Shown in pieces: positions 1 through 43,793 of a stretch of DNA of 43,793 nt (positions within the stretch are counted from its first letter, which is position 1; each line of letters starts with the position of its first letter). A program made the position numbers and the translations under genes. The notes beneath the pieces were generated by a model. It was not told where the DNA came from. It made no database searches and saw only the letters and a program-made list of their open reading frames with translations. The DNA comes from a virus, in the IMG/VR virus record IMGVR_UViG_3300021479_000034, positions 1 to 43,793 of that record. The stretch is one strand, 5' to 3'.

Positions 1-198
1 GCCATGGCTTCGTTGTAAGCCTTGTTCGCGGGCGCCATGACTTCGTTGTAAGCCTTGTTCGCGGGCGCCATGACTTCGTTGTAAGCCTTGTTCGCGGGCA
101 CCATGACTTCTTTGTAAGCCTTGTTCGCGGGCGCCATGACTTCTTTGTAAGCCTTGTTCGCGGGCGCCATGACTTCTTTGTAAGCCTTGTTCGCGGTA
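1..198. repeat. 33-bp tandem repeat array, left end (6 copies)
   Basis: Six head-to-tail 33-bp units (1-33, 34-66, 67-99, 100-132, 133-165, 166-198) differ at only a few positions, chiefly g/a at unit base 7 and g/t at unit base 12. Because 33 is a multiple of three the array stays in frame and encodes 11-residue units on the minus strand. It is the same array as the one at 43575-43793. Its near-identity across copies explains why the assembly broke here. Confidence 0.95.
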
Positions 199-446
199 GG
201 AGAAAGCAGCTCTCTTGCTGCCCAATTTAGATTAAATCTGGCCCCGTATTTCAGGCACACGGTTTTGGTGACGCTGACCCGTTCGCCGAAAAGCTTTTTG
301 AACAGTGCGATCTGATCGGGGCAAGCTCCGTGTTCCTTGAGCTGTTTAAGAGTGATGATCATGATCGTCTTGCGCTTGACGATCTTGGCGCCGGTCGTCT
401 TGATGGTTTGTGCGTCGAATTGGGATGATAGATTCGTACGAGGCAT
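1..446 (-). CDS. Hendecad-repeat phage protein, N-terminal part (runs off window)
   Basis: Reads from ATG at 446 (AAGGAAA-type ribosome site just upstream) to base 1 without a stop. About 95 residues of non-repetitive sequence come first, including a stretch near residues 33-60 (KQLKEHGACPDQIALFKKLF) and a second block ending NWAARELL. Then 11-residue units of the type APANKAYNEAM follow. The frame continues in phase at the other end of the window (43541-43793). Merging the 87-base overlap of the two ends gives a protein of about 203 residues with about ten repeats. Phage proteins with a GAC..Q...F domain followed by AYNEA-like repeats are a recurrent type, to my knowledge of unknown function. 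The repeat should form an 11-residue (hendecad) helix. It heads the run of minus-strand genes across the junction. Confidence 0.8.
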   Translation of the reverse strand, partial: MPRTNLSSQFDAQTIKTTGAKIVKRKTIMIITLKQLKEHGACPDQIALFKKLFGERVSVTKTVCLKYGARFNLNWAARELLSPTANKAYKEVMAPANKAYKEVMAPANKAYKEVMVPANKAYNEVMAPANKAYNEVMAPANKAYNEAM

Positions 447-491
447 GTAGTTTCCTTTCGCCAGTTTAGGGACTATTCCCTGACGCCTTAA

Positions 492-525
492 GCCCGGTAA
501 GACCGATTTTTGCGGTCTGCCGGGC
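492..525. other. Strong hairpin in intergenic gap 447-589
   Basis: The gap between the minus-strand genes at 590-985 and 1-446 contains a long inverted repeat: GCCCGG then AGACCG on one arm, CGGTCT then CCGGGC on the other, with a loop of about 7 bases. No run of T follows on either strand, so it is not a classical terminator. It could be a transcript-stabilising or processing structure between the two genes. Nothing else is apparent in the gap apart from the ribosome site of the downstream gene. Confidence 0.55.
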
Positions 526-589
526 GAAAGCGAGCCAATAGGAAGGCCCGTGGTGCGTTAAAAAGAAGTGGGCGCTGGGTAAGTGACCC

Positions 590-985
590 TCATTTTTGGG
601 ATGTTCGCCAGTCGTCGGCGTACGGTCGCAATTTTGGGATGTTCGCCAGCCGTCGGCGCGCGGTCGCAATTGCTTCGCGGACCATTTGCGGGAAATAAGC
701 ACCGTAGTTGCACCCGTCGCGGCGCGACTTGGCTGCTATCCCGTAGTGCTCAGTGAAAAAGTCGTTGGGGTCCGCGTATACGCAACCGCCAAGATAGTCC
801 GCGCCAAGCTCGCAGCCTTTGTATTTCACAAGTACTGTAGTTTGAAATGCTGTGTACTCGCCGTTTGCAAGTTTCTCTTTCGCTTCGCCGTCATCATCCC
901 ATGACAAATCCATGTCTTCGTCCGGTTCGATGTATGCGCGAACAACGAAGTTTTTTGTTCTGAATGTGTACATGATCTCTTTCAT
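590..985 (-). CDS. Small acidic phage protein, unknown function
   Basis: A 131-residue protein. I chose ATG at 985 because TTGAGG lies about 8 bases upstream; an in-frame ATG at 1021 has no such site. It starts MKEIMYTFRTKNFVVRAYIE and has an acidic tract with DLSWDDDGEA, then DYLGGCVYAD..DFF and a C-terminal MVREAIATARR helix. Proteins of this pattern are common in phages of Proteobacteria, but I know of no assigned function. The C-terminus is altered by a 38-bp tandem duplication (594-669). Since 38 is not a multiple of three, the second copy is read in another frame, ending DDWRTSQK. Confidence 0.75.
   Translation of the reverse strand: MKEIMYTFRTKNFVVRAYIEPDEDMDLSWDDDGEAKEKLANGEYTAFQTTVLVKYKGCELGADYLGGCVYADPNDFFTEHYGIAAKSRRDGCNYGAYFPQMVREAIATARRRLANIPKLRPYADDWRTSQK
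594..669. repeat. 38-bp tandem duplication
   Basis: Two adjacent 38-bp units (594-631 and 632-669) differ at three positions. They lie at the 3' end of the minus-strand gene 590-985. The non-multiple-of-three length shifts the frame between copies and so rewrites the last dozen or so residues. Confidence 0.9.
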
Positions 986-1032
986 AATATCCTCAATTGT
1001 TATGGTTGCGATGGTTGTCAAGATAGCAGGTT

Positions 1033-1042
1033 TTTATATAAA
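1033..1042. promoter_or_regulatory. TTTATATAAA element, copy 1
   Basis: A perfect palindrome TTTATATAAA lies in the 120-base gap between the XRE gene and the minus-strand gene starting at 985. Near-copies occur at 2361-2370, 2484-2493, 9631-9640 and 20194-20203, always outside genes. The element is AT-rich in a GC-rich genome and lies about 50 bases before a start codon, so a promoter or regulator-binding role is plausible. No function is shown directly. Confidence 0.4.
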
Positions 1043-1105
1043 CCCGTAATCACGAATTGTTACGTGCGAAGCTGAAACGGGCATTGAGCCGTTCCAGGCG
1101 CTAAG

Positions 1106-1819
1106 TTATCGCCCCAAGTCCTCTTCCCGCACCACCATGCGGAGCCAGTTCGCATCCCAATAGAAACCGTCCGGAAGCGGTTTAGCGACGATTGCATGCG
1201 CTCCAGGGGGCAGGGGGCGGGGAAAGGCGATGGCCGAATTAAACCCTTCCATGGGTTCCGTAGCCTCGCTGAAGACGATTGTGGGCCATGGTTTGCCGAA
1301 ACCTGCAGCTTCGAACCTGACGCCTTCGGGCGACGTCCAGGCCGCAGGCACGTGGTCGGCACGGTAATAGTCCTGCATTGCCCTGACGCCCGGATGCTTC
1401 ACACCGTCCTCAAAGTCCCGCAGCGCCTTTGCGTACCAGTGGCTTTGCAACAGGTCCGGATGCGCGGCGCGAGCCGCGGTGCTGTTGGCATTGAACCAGC
1501 AACAGCCGTCGAAACCAAGCAGGCCCCGCCGCGCCAGACTGTTGGGGTGCAAGGGCGAGGGAATGTAGCCGGCGACGTCGCGCCTGAAAGTGAAGAGATG
1601 CGGGAACGCCGCAGGCGTGATCTTGCTTGTCTGGTCTTCCTGGAGCTTTGCAGCAATCGGCGCCAGCTTCTCCAGCTGCACCATGAGATCGTCAGGGATT
1701 GCAAATGTCCCCTGCTCCCAGTTGATGATCGTCTGCCGGGAGCGGCTTAACAGCTTCCCAAGGTCGGCTTGCGTGAGACAGCGCCCTTTGCGCCAAGCTA
1801 TCAGTTCTTCTCTTGTCAT
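1106..1819 (-). CDS. XRE-type helix-turn-helix regulator with unknown C-terminal domain
   Basis: A 237-residue protein; ATG at 1819 is preceded by AAAGGAC at 8 bases. Residues 1-55 form a typical HTH_XRE fold (GRCLTQADLGKLLSRSRQTI, then INWEQG). The remaining roughly 180 residues are not a recognised LexA-type peptidase: there is no Ser-Lys pair in the usual context. That part is rich in Trp, Phe and Pro, and I cannot assign it. The upstream region carries iterated GCTTTAC boxes beginning only 35 bases from the start codon. The likely role is an auto-regulated switch protein acting on the divergent control region. That is inference from position. Confidence 0.85.
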   Translation of the reverse strand: MTREELIAWRKGRCLTQADLGKLLSRSRQTIINWEQGTFAIPDDLMVQLEKLAPIAAKLQEDQTSKITPAAFPHLFTFRRDVAGYIPSPLHPNSLARRGLLGFDGCCWFNANSTAARAAHPDLLQSHWYAKALRDFEDGVKHPGVRAMQDYYRADHVPAAWTSPEGVRFEAAGFGKPWPTIVFSEATEPMEGFNSAIAFPRPLPPGAHAIVAKPLPDGFYWDANWLRMVVREEDLGR

Positions 1820-1853
1820 TGGATTGTCCTTTTGAGTTGTGAAGTTACCTTCC

Positions 1854-1935
1854 GTAAAGCGCTGGCTTTACAATGTCAAGCAAATCGCTTTACAATGTCA
1901 AGCAAATCGCTTTACAATGTCAAGTTTTTCCTTTA
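1854..1935. promoter_or_regulatory. Iterated GCTTTAC operator/iteron array
   Basis: An inverted pair GTAAAGC (1854-1860) and GCTTTAC (1865-1871) with a 4-base spacer is followed by 22-bp direct repeats starting at 1865, 1887 and 1909 (unit GCTTTACAATGTCAAGCAAATC in meaning; the third copy is partial). A further TTTAC lies at 1931-1935. Period 22 is about two helical turns, so protein subunits would line up on one face. The array lies immediately upstream of the XRE gene. It may be its operator or a replication iteron set. Confidence 0.7.
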
Positions 1936-1979
1936 CATCGCAAGCCTGACGAGAGGTATCATAATGGGGCATTTTTTGG

Positions 1980-2017
1980 TGCTACACTTCACACATCTGA
2001 AATGCTACACTCCACAC
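1980..2017. promoter_or_regulatory. Direct repeat pair TGCTACACTYCACAC
   Basis: Two 15-base copies (1980-1994 and 2003-2017) differ at one base and are 23 bases apart, start to start. The spacing is again two helical turns but the sequence differs from the GCTTTAC boxes. This suggests a binding site for a second regulator, perhaps the XRE protein encoded at 43323-43544. Confidence 0.5.
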
Positions 2018-2088
2018 TAGAACGAAAAACACCAACGATATCACAAACTAGTAACTATTTCGCGTTTTGAGAGAATAAGCCTTAGGGA

Positions 2089-2120
2089 GCTTTACACCAA
2101 GTAAAGCTGCTTTACTTTAC
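2089..2120. promoter_or_regulatory. Second GCTTTAC palindrome cluster
   Basis: GCTTTAC (2089-2095), five bases, then GTAAAGC (2101-2107) form an inverted repeat. Another GCTTTAC (2109-2115) and TTTAC (2116-2120) follow directly. The box is the one iterated at 1854-1935, so one protein probably binds both clusters about 200 bp apart. The pair could allow looping or control of divergent promoters. Confidence 0.65.
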
Positions 2121-2260
2121 ATCGCGTCACGGGATATTAATATATTGTTTTACTATATTAATGGAATATTAAGATTGTGAAAACAATAAAAGAATGGAGT
2201 TACAATGGCTTCGAACTATGTTTTAGAACTTAACGACAATTGATGTGTTACGAATATTAA
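2121..2260. other. AT-rich tract, candidate unwinding element or promoter zone
   Basis: This stretch is strikingly AT-rich against a GC-rich genome, with short inverted TATTAATATA / TATATTAATG segments around 2136-2165. It lies directly beside the GCTTTAC cluster. Iterons next to an AT-rich tract resemble a replication origin layout, but strong promoters would look similar. A 12-codon ORF (ATG 2205, GGAG upstream, stop 2241-2243) and a 9-codon ORF (ATG 2325, GGAG upstream, stop 2352-2354) have ribosome sites and could be leader peptides. I see no longer gene in 1820-2581. Confidence 0.4.
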
Positions 2261-2342
2261 ATATAATAACACCCATCACATCGCTTGTAACCCCTTGATA
2301 TTGCAGGCGGAGTATTGGAGTACCATGCCTAACTTCACATGG

Positions 2343-2493
2343 TTTTTTGTATAAATATCGCTTATATAAACTCGGGAGAGCCGAGGGCCGGGACGCGCGA
2401 AGTCGTTTTTTATCCCTCAAAACTAATGCCGCGCCAAAAGCGCCACGGGTCCAATACCCTACTTCACAACCCTAACACCGATTTTTATATACA
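2343..2493. promoter_or_regulatory. Cluster of TATATAAA-type elements, copies 2 and 3
   Basis: CTTATATAAA (2361-2370) is preceded by a T-rich GTATAAATA at 2349-2357, and TTTATATACA lies at 2484-2493. These resemble the TTTATATAAA elements at 1033, 9631 and 20194. A short hairpin CTCGG/CCGAG (2371-2375 and 2381-2385) follows the first. The cluster lies upstream of the plus-strand late genes, which begin at 2855, and probably includes their promoter. Confidence 0.4.
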
Positions 2494-2504
2494 TCCCTCG
2501 CAGC

Positions 2505-2538
2505 AAAACGCCCGCAGGGAGGGGGATCTCTGCAGGCG
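2505..2538 (-). terminator. Rho-independent terminator of the 2582-2779 gene
   Basis: Read on the minus strand, CGCCTGCAG (from 2538) pairs with CTGCGGGCG (to 2509) across a pyrimidine-rich loop, and is followed at once by TTTT (2508-2505). It lies 44 bases after the stop codon of the minus-strand gene 2582-2779. This supports that gene being a separate transcript. Confidence 0.65.
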
Positions 2539-2581
2539 TCTCGCGCTCTCAACCCGCCGATCAGTGAGGAGTGATCAGCAA

Positions 2582-2779
2582 TCACACCTTAGCGGTTTCG
2601 GCGCGTTCTGGCAACACCCCTATGTGGATGACATCGCCGCCGGCCGAGAACCGTACCTGGCGGGTGATGCCGTCTTCGGTGATCTCGATAACCGGCCGAG
2701 CCCAATGGTTCCCCGACAATCTGAATTCGACGCGCGTATTTCCTATGAGCACCGTCTGAGGCTTGACGCACCAGAGCAT
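2582..2779 (-). CDS. Small protein of unknown function, single-gene transcript
   Basis: A 65-residue protein from ATG at 2779, with GGAGG 5 bases upstream. It starts MLWCVKPQTVLIGNTRVEF and continues with beta-type segments (VIEITEDGITRQVRF, VIHIGV). The compact all-beta pattern faintly recalls CsrA-sized regulators, but the characteristic residues are absent and I do not assign it. It is transcribed away from the late operon and has its own terminator at 2505-2538. An isolated gene in a control region, divergent from the structural genes, is the usual place for a regulator; that is inference only. Confidence 0.6.
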   Translation of the reverse strand: MLWCVKPQTVLIGNTRVEFRLSGNHWARPVIEITEDGITRQVRFSAGGDVIHIGVLPERAETAKV

Positions 2780-2854
2780 GGAGCCCTCCAGACCTTGACT
2801 TGACAACCTTCGCGAGGCGTGTCTTGATTGCCACAAGGGAAGGGAGCCGTCAAC

Positions 2855-3070
2855 ATGCCGCGCATGGTCGCCAACCTCAACTCGACTGCGCTGGTTCGTG
2901 CCGAGTTCGAGCAGGACGAGACCAGTGCCGATCGCGGGCGGCTTGACATCGAGTTCACCTCTGGACAGTCTTATAGCTTCGAGAACGTGCCGCAGCGTGT
3001 GTTCGAGGAGTTGCGTGACGCACGCTCTCCGGGCACCTACTATCACCAGCACATCCGCGATAGGTATTGA
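2855..3070 (+). CDS. KTSC domain protein
   Basis: A 71-residue protein from ATG at 2855 (AGGGAG 8 bases upstream; an in-frame ATG at 2828 lacks a site). It shows the KTSC pattern: a first strand with LVRAEFE, then LDIEFTSGQSYSFENVPQ, VFEELRDA, and the closing GTYYHQHIRDRY. The KTSC domain is named for its likeness to a lysyl-tRNA synthetase C-terminal segment and is frequent in phages and alphaproteobacteria. Its biochemical role is unknown to me. This is the first gene of the plus-strand late operon. Confidence 0.8.
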   Translation: MPRMVANLNSTALVRAEFEQDETSADRGRLDIEFTSGQSYSFENVPQRVFEELRDARSPGTYYHQHIRDRY

Positions 3071-3074
3071 CCCC

Positions 3075-3380
3075 ATGTCGGATCAAACCCCCCAGCCATA
3101 CGCATGGACGACCAAGGGACCGGCCTTGATCGCGGGTCTAGTTCTGATCGCCGGCGGCTTCCTGTTCATGCACGGCAGGTGGAGATGGAGCATTCCGCTG
3201 GGGCTGGCGGCGGGCATCGTCGGCGTCATGCTGGTTTTGTACTCGACTAGAGTGCAAGGCTGGTGTGCCCCGGCAAACGCTGCCGCGTTCGGCAAGGAGT
3301 GGGGACCGAGCTTCTGGCACGGGCCATCCGCGTGGGACTGCTGGCACCTGGTGAACCCGCTTACGCCAAAGGGGCGGTAA
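3075..3380 (+). CDS. Small membrane protein with two transmembrane segments
   Basis: A 101-residue protein from ATG at 3075, four bases after the KTSC stop. Hydrophobic segments lie at about residues 15-32 (PALIAGLVLIAGGFLF) and 39-57 (IPLGLAAGIVGVMLVLY), separated by HGRWRWS. The C-terminal part is polar with two Trp-rich patches and Cys residues. I do not recognise the family. A holin-like role is possible for any small two-helix phage protein, but it is far from the endolysin gene and better candidates exist. Confidence 0.65.
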   Translation: MSDQTPQPYAWTTKGPALIAGLVLIAGGFLFMHGRWRWSIPLGLAAGIVGVMLVLYSTRVQGWCAPANAAAFGKEWGPSFWHGPSAWDCWHLVNPLTPKGR

Positions 3381-3381
3381 C

Positions 3382-3534
3382 ATGCGCGACGCCGACAGCT
3401 GGTACATCTTCGTTCCCGATCCACTTCAACCCGACAAATGGGAGGTACGCTACTATGAGCAAGAAGGGCAAGCCAAAGGGTGCGATCCGCGGCGACATGG
3501 CCAGGCAGCCGATGAAGCGGTCGGGAAATCTTAA
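3382..3534 (+). CDS. 50-residue protein of unknown function
   Basis: ATG at 3382 lies just after GGGGCGG and the preceding stop. The protein starts MRDADSWYIFVPDPLQPDKW, continues EVRYYEQEG and then becomes arginine- and alanine-rich. The N-terminal half looks like true coding sequence. The C-terminal half overlaps the next gene (3455-3610) by 80 bases in another frame. Either both are translated or one is spurious in the overlap. No family recognised. Confidence 0.5.
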   Translation: MRDADSWYIFVPDPLQPDKWEVRYYEQEGQAKGCDPRRHGQAADEAVGKS

Positions 3535-3610
3535 GAACGTGCCCGCCAAGATGGGGCGGCAGAACAGGCAGCCACGCCCCGCGAGGACGTCAGGCGCGAG
3601 GGGGCGATGA
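3455..3610 (+). CDS. Basic 51-residue protein of unknown function
   Basis: ATG at 3455 with a good GGAGG 9 bases upstream. The protein is strongly basic (MSKKGKPKGAIRG..., ending RTSGARGR) with a central KRSGNLKNVPAKMG. The stop overlaps the next start as ATGA (3607-3610), which suggests translational coupling. A nucleic-acid or scaffold-binding role could be guessed from the charge but is not supported by a family match. Confidence 0.6.
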   Translation: MSKKGKPKGAIRGDMARQPMKRSGNLKNVPAKMGRQNRQPRPARTSGARGR

Positions 3611-3873
3611 GCTTGCTGGATATCGCGCTCAAGCTGGCGGGGATGCCGCAGGCCACGATCGACGAGCTTGACAGGAGCATGCCGGGATTGGCACGGCTGG
3701 CGGTCGTGGCGCGCAACGCCGAGCCGCTGCTGACGCAGGCCAAGCCGCACCTCGACGCGCTGCTGCCGATCGCGGCAAAGCTTTGGCCCCAGCTGCAGGC
3801 GGCGTGGCCGGACATCGTGGCGGTAACGCCGACGATCGAGCAGCTGATCGAGTTTGCGAAGTCGAGGGAGTAG
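3607..3873 (+). CDS. Helical 88-residue protein of unknown function
   Basis: Starts in the ATGA overlap at 3607. The sequence is hydrophobic-helical throughout (MSLLDIALKLAGMP, LARLAVVARNAEPLLTQA, LDALLPIAAKLWPQLQAAWP) with a short charged tail. It lacks a clear membrane anchor: the helices look amphipathic. Its place before the terminase suggests a small head or packaging accessory, but I recognise no family. Confidence 0.65.
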   Translation: MSLLDIALKLAGMPQATIDELDRSMPGLARLAVVARNAEPLLTQAKPHLDALLPIAAKLWPQLQAAWPDIVAVTPTIEQLIEFAKSRE

Positions 3874-3876
3874 GGC

Positions 3877-4017
3877 ATGCCGCGCAAGTACGAGGCGATC
3901 CGCGACAAGCTGAAGGCGCAAGGCAAGTCGGACAAGGTCGCAAAGAAGTCCGCGGCGCGCATCTTCAATTCACAGCGCAAGCGGGGACAAAAGCCCGTGA
4001 CGCGAGGCAGCAAATGA
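3877..4017 (+). CDS. Basic 46-residue protein of unknown function
   Basis: ATG at 3877 follows GAGGGAGTAGGGC, which contains both the ribosome site and the preceding stop. The peptide is rich in Lys and Arg (MPRKYEAIRDKLKAQGKS, KVAKKSAARIFNSQRKRG). The pattern with a KSA.RIFN.QR core is often seen in short phage-head-region peptides. It overlaps the next gene by ATGA at 4014-4017. Function unknown. Confidence 0.65.
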   Translation: MPRKYEAIRDKLKAQGKSDKVAKKSAARIFNSQRKRGQKPVTRGSK

Positions 4018-4226
4018 GCGTCATCACCCTTGAGGACGTGGTGCGCGATGCCATCGACGACGGCTTCAAGCAGGTGGTGGCGCAACTGACGAAAAATCGC
4101 ATCGATGGCACCATGAGCGAGCAGAAGTTTTCCGGCGTCGTATTCGACGCACTGAAGCAGCGCAGAAGCGCAATCGACGCCGTGAACAAGCTGTTGGGCA
4201 TCAATGTCGATCAAGCCGGAAAGTGA
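4014..4226 (+). CDS. 70-residue protein upstream of terminase, possible small terminase
   Basis: Starts at 4014 within the ATGA overlap and ends 23 bases inside the large terminase gene. The protein is helical and charged: MSVITLEDVVRDAIDDGFKQ, LTKNRIDGTMSEQKFS, RRSAIDAVNKLLGI. Small terminase subunits usually lie directly upstream of the large subunit and are helical, so that is a candidate role. At 70 residues it is short for the family and has no obvious helix-turn-helix, so the assignment stays open. Confidence 0.55.
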   Translation: MSVITLEDVVRDAIDDGFKQVVAQLTKNRIDGTMSEQKFSGVVFDALKQRRSAIDAVNKLLGINVDQAGK

Positions 4227-6183
4227 GCAGGAGGAGCTGATCGTCCGGCTGGGGAAGGACCATCGCCTTGCGCACCAGACCCTGTTCCAGCATCGCCACC
4301 CGGACGAGACGCCGCGTTTTCATTTCGAGATCATCGACGATCTGCATGGGCCTTCTCGCCGGGTACTTGAGCTGGCCTTTCGCGGCGCCGGCAAGTCTAC
4401 CCTTGCCGAAGAATACATCTGCATCGACGCCTGTTATCGTCGCTTCAGGAACTTCATCATCATCGGCGAGAGCTTTACCCGCGCCGCGGAGCGACTGTCT
4501 GCCGTCAAGCACGAACTCGATTTCAATGAGCACCTCAGAACATTGTTTGGGGATCTTCACGGATCGACCTGGAACGAGGACAAGATAGAACTTGCCAATG
4601 GCTGTGTTATCCAGGCGTTCGGCCGCGGCATGTCGCTGCGCGGTGTCAAGCACAACGACGTGCGTCCCGACGCCTGCCTGATCGACGACATCGAGGACGA
4701 GGATAGTGTCAACACCCCCGAAGGACGAGACAAGACGCAAGCATGGCTCATGCGGACTTTACTCCCCGCGCTTGCCCCTGGAGCCAAGGTGCGGATGCTC
4801 GCCAACATGCTTGATCCTGACTGTCTCGCGGTCCGGCTTCGCAAGTCAGGAGTGTGGACGGTGCGGGAGTATCCATGGGAGCATATCTCTCCCGCGGGAA
4901 AACGTCTCGCCACTTGGCCTGCGAGGTTTCCGCTCGCGCATATCGACGAGGTTAAAAAAGAGTACGAGCAGGCCGGGATGTTGAACGAGTATCAGCAGGA
5001 GTACATGGTGGAGGCAACCGATCCATCGACTCGCGCGTTTACCAACTCGCTGATAAGGGTGGTGCCCCGCGCGCGCAAGTGGGAACCGACTTACGCGATG
5101 TACGACCCCGCGCGCAGCGTCAAGGCAACGTCGGCACATACGGGCAAGGTAGTATTTTCGTGGGTAGGAACGAAGCTGATCGTATGGGAAGGGGAGGGCG
5201 AGCTATGGATGCCGGACAAGATCATCGAGGACATGTTTCAAACATTTGCCACGTACGCGCCTATAGAAATTGGCGTGGAGAAAGTAGGCTTAGAAGAGTT
5301 CATCATGCAGCCTCTGAGGGCGGAACAGACGAGGCGCCACGAGATAATCCCGGTCAGGGTCATGCCTGCGCCTGTCGGGAAATTGGCATTCATCCGCAGT
5401 TTGCAGCCATTTTTTGCGTCTGGCGAAGTCGAGTTTGCGAAAGACTTGCCCACCCTGAAGCAACAACTGTTATCGTTTCCGACGGGCAGGATTGACGTTC
5501 CCAACGCGCTTGCGTACGCGCTGCGCATGAGACCGGGGTTGCCGCTCTATGAAAACTTCAGTCACCGGAACATTGTTGAGGAGCTTCCTGTATTGCGGCA
5601 GTCCAATTGCTATCTGGCAGTTGGCGCAACCCGACAATACACCACTGCGGTATTGTGTCAGGTATCAGGGACAGGACTACGTGTTGTCAAGGATTGGGTT
5701 CGAGAGGGTGATCCAGGCAACACGATTGAAGACATCTTTAGCGAGACGAAGCTGATCGCCTCTCGCTTCGACGTGTTCGCGCAAGCCCCCAAATCCTACG
5801 ACGCGATAGGGCTGGCGCCCGCGGTCCGCGCCGCGCGACACACGCTAAGGACTGCGGGTGATCCGGCACAGGGGCGCACGATCCTGCGCGCCAAGATCGA
5901 CGCACTCACTCACGGCGCGCCGGCTCTACAGGTATCGACCGCGGCCAAGTGGACCCTCAACGGCTTTGCCGGCGGCTACACGCGCACGGTCAAGCAGGGG
6001 GCTCACGACGTGCAGGGCGTGGCCGATGAGGGGCCTTATAAAACGCTGATGGAGGGGCTGGAGGCGTTCGTGGCGGTCACGAGCGGGGCGCTTGAGAGGG
6101 ATGGCCAGGACACCCCGAACTATGATATAGACGCTTCGGGCCGGCGCTTCTTGTCGGCGCGAGCACGCCACCATGGCACGTAA
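4204..6183 (+). CDS. terL: Terminase large subunit with C-terminal extra module
   Basis: DNA-packaging motor and nuclease, 659 residues. The ATPase has a Walker A at about 59-66 (FRGAGKST) and Walker B near 157-165 (ACLIDDIED). The RNase H-type nuclease follows: first Asp in YDPARS near 300, acidic IEIGVEKVGLEEF near 355-367, and GRIDVPNALAYAL near 428-440. Most large terminases end shortly after this. Here a further roughly 200 residues begin near 469 with YLAVGATRQYTTAVL, which resembles the first nuclease strand pair but lacks its Asp, and include SYDAIGLAPAVRAA and AHDVQGVADEG. It looks like a degenerate duplicated nuclease fold. The start overlaps the previous gene by 23 bases, with weak ribosome site, so coupling is likely. 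Confidence 0.93.
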   Translation: MSIKPESEQEELIVRLGKDHRLAHQTLFQHRHPDETPRFHFEIIDDLHGPSRRVLELAFRGAGKSTLAEEYICIDACYRRFRNFIIIGESFTRAAERLSAVKHELDFNEHLRTLFGDLHGSTWNEDKIELANGCVIQAFGRGMSLRGVKHNDVRPDACLIDDIEDEDSVNTPEGRDKTQAWLMRTLLPALAPGAKVRMLANMLDPDCLAVRLRKSGVWTVREYPWEHISPAGKRLATWPARFPLAHIDEVKKEYEQAGMLNEYQQEYMVEATDPSTRAFTNSLIRVVPRARKWEPTYAMYDPARSVKATSAHTGKVVFSWVGTKLIVWEGEGELWMPDKIIEDMFQTFATYAPIEIGVEKVGLEEFIMQPLRAEQTRRHEIIPVRVMPAPVGKLAFIRSLQPFFASGEVEFAKDLPTLKQQLLSFPTGRIDVPNALAYALRMRPGLPLYENFSHRNIVEELPVLRQSNCYLAVGATRQYTTAVLCQVSGTGLRVVKDWVREGDPGNTIEDIFSETKLIASRFDVFAQAPKSYDAIGLAPAVRAARHTLRTAGDPAQGRTILRAKIDALTHGAPALQVSTAAKWTLNGFAGGYTRTVKQGAHDVQGVADEGPYKTLMEGLEAFVAVTSGALERDGQDTPNYDIDASGRRFLSARARHHGT

Positions 6184-8410
6184 ACCCAAGCCTGATCTAA
6201 AGATCGTCGATGACGATCGCCCGCAAGATGACCCTAACGCGCCGCAGATCGGTGAAGAGGGCGGCGATGATCCGGAAGCGAAGGAACGCGCAAAGGCTGC
6301 GCGAGATCGCGACGAGGAACTGTCGGGCGACAAGGACATCGCGGAAAAATTCATCGAGCTGATGAAGGACGTCAGCCGCGGGTTTCAGGCGCAATGGGAG
6401 CGCGGCAACGACCAGCTCGACTATTGGGACCTGTACGATCTCGTTCTTGGGGGCAGGCAAGCCTACGCCGGCAACTCGCAAATTTATCTTCCGCTGGTGC
6501 GCCAGGCGATCAACGCGCGCAAGACGCGCTTCGTCAACCAGATATTCCCGCGTTCGGGCCGCAACGTCGATTGCATCACGTCCGACGATAAACCCTACGA
6601 CATCATGGCGCTACTGGAGCACTACATCCGCAAGGCCAAGTTGCGCACGCAGGTGATGCCGGCCCTGATGAAGAACGGGGACATCGAGGGGCAGTACAAT
6701 CTCTATGTTAGCTGGAGCAACAGCAAGCGTCATGTCGTGATCCGCAAGAAATCGGAGATCGACCTTGGCGACGACATGAAGGTGGAGGATCCCAGCGACG
6801 ACGATGAAGAGGATATCGAGGAAGTAGAGACCGAGCATATGGAGCCTACCGTCGAGGTGCTGGCCGATGCCGACGTGCTGATCCTCCCCCACACGGCAAA
6901 TAGCGTGGGTGACGCATTGGCGAAGGGCGGGTCCGCAACTATCATTCGACGCTGGAGCAAGGCACGTATTAAAAAGGCCATCGAGGACGAGGAGATCGAC
7001 GCGGAGATCGGCGAAGACCTGATCGAGGAGATGGGCGACAGTAAGGAGAACCCCGGCGCGCCAGAGCCCAACAAGAAGCACGTCGATGCGGCCGGCATCA
7101 CCACGACGGGCGGAAGTAAAGAGCTGGTGCTTTACGAGACCTGGACGAACATCAAGGTTGACGACGAGCTGCGCTTGGTTCGCGGGTACTACGCCGGGAC
7201 CAAGGGAGACGAGGGCTCGACCGAGCGCGTTATGTCGATCAAGCGCGGGCCGTACTGGAACGACAAGTGTCCGCTGCTGTCGGCGCCGATCGACAAGATA
7301 TCGGGCGTGTTCAAGGGGCAGTCGCAGTGCAAGCAGGTGTCGGATCTGCAGTACGCCGCCAACGACACCATTAACGAGGCGATGGACAGCGCGGCGTATG
7401 CGCTGATGCCGATCGTGATGACGGACCCGAGCAAGAACCCGCGTGTCGGATCAATGGTGTTGAACTTGGCGGCGATTTGGGAGACCAACCCGAACGACAC
7501 CAAGTTTGCCCAGTTTCCTTCGCTGTGGAAGGACGGACTGACGATCGTGTCGGGGTTGAAGACCGAAGTGTTTCAGATCCTGTCGGTGTCGCCAGCGATG
7601 ATGCCGCAGTCGAGCGGGCAGAAGAGTGGCAAGCGCAATCAGGCCGAGATCGCGCTCGAACAGCAGGTAGACGTGCTCTCGACCGCGGATGTTTGCACAA
7701 ACCTCGAAGACGAGATTTTGACGCCGCTGTTGCGCTGGTTCGTCGAGCTTGACTATCAGTTCCGTCGCAAGGACATCACCGTCAAGCAGTACGGACAGAT
7801 GGGGATTCGCGCCGCGATGCAGGAAGTCAAGCCGATCCAGAGCGATCGCCGGTACGAGTTTCGCTGGTTCGGGGTCGAGGCAGCGCGCAATGCTCAGATG
7901 ATGCAGACACAGACGGCAGCGCTCAACGTTGTCAAGGGCATGCCACCGCAGACTTACGCGGGCTACGAGTTGAACCTGGTTCCTGTGATCAGCATGTGGC
8001 TGGAGAACGCTTTCGGTCCGCGCGTGACGCCCGAGATTTTCAAGAGCATCAAGGAGAAGTTTACGGTAGCTCCAGACATGGAGAACGAGTGGATGATGGA
8101 GGGGCTGGACCTCCCGATCCACGAGCTTGACGACGACAAGGAGCACATGCAGGAACACATCAAGGCGATGAAGGGCGGCGATCCGCAGGGCGTCGTTCGT
8201 CGTCACATGATGCTGCACCGGATGCAGATGAGCAAGAAGATGCAGATGGCAGCGCAAGGGCTCGCTGCGCAGCAGCAAGGGGGCGGCGAGGGAGGTGGCG
8301 GTCCAAGGCCGGGCGCGCAGACGCAGGGGCCAAGGGGCGGTGGACAGCAACCTGCGGGCGCGATACATTCGGACAGGATGCAGGACCCGTCGGCGGCACC
8401 AAGGAGATGA
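6173..8410 (+). CDS. Portal protein
   Basis: A 745-residue protein overlapping the terminase end by 11 bases; terminase followed by portal is the standard order. Recognisable portal features include NDQLDYWDLYDLVLGGRQ, the head-vertex type segment NSQIYLPLVRQAINARKTRF, and NGDIEGQYNLYVSWS. The middle region (about 200-330) carries very acidic insertions (DPSDDDEEDIEEVETEHMEP). The C-terminus is low-complexity, Gln/Gly/Met-rich, ending in a flexible tail. The size and layout fit the large portals of podovirus-like phages. It would form the dodecameric ring for DNA entry. Confidence 0.85.
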   Translation: MARKPKPDLKIVDDDRPQDDPNAPQIGEEGGDDPEAKERAKAARDRDEELSGDKDIAEKFIELMKDVSRGFQAQWERGNDQLDYWDLYDLVLGGRQAYAGNSQIYLPLVRQAINARKTRFVNQIFPRSGRNVDCITSDDKPYDIMALLEHYIRKAKLRTQVMPALMKNGDIEGQYNLYVSWSNSKRHVVIRKKSEIDLGDDMKVEDPSDDDEEDIEEVETEHMEPTVEVLADADVLILPHTANSVGDALAKGGSATIIRRWSKARIKKAIEDEEIDAEIGEDLIEEMGDSKENPGAPEPNKKHVDAAGITTTGGSKELVLYETWTNIKVDDELRLVRGYYAGTKGDEGSTERVMSIKRGPYWNDKCPLLSAPIDKISGVFKGQSQCKQVSDLQYAANDTINEAMDSAAYALMPIVMTDPSKNPRVGSMVLNLAAIWETNPNDTKFAQFPSLWKDGLTIVSGLKTEVFQILSVSPAMMPQSSGQKSGKRNQAEIALEQQVDVLSTADVCTNLEDEILTPLLRWFVELDYQFRRKDITVKQYGQMGIRAAMQEVKPIQSDRRYEFRWFGVEAARNAQMMQTQTAALNVVKGMPPQTYAGYELNLVPVISMWLENAFGPRVTPEIFKSIKEKFTVAPDMENEWMMEGLDLPIHELDDDKEHMQEHIKAMKGGDPQGVVRRHMMLHRMQMSKKMQMAAQGLAAQQQGGGEGGGGPRPGAQTQGPRGGGQQPAGAIHSDRMQDPSAAPRR

Positions 8411-8412
8411 CG

Positions 8413-8850
8413 ATGCGCAAGTGGGCTATCGCAGCTTTAATTTCCGGTCTTCTTTTGTTGCCGTTGCTGCCGATGGCGTTGAAGGCGCAGGAGAACACGC
8501 TAGGATACAACAACAGCTGCGGACAGGGGCTTGTTGCCGGATGCGCGCTGAAGACCGCGGCTGGCAAGGCGTTTGCGATCCGCGTTACCAATTGGGGCGC
8601 TGCCAACGTCGTGTTCGTCGTCGATACGAACGCAATCCCGACATCGCCTAGCACTGTCGTACAAGTCATGTCGTTTCCGATGGCGGTAGGCACGGTGACG
8701 GTGCCGACGCAATTGACGATCCCGTTTTATCCCGACGCGCTGCTGTTCACCAAGGGCATCGTGGTGCTCTGCAGTTCGACCGGCATATCGGGCGGTGTGC
8801 CGACATACACGGCAAGTGCAACTTGCACGTTTGAAGCGGAGACGCAGTGA
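8413..8850 (+). CDS. Exported cysteine-containing protein, unknown function
   Basis: I chose ATG at 8413 because AAGGAG (8401-8406) lies 6 bases before it; the in-frame ATG at 8407 is too close to that site. The 145-residue protein opens with a classical Sec signal: MRKWAIAALISGLLLLPLLP then MALKAQ. The mature part has four Cys (SCGQGLVAGCAL, VLCSST, ATCTF) and beta-type segments such as FAIRVTNWGAANVVFVVD. It belongs to a group of signal-bearing proteins within this virion module. It may fold with disulfides in the periplasm. Position between portal and endolysin leaves its role open. Confidence 0.75.
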   Translation: MRKWAIAALISGLLLLPLLPMALKAQENTLGYNNSCGQGLVAGCALKTAAGKAFAIRVTNWGAANVVFVVDTNAIPTSPSTVVQVMSFPMAVGTVTVPTQLTIPFYPDALLFTKGIVVLCSSTGISGGVPTYTASATCTFEAETQ

Positions 8851-9431
8851 TGGAGATCAATTTCAAGCAGTCGCTCGCCTGGGTGCGGGTGTCGGAGACC
8901 GGGCACACTGACAGCGATACGGACAACACGGCACATTGGGGTAACGGGGACGATCCTGCCGACAGTGGCGGACGGACGTCGCGGGGCATTACGCAGCGGG
9001 AGTTGAACGCGTACTGCGAGATGGCCGGGCTGAAAGAGATCGACGTGTACACGGCGCCGAACCCGGTTGTCGATGACATCTATCATCGATCTTATTGGTT
9101 CCCATACTGCCCGACGATGCCGCCGGGGATCGACTACATGCTGTTTGACGATAGTGTTCTGTCCGGCCCCGTGACGGCGATAAGAACTTTGCAGCATGCG
9201 CTTGGCGTTGATGCTGACGGGCACATTGGTGTGATCACAAGCGGTGCGCTGAGCAAGGCTGATCCGGCCCAGTTGATCGACAAGATTGCCGGCATGCGGA
9301 TTGCGCGGTACGAGGCAATCATCCGCGGAGCGCCGAAAGACTTGAAGTTCGAGAAAGGCTGGGACAATCGGGTGTCGTTCGCGATGCACAACGCCCATAC
9401 TTTGGTGAAGCTAGATGCTGGAGTTTCTTGA
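8850..9431 (+). CDS. Endolysin, GH108-type muramidase with peptidoglycan-binding domain
   Basis: A 193-residue protein; ATG at 8850 overlaps the previous stop as TGATG (a GTG at 8847 is the alternative). The glycosidase core has a Glu at residue 16 (VRVSETGH) followed by the DPADSGGRTSRGIT pattern, as in glycosyl hydrolase family 108 (TtsA-like) muramidases, where this Glu is catalytic. The C-terminal half from about 110 resembles the family's peptidoglycan-binding domain (AIRTLQHALGVDADGHIG). It would cut the murein backbone at lysis. There is no signal peptide, so a holin or other membrane partner is needed; the next gene encodes one. Confidence 0.88.
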   Translation: MEINFKQSLAWVRVSETGHTDSDTDNTAHWGNGDDPADSGGRTSRGITQRELNAYCEMAGLKEIDVYTAPNPVVDDIYHRSYWFPYCPTMPPGIDYMLFDDSVLSGPVTAIRTLQHALGVDADGHIGVITSGALSKADPAQLIDKIAGMRIARYEAIIRGAPKDLKFEKGWDNRVSFAMHNAHTLVKLDAGVS

Positions 9432-9627
9432 CGCTTTACTTCGTTTCATGAGCGCAGCCTGTGCGCTGGGAGCGATGATTGTTGGGATAAGAAACACCCG
9501 TCGCATCCGCGAAGTCCACATCATGATCAATAGCCGGATGGATCAACTATTGGTCGCCAGCGGGCTGGCATCCAGAGCTGAAGGCGTCGAACAGGGACGT
9601 AAGGAAGTAGCAAACACCCCCGATTGA
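9415..9627 (+). CDS. Small membrane protein next to endolysin, holin/spanin candidate
   Basis: A 70-residue protein overlapping the endolysin gene by 17 bases. One hydrophobic segment lies at about residues 10-26 (LRFMSAACALGAMIVGI), followed by basic TRRIRE and a polar helix with HIMINSRMDQLL. A single membrane helix with a long cytoplasmic or periplasmic helix fits a pinholin-like or i-spanin-like lysis partner. Similar peptides with an INSRMDQLL-like segment are found beside phage lysins. Its exact role cannot be decided from the sequence. Confidence 0.65.
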   Translation: MLEFLDALLRFMSAACALGAMIVGIRNTRRIREVHIMINSRMDQLLVASGLASRAEGVEQGRKEVANTPD

Positions 9628-9640
9628 CTTTTTATATAAA
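9624..9640 (+). promoter_or_regulatory. TTGACT + TTTATATAAA element, copy 4
   Basis: A 102-base gap separates the lysis genes from the scaffold gene. It holds TTGACT (9624-9629) next to TTTATATAAA (9631-9640). The same combination TTGATC plus TTTATATAAA occurs at 20187-20203. Both follow a stop codon and precede a structural gene, which suggests an internal late promoter or regulator site. A short inverted repeat GACGG/CCGTC follows at 9668-9684. Confidence 0.45.
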
Positions 9641-9729
9641 CAGTTCCAAGATGAACCGTTTTCGACTGACGGGCGTAATCCGTCCCTCGCACCGATCGAC
9701 TTGCTGGCCGTTAGCCGCTGGAGGAGAGA

Positions 9730-10491
9730 ATGGCAGATCCTAAAGACGACGTGATGCCCGAAGATGAGCGCATCGAAGAACCAACGGTTGACGATGACGA
9801 GACAGTTACCGATCCAGTCGATGAAGGTGACGAGCCCGCCGAAGGTGATGAACCCGAAGGTGATGAGCCCGCTGAAGGCGATGAGCCGGCTCCTCCACTA
9901 TCTCGCGCAGAGCGTCGCGTGGCTGCTCTCGCCAATGAAAAGACCCGGCTTGCCGAAGAGAATGCCAGGATCACTCGCGAGCTTAACGAGCTTCGCAGCC
10001 GGCCTCCAGCTCAGCAGCAACCTCTCCTTCCCCAGGAGACCCCGCAGCAGCGCGCGGATCGTCTCGCGCTCATGTCTCCGGAAGACCGGATGCAATACCT
10101 TCTCGATGAAGGTCTCAACCGCCATCAGCAGCAGACCAATCAGGTCATGTCGCAGCTCATGGATCAGGCCGATCGCACGGCTTTTGAAGCCAAGGCTGCT
10201 TCCAACCCCCTTCTCAAGAAGTTTGCAGCTCAGGTCGAAACAACGCGTGTCAGCCTTGCCCAACAAGGACGCATCGTCGATCGGGACACCATCGCAAAAT
10301 TTCTTATCGGTCAGCGCGTGCTCGAACAGCAGGGCAAGACCAAGCCTGCGGTACGGGAGCGGCAGCGGCAACAGCGGGCGCGTCCTGCACAGGGTGCGGG
10401 CGACGTGCAATCCAATCGGCGCGATCGTGGACGGCAGACAGGCGACGCTGCCGCCGATATGGAGGCACGTTTCGGGGACGTACCAATTTAA
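9730..10491 (+). CDS. Scaffolding protein
   Basis: A 253-residue protein with GGAGGAG before ATG 9730, directly upstream of the major capsid gene. The N-terminal quarter is very acidic and has a GDEP(A)EGDEP repeat (residues about 33-56). A coiled coil follows (ERRVAALANEKTRLAEENAR and on), then Gln-rich helical segments and a basic C-terminus with QRQQRARPA. Acidic start, coiled-coil body and basic tail are typical of phage scaffolds, whose basic end binds the capsid protein. It would be absent from, or processed in, mature virions. Confidence 0.85.
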   Translation: MADPKDDVMPEDERIEEPTVDDDETVTDPVDEGDEPAEGDEPEGDEPAEGDEPAPPLSRAERRVAALANEKTRLAEENARITRELNELRSRPPAQQQPLLPQETPQQRADRLALMSPEDRMQYLLDEGLNRHQQQTNQVMSQLMDQADRTAFEAKAASNPLLKKFAAQVETTRVSLAQQGRIVDRDTIAKFLIGQRVLEQQGKTKPAVRERQRQQRARPAQGAGDVQSNRRDRGRQTGDAAADMEARFGDVPI

Positions 10492-10533
10492 CGGGGCGGC
10501 GGTTATTCGCCGCCGTAGCACTGGAGAACGGTG

Positions 10534-11877
10534 ATGGCGACGAACACTGCTGCACAATTTGCCGGCGATATCAGTCCGTACATTGCGGCGAAGACCCTTC
10601 CCCTCGCTCGTCGGCAGCTGGTGGTTTATCAGTTCGGTGATCCGGCTACGCTACCCAAGGGAATGGGTACGACCTACACTGCGAGCCGCTACAACCGCGT
10701 ACCACTGCCGTTCGCTCCGCTCGCTGAAGGCGTTCCGCCGGTCGGTCAGACCATGACCTTGCAGCAGGTGTCTGCGCAGGCCCAGCAATGGGGCGACAAG
10801 GTCACGATCACTGACGTGGCCGAGATGACGATCAAGCATCCGCTGTTCAAGAAGGCGATCGAGCTGGTTGCGCTTCAGCTGGCGGAAACCATGGAGCGCA
10901 ACACCTTTGTTAACCTGATGGCGGGCGCGCAGATCAATTATGTCAACAGCCGCGGTTCTCGCGCCAGCCTTGTGGCCGGCGACGTGATCAATCCCCACGA
11001 AGTCAACCGCGCCAACGCGATGCTGGAGAACCTCGGTGCTCCTCGCTATATGGGCGACGAGATTACCGACATGAAGATCGATGCCGACGCGGGCGGATCG
11101 AAGGCATCAAGCAACCCACGCAAGATGCCTCACTACGTGGCGGTCGCGCATCCGTTCGTGATCGGGGACTTCAGTGAGAACCAGACCGTCATTACGGCAT
11201 GGAGCTATAGCGATCTCAATCGTCTGTACAACTACGAGGCCGGCGAGTGGCGCGGCATCCGTTTCTGCAAGTCCAACCTTGTCCCGACGTGGACCGGGTT
11301 TGCGGCGCCTACCAATCCAGTAGGCGTCGGCGGCGGTTCGTTGACGAACGCGAACTACTTTATCGTGATCACGGGCTCGGACACGCAGAACCAGTACGAG
11401 AGCCAAATCTACGCGGTTACGACCGGCGTTAATCCCGGCGCCAATGGCGCGTTGCAAATTACCACACCGAACGTGGCAGGCTTCACGTACAGCATCTACA
11501 TTGGTTTGACCAATACGCCGTTCAATTTGGGCGTGTCGGCTCAAGGTCCGACTGCCGGGCCGCTGGCCGGTCAGGCGACGCAAATCCCACCCAACACTGT
11601 CGTGACGATTACCGCGCTGGGTGTTTCGCAAGTTCCGCCGGCAAATCCGAATACCGGCATCACGGTGTATCCGACATTCATCTTCGGGCGCGGATCGTAC
11701 GCGCAAGTCGTGCTCGACAATGTCAAGTTCACCTACCTCAAGGAAGCTGACAAGAGCGATCCGCTCAATCAGCTCCGTGTGGTGGGCTGGAAGAATTTCT
11801 ACGGAACCCTCATTCAGAATGCGCAGTTCATGCTGCGTCTGGAGAGCACTTCCGCCTTCAACGCAACCTTCGGCTAA
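10534..11877 (+). CDS. Major capsid protein, N4-gp56 type, with inserted beta domain
   Basis: A 447-residue protein; ATG at 10534 has GGAG at 7 bases. The N-terminal 250 residues match the N4-gp56-like capsid family: LARRQLVVYQFGDPATLPKG, GTTYTASRYNRVPLP, the EMTIKHPLFKKAIELVALQL helix, and an EAGEWRGIRF strand. From about 260 to 375 comes a Gly/Thr/Pro-rich beta segment (ANYFIVITGSDTQNQYESQI, QITTPNVAGFTYSIYIGLTN) not expected in the fold. The typical core then resumes at TVYPTFIFGRGSYAQVVLDN and ends with a KNFYGTLIQNAQFMLRLES strand. The insertion is probably a surface-exposed Ig-like or FN3-like domain. Confidence 0.9.
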   Translation: MATNTAAQFAGDISPYIAAKTLPLARRQLVVYQFGDPATLPKGMGTTYTASRYNRVPLPFAPLAEGVPPVGQTMTLQQVSAQAQQWGDKVTITDVAEMTIKHPLFKKAIELVALQLAETMERNTFVNLMAGAQINYVNSRGSRASLVAGDVINPHEVNRANAMLENLGAPRYMGDEITDMKIDADAGGSKASSNPRKMPHYVAVAHPFVIGDFSENQTVITAWSYSDLNRLYNYEAGEWRGIRFCKSNLVPTWTGFAAPTNPVGVGGGSLTNANYFIVITGSDTQNQYESQIYAVTTGVNPGANGALQITTPNVAGFTYSIYIGLTNTPFNLGVSAQGPTAGPLAGQATQIPPNTVVTITALGVSQVPPANPNTGITVYPTFIFGRGSYAQVVLDNVKFTYLKEADKSDPLNQLRVVGWKNFYGTLIQNAQFMLRLESTSAFNATFG

Positions 11878-11887
11878 GGAGGCTGAA

Positions 11888-12163
11888 ATGGCTTACCGGC
11901 TTACGTATCAAGTGCAAGTGGACTGGATTGGTCCGGGCCTGGGTCCGATGGGCGGGGCGCTTGCCCCGGTGGTTTCGCTGGCACCGGCCGGCGGGGGACA
12001 AACCCTCCAGTTGAATAATGTGGCCGGCGGTCAGAATAGTCAGACGTTCACGGGCACCGACGTCACGAACTTGACCAACGCCATGGCTGCCGACATCGCA
12101 GCTCAGCTCAACGTGGCTGCGACGCTGGCGCGCATTCAGGCATTCTCGACCGGCACGGGGTAA
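11888..12163 (+). CDS. Small head-region protein, unknown function
   Basis: A 91-residue protein with AGGAGG 5 bases before ATG 11888, right after the capsid gene. It begins MAYRLTYQVQVDWIGPGLGP, passes through a Gly/Ala-rich section, and ends in a helix (NAMAADIAAQLNVAATLAR). Its position after the capsid suggests a head decoration or completion protein. I recognise no family. Confidence 0.7.
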   Translation: MAYRLTYQVQVDWIGPGLGPMGGALAPVVSLAPAGGGQTLQLNNVAGGQNSQTFTGTDVTNLTNAMAADIAAQLNVAATLARIQAFSTGTG

Positions 12164-12166
12164 GTC

Positions 12167-12466
12167 ATGGCGACAGGTACTGTCGGGACCAACGCGACAA
12201 ACTCGCTCACGATGAAGCTGTTTGCTGGAGCGCTGTCTTCCGCGGATGTCGCGGCGATTGCAAACGCAGTCAAGGACGACGTCAACAATCTGCATCCGAT
12301 CTCGCCGGGTGCGTGGTCACAAAGCGGGACGCTTTACGTTCCCAACCGCGGCGTGCTCAAGGTGCTCCCCGGTGACTGCGTTGCTGTTGACGCAACGACG
12401 GGATGGCCGATCCTGATATCTGCCCGCGCGATAGCGAGTGGACCCTGGACACACGTAGGGAGTTGA
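12167..12466 (+). CDS. 99-residue head-region protein, unknown function
   Basis: ATG at 12167 follows the previous stop by three bases. Two parts can be seen: a helical N-terminus (LFAGALSSADVAAIANAVKD), and a beta-rich C-terminus (SGTLYVPNRGVLKVLPGDCV, then GWPILISARAIA). The latter pattern, with VLPGD and a strand ending in a hydrophobic tail, is often seen in small capsid-associated proteins. No family assigned. Confidence 0.7.
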   Translation: MATGTVGTNATNSLTMKLFAGALSSADVAAIANAVKDDVNNLHPISPGAWSQSGTLYVPNRGVLKVLPGDCVAVDATTGWPILISARAIASGPWTHVGS

Positions 12467-12468
12467 CG

Positions 12469-12942
12469 ATGGCGACGAAGAAAGGTCCGACCGAGAGGAG
12501 TATCCCGGTCAAGATGGAACTTCTGTCCGACGAGGATAAGAAGGCACTGCGCGCGGAAGCCAAGGCGTCGCTGCTTGCGGATATGAAGCAGGATGCTCGC
12601 GACGAGTATTTCGCGCGAGCCCTCAAGAAGCTTCGTCGAGAGCAGATACCGGCAGAGCAAATCGTCAATGTGTCGATGGATCTTGCGCCTTTCTTGCCCC
12701 ACGTCATGCTGGATGGCGTGATGTACTTTCATGGTTACGCGTACGATGTACCGCGGTCGCAGGCGATAGTGCTATACGAGCAGATGCAGCGCTCGTGGAT
12801 GCACCAGGACGAGATCGAGGGACGAAGCCGGTTCAATTCTTACCGCCGTCCCCAACAGCTGCGTATCGGTCCTCGGGACATGGGGACGACTACGGCAGGG
12901 GCAAACGGGCCGGTTGTGATGCCGGCCGACATGGAGATTTAA
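12469..12942 (+). CDS. 157-residue protein of unknown function in head-tail region
   Basis: I chose ATG at 12469, with GGGAG 6 bases upstream; the longer frame from 12403 overlaps the previous gene. The N-terminal half is a charged helix (KKALRAEAKASLLADMKQDA, RDEYFARALKKLRREQ). The C-terminal half has FLPHVMLDGVMYFHGYAYDV and YRRPQQLRIGPRDMG. It lies just upstream of the adaptor cluster. Conserved proteins of this kind are known in this group of phages without an assigned role. Confidence 0.7.
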   Translation: MATKKGPTERSIPVKMELLSDEDKKALRAEAKASLLADMKQDARDEYFARALKKLRREQIPAEQIVNVSMDLAPFLPHVMLDGVMYFHGYAYDVPRSQAIVLYEQMQRSWMHQDEIEGRSRFNSYRRPQQLRIGPRDMGTTTAGANGPVVMPADMEI

Positions 12943-13413
12943 ATGCTGGACAGGCCAGAAAGTCTCGATCCGGAAGCTTCGTTCAAGCAACCGGACGAGA
13001 AGGGGATAGCTGTCGCGATCACTGTCACGTCGCAAGTCGGGACCAATCGAAATATTGTGTTGCAGACTTTTATGGATCGCGATGCGCCGATCGCGGCGTT
13101 TCATGCTGTCGTGGACAAGCTTACGACGACGTCCAACCGTCAAGAGGCGATCCTGCAACTCGAAGAGGAAGAGGCGACGCTCGACCGGGTCAAGCGCACG
13201 CTGGACCAGCAGATCGCGGATTTCAATCTTGTCGAGCCGCGCGCCGAAGCCGCCTGGCAGGCGTCGGGCAAGAAAGGTACGTTCAAGATGAACCCGAACG
13301 AGATCGCCGCCAAGGAGAATTGCAAGAAGAACATCGAGCAATTCAGGTCGGCGATCAAGAAGCACGAGGAACAGATCGCAAAATATAAAGCGGTGATCGC
13401 CAAGGTGGACTGA
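12943..13413 (+). CDS. Coiled-coil protein of unknown function
   Basis: A 156-residue protein whose ATG follows the preceding stop with no gap. After a short extended N-terminus with strand-like VAITVTSQVGTNRNIVLQTF, residues 65-156 are strongly coiled-coil: AILQLEEEEATLDRVKRTLD, then NCKKNIEQFRSAIKKHEEQI. A basic loop GKKGTFKMNPNE separates two helices, so it likely forms an antiparallel hairpin. It may help assemble the head-tail joint. No family recognised. Confidence 0.7.
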   Translation: MLDRPESLDPEASFKQPDEKGIAVAITVTSQVGTNRNIVLQTFMDRDAPIAAFHAVVDKLTTTSNRQEAILQLEEEEATLDRVKRTLDQQIADFNLVEPRAEAAWQASGKKGTFKMNPNEIAAKENCKKNIEQFRSAIKKHEEQIAKYKAVIAKVD

Positions 13414-13415
13414 CC

Positions 13416-15653
13416 ATGTCGTTGACATCCGCGCAGATTGTTGCATTGGCAACGCAGGATGCGAAGTGTCCGGGGTTTACTTCGCAGGCTGGTCAGTTTC
13501 TGAATGCGACGCTGCAGGACCTTTGTCAGAACTACGATCTCGATGCTGCGCTCGGCACGTTTGTTTTCAGTTTCAATTCTGCTACGGGCCAAGGATCGGG
13601 ACCGTACAATCTTCCGGGGGACTACCTGCGTACGCAGGTGAAAGATGGCAAGGACGAGTTCTTCTATACCATCCAGGGCGTGCCTTACCCGCTGATCCAA
13701 ATTACCAAGGCCGAATACGACTGGTTGGTGCAGACGCCGGGGTTTCAGTCCTATCCATACAACTACGCGACGGACCTGTCAGTGTCGCCTGCACAGTTAT
13801 TCGTGTGGCCGCCCGCGTCGGGCGCTTACCCATGTGTTCTGCGCTACTATCGTTTGATGCCGGACATCGCGACGCCCGAGACCAGCGCGGTAGTGCCGTG
13901 GTTCAACAATACGATGATCCTGCAGCGCAGTGTCGCCGGGCGTCTTATGGGGCTGACTGGCGACGATCGCATGGAGAAGTATCTCGGTGATGACGAGGAC
14001 AGGTTTCCGCTGGGGGCCGGTACTCTACTTAAACGATATTTGAAGAACGTAGAAGATCGGGAGGGCGCCGTGCATACGGTAGGGAAAGATCGGCGTCGCT
14101 GGGGCCGTCCGTTTGATCAGTTGAAGAATACCAAGAACATCGGATGGGCTATTGCTGCGATGTTCCTTTGGTTCTTCGCTTGGCAAACGCCAGCAGAAGC
14201 CAATTGTACGGCACCTTGTACTAAGGCGCAGGTGCAGACTGACATCAACACCAATTGGCCTGACAATACGTCGGGGTTGATTACACCCGCGCTATTGCGT
14301 TCGACGGTAGGTGATCTTCTCAATTCGTATCTCGACGCCAATGGAGCGTCATCGTTCGTTTGTCCGGCAAATCAGTTTTTTACGGCTATCGCGACGCTCA
14401 GCACATACACCTGCACGCAGCCTACTTTTTCAAACATCGCCAGCATTGGTGCTGGAGTAGCAACGGCGCTGACGAATGGTATTAATACGGCGGGAGGTGT
14501 GGTGGTGCCGACCGCGGCCTTGACTTTGAATGGCGTGGTCTATGGCGGCGGGTCTGCGGTCTCGCCCGGATCGACTGCGGCAGGAACCAACGGTCAGTTA
14601 TTTCTCGGCGTAACATCAGGTGCGCCGAACTGGGGTACACTGTCCCAGGACTGCACGATCACCAACGCAGGCGTTATTACCTGCACCAAGACCAACAACG
14701 TCGCGTTTACCGCGCTCGCTACTACTGTGCCAGGAACGGGGGTGGCAGCGGCACTGGCTATTGCCGTCAACACGGCTGGGGGACCTGTGACGGGCGGCAA
14801 TGCCGTGACGTCTATCACGCCTGGTGGCGGTATTGTTTCATCTAATACGGCGGCGTGTTCGTTGACTTCGATAATGACGACGGGGACGATTTACACCGCG
14901 CGTTGTATCAATGCTCAAGTAGGTACGTCCTACGCGATTGCGGATACCGACCGAGGCAAGATCATTACGGCGTCGAATGCCGCAGCACAGGGCTACACGC
15001 TAGCGCAGGCCGGTGCGGCATCCCAGTTTCAGTCGGGCTGGTACACGATAATCCAGAACAATAGCTCTAACGTCGCGGGCATCGTTACGATCACGGCTAC
15101 GACTTCTACGTTCTCGAATACCGGCTCGACGACGATGACGATCCAGCCGGGGCAGTACGCCAAGATCGAGAGTGATGGCGCCAATTATCAGGTTGTATTT
15201 ATTGCCAACGCGCGTCAACTTCCGGGTACGGCAACCAACGATGCCGCCAATACGGGGATGCTGGGCGAGCAGATTATTTCCACGATCCCTGTAGGCTCAG
15301 CGGTAAGTCTTACGACCAACACGCCCGCGAATATTACTAGCATATCGCTTACCGCCGGAGATTGGGAATTAAGTGGGTCTATGGGTATGACCGGCGGGGC
15401 AACAACAACGGTGCAGGCGTACAGGTTTAGTTTTTCTACAAACAGCGCCACGGACAACCAAGTGATCGGTTTTGAAAATCAGCAAACGGTGCCTTCTACC
15501 ACGTTGTTTTCTTCGTTTTCTTTTGAAGCTCCAATGCCTTCTGCCCGAGTTAGCCTGTTAAGTACGACTACTTATTTTTTAGTGGCCCACGTCAATTTTC
15601 TAGTGTCCACCCTAACCGGTTACGGAATAATCAGAGCCAGGCGAGTGCGATAG
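13416..15653 (+). CDS. Head-tail adaptor fused in frame to a signal-bearing fibre-like protein
   Basis: 745 residues. Residues 1-235 resemble the P22 gp4-like adaptor family: an N-terminal helix with LNATLQDLCQNYDL, a FSFNSATGQGSGPYNLP strand region, DYLRTQVKDGKDEFFYTI, and a C-terminal VAGRLMGLTGDDR..KYLGDDE helix. At about 236-262 a typical Sec signal-like stretch follows in frame (KNTKNIGWAIAAMFLWFFAW, then QTPAEA). The remaining roughly 480 residues are Thr/Gly/Asn-rich, beta-type and carry many Cys. This half could start separately at TTG 14121 or ATG 14160, though neither has a clear ribosome site. Fusion of two genes, or a lost stop, explains the layout best. Confidence 0.75.
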   Translation: MSLTSAQIVALATQDAKCPGFTSQAGQFLNATLQDLCQNYDLDAALGTFVFSFNSATGQGSGPYNLPGDYLRTQVKDGKDEFFYTIQGVPYPLIQITKAEYDWLVQTPGFQSYPYNYATDLSVSPAQLFVWPPASGAYPCVLRYYRLMPDIATPETSAVVPWFNNTMILQRSVAGRLMGLTGDDRMEKYLGDDEDRFPLGAGTLLKRYLKNVEDREGAVHTVGKDRRRWGRPFDQLKNTKNIGWAIAAMFLWFFAWQTPAEANCTAPCTKAQVQTDINTNWPDNTSGLITPALLRSTVGDLLNSYLDANGASSFVCPANQFFTAIATLSTYTCTQPTFSNIASIGAGVATALTNGINTAGGVVVPTAALTLNGVVYGGGSAVSPGSTAAGTNGQLFLGVTSGAPNWGTLSQDCTITNAGVITCTKTNNVAFTALATTVPGTGVAAALAIAVNTAGGPVTGGNAVTSITPGGGIVSSNTAACSLTSIMTTGTIYTARCINAQVGTSYAIADTDRGKIITASNAAAQGYTLAQAGAASQFQSGWYTIIQNNSSNVAGIVTITATTSTFSNTGSTTMTIQPGQYAKIESDGANYQVVFIANARQLPGTATNDAANTGMLGEQIISTIPVGSAVSLTTNTPANITSISLTAGDWELSGSMGMTGGATTTVQAYRFSFSTNSATDNQVIGFENQQTVPSTTLFSSFSFEAPMPSARVSLLSTTTYFLVAHVNFLVSTLTGYGIIRARRVR

Positions 15654-15668
15654 AAAAGGAAAATTCAA

Positions 15669-16046
15669 GTGTCCGGCACGCTAAATTCACAGGCGATCAA
15701 GATCGCGAACGACATCGTATCTCTATCGCAGCAAATTATTTCGGTCTACCAGCAGATCGTGGCGCTTGATGCTGCGTGGACCGACACGGGGGCAGCGGTT
15801 GTTCTTGCAGCCATGACAACATCGGTTTTGAACCCGGACGGATCAATCGGGGCGCCTGACGGCACTCCTAACTCTGCGCACCCCATCAATACGTTGTTGT
15901 ATCCTCAGATGACCCAAGCTGTTTCATCAACTCAGCTTGCGCAGGCAAAGACCATTCTGGACGGCATCAGGGCCTATATTGAGGGGCAGGCTGTTGGCAC
16001 TCAAGCCGGGGCCCGCGCCATTCTAAACGCGATGATCAACGGTTGA
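15669..16046 (+). CDS. Tail-region protein of unknown function
   Basis: A 125-residue protein from GTG at 15669, with AAAGGAAAA just upstream. The first 40 residues form a Gln/Ile/Val-rich helix (IANDIVSLSQQIISVYQQIV). A Gly/Pro/Asn-rich loop follows (VLNPDGSIGAPDGTPNSAHP), then a second helix (LAQAKTILDGIRAYIEGQAV). It lies between the fibre-like gene and a holin-like gene. No family recognised. Confidence 0.7.
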   Translation: MSGTLNSQAIKIANDIVSLSQQIISVYQQIVALDAAWTDTGAAVVLAAMTTSVLNPDGSIGAPDGTPNSAHPINTLLYPQMTQAVSSTQLAQAKTILDGIRAYIEGQAVGTQAGARAILNAMING

Positions 16047-16065
16047 AATAACCAAGGGGCACCTC

Positions 16066-16413
16066 ATGTTCGGACTTACCAGCAAACAGTGGTTTCAGAT
16101 TATCAGTGGAAGTATCTCGGGTTTGATCACGGGAGCGGCGCTGCTGCAAACCCTCCTGGGGCAGGACTTGACGATCAAGATTGTCGCATTCCTTGGCGTC
16201 ATCAACATCATACTAAGTTCGATCGGCGCGACACTCTCCGGTCAGGCCAATCTGGTTCGGGACGTCGCGGCCATGCCAGGCGTCGATCGCGTCAGTGTGA
16301 ATGCGCAGGCCACACCGACGTTGGCTCAAGTTGCTGTCGATCCCGCCCAGCAAAAGGTGGGGCCTACTTCTCCTGGGCTTCGCCCACAACTGGAGACCAT
16401 CGCAAAATCTTGA
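16066..16413 (+). CDS. Holin-like membrane protein
   Basis: A 115-residue protein. Two hydrophobic segments lie at about residues 10-28 (FQIISGSISGLITGAALLQ) and 36-58 (IKIVAFLGVINIILSSIGAT). A polar C-terminal half contains NLVRDVAAMPGVDRVSVNAQ, then ATPTLAQVAVDP. This VAAMPGV..V.VN..A...L..IA.DP tail recurs in small membrane proteins of alphaproteobacterial phages and prophages annotated as holins. It is far from the endolysin gene at 8850, which is unusual. Holin is the best guess, with a tail-anchor role as the alternative. Confidence 0.65.
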   Translation: MFGLTSKQWFQIISGSISGLITGAALLQTLLGQDLTIKIVAFLGVINIILSSIGATLSGQANLVRDVAAMPGVDRVSVNAQATPTLAQVAVDPAQQKVGPTSPGLRPQLETIAKS

Positions 16414-16494
16414 GCACAGTGACATCTTCGCAACAGTATCAAGTCTTGTTTCGGTCTAGCGTCTCCCCGTTCCAATCAACAAAGGGGAAGTGAG

Positions 16495-17196
16495 ATGAAG
16501 AGATTTTTGCTCGCGGCTCTGGCCGTGCTGATCACGACGGCAGCGATTGCGGCCGACAATTTGCCGACGAAGGCGCAGACCGGCTATGCAACCTACCCTG
16601 TCGGCTGCGGCATGTACTATGGCGTTAACGTCATGGGTGAGACGGCGGCAGTCAATAATGCCGCGGTTGGCACGCAGTTCGTGCAGGGCGCGATCGGTTT
16701 GACGCTCGGCTATACCTGTCCGATGGGGGGTAGCGGTGGCTACTGGTTTGTTGACGGCATGTTTGACTTCGCCAACCTCAACGGGTCGAGCAACGGGTTT
16801 GCTCTAACGGGGCCGGCACAGTTCGAACAACGCTTTGGTTTCGGGGCTCCTGTTACTCTTCTCACTAGTCTGGTGCCGGGCCTCTCGTCACTTCAGAACG
16901 CCGTTCCTTCATTGATCCCCCTACCGACGGGTGTCACGGTTGTGACGTCGTTTCCTTACCTGTTCGGTTCGATCCATGAGGACGACGTTGGCGTGTCGAA
17001 TGGTTTCACGTCCAACAAGCAGTATCTGATCTCGGCTGGCTTTGGTATTGGCAACAAGACCCGACTGACCAATGGCGTGGTGTTTGATCCGTTCGTGGAG
17101 TATATTCTTCCGTCGAGCCAGATGTGCATTGGCATCGCTGGCGGGTGTACTCAGCGCGGTGCAGCAGTTCGGGCCGGCATGGCACTCGAATTTTAA
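16495..17196 (+). CDS. Signal-bearing protein resembling an outer-membrane beta-barrel
   Basis: A 233-residue protein with AAGGGGAAG before ATG 16495. It opens with a clear Sec signal (MKRFLLAALAVLITTAAIAA, cleavage near AIAA|DN). The mature part alternates hydrophobic and polar residues in several segments (GAIGLTLGYTCP, GYWFVDGMFDFAN, QYLISAGFGIGNKTR, VVFDPFVEYILPS) and ends in GMALEF. A terminal Phe on an amphipathic strand is the hallmark of Gram-negative outer-membrane barrels. Phage barrel proteins such as lambda Lom are known, but none is expected between tail genes. It may alter the host surface or block superinfection. Two CxC-type pairs are also visible (GCGM, MCIGIAGGC). Confidence 0.7.
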   Translation: MKRFLLAALAVLITTAAIAADNLPTKAQTGYATYPVGCGMYYGVNVMGETAAVNNAAVGTQFVQGAIGLTLGYTCPMGGSGGYWFVDGMFDFANLNGSSNGFALTGPAQFEQRFGFGAPVTLLTSLVPGLSSLQNAVPSLIPLPTGVTVVTSFPYLFGSIHEDDVGVSNGFTSNKQYLISAGFGIGNKTRLTNGVVFDPFVEYILPSSQMCIGIAGGCTQRGAAVRAGMALEF

Positions 17197-17206
17197 AGGA
17201 TGAACT

Positions 17207-18874
17207 TTGGCGCTACCAGGGAAGCCCCTTGTATGGTCTCCACGAGGGGCTTCCGATACCCTCGACAGCTCAACTTCGCCCGAAGGGGTGATGACTGTCT
17301 TGAAGGATCTCGTTCCTGATCCCACCACAAAAAACCTCTGGCAATGTCGCCCTGCGGCTGTGTCGCTCGCCAATTTTTTAGGAAGTGCTTTTTCGAGCGG
17401 TTTTTCGTCGGGTTTTGGTTCGGGTGATTTTCCGGGCGCAACTTTCATCTCTTGCTTGAAGGTAATCGGCACGCGCGCCTACGGCATGGTATCGACGGCA
17501 CGCAACGCCGGACATGACGAGCCTTTTGTTTACGATATCCCAAGCGGTACTTTCGTCATCGTCTCGGGCGTGACCAACGGCAATACTCCGATGAGCCCGG
17601 CCACGACAGGAGCGTGGACCTCGCCAAACCTGGATTTGATCGGAAGCAAAATTATCATCGCGCACCCCGGTTTTAATGGCGCTGGAGCCAACTTTTTTGG
17701 CGTGATCGACATTACCAATCCCGCAGCTCCTGCGTGGTCCTCTGCTAACACGGCAACCAACGCTCTGGTGTGCCCGCCGCAGTGGGTGCAAAATTTCAAC
17801 GGGCGCTGTTTCTTCCTGTGCAATCCCAGCGGAGCGCAGCCCGGCGCCTATATGTCGGACCAGCTCAACCCCCTCAACATCACCAACGCCAGTCAGATAC
17901 TTACCTTTGGCGATAACGTGCCGTTGACGGCTGCGGTCGGTCTTCCGTTGTCCAACCAGCTCGGAGGCATCATCCAGTCACTGATGATTTTCAAAGGAGC
18001 AACCAACATCTATCAGGTGACGGGTGATTTTTCGCTTACGAACCTCGCGGTCAACGCGCTTAACGTGGCGACAGGAACTTACGGCCCTAACACGATCGTG
18101 ACGACGTCGAAGGGTATCGCATTTGCCGCGCCTGACGGAGTACGTATTATTGACTTCGAGGCGCGGGTCAGCGATCCAATCGGCAAAGACGGCGAAGGGA
18201 TAACGCTACCGTTCTATGCGGTTCTCATTCCAAGCCGCATGGCGGCGAGCTACAATAACGGGGTGTACCGCGTACAGTTGCAAAATGGCGGGGCGCTAGG
18301 CAATCCGCAGCAACAGTGGTGGTTGGATTTTGTACGCGATATTTGGTCCGGTCCCCACAGTCAGGCTGCGTCGCTGCTTCAACCGTACGCGGGCAACACC
18401 TTTATCGTGACGTTGCAGGGTGCAGGCGCCGTCTTGTTTCAGAGCGACGTGCAGCAAAGTTCTTCAAGCCAGTTTATCGAGAATGGGGTACAGTTGTCGT
18501 GGGAGTGGTCAACTCCGATGCTGCCGGACACCGATCAGATGGCGGAAGCGGCTATGGTCGAGACGACGCTGCACGCAGCTCTTGTGGCGGGTACGACGAT
18601 CACCGTTGTAGCACAGGATCAGGACGGAGCAGTGTTCGATACGGTGGAAATTATTCCGACAGGTTCATCCAGTTTATGGGGTGCTTTCAAGTGGGGGTTT
18701 GCATTGTGGCAGGGAGCGGCAAACTCTCTTTACCCGCGCCTTTTGAAATGGCATTTTCCAATCGTATTTCGACGGTTGCAAATATCGGCTTCGGCATTCT
18801 CAGCTCCCGGCATCAAGATTGGCCGGCTACATCTTCGCTACCAGGTTCTCGGTTACATACAGCAAGGAGGATGA
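17207..18874 (+). CDS. Tail protein, P22 gp10-like stabilisation/nozzle type
   Basis: A 555-residue protein from TTG at 17207, with AAAGGA 6 bases upstream; no ATG in this frame fits. It starts with a short extended arm followed by beta-propeller-like repeats. Typical segments are KVIGTRAYGMVSTARNAGHD, FNGRCFFLCNPSGAQPG, LMIFKGATNIYQVTGDFS, and an end-strand section GRLHLRYQVLGY. The size and the SDQLNPLNIT and FKGATNIYQVTGD features resemble the family of packaged-DNA stabilisation proteins (P22 gp10) and related podophage tail nozzles. It would close the portal-adaptor channel below the head. Confidence 0.65.
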   Translation: MALPGKPLVWSPRGASDTLDSSTSPEGVMTVLKDLVPDPTTKNLWQCRPAAVSLANFLGSAFSSGFSSGFGSGDFPGATFISCLKVIGTRAYGMVSTARNAGHDEPFVYDIPSGTFVIVSGVTNGNTPMSPATTGAWTSPNLDLIGSKIIIAHPGFNGAGANFFGVIDITNPAAPAWSSANTATNALVCPPQWVQNFNGRCFFLCNPSGAQPGAYMSDQLNPLNITNASQILTFGDNVPLTAAVGLPLSNQLGGIIQSLMIFKGATNIYQVTGDFSLTNLAVNALNVATGTYGPNTIVTTSKGIAFAAPDGVRIIDFEARVSDPIGKDGEGITLPFYAVLIPSRMAASYNNGVYRVQLQNGGALGNPQQQWWLDFVRDIWSGPHSQAASLLQPYAGNTFIVTLQGAGAVLFQSDVQQSSSSQFIENGVQLSWEWSTPMLPDTDQMAEAAMVETTLHAALVAGTTITVVAQDQDGAVFDTVEIIPTGSSSLWGAFKWGFALWQGAANSLYPRLLKWHFPIVFRRLQISASAFSAPGIKIGRLHLRYQVLGYIQQGG

Positions 18875-18876
18875 CC

Positions 18877-20190
18877 ATGCGACGTTTTTGGGGGGCTGCA
18901 CTGTTCTGGCTATGGTCGTCGGCTGCTTTCGCGGGCATCACCTGCTCGCTTCCGATCAATCTGCAGAATGGCACGACGGCAGATGCCACCCAGGTAATGT
19001 CGAATTTCAATACGCTCTCCGGTTGTTTTGGCAATGTCGCGGCGAGCGGGGTCAACAATGACATTACTGCGCTGGCGGCACTCGCAACCCCGATCAATAC
19101 GGTACAGGGTGGAACGACAACTTATTTCGGGGCTGTCCCTTCGACGGGATCTGCAAACGCACAGATCGTGGCGAATGTTACGCCAACGGCCTTCACGTTG
19201 AATTTCCCAAATAGTGTGGTTTTCATTGCTGGATTTACCAATACGGGTGCGACGCAGTTCAATGTCGCGGGTTCGGGGCTAACGAATGTTTTCAAGTACA
19301 CAGCCGCGGGTCCGGTTGCGCTGATCGGGGGCGAGATCGTCGCTGGTAACCTTATCGAAGCCAGTTTTGACGGTACGCGCTGGATACTGCTAGATCCGGT
19401 CACGAATTTGGCGCCTGCGTTGCCGGGGGCAATCGGTCTATCTATTGTCAATGACGGCGGCACACCTAACACCAATATCGACGTGGCCGCCGATCAAGCA
19501 GTGATGTTGAACCCGATCGGCAATCTGGCGATATACGCTTCTGCCGTGTCGGTGGTTGTAAACTGTACAACAGTGGGAGCCAACGGGCTCGATGCCGGCT
19601 CGCTTGCCATCAACACCTGGTACAATGTTTTCCTGATTTCTAACGGGGTCACGACGGCGGGGCTGGCAAGTTTGTCGGCTACGGCACCGGCAATGCCTAC
19701 CGGATACACTTATTTGCTGCGGGTGGGGGCCAGGCGTACGGATGGTTCTGGTAACTTTTTGCGCCAGCGACAGTTAGGCAGCAGGACGCAGTACGTGGTG
19801 ACGGCTGCGACCAATACGGCAGCGCTTCCTTATATATTGAGCGGAACATCCGGCAGCGTGATAACGCCGACGTGGACCGCATTTGCTGTTGCGGGTTTCG
19901 TGCCGCCAACCGCTACCGAAATAGACCTTGCCGTTACTATTCCTGATTTTACAGCCGGCGGAGGGAACGTGGTCATTGCTGCACCGAATAATTCATACGG
20001 CTCTTTCAGTTCTTCTTCAAATATCCCGCCATGCGGTTTGATTACCAACTCTGCCAGCGGGGCGCTGAGTGCCGGCGGCATGATCGTGTGCTCATTTGTG
20101 TTGGAGAGCACCAATATCTATGTGGCTTCTAATGCCGTGGCTGGCGGTGTCCAGTCCAAGGGCTGGAAAGACAAGGTCAACGCTAATTGA
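18877..20190 (+). CDS. Signal-bearing, cysteine-containing tail-fibre-like protein
   Basis: A 437-residue protein. I chose ATG at 18877 because AAGGAGG (18864-18870) is 6 bases away; the ATG at 18871 abuts that site. A Sec signal comes first (MRRFWGAALFWLWSSAAFAG), and the mature protein opens ITCSLPINLQNGTTADATQV, NFNTLSGCFGN. The rest is a Thr/Ala/Gly-rich beta structure with features of virion fibres (TPTAFTLNFPNSVVFIAGFT, FKYTAAGPVALIGGEIVAGN, FDGTRWILLDPV). Cys residues occur in several spaced segments. An N-terminal helical part similar to exported periplasmic proteins precedes a fibre-like domain. Role probably host recognition; why it has an export signal is unclear. Confidence 0.75.
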   Translation: MRRFWGAALFWLWSSAAFAGITCSLPINLQNGTTADATQVMSNFNTLSGCFGNVAASGVNNDITALAALATPINTVQGGTTTYFGAVPSTGSANAQIVANVTPTAFTLNFPNSVVFIAGFTNTGATQFNVAGSGLTNVFKYTAAGPVALIGGEIVAGNLIEASFDGTRWILLDPVTNLAPALPGAIGLSIVNDGGTPNTNIDVAADQAVMLNPIGNLAIYASAVSVVVNCTTVGANGLDAGSLAINTWYNVFLISNGVTTAGLASLSATAPAMPTGYTYLLRVGARRTDGSGNFLRQRQLGSRTQYVVTAATNTAALPYILSGTSGSVITPTWTAFAVAGFVPPTATEIDLAVTIPDFTAGGGNVVIAAPNNSYGSFSSSSNIPPCGLITNSASGALSAGGMIVCSFVLESTNIYVASNAVAGGVQSKGWKDKVNAN

Positions 20191-20203
20191 TCTTTTATAT
20201 AAA
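20187..20203 (+). promoter_or_regulatory. TTGATC + TTTATATAAA element, copy 5
   Basis: In the 52-base gap between 20190 and 20243, TTGATC (20187-20192, including the stop codon) is followed by TTTATATAAA (20194-20203). This matches the layout at 9624-9640. Probably an internal late promoter or regulator site. Confidence 0.45.
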
Positions 20204-20242
20204 TACTGCTACTGTCCCTTGAGGACCAAAGGAGAACTAGCC

Positions 20243-20782
20243 ATGTTGCGAGACCTTAAGAAGAGGATTGCTACCGCACTGTTGCTGGGAATGGCTCTCG
20301 CCGCTCCGTTGGCGATCGCAGGCGGCGTACCGCAGCTGCCGGTGACGTCGCAGTACAGCGAGCCGTCACAGATCGTCGGTACGATCAACGCGCTGATCAA
20401 TCAGCTCAACGGCAATGGCACGGGCGCGGGTGGTTATGCGACGCAACCAAACTCTGCCGTATCGCTCGGCACCTTTCTGACAGGCTCAGTCGCCTCCCCT
20501 GGTCCGCTCGTTCTCGCCTCTTATGCCCAACGCGGCATTGCCACCTTTACCGCGGCCACCGTCGCCGGCAACGCTAACCTGTCGGTGTCGATCACTGATC
20601 CCGGCATCACCACGGCATCCGTTTGCAATGCGTGGCTTGTCACCAACCCAACCGCGGGAGCCGGTCCTACCGTGTCGTCGGTGGTCCCGACCGCGAACAC
20701 CCTCACTATCCAACTGACCAACGCTACGTCCACCACCACCGGCTCGGTGACGCTGGGTGTAGGGTTCAACTGCATCCAATAA
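20243..20782 (+). CDS. Signal-bearing protein of unknown function
   Basis: A 179-residue protein with AAAGGAG upstream of ATG 20243. It has a long Sec signal: a basic MLRDLKKR start, a hydrophobic TALLLGMALAAPLAIA core and likely cleavage after AIAG. The mature N-terminus (VPQLPVTSQYSEPSQIVGTI) and following helix resemble the start of the exported protein at 18877. A Val/Thr/Ser-rich beta domain then extends to two Cys (SVCNAW, FNCIQ at the C-terminus), which may pair. It lies beside a TTTATATAAA element and could be a partner of the fibre-like protein. Confidence 0.7.
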   Translation: MLRDLKKRIATALLLGMALAAPLAIAGGVPQLPVTSQYSEPSQIVGTINALINQLNGNGTGAGGYATQPNSAVSLGTFLTGSVASPGPLVLASYAQRGIATFTAATVAGNANLSVSITDPGITTASVCNAWLVTNPTAGAGPTVSSVVPTANTLTIQLTNATSTTTGSVTLGVGFNCIQ

Positions 20783-20794
20783 CCGGAGGCTCCC

Positions 20795-21259
20795 ATGGAT
20801 CAGCAGACCGAGACCGATACGGCGAATGCCAATGCTGCCAAGATGGCTGCGGAGGCGAAGACTGCGCTGGAGAAGATGGCAAAAGAGCATGAGGCGCAGG
20901 CCGTAGAGGAACGCGCGCAGGCGGCCAAGTTGCAGCAGGAGCAGCGTGACGCCTCCAACGCCCGTCTTGCCGCGATGCAGGAGAAGGAGGCTGAACTTCG
21001 TCTTGCCGCGATGACGCCCGAACAGCGGGCCGCGCACGAAGAGGCCAACAAGTCCCCGCCGGCCGAAGAGATTGAGCGGCAGAAAAAGATCGCGGAGTTC
21101 AACGCGCACCCCCACACCTTGCTACAGGCAATCCAGAAGGACATGCAGGCGCCAGCGCTCGACGTCAATGCGCGGCTGGGGATGCTGCAGGGCTCGCTGG
21201 CGCGGCTGATCCAAGTTGTGCTCTCGCACACCCCGCCTCCCAAACAGGAGAAACAGTGA
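20795..21259 (+). CDS. Long coiled-coil protein of unknown function
   Basis: A 154-residue protein with CGGAGG upstream of ATG 20795. Residues 10-80 are a highly charged Ala/Glu/Lys/Gln coiled coil (KMAAEAKTALEKMAKEHEAQ, VEERAQAAKLQQEQRDASN). The second part has a Pro-rich linker (EEANKSPPAEE), then LLQAIQKDMQ and RLIQVVLSHTPPPK. It may be a tail assembly or internal virion helper, given the neighbouring GNAT and ejection genes. No family recognised. Confidence 0.7.
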   Translation: MDQQTETDTANANAAKMAAEAKTALEKMAKEHEAQAVEERAQAAKLQQEQRDASNARLAAMQEKEAELRLAAMTPEQRAAHEEANKSPPAEEIERQKKIAEFNAHPHTLLQAIQKDMQAPALDVNARLGMLQGSLARLIQVVLSHTPPPKQEKQ

Positions 21260-21432
21260 TGGCAAAGGGATCAACCCTCGCCAGCGATGGCAACATGCTC
21301 AAAGGCTTGACCAACAAATCGCCGGCCACCCAGGACAGTTCCCGCAAGCTGGGCAAGACGAGCGTCGACAGTGAAGCAACGCGCAGCGAGACAGCCCCCG
21401 CCGACAAAACTATCGGCCCCCGCACCGCATGA
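21259..21432 (+). CDS. 57-residue Ser/Thr-rich protein of unknown function
   Basis: ATG at 21259 overlaps the previous stop as TGATG and AGGAGAAA provides a ribosome site. The peptide is polar and unstructured in style (MAKGSTLASDGNMLKGLTNK, TSVDSEATRSETAPADK). Its last 62 bases overlap the GNAT gene start in another frame. It may only be a short coupling peptide. No family recognised. Confidence 0.5.
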   Translation: MAKGSTLASDGNMLKGLTNKSPATQDSSRKLGKTSVDSEATRSETAPADKTIGPRTA

Positions 21433-21922
21433 GGCTTTGGAACCACCGAAGGTCCTGGGCGAGCATGAAGGGGTGAAGTTCAGGCGCGAGCGTTTGGCGC
21501 CGATCCTGCGCGAGATCCAGCCGCTGCTGAAGCGCGACTGGCTTGAGAACGGCATCGATCGCGAGGCGGCCCCGCTGGAGATCGACTTCGCGCGCTATCT
21601 TGATATGGACCTTGTCGGCATCCTCCAGATCATCACGGCGCGCGACGAGGAGCTTTTGGTGGGCTACGCTTTTGCCTACGTTCACCCCCACATCGATCAT
21701 TGCGGCGTTGGCTGGGCCATGCTGACGTGGTACTGGTTATTCCCTGAATACCGTCATGCCGGGATCGGCAACGCTATGATCGAGGCAATGGAGGGATTTC
21801 TGCGCGAGGCCAAGGTGTCCGTGGTCGAGGTGTCGGAGAAGATCACGAGCAAGCACGGGCTGTTCGACCGACGGGGCTACCGGGATGTGGACGTGGTGAA
21901 GCGCAAACTATTGGAGAGCTGA
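21371..21922 (+). CDS. GNAT-fold acyltransferase-like protein
   Basis: A 183-residue protein from GTG at 21371; a downstream GTG near 21473 is an alternative start. The GNAT core shows a strand (LLVGYAFAYVHPHID), the WAMLTWYWLFPEYRHAGIGN motif with acyl-CoA-binding R..G.G loop, and a final KHGLFDRRGYRDVDVVKR segment. GNATs transfer acyl groups from acyl-CoA to amines. In T7 a small acyltransferase-like morphogenesis protein (gp13) precedes the ejection genes 14-16. Here a GNAT also precedes three ejection-like genes, so a virion-assembly role may be likelier than metabolic acetylation. That parallel is inference. Confidence 0.8.
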   Translation: MKQRAARQPPPTKLSAPAPHEALEPPKVLGEHEGVKFRRERLAPILREIQPLLKRDWLENGIDREAAPLEIDFARYLDMDLVGILQIITARDEELLVGYAFAYVHPHIDHCGVGWAMLTWYWLFPEYRHAGIGNAMIEAMEGFLREAKVSVVEVSEKITSKHGLFDRRGYRDVDVVKRKLLES

Positions 21923-21923
21923 C

Positions 21924-22901
21924 ATGCCGTTTGGTGGAATGCTGTCCCTCGGCGCGGCCGGTGTCGGTATTGGATCGTCGCTCGCCGGTCTATTTGGCGG
22001 TACACCTGCTCAAAACGTCTCTTCGATGAACATGCCAAATATGGGGGGTGCTGCCAACAACGCGTACGGCAACATTGGCGGCCTGTCCAATTACAACATC
22101 GGCGCCGGCTATCTGCCACAATATCAGAGCATCACGCAGAACGCGGTGAACAACCCGTACGGTCAAGGCTATCAGAGTGGTGCCAACATCACGGGCGCGG
22201 CCGGCATGAATGCGGGCGCGCAACAGCTCGGCACAAGCTTGAGTACGTTGCCCGACGTGCAGGCATTGATGCAGATGGGTTTCGATCCGCAGCAGGCTTT
22301 GTACAACCGCACACAAAACCAGAACCAGCAACAGAACCTGGCGATGCTCAATCAGAGCGGCGTCGGCTCTACGCCCTACGGGCAAGGCGTGGCGGACCAA
22401 GCCAACACCAATTTCAATATCGATTGGCAAAACGCGCAGCTCGGGCGCGCAGCGCAGGCGGGGGGTGCGGCGGGTAATTTGCTGGGCGCCGCTGGACAGG
22501 GCGCGACGACAGGCCTCAATCAGATGACGGCGGGTGCTGCGCTGCCTTATCAGACGGCGCAAGGGATCACGGGCGATCAGCTGGCAGCACTGTCGGGCGC
22601 CAACCAGTTCGGTCAGAGCGTCGCCCAATTGCCGCAACAACAGATTGGCGATTATCTGTCCTACCTAGGCCAGGGCACCTCGCAGCAACAGGCCAACACG
22701 GGTTTGGCCGGCCTGCAGTTCAACCAAAGCCAGCAGCTGGGCAACCAGCTAGGGCAGGGCCTCGCGGGTCTGTCGAAGAACCCGGCTATCAACAGCTGGT
22801 TCGGCAACTCGGGCGGCGGTGGAGGATACGCCACCAACACATGGGGACAGAACAATCCCGGCGTCGCCGGCAGCGCGTTCTACGGGCCGGCCGCGGCATA
22901 G
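21924..22901 (+). CDS. Candidate ejection/internal virion protein (Gln/Gly/Asn-rich)
   Basis: A 325-residue protein starting two bases after the GNAT stop. It has a Gly/Ala-rich hydrophobic N-terminus (MLSLGAAGVGIGSSLAGLFG) that could act as a membrane-active helix. A long Gln/Asn/Gly-rich body follows (FDPQQALYNRTQNQNQQQNL, SGVGSTPYGQGVADQANT). Such composition with a glycine-rich amphipathic head is common for podovirus ejection proteins of the T7 gp14 type. Cys is absent. It forms a block with the next two genes. Confidence 0.6.
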   Translation: MPFGGMLSLGAAGVGIGSSLAGLFGGTPAQNVSSMNMPNMGGAANNAYGNIGGLSNYNIGAGYLPQYQSITQNAVNNPYGQGYQSGANITGAAGMNAGAQQLGTSLSTLPDVQALMQMGFDPQQALYNRTQNQNQQQNLAMLNQSGVGSTPYGQGVADQANTNFNIDWQNAQLGRAAQAGGAAGNLLGAAGQGATTGLNQMTAGAALPYQTAQGITGDQLAALSGANQFGQSVAQLPQQQIGDYLSYLGQGTSQQQANTGLAGLQFNQSQQLGNQLGQGLAGLSKNPAINSWFGNSGGGGGYATNTWGQNNPGVAGSAFYGPAAA

Positions 22902-22910
22902 GAGCGATCG

Positions 22911-24197
22911 ATGGCGTTCGGCGGTGCAGCAGCATCGGGGCTCTCTGGTTTGGCCGGTGTTTATCCCGGCTTCACGCAGGGCATGGAGACCGAGTACAAG
23001 CTTGGCGACATGAAGCGCAACGAGCTTGCCAAGGTCGCCATGGGCAACGCGCTGCAGCTCCTGTCGGGAGGGCAGGGGGGACCCCAGCAGCAACCGCAGG
23101 GCCCTCCTCCTCAACCCTTCGCGCAAGGGCCTTCACCTCAACAGCCGCAACCGCAGATGCCCCCCGGTGGTCCGCGTCCTCCCGGCGCACCTCCTGGGGG
23201 TATGCCCCCTCCTGGGGGGCCGCAGGCCGGTGGAGCCCCCATGCCGATGCGACCACCCATGCCTCCCGGTGGGGGCGGTCCCGGCATGGGCGGACCTCCC
23301 GGCATGCCCCTTCGCCCTCCGATGATGCCGCCAGCCGGTCCGCAGGGCGGAATGCAGCCGCGCCCACCGATGCCTCCTCCCGGTCAGATGCCTCCCGGCG
23401 GTCAGCAACAGGGACAACTTGACTGGCGACAACTGGTTCAAGCGGTCAAGCAGGCTAATCCGGACATCAAGCCCGACGTGATGGCGGAAGCGGTCAACCA
23501 GTTCCTGCCGCTGATGAGCATGCAGTCGCAGCAGGAGTGGCGTATGGTTAGCTTGCAGATCCGCGAGCAGCAGCTGGAGCAGCGCGAGCGTCAGGTGATG
23601 ATGCTGGAGGCGGGGCGGAACCAGCGCGCGGAGCTGTCGTCCGAAACCAGGAAAGACGTCGCGCACGAGACCAATGTCGTCAAGGCAGATATCGCCAAGG
23701 AGAACCGAACTCAAAAGGACAAGCAGTTTCAGCAGAAAGAAGATCGGCTGGAGCGATCGCTCAAGCTGCGCGAGGACAGTACATGGCAGCGGCTGGAGCA
23801 GCAGAAGCAGCAGGCACAGCAGCGCGTCGAGGCTTCGCAGGGCAAGCAGGGACTTGCCGAACTTAAAGCAGCGATCGACGCGCAGGACAAACATGTGCGA
23901 ACGCGCATCCAGGCGTACTCGTCAGCCAACACCATGAAACCGGACGAGCGCAAGAAAATGCTCGACGACGCCGACAAGAGTTATAACGATCAGATGGAGA
24001 TTATGCGCAACCAGTTCGGCGGGTCGTCGAAGCGTCCTGGTGGTGCTCCGAGCGGTGCCCCCGCCCGAACGCCGCCGGGATCGTCCGAGAAGCCTAACCC
24101 GGATGCCGTGGTGATCGTGCAGACCCCTGAAGAAGCCGAGAAGCTGAAGCCCGGCACCAAATACAAGACACCTGATGGACAAGAGTTCACACGGTAA
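22911..24197 (+). CDS. Candidate internal virion protein, proline/glycine/methionine-rich then coiled coil
   Basis: A 428-residue protein. A helical start is followed, from about residue 60 to 175, by a low-complexity tract of Pro, Gly, Met and Gln. A short folded segment comes next (WRQLVQAVKQANPDIKPDVM), then a coiled coil from about 200 to 330 (REQQLEQRERQVMMLEAGRN, KQFQQKEDRLERSLKLREDS). The C-terminal VVIVQTPEEAEKLKPGTKYK, T.DGQEFTR closing motif is frequently seen at the end of phage internal proteins. The flexible tract may let it unfold for passage through the tail. Position suggests a T7 gp15-like ejection role. Confidence 0.6.
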   Translation: MAFGGAAASGLSGLAGVYPGFTQGMETEYKLGDMKRNELAKVAMGNALQLLSGGQGGPQQQPQGPPPQPFAQGPSPQQPQPQMPPGGPRPPGAPPGGMPPPGGPQAGGAPMPMRPPMPPGGGGPGMGGPPGMPLRPPMMPPAGPQGGMQPRPPMPPPGQMPPGGQQQGQLDWRQLVQAVKQANPDIKPDVMAEAVNQFLPLMSMQSQQEWRMVSLQIREQQLEQRERQVMMLEAGRNQRAELSSETRKDVAHETNVVKADIAKENRTQKDKQFQQKEDRLERSLKLREDSTWQRLEQQKQQAQQRVEASQGKQGLAELKAAIDAQDKHVRTRIQAYSSANTMKPDERKKMLDDADKSYNDQMEIMRNQFGGSSKRPGGAPSGAPARTPPGSSEKPNPDAVVIVQTPEEAEKLKPGTKYKTPDGQEFTR

Positions 24198-26866
24198 TGG
24201 CAGAATGGCCCGGCACGCCTGTGCAGCCCACTGCACCCCAGTGGCCCGGCACTCCTAACCAGAAGGTGGAGAGCCGCTGGCCCGGCGCGCCTGTTTCTGC
24301 TACACCTCCTCCTGCGGCTAAAGCCGCTGGTGGAACTACGCCGCCAGCCCCGTCACCTGCGCCCGCTCGTGACGGGGCAACCAAATCTCCCGGCCTTATT
24401 GATCTGCTATCGACGCCTGAAGGGAGAGGCAAGTTGTGGGGCGCCATCAAGCAAGAGCCTGGTCGAATTGCGGAAGGCATACTTAGTTTGCCGCAGCGTT
24501 TTGGTGAAGCTGCGGAGCAGGACGTGGCGCACTTCAAAGAGCATGGCATGGGCACAGATTACGAGCCCAAGGTAGTAGGCCCAGCATTCGAGACTGCGAT
24601 GCTGATAATGGGGCGCACGCCGTTCGGCAAAGGCGCCGTCAAGCCCGTGATGCCTGAAGCGGTCGAGGCCGCGCGCAACGCCGGCAGCACGATCGAGAAA
24701 ATTTTCAGCCCCGAGACCGTTGATGCCAATGCCAAAAACGCGGTGTCGATGATCCGCGAGCAGGGCGGGATCGCGGCGCGCGACACCGCGCAGACGTCGC
24801 AATCGCTGGAGCCCGCATGGAAGAAGGTTAACGCTATGCCCGATGCCGATCGGGCCAACTTCATCGACTACGTTGAAGGTCGATCGGGCAAGTACGCAGG
24901 GATGGAAATCAAGGATGCTGAGCTGCAGGGCCTCGCGGACACGATGAAATCCGCGTTCAACAAGCGCATGGCCAAAATCGAGGCGATGTCCAAGTTCGAG
25001 CAGATGAATTTCATTCAGGACTACTACCCGCATTTCTGGAAAGAGCCGGGAGCAGCAGCTGTCGTCAAGCCAATGCCGGCCGGCGGTGCATCGCGGATGG
25101 GTAGTGGCGCCAGTTTGAAAGCGCGCAGCGTTCCTACGATCGCGGATGGTCTCGCGCAAGGTTTGACGCCAGTAACTACCAATCCGCTTGAAGCCACGAT
25201 GCGCTACGTCACCAGCATGGATCGGTTCATCGCCGCTACCGAAGTTCTGGAGACGGCCAAGAACACTGGCGACGTCAAGTACATCAAGCCCAAGGTGATG
25301 GGCGCCAGCGGACACCCCGAGAGTTTCAAGGTGCCTGAAGGGTGGAAGCCGCTTAACGGACGAGGCTCTACCGATGCTTCGGGAGCACAGGCGTATGCAC
25401 CTGAAGGCTTTGCGCGCATCTATAACAACTGGATCTCGCGCGGTATCCATGACGTGGACGAAGCGCTCGGTCACGGTTACGAAGGACTGCGCAGGGCGGG
25501 CAATACGATCACCGCGGCGGAATTGTCGTTCTCTGGCTACCACGCTTTGACGATGATGCAGGAGAGCATGGTCAACAACCTCGCGAACGCGCTAGGCTAC
25601 GCGCGCAAGGGGATGCCCGTCGAGGCGGCGAAGTCGCTGGGCAAGGCGCCGATCGCTCCGGTGCAACTTGCGATGAAAGGCAAGAAGGTGCAGGACGTCT
25701 ACCTGGGCCTGTCACCGGGCACGAAGGAGCTGCAACAGGTGACGGACTTGTTGACTGCGGCCGGTGGTCGGGCCAAGGGCGCTGCGCACGCGCCGGACTA
25801 TAATTTCTCCAGCAAGGGCTCGTACTGGACAGCCTTCAAGCGCGGTGCCTTGCGCGGTCAGATGGCGGCCGACCGTGCTGAAGCGCTGGGCAGTCCGATT
25901 GGCGCGGCCAAGGTCGCTTTCAGGAACATCGGCCGGATCGCCTCGACCGTGGCGCAGCCAATCTTCGAGAAATACATACCGCTGCTCAAGAATGGCGCGT
26001 TCTATGAAAATATGTCTGCGTGGCTAAAACAGCACCCCGAAGCAACGCGTGAGGAACAGGTCAACGCCGCGCGCCAGGTGTGGGACAGTATCGATAATCG
26101 ATTTGGCGAACTGGTGCAGGATAACATTTTCATGAACCAACTGATGAAACAGATGGGCATGCTGTCGCTGCGCTCGTGGTCGTGGTTTATTGGAGGCGAC
26201 ATTCGCGAGCTTGGCGGTGCTGCGCGCGACGTCGTTCGGGCGCCGATCAAGAAACCAACAGGTATCGGACCTAACGAAGGCAAGTGGACGCAGAAGATGG
26301 ACTACGCTATCGCACTGCCGATCGTCTACGGCACGCTGGCCGCGATCTACCAGGGCTTGAAGACCGGCGAACCTCCAAAAGATATGCAGGATCTTGTAGC
26401 GCCGCGTACGGGCGGTGTGGATGCTTCGACGGGTATGTCGGAACGGCTGATCATGCCGGGATACATGAAGGACGTCTTTGGCTTTATTGAGCATCCAGTG
26501 CAGGAAGTTACCAACAAGGCTGCGACCGGGATACGCATGACGGGAGAAATTGCCGGCAATCAGAACTGGCGAGGAGATCCTATTGTCCCTGGGCAAGGCG
26601 TGGAGGGTGCCCCTAGCTGGTTGCAGGCTTACTGGAATTATGCCACCGAACAACTAGGCCCGATCTCGGTTCGCAACCTTGTCAAGGGGCAAAAAGAAGG
26701 GTCTAATATCAGCAAGGTTGAAAGTGCGCTTGGTGTTCGCACGGCGCCGCGCCAGCTTACGGACCCTGAAGGGTTTGAGCAGATGATGAAGACCATCAAC
26801 ACTCGCAAGTGGAAGACCAAGACTAATTACGAGCGCAAACAGAAAAATCTGTACGAAGGGGAATAG
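24197..26866 (+). CDS. Large candidate ejection protein
   Basis: An 889-residue protein; ATG overlaps the previous stop as TAATG. The N-terminus has three WPG(T/A)P repeats separated by linkers, then an Ala/Pro-rich tract. The body is mainly helical with segments such as TMKSAFNKRMAKIEAMSKFE, QMNFIQDYYPHFWKEPG, GNTITAAELSFSGYHALTMM and RGALRGQMAADRAEALG. A basic C-terminus ends KWKTKTNYERKQKNLYEGE. Being the longest gene downstream of two internal-protein candidates, it fits a T7 gp16-like DNA-ejection protein, but no transglycosylase motif is obvious. Some membrane-like helices (SFSGYHALTM, YAIALPIVYGTLAAIYQG) support membrane insertion. Confidence 0.65.
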   Translation: MAEWPGTPVQPTAPQWPGTPNQKVESRWPGAPVSATPPPAAKAAGGTTPPAPSPAPARDGATKSPGLIDLLSTPEGRGKLWGAIKQEPGRIAEGILSLPQRFGEAAEQDVAHFKEHGMGTDYEPKVVGPAFETAMLIMGRTPFGKGAVKPVMPEAVEAARNAGSTIEKIFSPETVDANAKNAVSMIREQGGIAARDTAQTSQSLEPAWKKVNAMPDADRANFIDYVEGRSGKYAGMEIKDAELQGLADTMKSAFNKRMAKIEAMSKFEQMNFIQDYYPHFWKEPGAAAVVKPMPAGGASRMGSGASLKARSVPTIADGLAQGLTPVTTNPLEATMRYVTSMDRFIAATEVLETAKNTGDVKYIKPKVMGASGHPESFKVPEGWKPLNGRGSTDASGAQAYAPEGFARIYNNWISRGIHDVDEALGHGYEGLRRAGNTITAAELSFSGYHALTMMQESMVNNLANALGYARKGMPVEAAKSLGKAPIAPVQLAMKGKKVQDVYLGLSPGTKELQQVTDLLTAAGGRAKGAAHAPDYNFSSKGSYWTAFKRGALRGQMAADRAEALGSPIGAAKVAFRNIGRIASTVAQPIFEKYIPLLKNGAFYENMSAWLKQHPEATREEQVNAARQVWDSIDNRFGELVQDNIFMNQLMKQMGMLSLRSWSWFIGGDIRELGGAARDVVRAPIKKPTGIGPNEGKWTQKMDYAIALPIVYGTLAAIYQGLKTGEPPKDMQDLVAPRTGGVDASTGMSERLIMPGYMKDVFGFIEHPVQEVTNKAATGIRMTGEIAGNQNWRGDPIVPGQGVEGAPSWLQAYWNYATEQLGPISVRNLVKGQKEGSNISKVESALGVRTAPRQLTDPEGFEQMMKTINTRKWKTKTNYERKQKNLYEGE

Positions 26867-26868
26867 AC

Positions 26869-27147
26869 ATGGGCGCTCTCGAAGACTTCGCCAACGATGT
26901 GAACTCGATCACCACCGATCTCAACTCGCAGTTCGCCGCGCTCAATGACAAGAAGCTAAAGCTGAAGACCAAGGGCAACGAGCTGGCGGCGAAGTGGAAC
27001 GAATACCTGACCGCGCAGACCAAGGCGATGCAGGCCGCGGACGACGCGCTCAACCGGATCAGCAACGTACCGCTATCCGCGACCGCGATCCCCGCGCCGA
27101 CCGGCGGACCCATCAGTCAGATCCCGTTGAAGGTGCCCAATGGCTGA
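26869..27147 (+). CDS. Coiled-coil protein of unknown function
   Basis: A 92-residue protein starting two bases after the large ejection gene. Residues 5-62 are helical and charged (FANDVNSITTDLNSQFAALN, KGNELAAKWNEYLTAQTKAM). A Pro-rich tail ends in ISQIPLKVPNG. It overlaps the next gene by 8 bases. No family recognised; it may belong to the accessory group with the zinc-ribbon and ATP-grasp genes. Confidence 0.7.
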   Translation: MGALEDFANDVNSITTDLNSQFAALNDKKLKLKTKGNELAAKWNEYLTAQTKAMQAADDALNRISNVPLSATAIPAPTGGPISQIPLKVPNG

Positions 27148-27349
27148 CGATTTCATTCCGATGTCGCAAACCTGTGCCAACTGCGGCGTGACCGTCACCA
27201 ACGACGCGGAGCTTAACGCCAGACACCCGCTGGAGTTCATCGAGGCGCTGCGCGCGAGGGGTTGGTACATCCCACTGACGCAGGTCAGCTCGCTGCCGTC
27301 GTCAGGCATCAAACCGCATACGTGCCCCAAATGCACCTCCTCATCATAG
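27140..27349 (+). CDS. Zinc-ribbon-like protein
   Basis: A 69-residue protein. Two Cys pairs, CANC near residues 12-15 and CPKC near 63-66, can bind one zinc ion. Between them is a helix (NARHPLEFIEALRARGW) and a short beta hairpin. The last 19 bases overlap the ATP-grasp gene, so the two are probably co-translated. It may act as an adaptor or nucleic acid-binding partner; no specific family is claimed. Confidence 0.7.
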   Translation: MADDFIPMSQTCANCGVTVTNDAELNARHPLEFIEALRARGWYIPLTQVSSLPSSGIKPHTCPKCTSSS

Positions 27350-28674
27350 ACCCTCACGGTGACAGCCTCGACTTCGCGATGCGATGTCAGCGCGACGGCC
27401 ACGACGTGCGACACTTCATCCGCAAGAGCGACAAGACCGAGAACATCGGAAAAGGTCTCGTCAACGTCGTGGACAATTATCGCGCCTGGTCTCGCTGGGC
27501 CGACCTGATCTTCATGGCTGACAACACGCTGTACCTGACCGATCTCGATCGGTTGCGAGAGGATGGAGCGAAGATCATCGGGCCGAGTGTTGCTGCTGCG
27601 GAGTGGGAAATAAACCGTGGTACGGGCATGGAGGTGATGAAGAAAGCCGGCATCGAAGTGGCAGACTACAAAGCTTTCAAGGATTACGACGCTGCAATTG
27701 CGTATGTGAAGCGCGAGGATCGCCGGTTCGTCTCCAAGATCCTGGATGGTGGTCACGCCGACAAGGCGCTGTCCTATTGCTCCAAATCCCCTGAAGACAT
27801 GATTTATATGCTGCAGCGCTGGAAGAAGATGCAGAAGCTGCCGGGCACGTTCATGCTGCAGGAGTTCATTCCCGGCGTCGAGATGGCGGTCGGCGGCTGG
27901 TTTGGTCCCGGTGGCTTCTCCGCAGGCTGGTGCGAGAACTTCGAGTTCAAGAAGTTCATGAACGATGACATGGGGGTGGCGACCGGAGAGCAGGGCACCG
28001 TGCTTCGCTATGTTCGCGCCTCCAAGCTCGCGCGCAAGGTGCTACAGCCCCTGGAGAGTGCCCTTGAGAAGGTTGGCTACTGCGGCTATATTGACGTCAA
28101 CTGCATCATCGACGAGCGCGGCGTACCTTGGCCGCTGGAGTTCACGATGCGGCCGGGCTGGCCGACGCTCAATATCCAGATGGCATGCCACGAGGGCGAC
28201 TGTGCAGACTGGTTGATGGACCTATGGAACGGCAAGGACGCGAGGAATTGGGTGATGAACGCGGTGGCGGCTGGCGTCGTCGTCTCCATACCCGACTATC
28301 CCTACTCGCATGCGACGAAGAAAGAAGTGGTGGGTGTACCGATCTACGGGTTGCAACCGGAGACGCTGGAGCACGTCCACTTCTGTCAGGCTATGATGGG
28401 CACGGGACCGAAGAAAATCCGCGATCAATTCCTCGACGTGCCGATGATCACGACAGCGGGGGACTACGTGCTGGTGATGAGCGGGACCGGCCACGACGTG
28501 AAGTCGGCGACGGACGCGGTCTACCGCCGCTTAAAGACATTGAGCTTGCCAAATTCCCCGATGTACCGCACGGATATCGGACAGCGGCTGAAGAAGCAGC
28601 TGCCGCTCTTGCAAGCGCAGGGCTACGCGGCAGGGATGGAGTTCTCGACACCTCTACTCAGCTTGAGCGCGTAA
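27331..28674 (+). CDS. PurD-like ATP-grasp ligase
   Basis: A 447-residue protein, close to PurD length (about 430). ATG at 27331 gives a typical start MHLLIIDPHGDSLDFAMRCQ with a Rossmann-type first strand; no strong ribosome site is visible and coupling to the upstream gene is likely. ATP-grasp signs are the lysine region FVSKILDGGHADKAL, the adenine-binding FMLQEFIPGVEMAVGGWF and the metal-binding CGYIDVNCIIDE...PLEFTMRPGWPT, equivalent to VLEFNVRFGDPETQ in PurD. It therefore resembles phosphoribosylamine-glycine ligase, which joins glycine to phosphoribosylamine in purine synthesis. The changed RPGWPT segment suggests a different substrate. Such a gene is unexpected within a late virion operon. 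Confidence 0.75.
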   Translation: MHLLIIDPHGDSLDFAMRCQRDGHDVRHFIRKSDKTENIGKGLVNVVDNYRAWSRWADLIFMADNTLYLTDLDRLREDGAKIIGPSVAAAEWEINRGTGMEVMKKAGIEVADYKAFKDYDAAIAYVKREDRRFVSKILDGGHADKALSYCSKSPEDMIYMLQRWKKMQKLPGTFMLQEFIPGVEMAVGGWFGPGGFSAGWCENFEFKKFMNDDMGVATGEQGTVLRYVRASKLARKVLQPLESALEKVGYCGYIDVNCIIDERGVPWPLEFTMRPGWPTLNIQMACHEGDCADWLMDLWNGKDARNWVMNAVAAGVVVSIPDYPYSHATKKEVVGVPIYGLQPETLEHVHFCQAMMGTGPKKIRDQFLDVPMITTAGDYVLVMSGTGHDVKSATDAVYRRLKTLSLPNSPMYRTDIGQRLKKQLPLLQAQGYAAGMEFSTPLLSLSA

Positions 28675-28712
28675 CGCAGAAGGCGCTCGATCGCGCCGAA
28701 GGCATTCTCGAC

Positions 28713-28922
28713 GTGGATGTTGACATTGTCGATCCAGAGCAAGGCTCAGCGGTGCGCGCGCAGACGTCGGTCATCTCCACCGTGCTCTCGACGCAGGCCA
28801 AGGTGGACGAGAACCGGCTGCGGCGCCAGTCGATCGACCGCCTGCCGGCATTGCTCAAGCTCGTCAACGATACGGCCGCAAAACTGCCGAAGATCATCGA
28901 AGGGGAACTTGTGGAACCTTGA
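28713..28922 (+). CDS. Small helical protein after ATP-grasp gene (start uncertain)
   Basis: The frame ends at 28922 and has no ATG between the ATP-grasp stop and its end. GTG at 28713 is the first usual start, with GAAGG about 10 bases upstream, giving 69 residues. The frame stays open upstream over the last part of the ATP-grasp gene, including TQLERVTQKALDRAEG just ahead, so the true start may be earlier or use a rare codon. The protein is helical: TSVISTVLSTQAKVDENRLR, then SIDRLPALLKLVNDTAAKL. Function unknown. Confidence 0.5.
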   Translation: MDVDIVDPEQGSAVRAQTSVISTVLSTQAKVDENRLRRQSIDRLPALLKLVNDTAAKLPKIIEGELVEP

Positions 28923-28952
28923 GACGTTGCTGATCCTATACGGAGAACCGTC

Positions 28953-29108
28953 ATGTCTCTTATCGTGCTGATCATAGTTATTCTGCTGCTGGCCGGCGCT
29001 TTCGGCGGCATTGGCGGTGGCTACGGCTACGGTTTTGGCCACTACGGCACGGGCGGCATTGGTCTGGTGCTTGTGATCGTGCTCATCATTTTTCTCGTTG
29101 GACGTTAG
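28953..29108 (+). CDS. DUF3309-like small membrane protein
   Basis: A 51-residue protein, CGGAG before ATG 28953. Two hydrophobic segments (MSLIVLIIVILLLAGAF and GLVLVIVLIIFLVG) flank a glycine/tyrosine loop (GGGYGYGFGHYGTGG). This matches the layout of the DUF3309 family, common in Rhizobiales bacteria. Its function is unknown. It may help disturb the inner membrane late in infection and supports an alphaproteobacterial host. Confidence 0.7.
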   Translation: MSLIVLIIVILLLAGAFGGIGGGYGYGFGHYGTGGIGLVLVIVLIIFLVGR

Positions 29109-29117
29109 GAGGCGACC

Positions 29118-29309
29118 ATGCCGATCGGTCTGCTGTTCTGGATGCTGATGATCTTGTGGTTGCTCTTTGGCATCATCTGGTATCGCAACGGAGTGAGCTG
29201 GTCCTACGGGTGGAGCGGCAACACGCTGCTGCTGTTCGTCCTGCTTTTCCTGCTCGGATGGCATGACTTTGGTTTCATCCTGCAAGGCGGTGGTGGCCCT
29301 TTCCACTAA
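29118..29309 (+). CDS. Small membrane protein, last gene of late operon
   Basis: A 63-residue protein with TTAGGAGG before ATG 29118. Two hydrophobic helices (GLLFWMLMILWLLFGIIW and TLLLFVLLFLLGW) are joined by a polar loop with WSYGWSGN. It ends HDFGFILQGGGGPFH. The pair 28953/29118 could form a membrane or lysis unit. Likely related in style to the preceding DUF3309-like peptide, but no family is assigned. Confidence 0.65.
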   Translation: MPIGLLFWMLMILWLLFGIIWYRNGVSWSYGWSGNTLLLFVLLFLLGWHDFGFILQGGGGPFH

Positions 29310-29369
29310 GCCCTCAAGAACAAAGTCGGGCCTGTCCCCACATTGAAGATGAAGACTGCCCCTACCCTC

Positions 29370-29384
29370 GCGCCGAACCGGCGC
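29370..29384. terminator. GC hairpin in convergent gap 29310-29410 (possible bidirectional terminator)
   Basis: Late plus-strand genes and early minus-strand genes converge here. GCGCCG (29370-29375) and CGGCGC (29379-29384) form a perfect stem with a 3-base loop. No T-run follows on either strand, so an intrinsic terminator is not proven. Nothing else is seen in the gap. Confidence 0.35.
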
Positions 29385-29410
29385 CGCCATCCATCTGCCG
29401 CGGTTGCTAA

Positions 29411-30412
29411 TCAGTAGAGTGCTGCTTTGATGAACGCCGCCGCCGGGCGGACGTCGATGGCGTTGCCGAGGGCGCGCAGCTTAGCCACTCTTGCGGGTAC
29501 CCCATGAGCCAGCAAACGAATTCCGGATTTAACGCGCCTGGCTTTTCCGTCGGCTCCGATGACCCAATCGAAGTCTGGACCATCGTCCCGAGAGGCAGCG
29601 CTGGCCCTCGATGCGTGCCCGTGGATTCCGACAGACGGGCCTTGCGCGCGATCACAACTTCTGGCGGCGTCTCCGGCTCCATTACACAGGGCGTCGGCCA
29701 CGTCGCCGCAATCGCGTGGCTCCGTATCGCCACCAGCCCTGCGCTGTTCCCCGCTTCGTTGTTGCCGTTCCTCGCGGGCGCAAGACTGGTTGGAGTCGGC
29801 CACGGTGAAGCTTCGATGGCTTGGCGTGGCAGGGGGCGACCCTTCGCACCATATATTTCCTTGCTCGACTTCTGCGACCGATCCGAGCGCCAATCCCGAG
29901 CGGCCGGTGTTGCCCATGTCTGAGGCAACAAACCAATACCTGTCCCGAAGGTGGTCCGCACCAGCGCTCGCGGCTTCGATAGGGATTGCCCCCACGGCGT
30001 AGCCCAAGGCTTCCAGATCACCTCGCACAAGTCCGAGCCATTGAGACGCGGACGCAACCTGCTCTCCAAGGACGATTGCAGGGCGGCACTGCTCGATGAG
30101 ATCGCGCCAGACCGGCCAGAGGTGCCGCTCGTCCTTGAAACCTTTCTGCTTGCCGGCGAGCGAGAAGGGTTGACAGGGACAGCTACCTGTCCACAAAGGG
30201 CGGTCGTCGGCGATACCAGCAAGGCGCAAGGCGGCGGACCATCCGCCAATGCCGGCGAAGAAGTGACATTGCGCGAAGCTTCCAAGATCGCTCGGCGCGA
30301 CGGCAGCGATCGAGCGAGTATCCACGGGTCCATCGGCGATCAATCCTTCCTTGATCAGGTTGCGCAGCCACTCCGCGCAGTACGGATCAATTTCGTTGTA
30401 GTATGCTGTCAT
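29411..30412 (-). CDS. C5-cytosine DNA methyltransferase
   Basis: A 333-residue protein; ATG at 30412 gives MTAYYNEIDPYCAEWLRNLI, the usual start of a phage subfamily; the frame extends upstream to 30481 without a site. Motif I is FFAGIGGW at about 51-58. The catalytic motif IV is GSCPCQPFS with Cys near 80. LGEQVAS stands for the usual ENV motif and DHLRDRYWFVAS for motif VIII, and ALGNAIDVRPAAAFIKAAL closes with motif X. It would add methyl groups to cytosine C5 in phage DNA, probably to evade host restriction. No restriction partner is adjacent. The target-recognition region is rich in Arg/Asp. Last gene of the early operon. Confidence 0.9.
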   Translation of the reverse strand: MTAYYNEIDPYCAEWLRNLIKEGLIADGPVDTRSIAAVAPSDLGSFAQCHFFAGIGGWSAALRLAGIADDRPLWTGSCPCQPFSLAGKQKGFKDERHLWPVWRDLIEQCRPAIVLGEQVASASQWLGLVRGDLEALGYAVGAIPIEAASAGADHLRDRYWFVASDMGNTGRSGLALGSVAEVEQGNIWCEGSPPATPSHRSFTVADSNQSCAREERQQRSGEQRRAGGDTEPRDCGDVADALCNGAGDAARSCDRAQGPSVGIHGHASRASAASRDDGPDFDWVIGADGKARRVKSGIRLLAHGVPARVAKLRALGNAIDVRPAAAFIKAALY

Positions 30413-33248
30413 GACGCTCAGCCAGATCCGTAACGGTCGCCAATAGCCCGCCCATGGCCGGGTGCTCGGCGTCGGCTTCAATGCACACCACCTGCGCGCC
30501 TGGGATGTCGGTGCCGGCCGACAGGGTGATGGGGCGCTTGCGGTTGATCACCACTTGCGCCTTCTCCAGCGCATCGAGAACGAGACGAGCCGACGTCTGC
30601 CGTTTTCCTGCCCAATCACTAAAAATTGATTGAGAAATATAAACCCGTTTGGTTTCAATCTCATAGCGGATCGACAGCCGGTTATTAGGTTTTTGGATGA
30701 CGCCCACCTGCTTGCCGCGATGATACCGATCCCGCACCACCAGGGTCTCGCCAAAATGTTCGTTGATGAACTCTCCTAACGCGGAGATCGCGTACTCTAC
30801 CGGCGTCGATGAAGTCACAGTACCGGCGTTCTTGGCGTTGCTTAAGTCATTGATTAGCCAGTCGATGATGCGATCAACCTGAAAATGCAGGATGCCGAGA
30901 TGATTGACAATCTTGGCGGCGACCGCTATTGCGCCGATCGCTCGCACGCGAAAGCGAAAGGCGCTTCCCACCCCGGTCATGTCGTAGATGTCCTGCGTCC
31001 ACTTCTCCAGTGCGGCGCGCGTGAAACGCAGCACCTCGGGATCGAGCAGATACCTCAAATAGGCGTCGCCCGCGTGACCGGAATTGTCGGTGAGGATGCG
31101 CTTGAGTCGGTCTCCCTTGGTCTTGTCGATCGACGGGGGTAGCTCAGAGGACAGTTCGAGAACACGGAAAGAGGGTGCGTCAACGCCATCTCCCTGCAGC
31201 TGATCGAGCAGGCTATTATTCGCAGCGGACAGCATGATGGTCTGCCAGTTTGCTTTTTGGTGTCGGATTGTTCCATCAACCATCCCCCTCATTCGATCTC
31301 GCCCTTCTGTGAACATCACTACCATGCGGCGGATGTATTCGGGGTCCTTGTCACGCAGCTCGTCGTAGATCACGGGCAAGTTGCCCAGCGTGCCGATGGC
31401 GATCGGCTTCGACACTCGCGTATCCTCATTCGTCAACGATAACCCCTCCTTCGTCCCCCACACCGTCCAGGCTCCGGTCAGCGCTGTCGTTTTGCCCATA
31501 CCGCTCCCAGGGGTGAACAGGTGCAGGATAGCACCGCCCTCGTCGGTCGATTGGAAGCGCATCAAGGGGGCTGCGAAGCTAGCCAGTACGATCGTCGAGT
31601 ATGCTTCCATGTCGGAAGCAAACAGACTGTCGGCCGCATCCGTCCAGGCACGGACGTCGCCACCCTTTTTTGGTCCTATCCATTGGCTTCTTGTCTCCAC
31701 TTCCTTGGCGCCGATCGCTGTGACCGGGCCGACCGCGGTGTAAAGCACCTTGCCGTACAGAAACGAGGTATCGCTGTTCTTCCAGCCAAACTGATCGTAA
31801 CGCAGGTGGGTCTCTTCAAGTTTGTGAAATTCGTTCACAGCATCCCTCGCATAGCTAATAAAAGATTTCGCGTCGTTGATCACGGCTCCCTTGCCGAACA
31901 TCTCCGCTATTCCGGTGCCGCCATGCAACATCCTGGCGTCTATCAGAACGTCGCTCCAGCCCTCCAGCGGCAAAAATTTCTTGAAGCGGTAGTTGAACAC
32001 GCCGCGGTCCAGCTCTGCCGTCTGCACCCCGTTGAGATATACCGGGTGCTCGCACATCATTTTGTAAACCGGTTCGCCCTTGTCGTCCTCTATCGGGACA
32101 GAGAGCTGATTGGTCGGGGTCCATTTAAAAAACGCCGGTAAGTCCGGCAGGGGGTCATTGTCGGGGATCAGCTCGCGGCTCGTCGAGATCCGGACTTCGG
32201 GCGCCTGGACCGGGACGCTGATCGGGCTGTTAATCTTGCCGTAGAGCGGGCACGCTGCACAAGTGGAAGGTTCAAGATCATAGAATTTATAACACGTAGT
32301 TGCGCCTGTAAGAGATCGTGCTCTAATGAACTTAGCCGCCGTCTCAGATACAGAATATCGCGGGTAGTCATGGGCGCTCCATTCATGAGCCTTTACTCCT
32401 CCGTCTGCGCAGAACGCCAGGACACCGAGACATGCGTACCAAATTGGTTCCGGTAAATTTCCGCTCCTTCGCAATTGATCGAGTTGAAGGCATCCATCAG
32501 CGACTTGATCTGCGTACACAGTGTCGTAGCTTGGCTCTGACCAGAGGCGTCCGATGATTGAAGTTCCGTTAATCGGCGCTCGATCTCGTTGCAAACCTCT
32601 TCCCATTGTTCTGACGGCATGGGATCGGAGTGACGCAAATGTTTCAATAGCATGCTGTTTGGTATTGCACGGATCGTACTGGACAAGTTGCTCTCCCTCT
32701 TTTCGATTATGCGTTCCCGGTGTTCTAAGGATCGATGCTATGTCGGCGGTGCGGGCGGGATCAACCAGAAGCCCTTCTCGGGCGCACAGACTTTTAAGGC
32801 CGCTGGCGTACAGTTGCCAGGTATCGGGATCGAGGGTTTCATCAAGGGGCCAATAGCAATGTATACCAAAGCCAGAACCGACAAACAAAGGCACAGGTAG
32901 ATGTACGCGACGACAAAACTCGACCACTGCAACCGCCGCAGCCTGCGCGTCAGGATAAGCCTTGCCCGGTCCTGCATCGACGTCGATCCAGAGCGATCGC
33001 GCCCCGAACGCATTTGCTCCCTTGCGGCTTCCAGTCGTTCGGAAGGAAGCGCAGGCGTGATAGACGGTGCATCCTCTCGCGTCTTGCGCCAATAGGACAT
33101 CAGCCAGCTCCTCGATCGACTTGCAGAATATCTGACGCGGAAAGTCTACGCCTGGTTTAGGCTTTGCGACGTTGAAGATGACAGCGCAATAGTAACCTTC
33201 AGGCGGTAGCACGCACGTCAGGAACGCTATAGTGTCGTTCCGCGTCAT
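30387..33248 (-). CDS. Primase-helicase (AEP-like primase plus superfamily 3-type ATPase region)
   Basis: A 953-residue protein; ATG 33248 has GGGGGA upstream. The N-terminal part shows an archaeo-eukaryotic primase-like layout: an acidic DVDAG near 94-98 and a GSGFGIHCYWPL near 120-131 supplying a catalytic His. A Cys cluster (CYKFYDLEPSTCAACPLYG, near 318-336) may bind zinc. The C-terminal ATPase has Walker A GSGMGKT near 583 followed by an acidic IYDELRD Walker B-like strand and a QTIMLSAANN segment. This matches phage proteins joining primase and DUF927-type helicase domains. It likely initiates and unwinds at the phage origin. Confidence 0.8.
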   Translation of the reverse strand: MTRNDTIAFLTCVLPPEGYYCAVIFNVAKPKPGVDFPRQIFCKSIEELADVLLAQDARGCTVYHACASFRTTGSRKGANAFGARSLWIDVDAGPGKAYPDAQAAAVAVVEFCRRVHLPVPLFVGSGFGIHCYWPLDETLDPDTWQLYASGLKSLCAREGLLVDPARTADIASILRTPGTHNRKEGEQLVQYDPCNTKQHAIETFASLRSHAVRTMGRGLQRDRAPINGTSIIGRLWSEPSYDTVYADQVADGCLQLDQLRRSGNLPEPIWYACLGVLAFCADGGVKAHEWSAHDYPRYSVSETAAKFIRARSLTGATTCYKFYDLEPSTCAACPLYGKINSPISVPVQAPEVRISTSRELIPDNDPLPDLPAFFKWTPTNQLSVPIEDDKGEPVYKMMCEHPVYLNGVQTAELDRGVFNYRFKKFLPLEGWSDVLIDARMLHGGTGIAEMFGKGAVINDAKSFISYARDAVNEFHKLEETHLRYDQFGWKNSDTSFLYGKVLYTAVGPVTAIGAKEVETRSQWIGPKKGGDVRAWTDAADSLFASDMEAYSTIVLASFAAPLMRFQSTDEGGAILHLFTPGSGMGKTTALTGAWTVWGTKEGLSLTNEDTRVSKPIAIGTLGNLPVIYDELRDKDPEYIRRMVVMFTEGRDRMRGMVDGTIRHQKANWQTIMLSAANNSLLDQLQGDGVDAPSFRVLELSSELPPSIDKTKGDRLKRILTDNSGHAGDAYLRYLLDPEVLRFTRAALEKWTQDIYDMTGVGSAFRFRVRAIGAIAVAAKIVNHLGILHFQVDRIIDWLINDLSNAKNAGTVTSSTPVEYAISALGEFINEHFGETLVVRDRYHRGKQVGVIQKPNNRLSIRYEIETKRVYISQSIFSDWAGKRQTSARLVLDALEKAQVVINRKRPITLSAGTDIPGAQVVCIEADAEHPAMGGLLATVTDLAERHDSILQRN

Positions 33249-33510
33249 CGAGCATCCCCCGCACAAATTGTTCTCGTTCGGTCCAGCTCAGGTCATCCCC
33301 GATCGGATAGTAATCGGGGCGAACCCGCAAGCTGTATTCGAGAAGGTCGAGACGGTGCATGGCTCGCTTGGCCTGCGGGCCGAAGGGCTCGCGCCCCTCA
33401 ACCCAGGTGTTGACCGTCGAACGCGGGCGCCCAAACCATCGCTGCAGGTCCGAGACGGTAAACCCGCCCCGACGCCGACAATTGTTGAGCCGTTCCGAGA
33501 AAATTCTCAT
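33199..33510 (-). CDS. Helix-turn-helix DNA-binding protein
   Basis: A 103-residue protein; ATG 33510. The first half reads ERLNNCRRRGGFTVSDLQRW then FGRPRSTVNTWVEG, a helix-turn-helix in the style of XRE or small phage regulators, with R-rich recognition part. The second half is helical and acidic (DDLSWTEREQFVRGML) and overlaps the primase gene start by 50 bases in another frame. It sits upstream of the primase and downstream of the ssDNA-binding candidate. Its regulator role is inferred from the fold only. Confidence 0.7.
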   Translation of the reverse strand: MRIFSERLNNCRRRGGFTVSDLQRWFGRPRSTVNTWVEGREPFGPQAKRAMHRLDLLEYSLRVRPDYYPIGDDLSWTEREQFVRGMLDDAERHYSVPDVRATA

Positions 33511-33514
33511 GGAA

Positions 33515-34651
33515 CTATCTCCGCGACGGTAAACTCATCGCCTGTTGCACGGCGCTGGCAATCTCGGCCGGCGGGGGAGGTGCCTGAGCAATACCAAAGC
33601 GCGCAGGCGATGCCGGCGTCTGCGGCACACTGTTGTCCGGCGCCCGGCGCAAGAAGGCCGGAATATCACCGTTCGCACCTGCAGCGGTTGCTTGGCCGTC
33701 CGCAGGTTGAGCAGGTGGTGTAGCAGCCGACATAAAAGGCGCCGATGCCGGTGCCCCCGCGGGTAACTGTGCTTGTGCCTTTGGCTGTCGTGGAGCCCGC
33801 GGCGCACGAGGCTGCGCGGCGCCATTGGTCGGCGGTGGTAACACCTGCTGTTGCGCGGGCTGACGCGGCGGTAGCGCGTGCTGAGCAGGCTGCGGTTGAG
33901 GCGCGGCGATGGCTGCCTGCGCGGCCGGCCGCGGCAAAGCACCGAACACGTTCGGGTCGATCGCCACGTCGTTGCGACCACAGGCAATGGCGCCGAGATC
34001 CTTGTTGAAAATGTACTCCACCTTCTGCAACGAGATATCGTCGTCGGCCCATGCGGAACACGAGAACAGCATGGTGAACTGCTTCTGCGGATCGAACTCG
34101 ATGCGGGTGACGACGTCGCAGATGTCGCAGGGGCGGTTTTGCGTTGGGTGGTTCTGCGTCGCCAGCCAGGTGGTGTAAGCCTTGAAGTTGCTCAGGCTCC
34201 CCGGCGTCACGACAAACTCATAGACAGTAATGTCCTGCCCGCCGTCAGCCTCGATCACGCCCAGCTTTTTGCGCTTGGTGCAGGCGGTCGTCGGCTTGCC
34301 GGTGAAGGTCACGTCGGTGCCGCGCACGTTCTGCGGACACTGCAGACACGTCGGCGCCTGGGGCTGCATCGCGTCCTTGGAAGGGCCACTCCCGTTGTCC
34401 GAGAAGCATTCCGGCGGTGCGTCGCTGTTGGGATCGTAGGGACCATCGAAATAGACGCGAGCGTCGAAACGGTTGGCATCGACCACGATCACGTCGATGT
34501 AGTGGGTGTCAACCGGGCGCTCGGCCGCCGCGGTGATCCAGCGGAAGCGACCGCCGCGGATCGAGATATGGGGCCCGCGCGTTGTGCCGAGACCGGCGGA
34601 AGCGTCGTCGAGCAGACGGCGGCGGGAGGGAACTGCGACTTGCTGGTTCAT
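33515..34651 (-). CDS. Probable single-stranded DNA-binding protein with Pro/Gln/Ala-rich tail
   Basis: A 378-residue protein; I chose ATG 34651 (AAGGAAAGG upstream) giving MNQQVAVPSRRRLLDDASAG. Residues 1-230 look like a folded OB-type region with Cys pairs (TCLQCPQNV; later PCDICD) and beta segments (HYIDVIVVDANRFDARVYFD, DITVYEFVVTPGSLSNFKAY). From about 240 a low-complexity Pro/Gln/Ala tract runs to near the end, which stops FGIAQAPPPPAEIASAVQQA, then MSLPSRR. Such a fold plus unstructured tail next to polymerase and helicase genes fits a phage SSB-like protein. The exact family is uncertain. Confidence 0.6.
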   Translation of the reverse strand: MNQQVAVPSRRRLLDDASAGLGTTRGPHISIRGGRFRWITAAAERPVDTHYIDVIVVDANRFDARVYFDGPYDPNSDAPPECFSDNGSGPSKDAMQPQAPTCLQCPQNVRGTDVTFTGKPTTACTKRKKLGVIEADGGQDITVYEFVVTPGSLSNFKAYTTWLATQNHPTQNRPCDICDVVTRIEFDPQKQFTMLFSCSAWADDDISLQKVEYIFNKDLGAIACGRNDVAIDPNVFGALPRPAAQAAIAAPQPQPAQHALPPRQPAQQQVLPPPTNGAAQPRAPRAPRQPKAQAQLPAGAPASAPFMSAATPPAQPADGQATAAGANGDIPAFLRRAPDNSVPQTPASPARFGIAQAPPPPAEIASAVQQAMSLPSRR

Positions 34652-34653
34652 GG

Positions 34654-35064
34654 TTAACCTTTCCTTATGCTGCATGCGACGTAGGGCTCGACAACAATGC
34701 CGGGCGGCGGGTTCTCGTACTTGTCGAGATGTTCCTTGATGGGGTCGATAAGCGCACCAACATCAACCATGTCCCAATGATCGCTTTCAATGACATACTT
34801 GAGAAATGCGTCACGGTTGTCAACCTTGGCTTTCAGCCCGCGCCTGAGGTAGGCTGTTCCGAACCCATCGGACTTGAAATTCTGCAAACCCTGTTGCTGT
34901 AGCATGACGCCGCAGGCGTTTTCAAGCGCCCGCAAGCCCTCCTTGAACGGTTTCCACTCCGCATCGAAGGCTTCCTGCGCGGCTTCGAGCGCGGCCTTGA
35001 TCTCGGCATGCTTGGCGATCATGTCGCCAATCGTCGGTTCTGTCATCACGGTTGAGAGTGTCAT
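34654..35064 (-). CDS. Helical protein of unknown function in the replication module
   Basis: A 136-residue protein; ATG 35064 has CGGAG 6 bases upstream, with MTEPTIGDM at 35046 as alternative. The N-terminal half is helical (IAKHAEIKAALEAAQEAFDA then EWKPFKEGLRALENACG). The second half has RRGLKAKVDNRDAFLKYVIE, then SDHWDMVDVGALIDPIKEHL. This resembles phage proteins of the type found beside SSB and Gam-like genes, but no name is certain. It overlaps the HNH gene by four bases (ATGA). Confidence 0.7.
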   Translation of the reverse strand: MTLSTVMTEPTIGDMIAKHAEIKAALEAAQEAFDAEWKPFKEGLRALENACGVMLQQQGLQNFKSDGFGTAYLRRGLKAKVDNRDAFLKYVIESDHWDMVDVGALIDPIKEHLDKYENPPPGIVVEPYVACSIRKG

Positions 35065-35444
35065 CGATATCTCCGGTATTGTTGGTGCCGATCGCGCTGG
35101 CACTGGCGGCAACGCCGCGAACCACTTTTTGCATCGATCATGGCATCAGCGAGAGAATGCCCATGAATGCAGAATTTCTTTTGTGCTCGTTCTCCACGAC
35201 GTACGTTCTCCAATCGCGTAACCGGCTCCAAGTGATCCGGGTTTAGACAGCATCGCACACGGCACAAGTGATCCAGCACTAGCCCCTCAGGTATAGGACC
35301 GACTAACAATTCGTACACCTTGCGATGTAGTGCTCCACCTGATCTCCTTGCGTACCCTTGCTCAGTGTAGCCCATCCAGATCCAGCAACCACATTCGGTT
35401 ATGCGTACGATGTCTTTCTCAATCCAGTCCGGCAACGTGTTCAC
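35061..35444 (-). CDS. HNH endonuclease
   Basis: A 127-residue protein from GTG 35444, sharing GTGA with the helicase stop. Motif: LVLDHLCRVRCCLNPDHLEP gives the His-Asn-His core (DHLCR, NPDHLEPV), with Cys pairs (CGCWIW at the N-terminus; HGHSLADAM, CRQCQRDRH at the C-terminus) likely binding zinc. HNH nucleases of this size are often mobile homing enzymes in phages. It is tucked between two genes with 4-base overlaps on both sides, so insertion without loss of neighbours is not excluded. It may cut phage or competing DNA. Confidence 0.87.
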   Translation of the reverse strand: MNTLPDWIEKDIVRITECGCWIWMGYTEQGYARRSGGALHRKVYELLVGPIPEGLVLDHLCRVRCCLNPDHLEPVTRLENVRRGERAQKKFCIHGHSLADAMIDAKSGSRRCRQCQRDRHQQYRRYR

Positions 35445-37033
35445 TGGTCTTGGACCATCTTGAGGATGGCCCCCTGCATGCTTGTGTTGGTCGAGATCCG
35501 CTTGTAAATCTCCCGCTCGACTGCGGTGGAAGCTAGTTGCACAATAGTGGTAGGAACGACTTGCCCAGGACGATCAATGCGCCGGTTGGCCTGCAGGTAT
35601 AGTTCTGTCCGATCCGGTGCGCCGTACCAGCACACGACAGAAGCAGCAAAGAGATCGAGACTGTGAGACATTGCCGCGGGATCGGCAATAATGAGTTGAG
35701 GATCGTTATCCTGTTGAAACTTCTGAAAAATCTCATTTCGCACCTTGATCGGAACTTCGCCGTTGACCATCGCTCGCGAGTATTCCTTCAGGTCTTCATA
35801 CAGCAGACGTACGATGCTTGTCAATGGGGTAAAAATAATAACTTTGCGGCGTGCTTCCTCGATTACGGCCCGCAGCTCGCGAAGTCGCGGAGCGCAATCC
35901 AGCCGATGGGTACGATGCTCGCCATCATAAACAGCGCCGCAAGAAATCTGTATAAGTTTAAGTCGAAGTGCAGCTTCGTTAACTGCGTTAACAACTCCTC
36001 GTTCAAGCTGGAGTGTAAGGTATCGCTTGAGTTCTCGGTAATATTTATTCTGTTCATCACTCAACTCCACGTCTCGCATCTGCTCCGTACACGGCGGAAC
36101 GTCCGTACACTCTCGCATCTCGTAGCGTATCGACGGCTGCAGCAGCTTGTGCGCTTCCGCTTCGGCGCCGACACGCGGCACCTCCTTGAATTGGGAGATC
36201 GGATACATGATCCGTTTGCGATAGGACTGATAGCTTTCACCGAAAGCGTTGTTGACGAGGCGGGCGATCCCATGCGCGTCAAGCGGACCATTCGACGTCG
36301 GCGTACCCGTCATCAGCCAAAAATAGGGTTTGTGCGCCAGCACATGCCGCGCAATCAGGTGCCGCTTGGTGGTGCCATCCCGGTACGCGCTGGCCTCGTC
36401 GATGCAGCAGATCGCGATGTCCTTGCGGCTTGCGAGTTCCTTGGACATGCCGCCCAGCTCTACCTTGCGCCGGTTGCCGACGCGCTGGATCTTCGCGCCG
36501 ACGTTAACGCCTTCGTAATTGATGATGTAGAAATCGACGTCCTTGTTGAGTTCGCGCAGCCGTTTCTTGGGGTCTCCGTGCAGGATGGCGTAGGTCCGTC
36601 TCCCCAGGAAGTGCGCGGTGATGGCGTCGCCCCAGGTGCGTTGCATGGTCGAGATCGGAGTGACGATCAGGCACCGCATACCTGGATTGCGCTCCATCAG
36701 GTAGTCCGCGGCCCAAAGTGCTGCCAGCGTCTTCATGGTGCCCATGTCTGAGAGGTTGAAACACCGCGGGTTCTGCACCATGAACTCGGTCATGACCTTC
36801 TGGTGCTCGCGCGGGCGCCACGGCGCCTTGATCGGCCAATCGTAGTCTTGATCGACCACGGGCACGGTCGGGAGCTTGCAGTATTGGGCGACTTGGCAGT
36901 TATACAGACTGACGGGGGCGGCCAGATAGCCGTTGCGCAAATGGGTGGCGTGCTCGAACAGCGGCAGGATCTCCGCGGCGTGCGGGGTGTCCCAAACCAT
37001 GGTGTTGGATTGCTGGTCGTGCCAGAAGGTCAT
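35441..37033 (-). CDS. SNF2-like DEAD-box helicase
   Basis: A 530-residue protein; ATG 37033 (MTFWHDQQ) overlaps the upstream stop as ATGA. Helicase motifs: FNLSDMGTMKTLAALWAADY near 93-105 is motif I with the unusual GTMKT in place of GTGKT; CLIVTPISTMQRTW is motif Ia; CIDEASAYRDG near 210 is motif II (DEAS); WLMTGTPTSNG is motif III; KVIIFTPLTSIVRLLYE begins the second domain; and LQANRRIDRPGQVVPT is motif VI. It would remodel or unwind DNA during replication or recombination. Confidence 0.88.
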   Translation of the reverse strand: MTFWHDQQSNTMVWDTPHAAEILPLFEHATHLRNGYLAAPVSLYNCQVAQYCKLPTVPVVDQDYDWPIKAPWRPREHQKVMTEFMVQNPRCFNLSDMGTMKTLAALWAADYLMERNPGMRCLIVTPISTMQRTWGDAITAHFLGRRTYAILHGDPKKRLRELNKDVDFYIINYEGVNVGAKIQRVGNRRKVELGGMSKELASRKDIAICCIDEASAYRDGTTKRHLIARHVLAHKPYFWLMTGTPTSNGPLDAHGIARLVNNAFGESYQSYRKRIMYPISQFKEVPRVGAEAEAHKLLQPSIRYEMRECTDVPPCTEQMRDVELSDEQNKYYRELKRYLTLQLERGVVNAVNEAALRLKLIQISCGAVYDGEHRTHRLDCAPRLRELRAVIEEARRKVIIFTPLTSIVRLLYEDLKEYSRAMVNGEVPIKVRNEIFQKFQQDNDPQLIIADPAAMSHSLDLFAASVVCWYGAPDRTELYLQANRRIDRPGQVVPTTIVQLASTAVEREIYKRISTNTSMQGAILKMVQDQ

Positions 37034-37323
37034 TGTCCGTTCGGAAAGTGAGTGCCCCACCACGCGCAGAAGTGCTCGAAGCTGTCAGTCCACATCGCTT
37101 CGCCGCCGGCCTTGTGGATCTCGCGCATGCAAGCCTCCTGCAGCGGCGTCGGCCGGTTGCCGGGCGCTTTGGTCTCGATCGAGAAAAACACCCCGCGGTA
37201 GCAGCCCAGGATGTCCAGCGATCGTCGGCCGTAACCTGACTGCACGGGCATGAAATAGTAGGCGCCCTGCTTTGCGAGAAACGCCTTGATCTTGTCCTTG
37301 AGCAGTCCTTCCGGCGTTTTCAT
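37030..37323 (-). CDS. VRR-NUC domain nuclease
   Basis: A 97-residue protein. It begins MKTPEGLLKDKIKAFLAKQG and shows the nuclease core SGYGRRSLDILGCYRGVFFSIETKAPGNRPTP: Asp in LDILG, Glu and Lys in IETK. This is the VRR-NUC family, a PD-(D/E)XK fold related to Holliday-junction resolving enzymes. It overlaps the helicase by ATGA and probably works with it to resolve or process branched replication DNA. Confidence 0.87.
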   Translation of the reverse strand: MKTPEGLLKDKIKAFLAKQGAYYFMPVQSGYGRRSLDILGCYRGVFFSIETKAPGNRPTPLQEACMREIHKAGGEAMWTDSFEHFCAWWGTHFPNGQ

Positions 37324-37562
37324 GGCGCGGGCTTGTCCGGTTGCACCACGACGAACGGAACTACCTTGGCGCCCTGCTGGACGGTCTCGGCGGTGTACTC
37401 CGCGACGAAATGGATCTCGGATAAGGGGATGAAAAAGCCCAGCCCCAGCACAAAGCCATCGTTGCGCACGGCCTGCATCAAATTGGCGAGTGTCGCTCCT
37501 TCAGGGATCGGTTGATCAAACGCGACGTCAGTGTTTTTTACGTAAAACCTAGCTACCTGCAT
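37320..37562 (-). CDS. 80-residue protein of unknown function
   Basis: I chose ATG 37562 (MQVARFYVKNTDVAFDQPIP), since GGGAGGA lies 6 bases upstream; ATG codons further up are less well placed. The protein has alternating strands and a helix (EGATLANLMQAVRNDGFVLG), then EIHFVAEYTAETVQ and a Pro-rich end. It overlaps its neighbours at both sides. No family recognised. Confidence 0.65.
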   Translation of the reverse strand: MQVARFYVKNTDVAFDQPIPEGATLANLMQAVRNDGFVLGLGFFIPLSEIHFVAEYTAETVQQGAKVVPFVVVQPDKPAP

Positions 37563-38235
37563 TGACATTCCTCCCGGTATAATGCTCACAGTCCTTTACA
37601 GGACACCAGTTACAGAGGGGGCTTTTGCGCTTTGGCCATGCACCGTTGCGCAAATAGTCTTCCGCCTCGTTACGCAGCTTCCATATCCGGTTGTACGTGT
37701 TGGCGTGATCCCTGATATTGTAGCGCAGCCCGCTTTGCCCGGTTCGCATCCAGAAATATTCTCCGACGATACTCTCCAGCGTCGGGTAGTGCACCTTCAA
37801 CAGCAGCGCGCCGCATTCAAGCTCGAACGGATCCTCGCGCACGTTCCCGGTCTTCCAGTCCACCATCCATGCGTGTTGCCGGCTCTCTGGCATGGTAACA
37901 CAATCGAGCTTGCCACGGAACCAGGCGTTGTCCTTGTCCTCATAGTCGCAAGGCTGGCCGTTCTGCTGCATGGCGAGCGCCAGCTCGACCTTGACCGGCA
38001 CTAGCCTGGACGTATCGTAAAAATAGGTCGAGACCTTCTCGGCGGAAGCACACTCGTCCGGCAATGGAGAGCCGTGTTTGATACGGTTCTCCATTGCCTT
38101 GTGGACGGTATCGCCCCAAATCATCTGCTCGGTCTTGACGAACGGCACCGTCTTGCCGACATAGACGTGATACGCCTTATGTGGACATTGCTCCAGCTGG
38201 CTATAGAAGCTGTATGTGCCGATCGGGAGTTTCAC
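37549..38235 (-). CDS. PD-(D/E)XK nuclease, Cas4/RecB-like
   Basis: A 228-residue protein. It opens LPIGTYSFYSQLEQCPHKAY with the first conserved Cys. The nuclease residues are GDTVHKAMENR (His), GKLDCVTMP (Asp) and HAWMVDWKTGN (D.K motif). Near the C-terminus CNWCPVKDCEHY gives three more Cys, as in iron-sulfur-cluster-bearing Cas4/RecB-type exonucleases. Such phage enzymes process DNA ends in recombination. The 14-base overlap with the next gene suggests coupling. Confidence 0.88.
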   Translation of the reverse strand: MKLPIGTYSFYSQLEQCPHKAYHVYVGKTVPFVKTEQMIWGDTVHKAMENRIKHGSPLPDECASAEKVSTYFYDTSRLVPVKVELALAMQQNGQPCDYEDKDNAWFRGKLDCVTMPESRQHAWMVDWKTGNVREDPFELECGALLLKVHYPTLESIVGEYFWMRTGQSGLRYNIRDHANTYNRIWKLRNEAEDYLRNGAWPKRKSPLCNWCPVKDCEHYTGRNVNAGS

Positions 38236-38414
38236 AGGAAGCCTTTATCCTTGGCGAGCCATTCGGGCATTGTAAACGTGCCGTCATCGTTCTTTTCGAC
38301 TTGCGATTTTGGCACCCATTCGGTTGTTTTGCCATCGAACAAGCGCCATGCTTTTGCTGTCTCACCGTGGATCTCGGCGGTCAAATCGTACAGCTTGGCG
38401 TCCTGCGTGCTCAT
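38232..38414 (-). CDS. 60-residue protein of unknown function
   Basis: ATG 38414 overlaps the previous stop as ATGA. It starts MSTQDAKLYDLTAEIHGETA, then KAWRLFDGKTTEWVPKSQVE and a DDGTFTMPEWLAKDK end. The Trp-containing KAW..FDG.T..WVPKSQV pattern recurs in short phage early proteins, often near recombination nucleases. No function is known to me. Confidence 0.7.
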   Translation of the reverse strand: MSTQDAKLYDLTAEIHGETAKAWRLFDGKTTEWVPKSQVEKNDDGTFTMPEWLAKDKGFL

Positions 38415-38875
38415 CCATACACCTGCCCAAGCGCCGCGATCACGTGCTTGCGCCCCGATCGCGGCATATCCTCCAGCACCTGCATGGCGTTGGCGAAACA
38501 GGCGCTCTCCTGCTTGTTGAGAGACGCGACGATCTTCAGCACGGCATGAAGCTTGTTCTTCATCTCCAGCGGGCGGTTGGGGTTCTTGGCTGGCTTCGGC
38601 GCTGCCTTGATCTTCGCTCGTTTCGCCACGTTCTTCCTCCTGTTGCGGTTGATCTTCTTGATCTCGGCCGGTGCGAGCCTCTGTAGCGAGTGCTTCGGCG
38701 GCGTCTGCCGCTTGTGAGCAGGCTTCTTCGCGCGCTTGCGCCGTGCCTTCGGCGCCGCAGGCTTGACCGGCGGCAGGGGGCGGTTAGCCATCACGCTCTC
38801 GGGCGACTGCGCAGCACGAGAAGGGATCGCCGCGACTGGCGGGGTGAACGTACCTGCATCCTCGTCTGATTTCAT
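38411..38875 (-). CDS. Lysine/arginine-rich protein of unknown function
   Basis: A 154-residue protein from ATG 38875 with GGAG 8 bases upstream. The N-terminal third is Pro/Ala-rich; a strongly basic middle (KAAPKARRKRAKKPAHKRQT and KKINRNRRKNVAKRAKIKAA) is followed by a helical C-terminus (LHAVLKIVASLNKQESACFA). The composition suggests nucleic-acid binding. It follows the polymerase gene with ATGA overlap. No family recognised. Confidence 0.65.
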   Translation of the reverse strand: MKSDEDAGTFTPPVAAIPSRAAQSPESVMANRPLPPVKPAAPKARRKRAKKPAHKRQTPPKHSLQRLAPAEIKKINRNRRKNVAKRAKIKAAPKPAKNPNRPLEMKNKLHAVLKIVASLNKQESACFANAMQVLEDMPRSGRKHVIAALGQVYG

Positions 38876-40206
38876 AAGAGTTTCTCCGGTTTGGCAAGGG
38901 TCTGCGAAATGTAGCCCTCGCTGTCTAAAGGGATGCCAGGAAGCCACGAGGGTGCCCGCGAAAGTGCTTGCTGAACAAAGAGCAATGCCGCTTCTGCCTC
39001 GTGCTCCCTGACAACCGTCACAAGCTTATCATGCTCCATCGTGACAATGTCAAGTCCCGCCGCGCGACATTCGGCCCAGGCCTGGCGGATAAAGGTACTG
39101 CGTAAAGCCTGCATCATCTGTTGGACAAGCATGCCGCCCCACAAATGAGACCAGCGATTTTTGGAAATAAGCATCTTAAAGCCTTGATCTTCCTCATCCC
39201 ATTCTAGCGTGTCGTATCGTAGCGGTACTCCATTGGGTAGCCAAATAATTTTGTCCTGGATGTGCACAACATGCCAGTCGAGTTCCATCCCAGCATGCAT
39301 CTTCCGAAGCACAACATTACCTTGTTCCCACAAATCTGTCACAAAAGGATGTGTTGAACGATACGCGTCTCTCCAGCCGACTCCTTGTTCATCGGTACAT
39401 TTTATTCCAAATGTGCGCAATGTACGGGCTATTTTTGTGCCGCCAGCACCGTATCCAGACATCAACTCAACTCGTTTTCCGCCTTCACGTTCATCAGGGT
39501 ACGTTTCTTTGGTGATTGAAAAGCCATAGAATGCGCTTGCGACACCTGCGTATGGATCTTTGTGTAAACGAAAGTCTTCAATTTTGTCTTTCTGCCCGGC
39601 GATCTCGTTGAGTAGTCTACATTCAATTTGACTGGCATCAGCAACCACCACAAGGGAACCAGCGGGCGCCTTAATTGCTGCGGCAATCGGTCCTCTTCTT
39701 TTAAAATTCTGCCAGTTGACTTTGTCCCCGCCGCTCCAGCCGGCCAAATGCGTGCCGGCATAGTTGAGATAGACGCACATCTTGCCACGCGTGCTCATCC
39801 ACCCCAGCCGCGCGGTGCGTGTCTGCACGCCGTTACTGTGCGCTTCCAGCTTGGCTTGTGCTAGCGCCGCGATGCGATCGTCTTCGTGGTCGAGCAGGTC
39901 GCGCATGAAGTCGTCGGTTTTTGCGAAGCTGTAAAGCCATCGCGTCGAGCCGTCGGCAGCGTCCTTGCCCGGCTTCTGTTCGGGCTCGATGCCTTCAGCG
40001 CGCAACAGTTCCGCGAACTTCCAGTTCTTTCTCAGCTCCGTGGCGGTGACGCCCAGCTCGTCAAGCAGCGCACGCCGGTCATCTTCTTCTTTTTGCCAGA
40101 TAGCAGCCAGGAGATCGGTATCACCTTCCAATACAGGACAGCAAAACATTCTGATTGTGGCATCAATGAACTGAAGTTCATGAGGAGGAAAAGAAGGTAC
40201 TTTCAT
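38872..40206 (-). CDS. DNA polymerase family A, polymerase domain (split gene, 3' part)
   Basis: A 444-residue protein with all polymerase motifs: motif A near 188 (VVADASQIECRLLNEIAG), motif B near 238-250 (KRVELMSGYGAGG, with the essential Lys) and motif C near 392 (MEHDKLV). WSGGDKVNWQN precedes motif A as in phage family A enzymes. The N-terminal part (LQFIDATIRMFCCPVLEGD) is the region that normally follows the exonuclease domain. Here that domain is encoded separately (40282-40795), with a tiny ORF between. It would copy the phage genome, probably as a two-chain enzyme. Confidence 0.9.
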   Translation of the reverse strand: MKVPSFPPHELQFIDATIRMFCCPVLEGDTDLLAAIWQKEEDDRRALLDELGVTATELRKNWKFAELLRAEGIEPEQKPGKDAADGSTRWLYSFAKTDDFMRDLLDHEDDRIAALAQAKLEAHSNGVQTRTARLGWMSTRGKMCVYLNYAGTHLAGWSGGDKVNWQNFKRRGPIAAAIKAPAGSLVVVADASQIECRLLNEIAGQKDKIEDFRLHKDPYAGVASAFYGFSITKETYPDEREGGKRVELMSGYGAGGTKIARTLRTFGIKCTDEQGVGWRDAYRSTHPFVTDLWEQGNVVLRKMHAGMELDWHVVHIQDKIIWLPNGVPLRYDTLEWDEEDQGFKMLISKNRWSHLWGGMLVQQMMQALRSTFIRQAWAECRAAGLDIVTMEHDKLVTVVREHEAEAALLFVQQALSRAPSWLPGIPLDSEGYISQTLAKPEKLL

Positions 40207-40289
40207 AACTCCCCCTTCAGATACGCGACAATTAATTCCAGCTCCGCAATCGTCGCATCTCGTCTGTGGGCTTTGCTTTTCTCAGACAC
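40203..40289 (-). CDS. 28-codon ORF inside the split polymerase locus
   Basis: GTG 40289 has AAGGAT 7 bases upstream, within the end of the exonuclease ORF, and the stop overlaps the polymerase start as ATGA. The predicted peptide starts MSEKSKAHRRDATIAELELI and continues VAYLKGEL. It is helical and charged. The good ribosome site and overlaps on both sides suggest it is translated and couples the two halves. Alternatively it is a relic of inserted DNA that divided an ancestral polymerase gene. Confidence 0.5.
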   Translation of the reverse strand: MSEKSKAHRRDATIAELELIVAYLKGEL

Positions 40290-40795
40290 CGTCACATCCT
40301 TTCATCAGGATGCAGAATAGCTGCCATGTCAAAGCAACATCATCGCAACACCCCTGCGCCACCGCTTGCTGTATGGCTGGTGATAGCTCATGCCAGTGCT
40401 TCCCCTTGAACAGATCGTACGGTACGGTTTTGGTTCCCAGGCCGAACAGCTTTGCCAGGCTTTCGAGCGAGACCGAAACATCCTGCCCCAGCAGCAGACG
40501 CCCCATCGACATGGTGTCCAAGTACATCTTAGGCACGATGCCGTAGTGGTGCGCCAGGATCAGTCCGTCGAACTGCGTGTGGTGGCAGAGCAGCGCGGTG
40601 TTTCTCCAGTCAATATCTAGATTTGGTTTGACGTTGATGCCTGCAAACCAAGTAATACGTTCACTTCCTGGCCAACGTATGGAAACACCATGTACCTCAA
40701 AACGCGGATCACGTACGTATGCTTCCGTCGTCATCTTCTTGAGTGTGTACTCGTCGTCGTAATAAGTCTCGAAAGTCCAGCGTGATTATATCCAT
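40282..40795 (-). CDS. DNA polymerase 3'-5' exonuclease domain, frameshifted near its start
   Basis: From ATG 40795 (AAGGAG 7 bases upstream) the frame reads MDIITLDF, then leaves the conserved sequence. Removing one base of TTT at 40774-40772 restores DFETYYDDEYTLKKMTTEAY and the rest. The open part starts at MTTEAYVRDPRF (40734). Exonuclease motifs: DFE (motif I, at the break), LLCHHTQFDG (motif II) and QGCCDDVALTW (motif III). A one-base error, a genuine mutation, or +1 frameshifting could explain the break. The frame stops at 40282, before the polymerase domain. Confidence 0.75.
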
Positions 40796-40893
40796 CACGC
40801 ATCTCCTTTCCAAATTCCGATATCAAATAGAATCGGAATCGTCCCAAATGTCAGCAGGATCGCGCACCGCCTCTTGGGCATTGCGTCGGTCAT
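40795..40893 (-). CDS. 32-residue hydrophobic peptide before the exonuclease
   Basis: ATG 40893 lies in an ATGA overlap with the DUF1643 gene and has GGAG 6 bases upstream; its stop overlaps the exonuclease ATG as TGATG. The sequence has a basic start (MTDAMPKRRC) and a hydrophobic stretch (AILLTFGTIPILFDIGIW), possibly a single membrane helix. It may chiefly serve translation coupling, or be a true micro-protein. No family recognised. Confidence 0.5.
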   Translation of the reverse strand: MTDAMPKRRCAILLTFGTIPILFDIGIWKGDA

Positions 40894-41447
40894 GGGCGGC
40901 TCCGATCCATCGGAATTGGCACGGAAGTGTTCGGCAAATAAAGAGGATGTTTCGGCTGGCCCGACTTAGTGAAGCCGAGCGCGAAATGCTCCTTAGTGTG
41001 CATCCACCCGCGCAATGTCTCGGCTTGAAATTCGTCGCCGTGAGCGCCCCACGCGCAAATGATGATGCCGGAATTACGCGCGGCCCGTTCGACGTATTCT
41101 TGGTTCTTGTGGTGGTGCATCGCTTCGCCTGCCGCAAAAAGGTCTTTTGGATCGGTCGCGCGATAGGCGTAAAGGTTGACAACTTCGACGCGATCAAACT
41201 TTAGAGCTTTAGCAAAGCCTACGCAGCGACGGATCGTCGGATCGTCTTGTTCGGCGTCGGCCGTTGACGGATTGAGCATCACAAAGACGCAAGAGAGAGG
41301 GTCACCAAGTTCGGCCCCGTTACCATCTTTGTCGCCGTACCATCGCCAATGTTCCTTGGTCGCTACGCCGCGCCACTCCCGCCAAAGCGAGAAGCGATAT
41401 TTCCCGCATGGCGAGATCGAAGCCCCCTTGGCGACATACTCGCTCAT
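40890..41447 (-). CDS. DUF1643 family protein
   Basis: A 185-residue protein; ATG 41447 overlaps the upstream stop. It carries the family's sequence blocks: YRFSLWREW, CVFVMLNPSTADAEQDDPTI, RRCVGFAKALKFDRVEVVNL, YAYRATDPKDL and IIICAWGAHG. DUF1643 proteins occur in phages and bacteria and their reaction is unknown to me. Here the gene stands upstream of polymerase, with no obvious partner. Confidence 0.85.
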   Translation of the reverse strand: MSEYVAKGASISPCGKYRFSLWREWRGVATKEHWRWYGDKDGNGAELGDPLSCVFVMLNPSTADAEQDDPTIRRCVGFAKALKFDRVEVVNLYAYRATDPKDLFAAGEAMHHHKNQEYVERAARNSGIIICAWGAHGDEFQAETLRGWMHTKEHFALGFTKSGQPKHPLYLPNTSVPIPMDRSRP

Positions 41448-41707
41448 CCCCCGTCTCCCTGAGTTGCGGGAAGCGGGGCGGTGAGAGCGCGGTCGATCTC
41501 AGCAAGTAATTCGTCACGTTCCGCGGGGAGCGCCAGCACATCAGCGAGCGCAGCCTTGTAGCCGTAATGCCAATAGGCGCGTTCAGGCGTGTTCTCGTCC
41601 AGATGCTTCTGATCGGCCACAACATAGGGCGAGTTGTCCGCAAGCCACTTCGAGATTTCATCGTGGCGATGTTGCAGCGCCTCTTTCACCTTCATTGCGT
41701 CGGTCAT
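41444..41707 (-). CDS. 87-residue protein of unknown function
   Basis: ATG 41707 overlaps the previous stop by ATGA. It is helical and acidic: MTDAMKVKEALQHRHDEISK, then ENTPERAYWHYGYKAALADV and ERDELLAEIDRALTAPLPAT. The W.YGYKAAL.D.L pattern is common in small early proteins of phages. The APLPAT end is almost repeated at the end of the next gene (IAAPLPATEDRP). Function unknown. Confidence 0.7.
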   Translation of the reverse strand: MTDAMKVKEALQHRHDEISKWLADNSPYVVADQKHLDENTPERAYWHYGYKAALADVLALPAERDELLAEIDRALTAPLPATQGDGG

Positions 41708-41916
41708 GGGCGATCCTCAGTTGCGGGAAGCGGGGCGGCGATAGTATAGCCACTCAACTCGCATTTCTTCTGCGCGTGACACCAACCAGTATTTTCACAT
41801 TTCGGACACGCCTCCACCGCGCCAGCATTGCCGGAGAGGGCATTGGCTTCCGGCATCATTGATGCGTGTTCTCGCATCGCCTGCTTCATCGCACCGCGCT
41901 GTCCAGCATCGCTCAT
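41704..41916 (-). CDS. Zinc-finger-like 70-residue protein
   Basis: ATG 41916 with GGAGG 6 bases upstream gives MSDAGQRGAMKQAMREHASM. The C-terminal half has CPKC and later CHAQKKC, enough to bind one zinc. The last residues AAPLPAT resemble the end of the neighbouring 41444-41707 protein, suggesting local duplication of the 3' segment. It may bind nucleic acid or a host factor; nothing more can be said. Confidence 0.65.
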   Translation of the reverse strand: MSDAGQRGAMKQAMREHASMMPEANALSGNAGAVEACPKCENTGWCHAQKKCELSGYTIAAPLPATEDRP

Positions 41917-42056
41917 GATCGCCTCCGGCAAAATATTGCGTATACCAGCGCGACAACAGCGATCACCACGATCGCCAGCGCGGTCAGGTCCAATGTCGGA
42001 CCGCAGCCGGTCGGGCATCCAATGCCGTAGTTGTAGGGGTTCATTACAGTGTACAT
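41913..42056 (-). CDS. 47-residue single-helix membrane peptide
   Basis: ATG 42056 has GGGAGG 7 bases upstream and the stop overlaps the next start as ATGA. It starts MYTVMNPYNYGIGCPTGCGP, then a hydrophobic helix (LTALAIVVIAVVALVYAIF), and ends with basic CRRRS. Two N-terminal Cys could pair. No family recognised; small membrane peptides are frequent in phage early regions. Confidence 0.6.
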   Translation of the reverse strand: MYTVMNPYNYGIGCPTGCGPTLDLTALAIVVIAVVALVYAIFCRRRS

Positions 42057-42401
42057 CTAAAGCCTCCCAAACTGTGCCAGCTCGTTCAGCCAGCGCGCAG
42101 GGTGCATGGTCCCCTCGTTCGGCCAGCGGATGTTGAATATCGGCGGATCTTCAAAGCGGTTCTCGCCCTGCCGCGGCGTCTCGTACTGGAGCACCGGCAC
42201 TTTGCGCTTGATTTCCTTGACGGGCGCCGCCTGGTGCCGGCCGCGCGAGGCATCCCAGCAATGCCCCTTGCCGTGCCAGTACAGCCAGGACGTGGCGTGC
42301 GCGGCTCGCGCTTCCTTGTAGGTTGGGCATGAAGGTGATGCGCTGGCGCAGCCGGCGAGAGCTACCGTGAACAGCACAGCGAGCAGTAGAAGACGTTTCA
42401 T
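42057..42401 (-). CDS. Predicted lipoprotein
   Basis: A 114-residue protein; ATG 42401 (AAGGTG upstream) begins MKRLLLLAVLFTVALAGCAS, a clear type II signal with lipobox LAGC. The mature part has YKEARAAHATSWLYWHGKGH then CWDASRG and a Pro-rich stretch, ending in a WPNEGTMHPARWLNELAQFG segment. A lipoprotein of the early operon is expected at the cell envelope soon after infection, where it may block superinfecting phages, as some prophage lipoproteins do. That role is inference. Confidence 0.75.
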   Translation of the reverse strand: MKRLLLLAVLFTVALAGCASASPSCPTYKEARAAHATSWLYWHGKGHCWDASRGRHQAAPVKEIKRKVPVLQYETPRQGENRFEDPPIFNIRWPNEGTMHPARWLNELAQFGRL

Positions 42402-42426
42402 GGGGCACCTTGTGAACCTTGTTAAT

Positions 42427-42813
42427 CTAAGGCGCCTCAACCGTCAAGCCATCTTTCTTCGCTGACAGCTCGATCTCCACGGCGCCGTCCACGCTGGTGG
42501 TCAGGTACATCCGATCCGGCACCATGATAACCGTGTTCTCGCAAAGCCATACATAGCCGCGCCTGGTGTGCGCCAGGACGTCAACGGTCTCGCCGCGGCG
42601 GTTGGGAATCAAGCACAGGTCCGGCCCCAGCCAGTTCTTGCGGTGGTCCCGCTCGTGGTCGAGTTCGTAAAGTGTTGCGGTCATTGAGCAAATAAATCCT
42701 TTTGTCTCGCAAGCGCGACATTTACTGCGCGTGATCTGTTCGCGGGGGCAGTGGAATGGCCACCTGCACCATGGACATTGTTTAACGACGTAGACAATGA
42801 ATTGAGGCTTCAT
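42427..42813 (-). CDS. Zinc-binding protein of unknown function
   Basis: A 128-residue protein starting at ATG 42813, ATGA overlap with the upstream gene and GAGAGG upstream. It has CPWC and CRAC pairs within the first 36 residues. After MTATLYELDHERDHRKNWLG the sequence is beta-rich (CLIPNRRGETVDVLAHTRRG, DRMYLTTSVDGAVEIEL). A shorter start at 42684 is possible but poorly placed relative to a ribosome site. No family known. Confidence 0.65.
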   Translation of the reverse strand: MKPQFIVYVVKQCPWCRWPFHCPREQITRSKCRACETKGFICSMTATLYELDHERDHRKNWLGPDLCLIPNRRGETVDVLAHTRRGYVWLCENTVIMVPDRMYLTTSVDGAVEIELSAKKDGLTVEAP

Positions 42814-43001
42814 TCGCCGTACCTCTCCCGATGTTTCTGCGCAATCTCGCCCGCCGGCAGGTTCACGATCTCGTGACGGTCGCTCCAGAGCGCGTACAGG
42901 CGCCGCGCCAGGGTGTATGCGTCGGCGTCGGAAATGAAATGACCCCGTTTAGCCAGCTCGCTCTGGATCAGGTCGGCGGCGCCTTTGATTTTGTCGGTCA
43001 T
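42810..43001 (-). CDS. 63-residue helical protein of unknown function
   Basis: ATG 43001 overlaps the upstream stop (ATGA). The sequence is mostly helical: MTDKIKGAADLIQSELAKRG, DADAYTLARRLYALWSDRHE, then EIAQKHRERYGE. Such short proteins are typical of phage early operons. No family recognised. Confidence 0.65.
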   Translation of the reverse strand: MTDKIKGAADLIQSELAKRGHFISDADAYTLARRLYALWSDRHEIVNLPAGEIAQKHRERYGE

Positions 43002-43354
43002 GGTCGGCAATCCCATAGAATATGATTGATGACTTTGTGAATTTGTTCGTCAGTTAGTCCGATCTCTTTACCCTTGCGCTCGACGGCATCGCAGCAATCC
43101 TTGTATATCGCTTTTGCAGCGTCCTGCGCGGCATTCTCTTTGTTGTTCTCCCCTTCCTCCAGCCCGTTTTTAAAGCCCCGATCGTACTCCTCCTCGGAGA
43201 TTTTTTCGATCTCCTCGGCTTGCTCCTCTTCTGTCGGGATGAGCAGGATGCTGTCTACTTGATCAATGAATTGTTGAGGCATCCCGCCGTCAATGGCGCT
43301 GTAGCGAAGCCAATCAACAAATTCATGCGTCGTCATGTTCGATCGAAAATACAT
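42998..43354 (-). CDS. Acidic helical protein of unknown function
   Basis: A 118-residue protein; ATG 43354 has GAGAGG 8 bases upstream (ATG 43336 is the alternative). A folded start (MTTHEFVDWLRYSAIDGGMP) is followed by a Glu-rich helix (EEEQAEEIEKISEEEYDRGF) and KNGLEEGENNKENAAQDA. It overlaps the XRE gene by 32 bases. No family recognised. Confidence 0.7.
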   Translation of the reverse strand: MYFRSNMTTHEFVDWLRYSAIDGGMPQQFIDQVDSILLIPTEEEQAEEIEKISEEEYDRGFKNGLEEGENNKENAAQDAAKAIYKDCCDAVERKGKEIGLTDEQIHKVINHILWDCRP

Positions 43355-43544
43355 CGTTGCACCTCTCTATGATGCGCTCCCGCGCTGTTCTCAGGATCTC
43401 GACTTGCTTCCTGGGCCACGGCGTTACTCTGCCACACTCCCAATTTGAAACGGTTTGCACCGTCACAGTCAAGCGCGCGGCCAGCTCAGCTTGCGTGAAA
43501 CCAAGCTTAAGCCGTGCGGCCCTGATCTGGTCGGCGAAGGTCAC
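43323..43544 (-). CDS. XRE-type transcriptional regulator (short)
   Basis: A 73-residue protein from GTG 43544, in a GTGA overlap with the repeat-protein stop. The HTH_XRE fold is clear: RAARLKLGFTQAELAARLTV, then TVQTVSNWECGRVTPWPR. There is only a short helical tail. Together with the larger regulator at 1106-1819 this gives the phage two XRE proteins. It may bind the second repeat set in the control region. Cro-like size. Confidence 0.85.
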   Translation of the reverse strand: MTFADQIRAARLKLGFTQAELAARLTVTVQTVSNWECGRVTPWPRKQVEILRTARERIIERCNDVFSIEHDDA

Positions 43545-43793
43545 TTGATTTTGGTAGCGCGGTAAAATGCGAGCACCATGGCTTCGTTGTAAGCCTTGTG
43601 CGCGGGCGCCGTGGCTTCGTTGTAAGCCTTGTTCGCGGGCGCCATGGCTTCGTTGTAAGCCTTGTACGCGAGCACCTTGGCTTCGTTGTAAGCCTTGTTC
43701 GCGGGCGCCATGGCTTCGTTGTAAGCCTTGTTCGCGGGCGCCATGACTTCGTTGTAAGCCTTGTTCGCGGGCGCCATGACTTCTTTGTAAGCC
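43541..43793 (-). CDS. Hendecad-repeat phage protein, C-terminal part
   Basis: The continuation of the frame that leaves the window at base 1. It enters at the right edge in the same phase and contains 11-residue units of type APANKAYNEAM, with variants LAYKAYNEAM and APAHKAYNEAM, before ending VLAFYRATKIK. The stop at 43541-43543 overlaps the XRE start as GTGA. Confidence 0.8.
   Translation of the reverse strand, partial: AYKEVMAPANKAYNEVMAPANKAYNEAMAPANKAYNEAKVLAYKAYNEAMAPANKAYNEATAPAHKAYNEAMVLAFYRATKIK
43575..43793. repeat. 33-bp tandem repeat array, right end (6 full + 1 partial copies)
   Basis: Units start at 43575, 43608, 43641, 43674, 43707 and 43740, with a partial copy from 43773. 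The outer units (43575-43706) have diverged most, the inner ones are nearly identical. Bases 43707-43793 align with 1-87 at 86 of 87 positions (difference at 43784 versus 78). This marks the join of the two window ends. Confidence 0.95.

Follow-up and report, generated by a model that had tools for sequence, protein, structure and literature searches.

The window analysed here is a whole IMG/VR virus record of 43,793 bases. Its late region lies on the forward strand and encodes, in this order, terminase, portal, 8413 (genes are named here by their first position), endolysin, scaffold, capsid, small proteins, 13416 and 16495, followed by the nozzle-like 17207, 18877, 20243, an acetyltransferase and three large proteins that contain no Cys. 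The capsid matches phrog_1357 and has relatives in about 80 viral contigs and in two Paraburkholderia proviruses, the latter at 50-53% identity. The adaptor domain of 13416 scored 31.7 bits against PF24175, above the curated cut-off of 27, as would be expected of an SU10-like short-tailed phage. As 17207 had no match in Pfam or PHROG, and no useful sequence match in the PDB, it was named nozzle from the gene order and by analogy with SU10. The features that concern us are the following:

8413..8850 (+), predicted exported protein of 145 aa with 4 Cys in its mature part, between portal and endolysin
8413-8487 (+), signal of 8413, predicted to be cut between MRKWAIAALISGLLLLPLLPMALKA and QEN
13416..14123 (+), head-tail adaptor part of 13416, residues 1-236 (Pfam SU10_adaptor PF24175, E=2.7e-7; about 50 relatives compared)
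14106..14201 (+), internal signal of 13416, residues 231-262, ending in NTKNIGWAIAAMFLWFFAWQTPAEA and followed by NCTAPC, with the predicted cut between A262 and N263
14202..15653 (+), putative fibre fused behind the adaptor, mature part, with 8 Cys and a C-terminal domain that matches tail fibres
16495..17196 (+), predicted outer-membrane beta-barrel protein, a moron gene, with a signal, 4 Cys and a C-terminal Phe
16495-16551 (+), signal of 16495, predicted to be cut between MKRFLLAALAVLITTAAIA and AD
17207..18874 (+), putative nozzle or tail-tube gene without a signal, kept between the adaptor and 18877 in relatives
18877..20190 (+), predicted exported tail fibre, with an N-terminal domain carrying the NGTTADATQVM motif and a Cys4/Cys31 pair (mature numbering) and an exchangeable C-terminal part
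18877-18933 (+), signal of 18877, predicted to be cut between MRRFWGAALFWLWSSAAFA and GITC
20243..20782 (+), predicted exported protein of 179 aa with 2 Cys, probably a third fibre or fibre tip
20243-20320 (+), signal of 20243, predicted to be cut between MLRDLKKRIATALLLGMALAAPLAIA and GG

A preliminary description of this DNA reported Sec signal-like segments in all five genes, and our signal test on the five proteins and their homologues confirmed each of them in position. All five have a basic n-region, a hydrophobic core and an AxA-type site with small residues at -3 and -1. Signals were called in every slot by one home-made rule, which combines the n-, h- and c-regions with a (-3,-1) test and is not SignalP, and its error was estimated from control slots. 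By this single fixed rule 104 of the 118 homologues in the five slots were signal-positive (8413, 5/5; 13416, 11/13; 16495, 4/4; 18877, 71/83; 20243, 13/13). In the control slots the same rule called 0-10% of the homologues (terminase, 0/20; portal, 0/24; capsid, 0/58; adaptor, 1/71; nozzle, 4/64; scaffold, 3/31), and the enrichment in the five slots is far beyond chance. Within the 18877 family the sequence of the signal diverges freely and its signal properties are kept. Short-tailed phages insert hydrophobic proteins into membranes at entry, and the N-terminal segments could accordingly be hydrophobic anchors that stay on a virion protein, for example for contact with the host membrane, rather than export signals. 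We consider this most improbable, as the cleavage-site residues at -3 and -1 are conserved in an otherwise diverging segment, and as the parity of the Cys and the coupling of the Cys pair, described below, are unexplained without export. Among 72 ORFs of IMG/VR that carry the general fibre motif the rule called six, of which three belong to the 18877 family and one was clearly called in error, so the export of fibres seems to be special to certain groups.

The mature parts contain 4 (8413), 8 (13416), 4 (16495), 5 (18877) and 2 (20243) Cys, and the scaffold and the capsid have zero and one, respectively, nearly none, as had been described. Proteins oxidised in the periplasm tend towards even Cys numbers. 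After reduction at 70% identity 96 signal-bearing proteins remained, of which the 72 with one to eight Cys were scored for parity. The number was even in 67 of these 72 versus 96 of 249 signal-free neighbours, and with one member per family it was even in 31 of 37 versus about 35 of 93 (Fisher p=2e-6). Fibres that unrelated phages make in the cytosol included 19 with an even and 26 with an odd number (19/45). The five Cys of the window's own 18877, an odd number, count against the pattern.

Signal and Cys could be followed together in the N-terminal domain of 18877. Among 121 copies, 87 have a signal and a pair of Cys about 27 residues apart, 11 have the signal only, 23 have neither and none has the pair only; a frameshifted-looking copy (L184) was left out, and a few signals missed by the strict rule (L170, L176, L180) were assigned by eye. 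The 11 signal-bearing homologues without the pair count against the coupling. Homologues without a signal have their first residue precisely where the mature protein would start, and the pair is missing from them. A tree built from the short domain gave about 15 signal changes, and on its well-supported branches there were three independent comparisons of signal and pair, none discordant, which are too few for significance. Losses of Cys are joint as well: the 16495 homologue of L004 has none left, and the N-domain pair is missing as a whole in L035, L037, L045 and L046. A matched case is provided by the slot upstream of the scaffold, which in the Paraburkholderia proviruses holds a fibre-like Gly_rich_2 protein: the P. 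tropica protein has a signal and four Cys, the one of P. phenoliruptrix has no signal and no Cys, and the two are 58% identical over their C-terminal 207 residues. The P. tropica protein (strain LMG 22274) starts with MKKLF and would have its mature N-terminus near QSYPSP, and the same provirus has a signal-less fibre in another slot (L182).

Based on the parity, the coupling and the matched Paraburkholderia pair, we judged that the signals are used. They look functional, and the sequence patterns strongly support the export of the proteins. The parity and the signal/Cys coupling lend the same strong support to the earlier proposal that the exported proteins form disulfides in the periplasm. 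We infer the actual removal of the signal peptide, to which the parity adds indirect support. Disulfides could also arise in the medium after lysis, possibly as in Agrobacterium phage Milano, whose virion has an extensive disulfide network and whose main text is silent on signal peptides and the periplasm (PMC10811340); the signals would then serve another purpose or be leaky. Such late oxidation is very unlikely, since the even Cys numbers and the pair follow the signal, signal-free homologues are without the pair, and unrelated cytosolic fibres show no even excess. Milano resembles the window group in having many-disulfide virion proteins and is a phage of Rhizobiales, but in Milano it is a contractile tail that the network holds, and the main text speaks of no export signal (PMC10811340), whereas the Cys of the window group track signal peptides.

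Judged by its sequence matches, 18877 is a modular tail fibre. The profile of its family matches the SU10 tail fibre 7z47_D (E=7.9e-9 over 30 residues), with which 18877 has the motif GANSDITSLxGLTTPL in common, and the solved tail fibre 8vbx_R (E=2.9e-4 over 70 residues). The N-terminal 170 aa or so are common to the family and the C-termini fall into many tail-fibre PHROGs. An AlphaFold2 model reached a pLDDT of 89, and matches in BFVD include tail-collar and tail fibres. In a Foldseek search of the PDB no match had an E under 0.001 and only the Pa193 tail fibre, aligned over 97 columns, stood out; PDB sequence searches with the adaptor, the nozzle or the window fibres alone gave nothing useful. 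We found no named phage with a homologous N-domain or with the Paraburkholderia signal-bearing fibre. Neither virion proteomics nor a cultured member whose fibre bears a signal came to light, which counts against exported fibres. In named phages that have homologous C-domains the fibre is without a signal; as these C-domains work without signals elsewhere, export is unnecessary for fibre function in general.

The N-domain of 18877, with signal and Cys pair, is also found in secreted proteins of bacterial genomes (L168, L169, L170, L172, L176, L177, L179, L180), where one to four such proteins in tandem adjoin proteins of 750-2000 aa. Two of these large neighbours were scanned and contained RHS repeats and a C39-peptidase-like domain.

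The main rival to exported fibres is that the exported proteins are fibre-like but not virion parts and that their placement in the periplasm or outer membrane masks receptors, excludes superinfecting phages or stops progeny from binding to cell debris. The occurrence of the 18877 N-domain in bacterial secreted proteins beside RHS-repeat proteins would fit this, with no match to a window-type capsid in the five such genomes searched, as would the neighbouring 16495, an outer-membrane barrel moron of the Lom/Ail type. However, the genes fill the fibre slots beside adaptor and nozzle, and no signal-free fibre candidate was seen elsewhere in the window's late region. In the Paraburkholderia proviruses the same slot, behind the nozzle gene, is taken by signal-less versions of the same N-terminal domain, and the matches of the C-terminal parts are spread over many different families of tail fibres. 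A role as surface or exclusion proteins thus seems unlikely to us.

The preliminary description took 13416 as one exported protein, and the fusion of an adaptor and a fibre was missed. In most relatives the adaptor ends with LKNTKxIGW and a stop codon; in about 40 relatives its end falls on IGW or directly behind it, and the next gene follows at once. The gene right after the adaptor in close relatives is a separate signal-bearing fibre that begins at the window's internal signal, and the one of L004 shares 65% identity with the beginning of the fused half in the window. The C-terminal domain of the fused fibre has matches among the tail fibres of BcepC6B and of podophages of Klebsiella and Pectobacterium. 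Four lineages are without the stop and have adaptor and fibre in one frame, with the AxA site kept in all four. An assembly artefact was rejected, as independent contigs of four lineages are without the stop. For an internal start of the fused fibre (TTG in the window), the four fused lineages share no start codon at this point; a GTG further upstream could serve as a start but is present in unfused genes too.

The C-terminus of the SU10 adaptor is threaded between portal subunits (PMC9509320), and the fusion must therefore be cut or read from an internal start. The awkward fit of a fusion with an SU10-type adaptor C-terminus threaded into the portal counts against exported fibres. Unfused adaptors of L018/L019, L038, L064, L069 and L081 carry a mostly hydrophobic extension of 19-26 residues past the conserved IGW, and seven of eight distinct extensions reach a hydrophobicity met by 15% of read-through controls. 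These tails hint that an adaptor carrying such a remnant can work. Several unfused relatives (L064, L069, L081) have them, and 13416 could be a polyprotein matured by the host signal peptidase, the fibre half passing into the periplasm and the adaptor being held in the inner membrane by its hydrophobic tail; tails would then be built at the membrane, with the fibres waiting opposite. We regard this polyprotein as distinctly unlikely.

Neither 8413 nor 20243 matched a Pfam or PHROG family. Six members of the 8413 family all have even Cys numbers, and 8413 was present in only 7 of the 84 loci compared. Even Cys numbers were found throughout the wider family of 20243 (37/37), and as there was no profile match we assign its probable role, a third fibre or fibre tip, from its position. 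The fibres of the set would then be 18877, the second half of 13416 and, probably, 20243.

The AlphaFold2 model of 16495 has eight strands (pLDDT 68) and its Foldseek matches were NspA, OmpA, OprF, OmpX and Ail; no Pfam family matched. Copies with 64-86% identity were found in five unrelated phage contigs without the other four genes. The eight-stranded barrel, the aromatic end and the signal are those of OmpX, Ail and Lom, and judging by the model 16495 is an outer-membrane barrel of the OmpX/Ail kind. Unrelated phages carry it as a moron, and it probably alters the cell surface. It shares the barrel, the signal and the place in the late region with Lom/Ail/OmpX proteins, phage morons included, and differs from them in its four conserved Cys and in having no Pfam match to any such family. 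Its sequence presumably resembles Rhizobiales AADLPxKA outer-membrane proteins. In lambda, the genes for tail spike and tail fibre lie on either side of lom (PMC12309495). Near a copy of the 16495 barrel in a different phage, three consecutive signal-like proteins are encoded (L187:3807-6468), so that the exporting group may not be alone.

The five genes had been viewed as a set that could form an envelope-located assembly and whose co-occurrence should be sought in other phages. This view is not supported: a single complex of five in the envelope was rejected because of the presence of 16495 alone in unrelated phages and the rarity of 8413. What the window holds are fibres, an outer-membrane moron and 8413, with no strict co-occurrence.

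Taken as a whole, the observations are probably best explained by fibres with cleavable Sec signals that undergo oxidation in the periplasm and join the tails at lysis. A group of short-tailed phages with an SU10-like adaptor, the window phage among them, would make their tail fibres with such signals; the fibres would pass through the inner membrane, have the signal removed and acquire their disulfides in the periplasm, while heads and tail cores would be assembled in the cytoplasm as usual. Lysis would mix both pools, and the fibres would dock on adaptor and nozzle and be stabilised by their disulfides outside the cell. 16495 would travel along as a separate outer-membrane moron. The sequence evidence shows the conserved signals, the Cys pairing tied to export, the fibre identity of 18877 and the barrel fold of 16495. 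The earlier suggestion of fibre parts collected at lysis is thus the mechanism that we prefer, its export and oxidation being strongly supported and docking at lysis being the step that we infer. In T4 and P22 fibres or spikes are attached to finished particles. In SU10 the fibres are attached to the outer side of the adaptor and the nozzle (PMC9509320); a finished tail can thus in principle accept fibres late, which favours export, oxidation and docking at lysis. Like the window phage, SU10 (Kuravirus; adaptor gp11, fibres gp12/gp13/gp16, nozzle gp17) has a PF24175 adaptor and fibre genes both beside the adaptor and beside the nozzle. The window group differs in that a Sec signal and paired Cys are found in almost all fibre slots, export being unmentioned in the passages of the SU10 study that were covered (PMC9509320), and the window phage in that one fibre is fused to the adaptor.

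An uncultivated soil phage group that includes the window phage thus appears to put working-looking export signals on its tail fibres, which would fold with disulfides outside the cytoplasm. In filamentous phages the host exports the coat and minor coat proteins and cleaves off their signals, and these proteins assemble at the inner membrane without lysis. The window phage would share with them the host-exported virion proteins with cleaved signals, but its capsid, portal and scaffold are signal-less and it has an endolysin gene. One survey found phage DGR target proteins to be without signal peptides (PMC6199706). A Klebsiella dsbA screen was set aside as support, its result being explained there by host surface effects (PMC13412088). 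A limited search of the open-access literature turned up no description of a tailed phage that exports its tail fibres, which is weak evidence that such export is new. The usual assumption for tailed phages is that tail fibres are built and attached within the cytoplasm, and a phage gene with a signal peptide can easily be mistaken for a moron. If whole groups of soil phages do export their receptor-binding proteins, there would be a second assembly route with a step at the time of lysis, host Sec, signal peptidase and disulfide enzymes would be host factors of the phage, and disulfide-hardened fibres would become available for study. A signal together with an even Cys number offers a simple genomic test for more exported fibres.

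The acetyltransferase inside the virion module (21371-21922, +) is of the GNAT type and has 25 homologues in the fetched loci. An ATP-grasp protein similar to phosphoribosylglycinamide synthetase (27262-28674, +) lies on the late-gene strand and is kept in the Paraburkholderia proviruses. The reverse strand (-) encodes an SNF2-type helicase (35441-37063), a DUF927 protein (30387-33266), a C5 cytosine methylase (29411-30481) and a DNA polymerase A (38872-40206).
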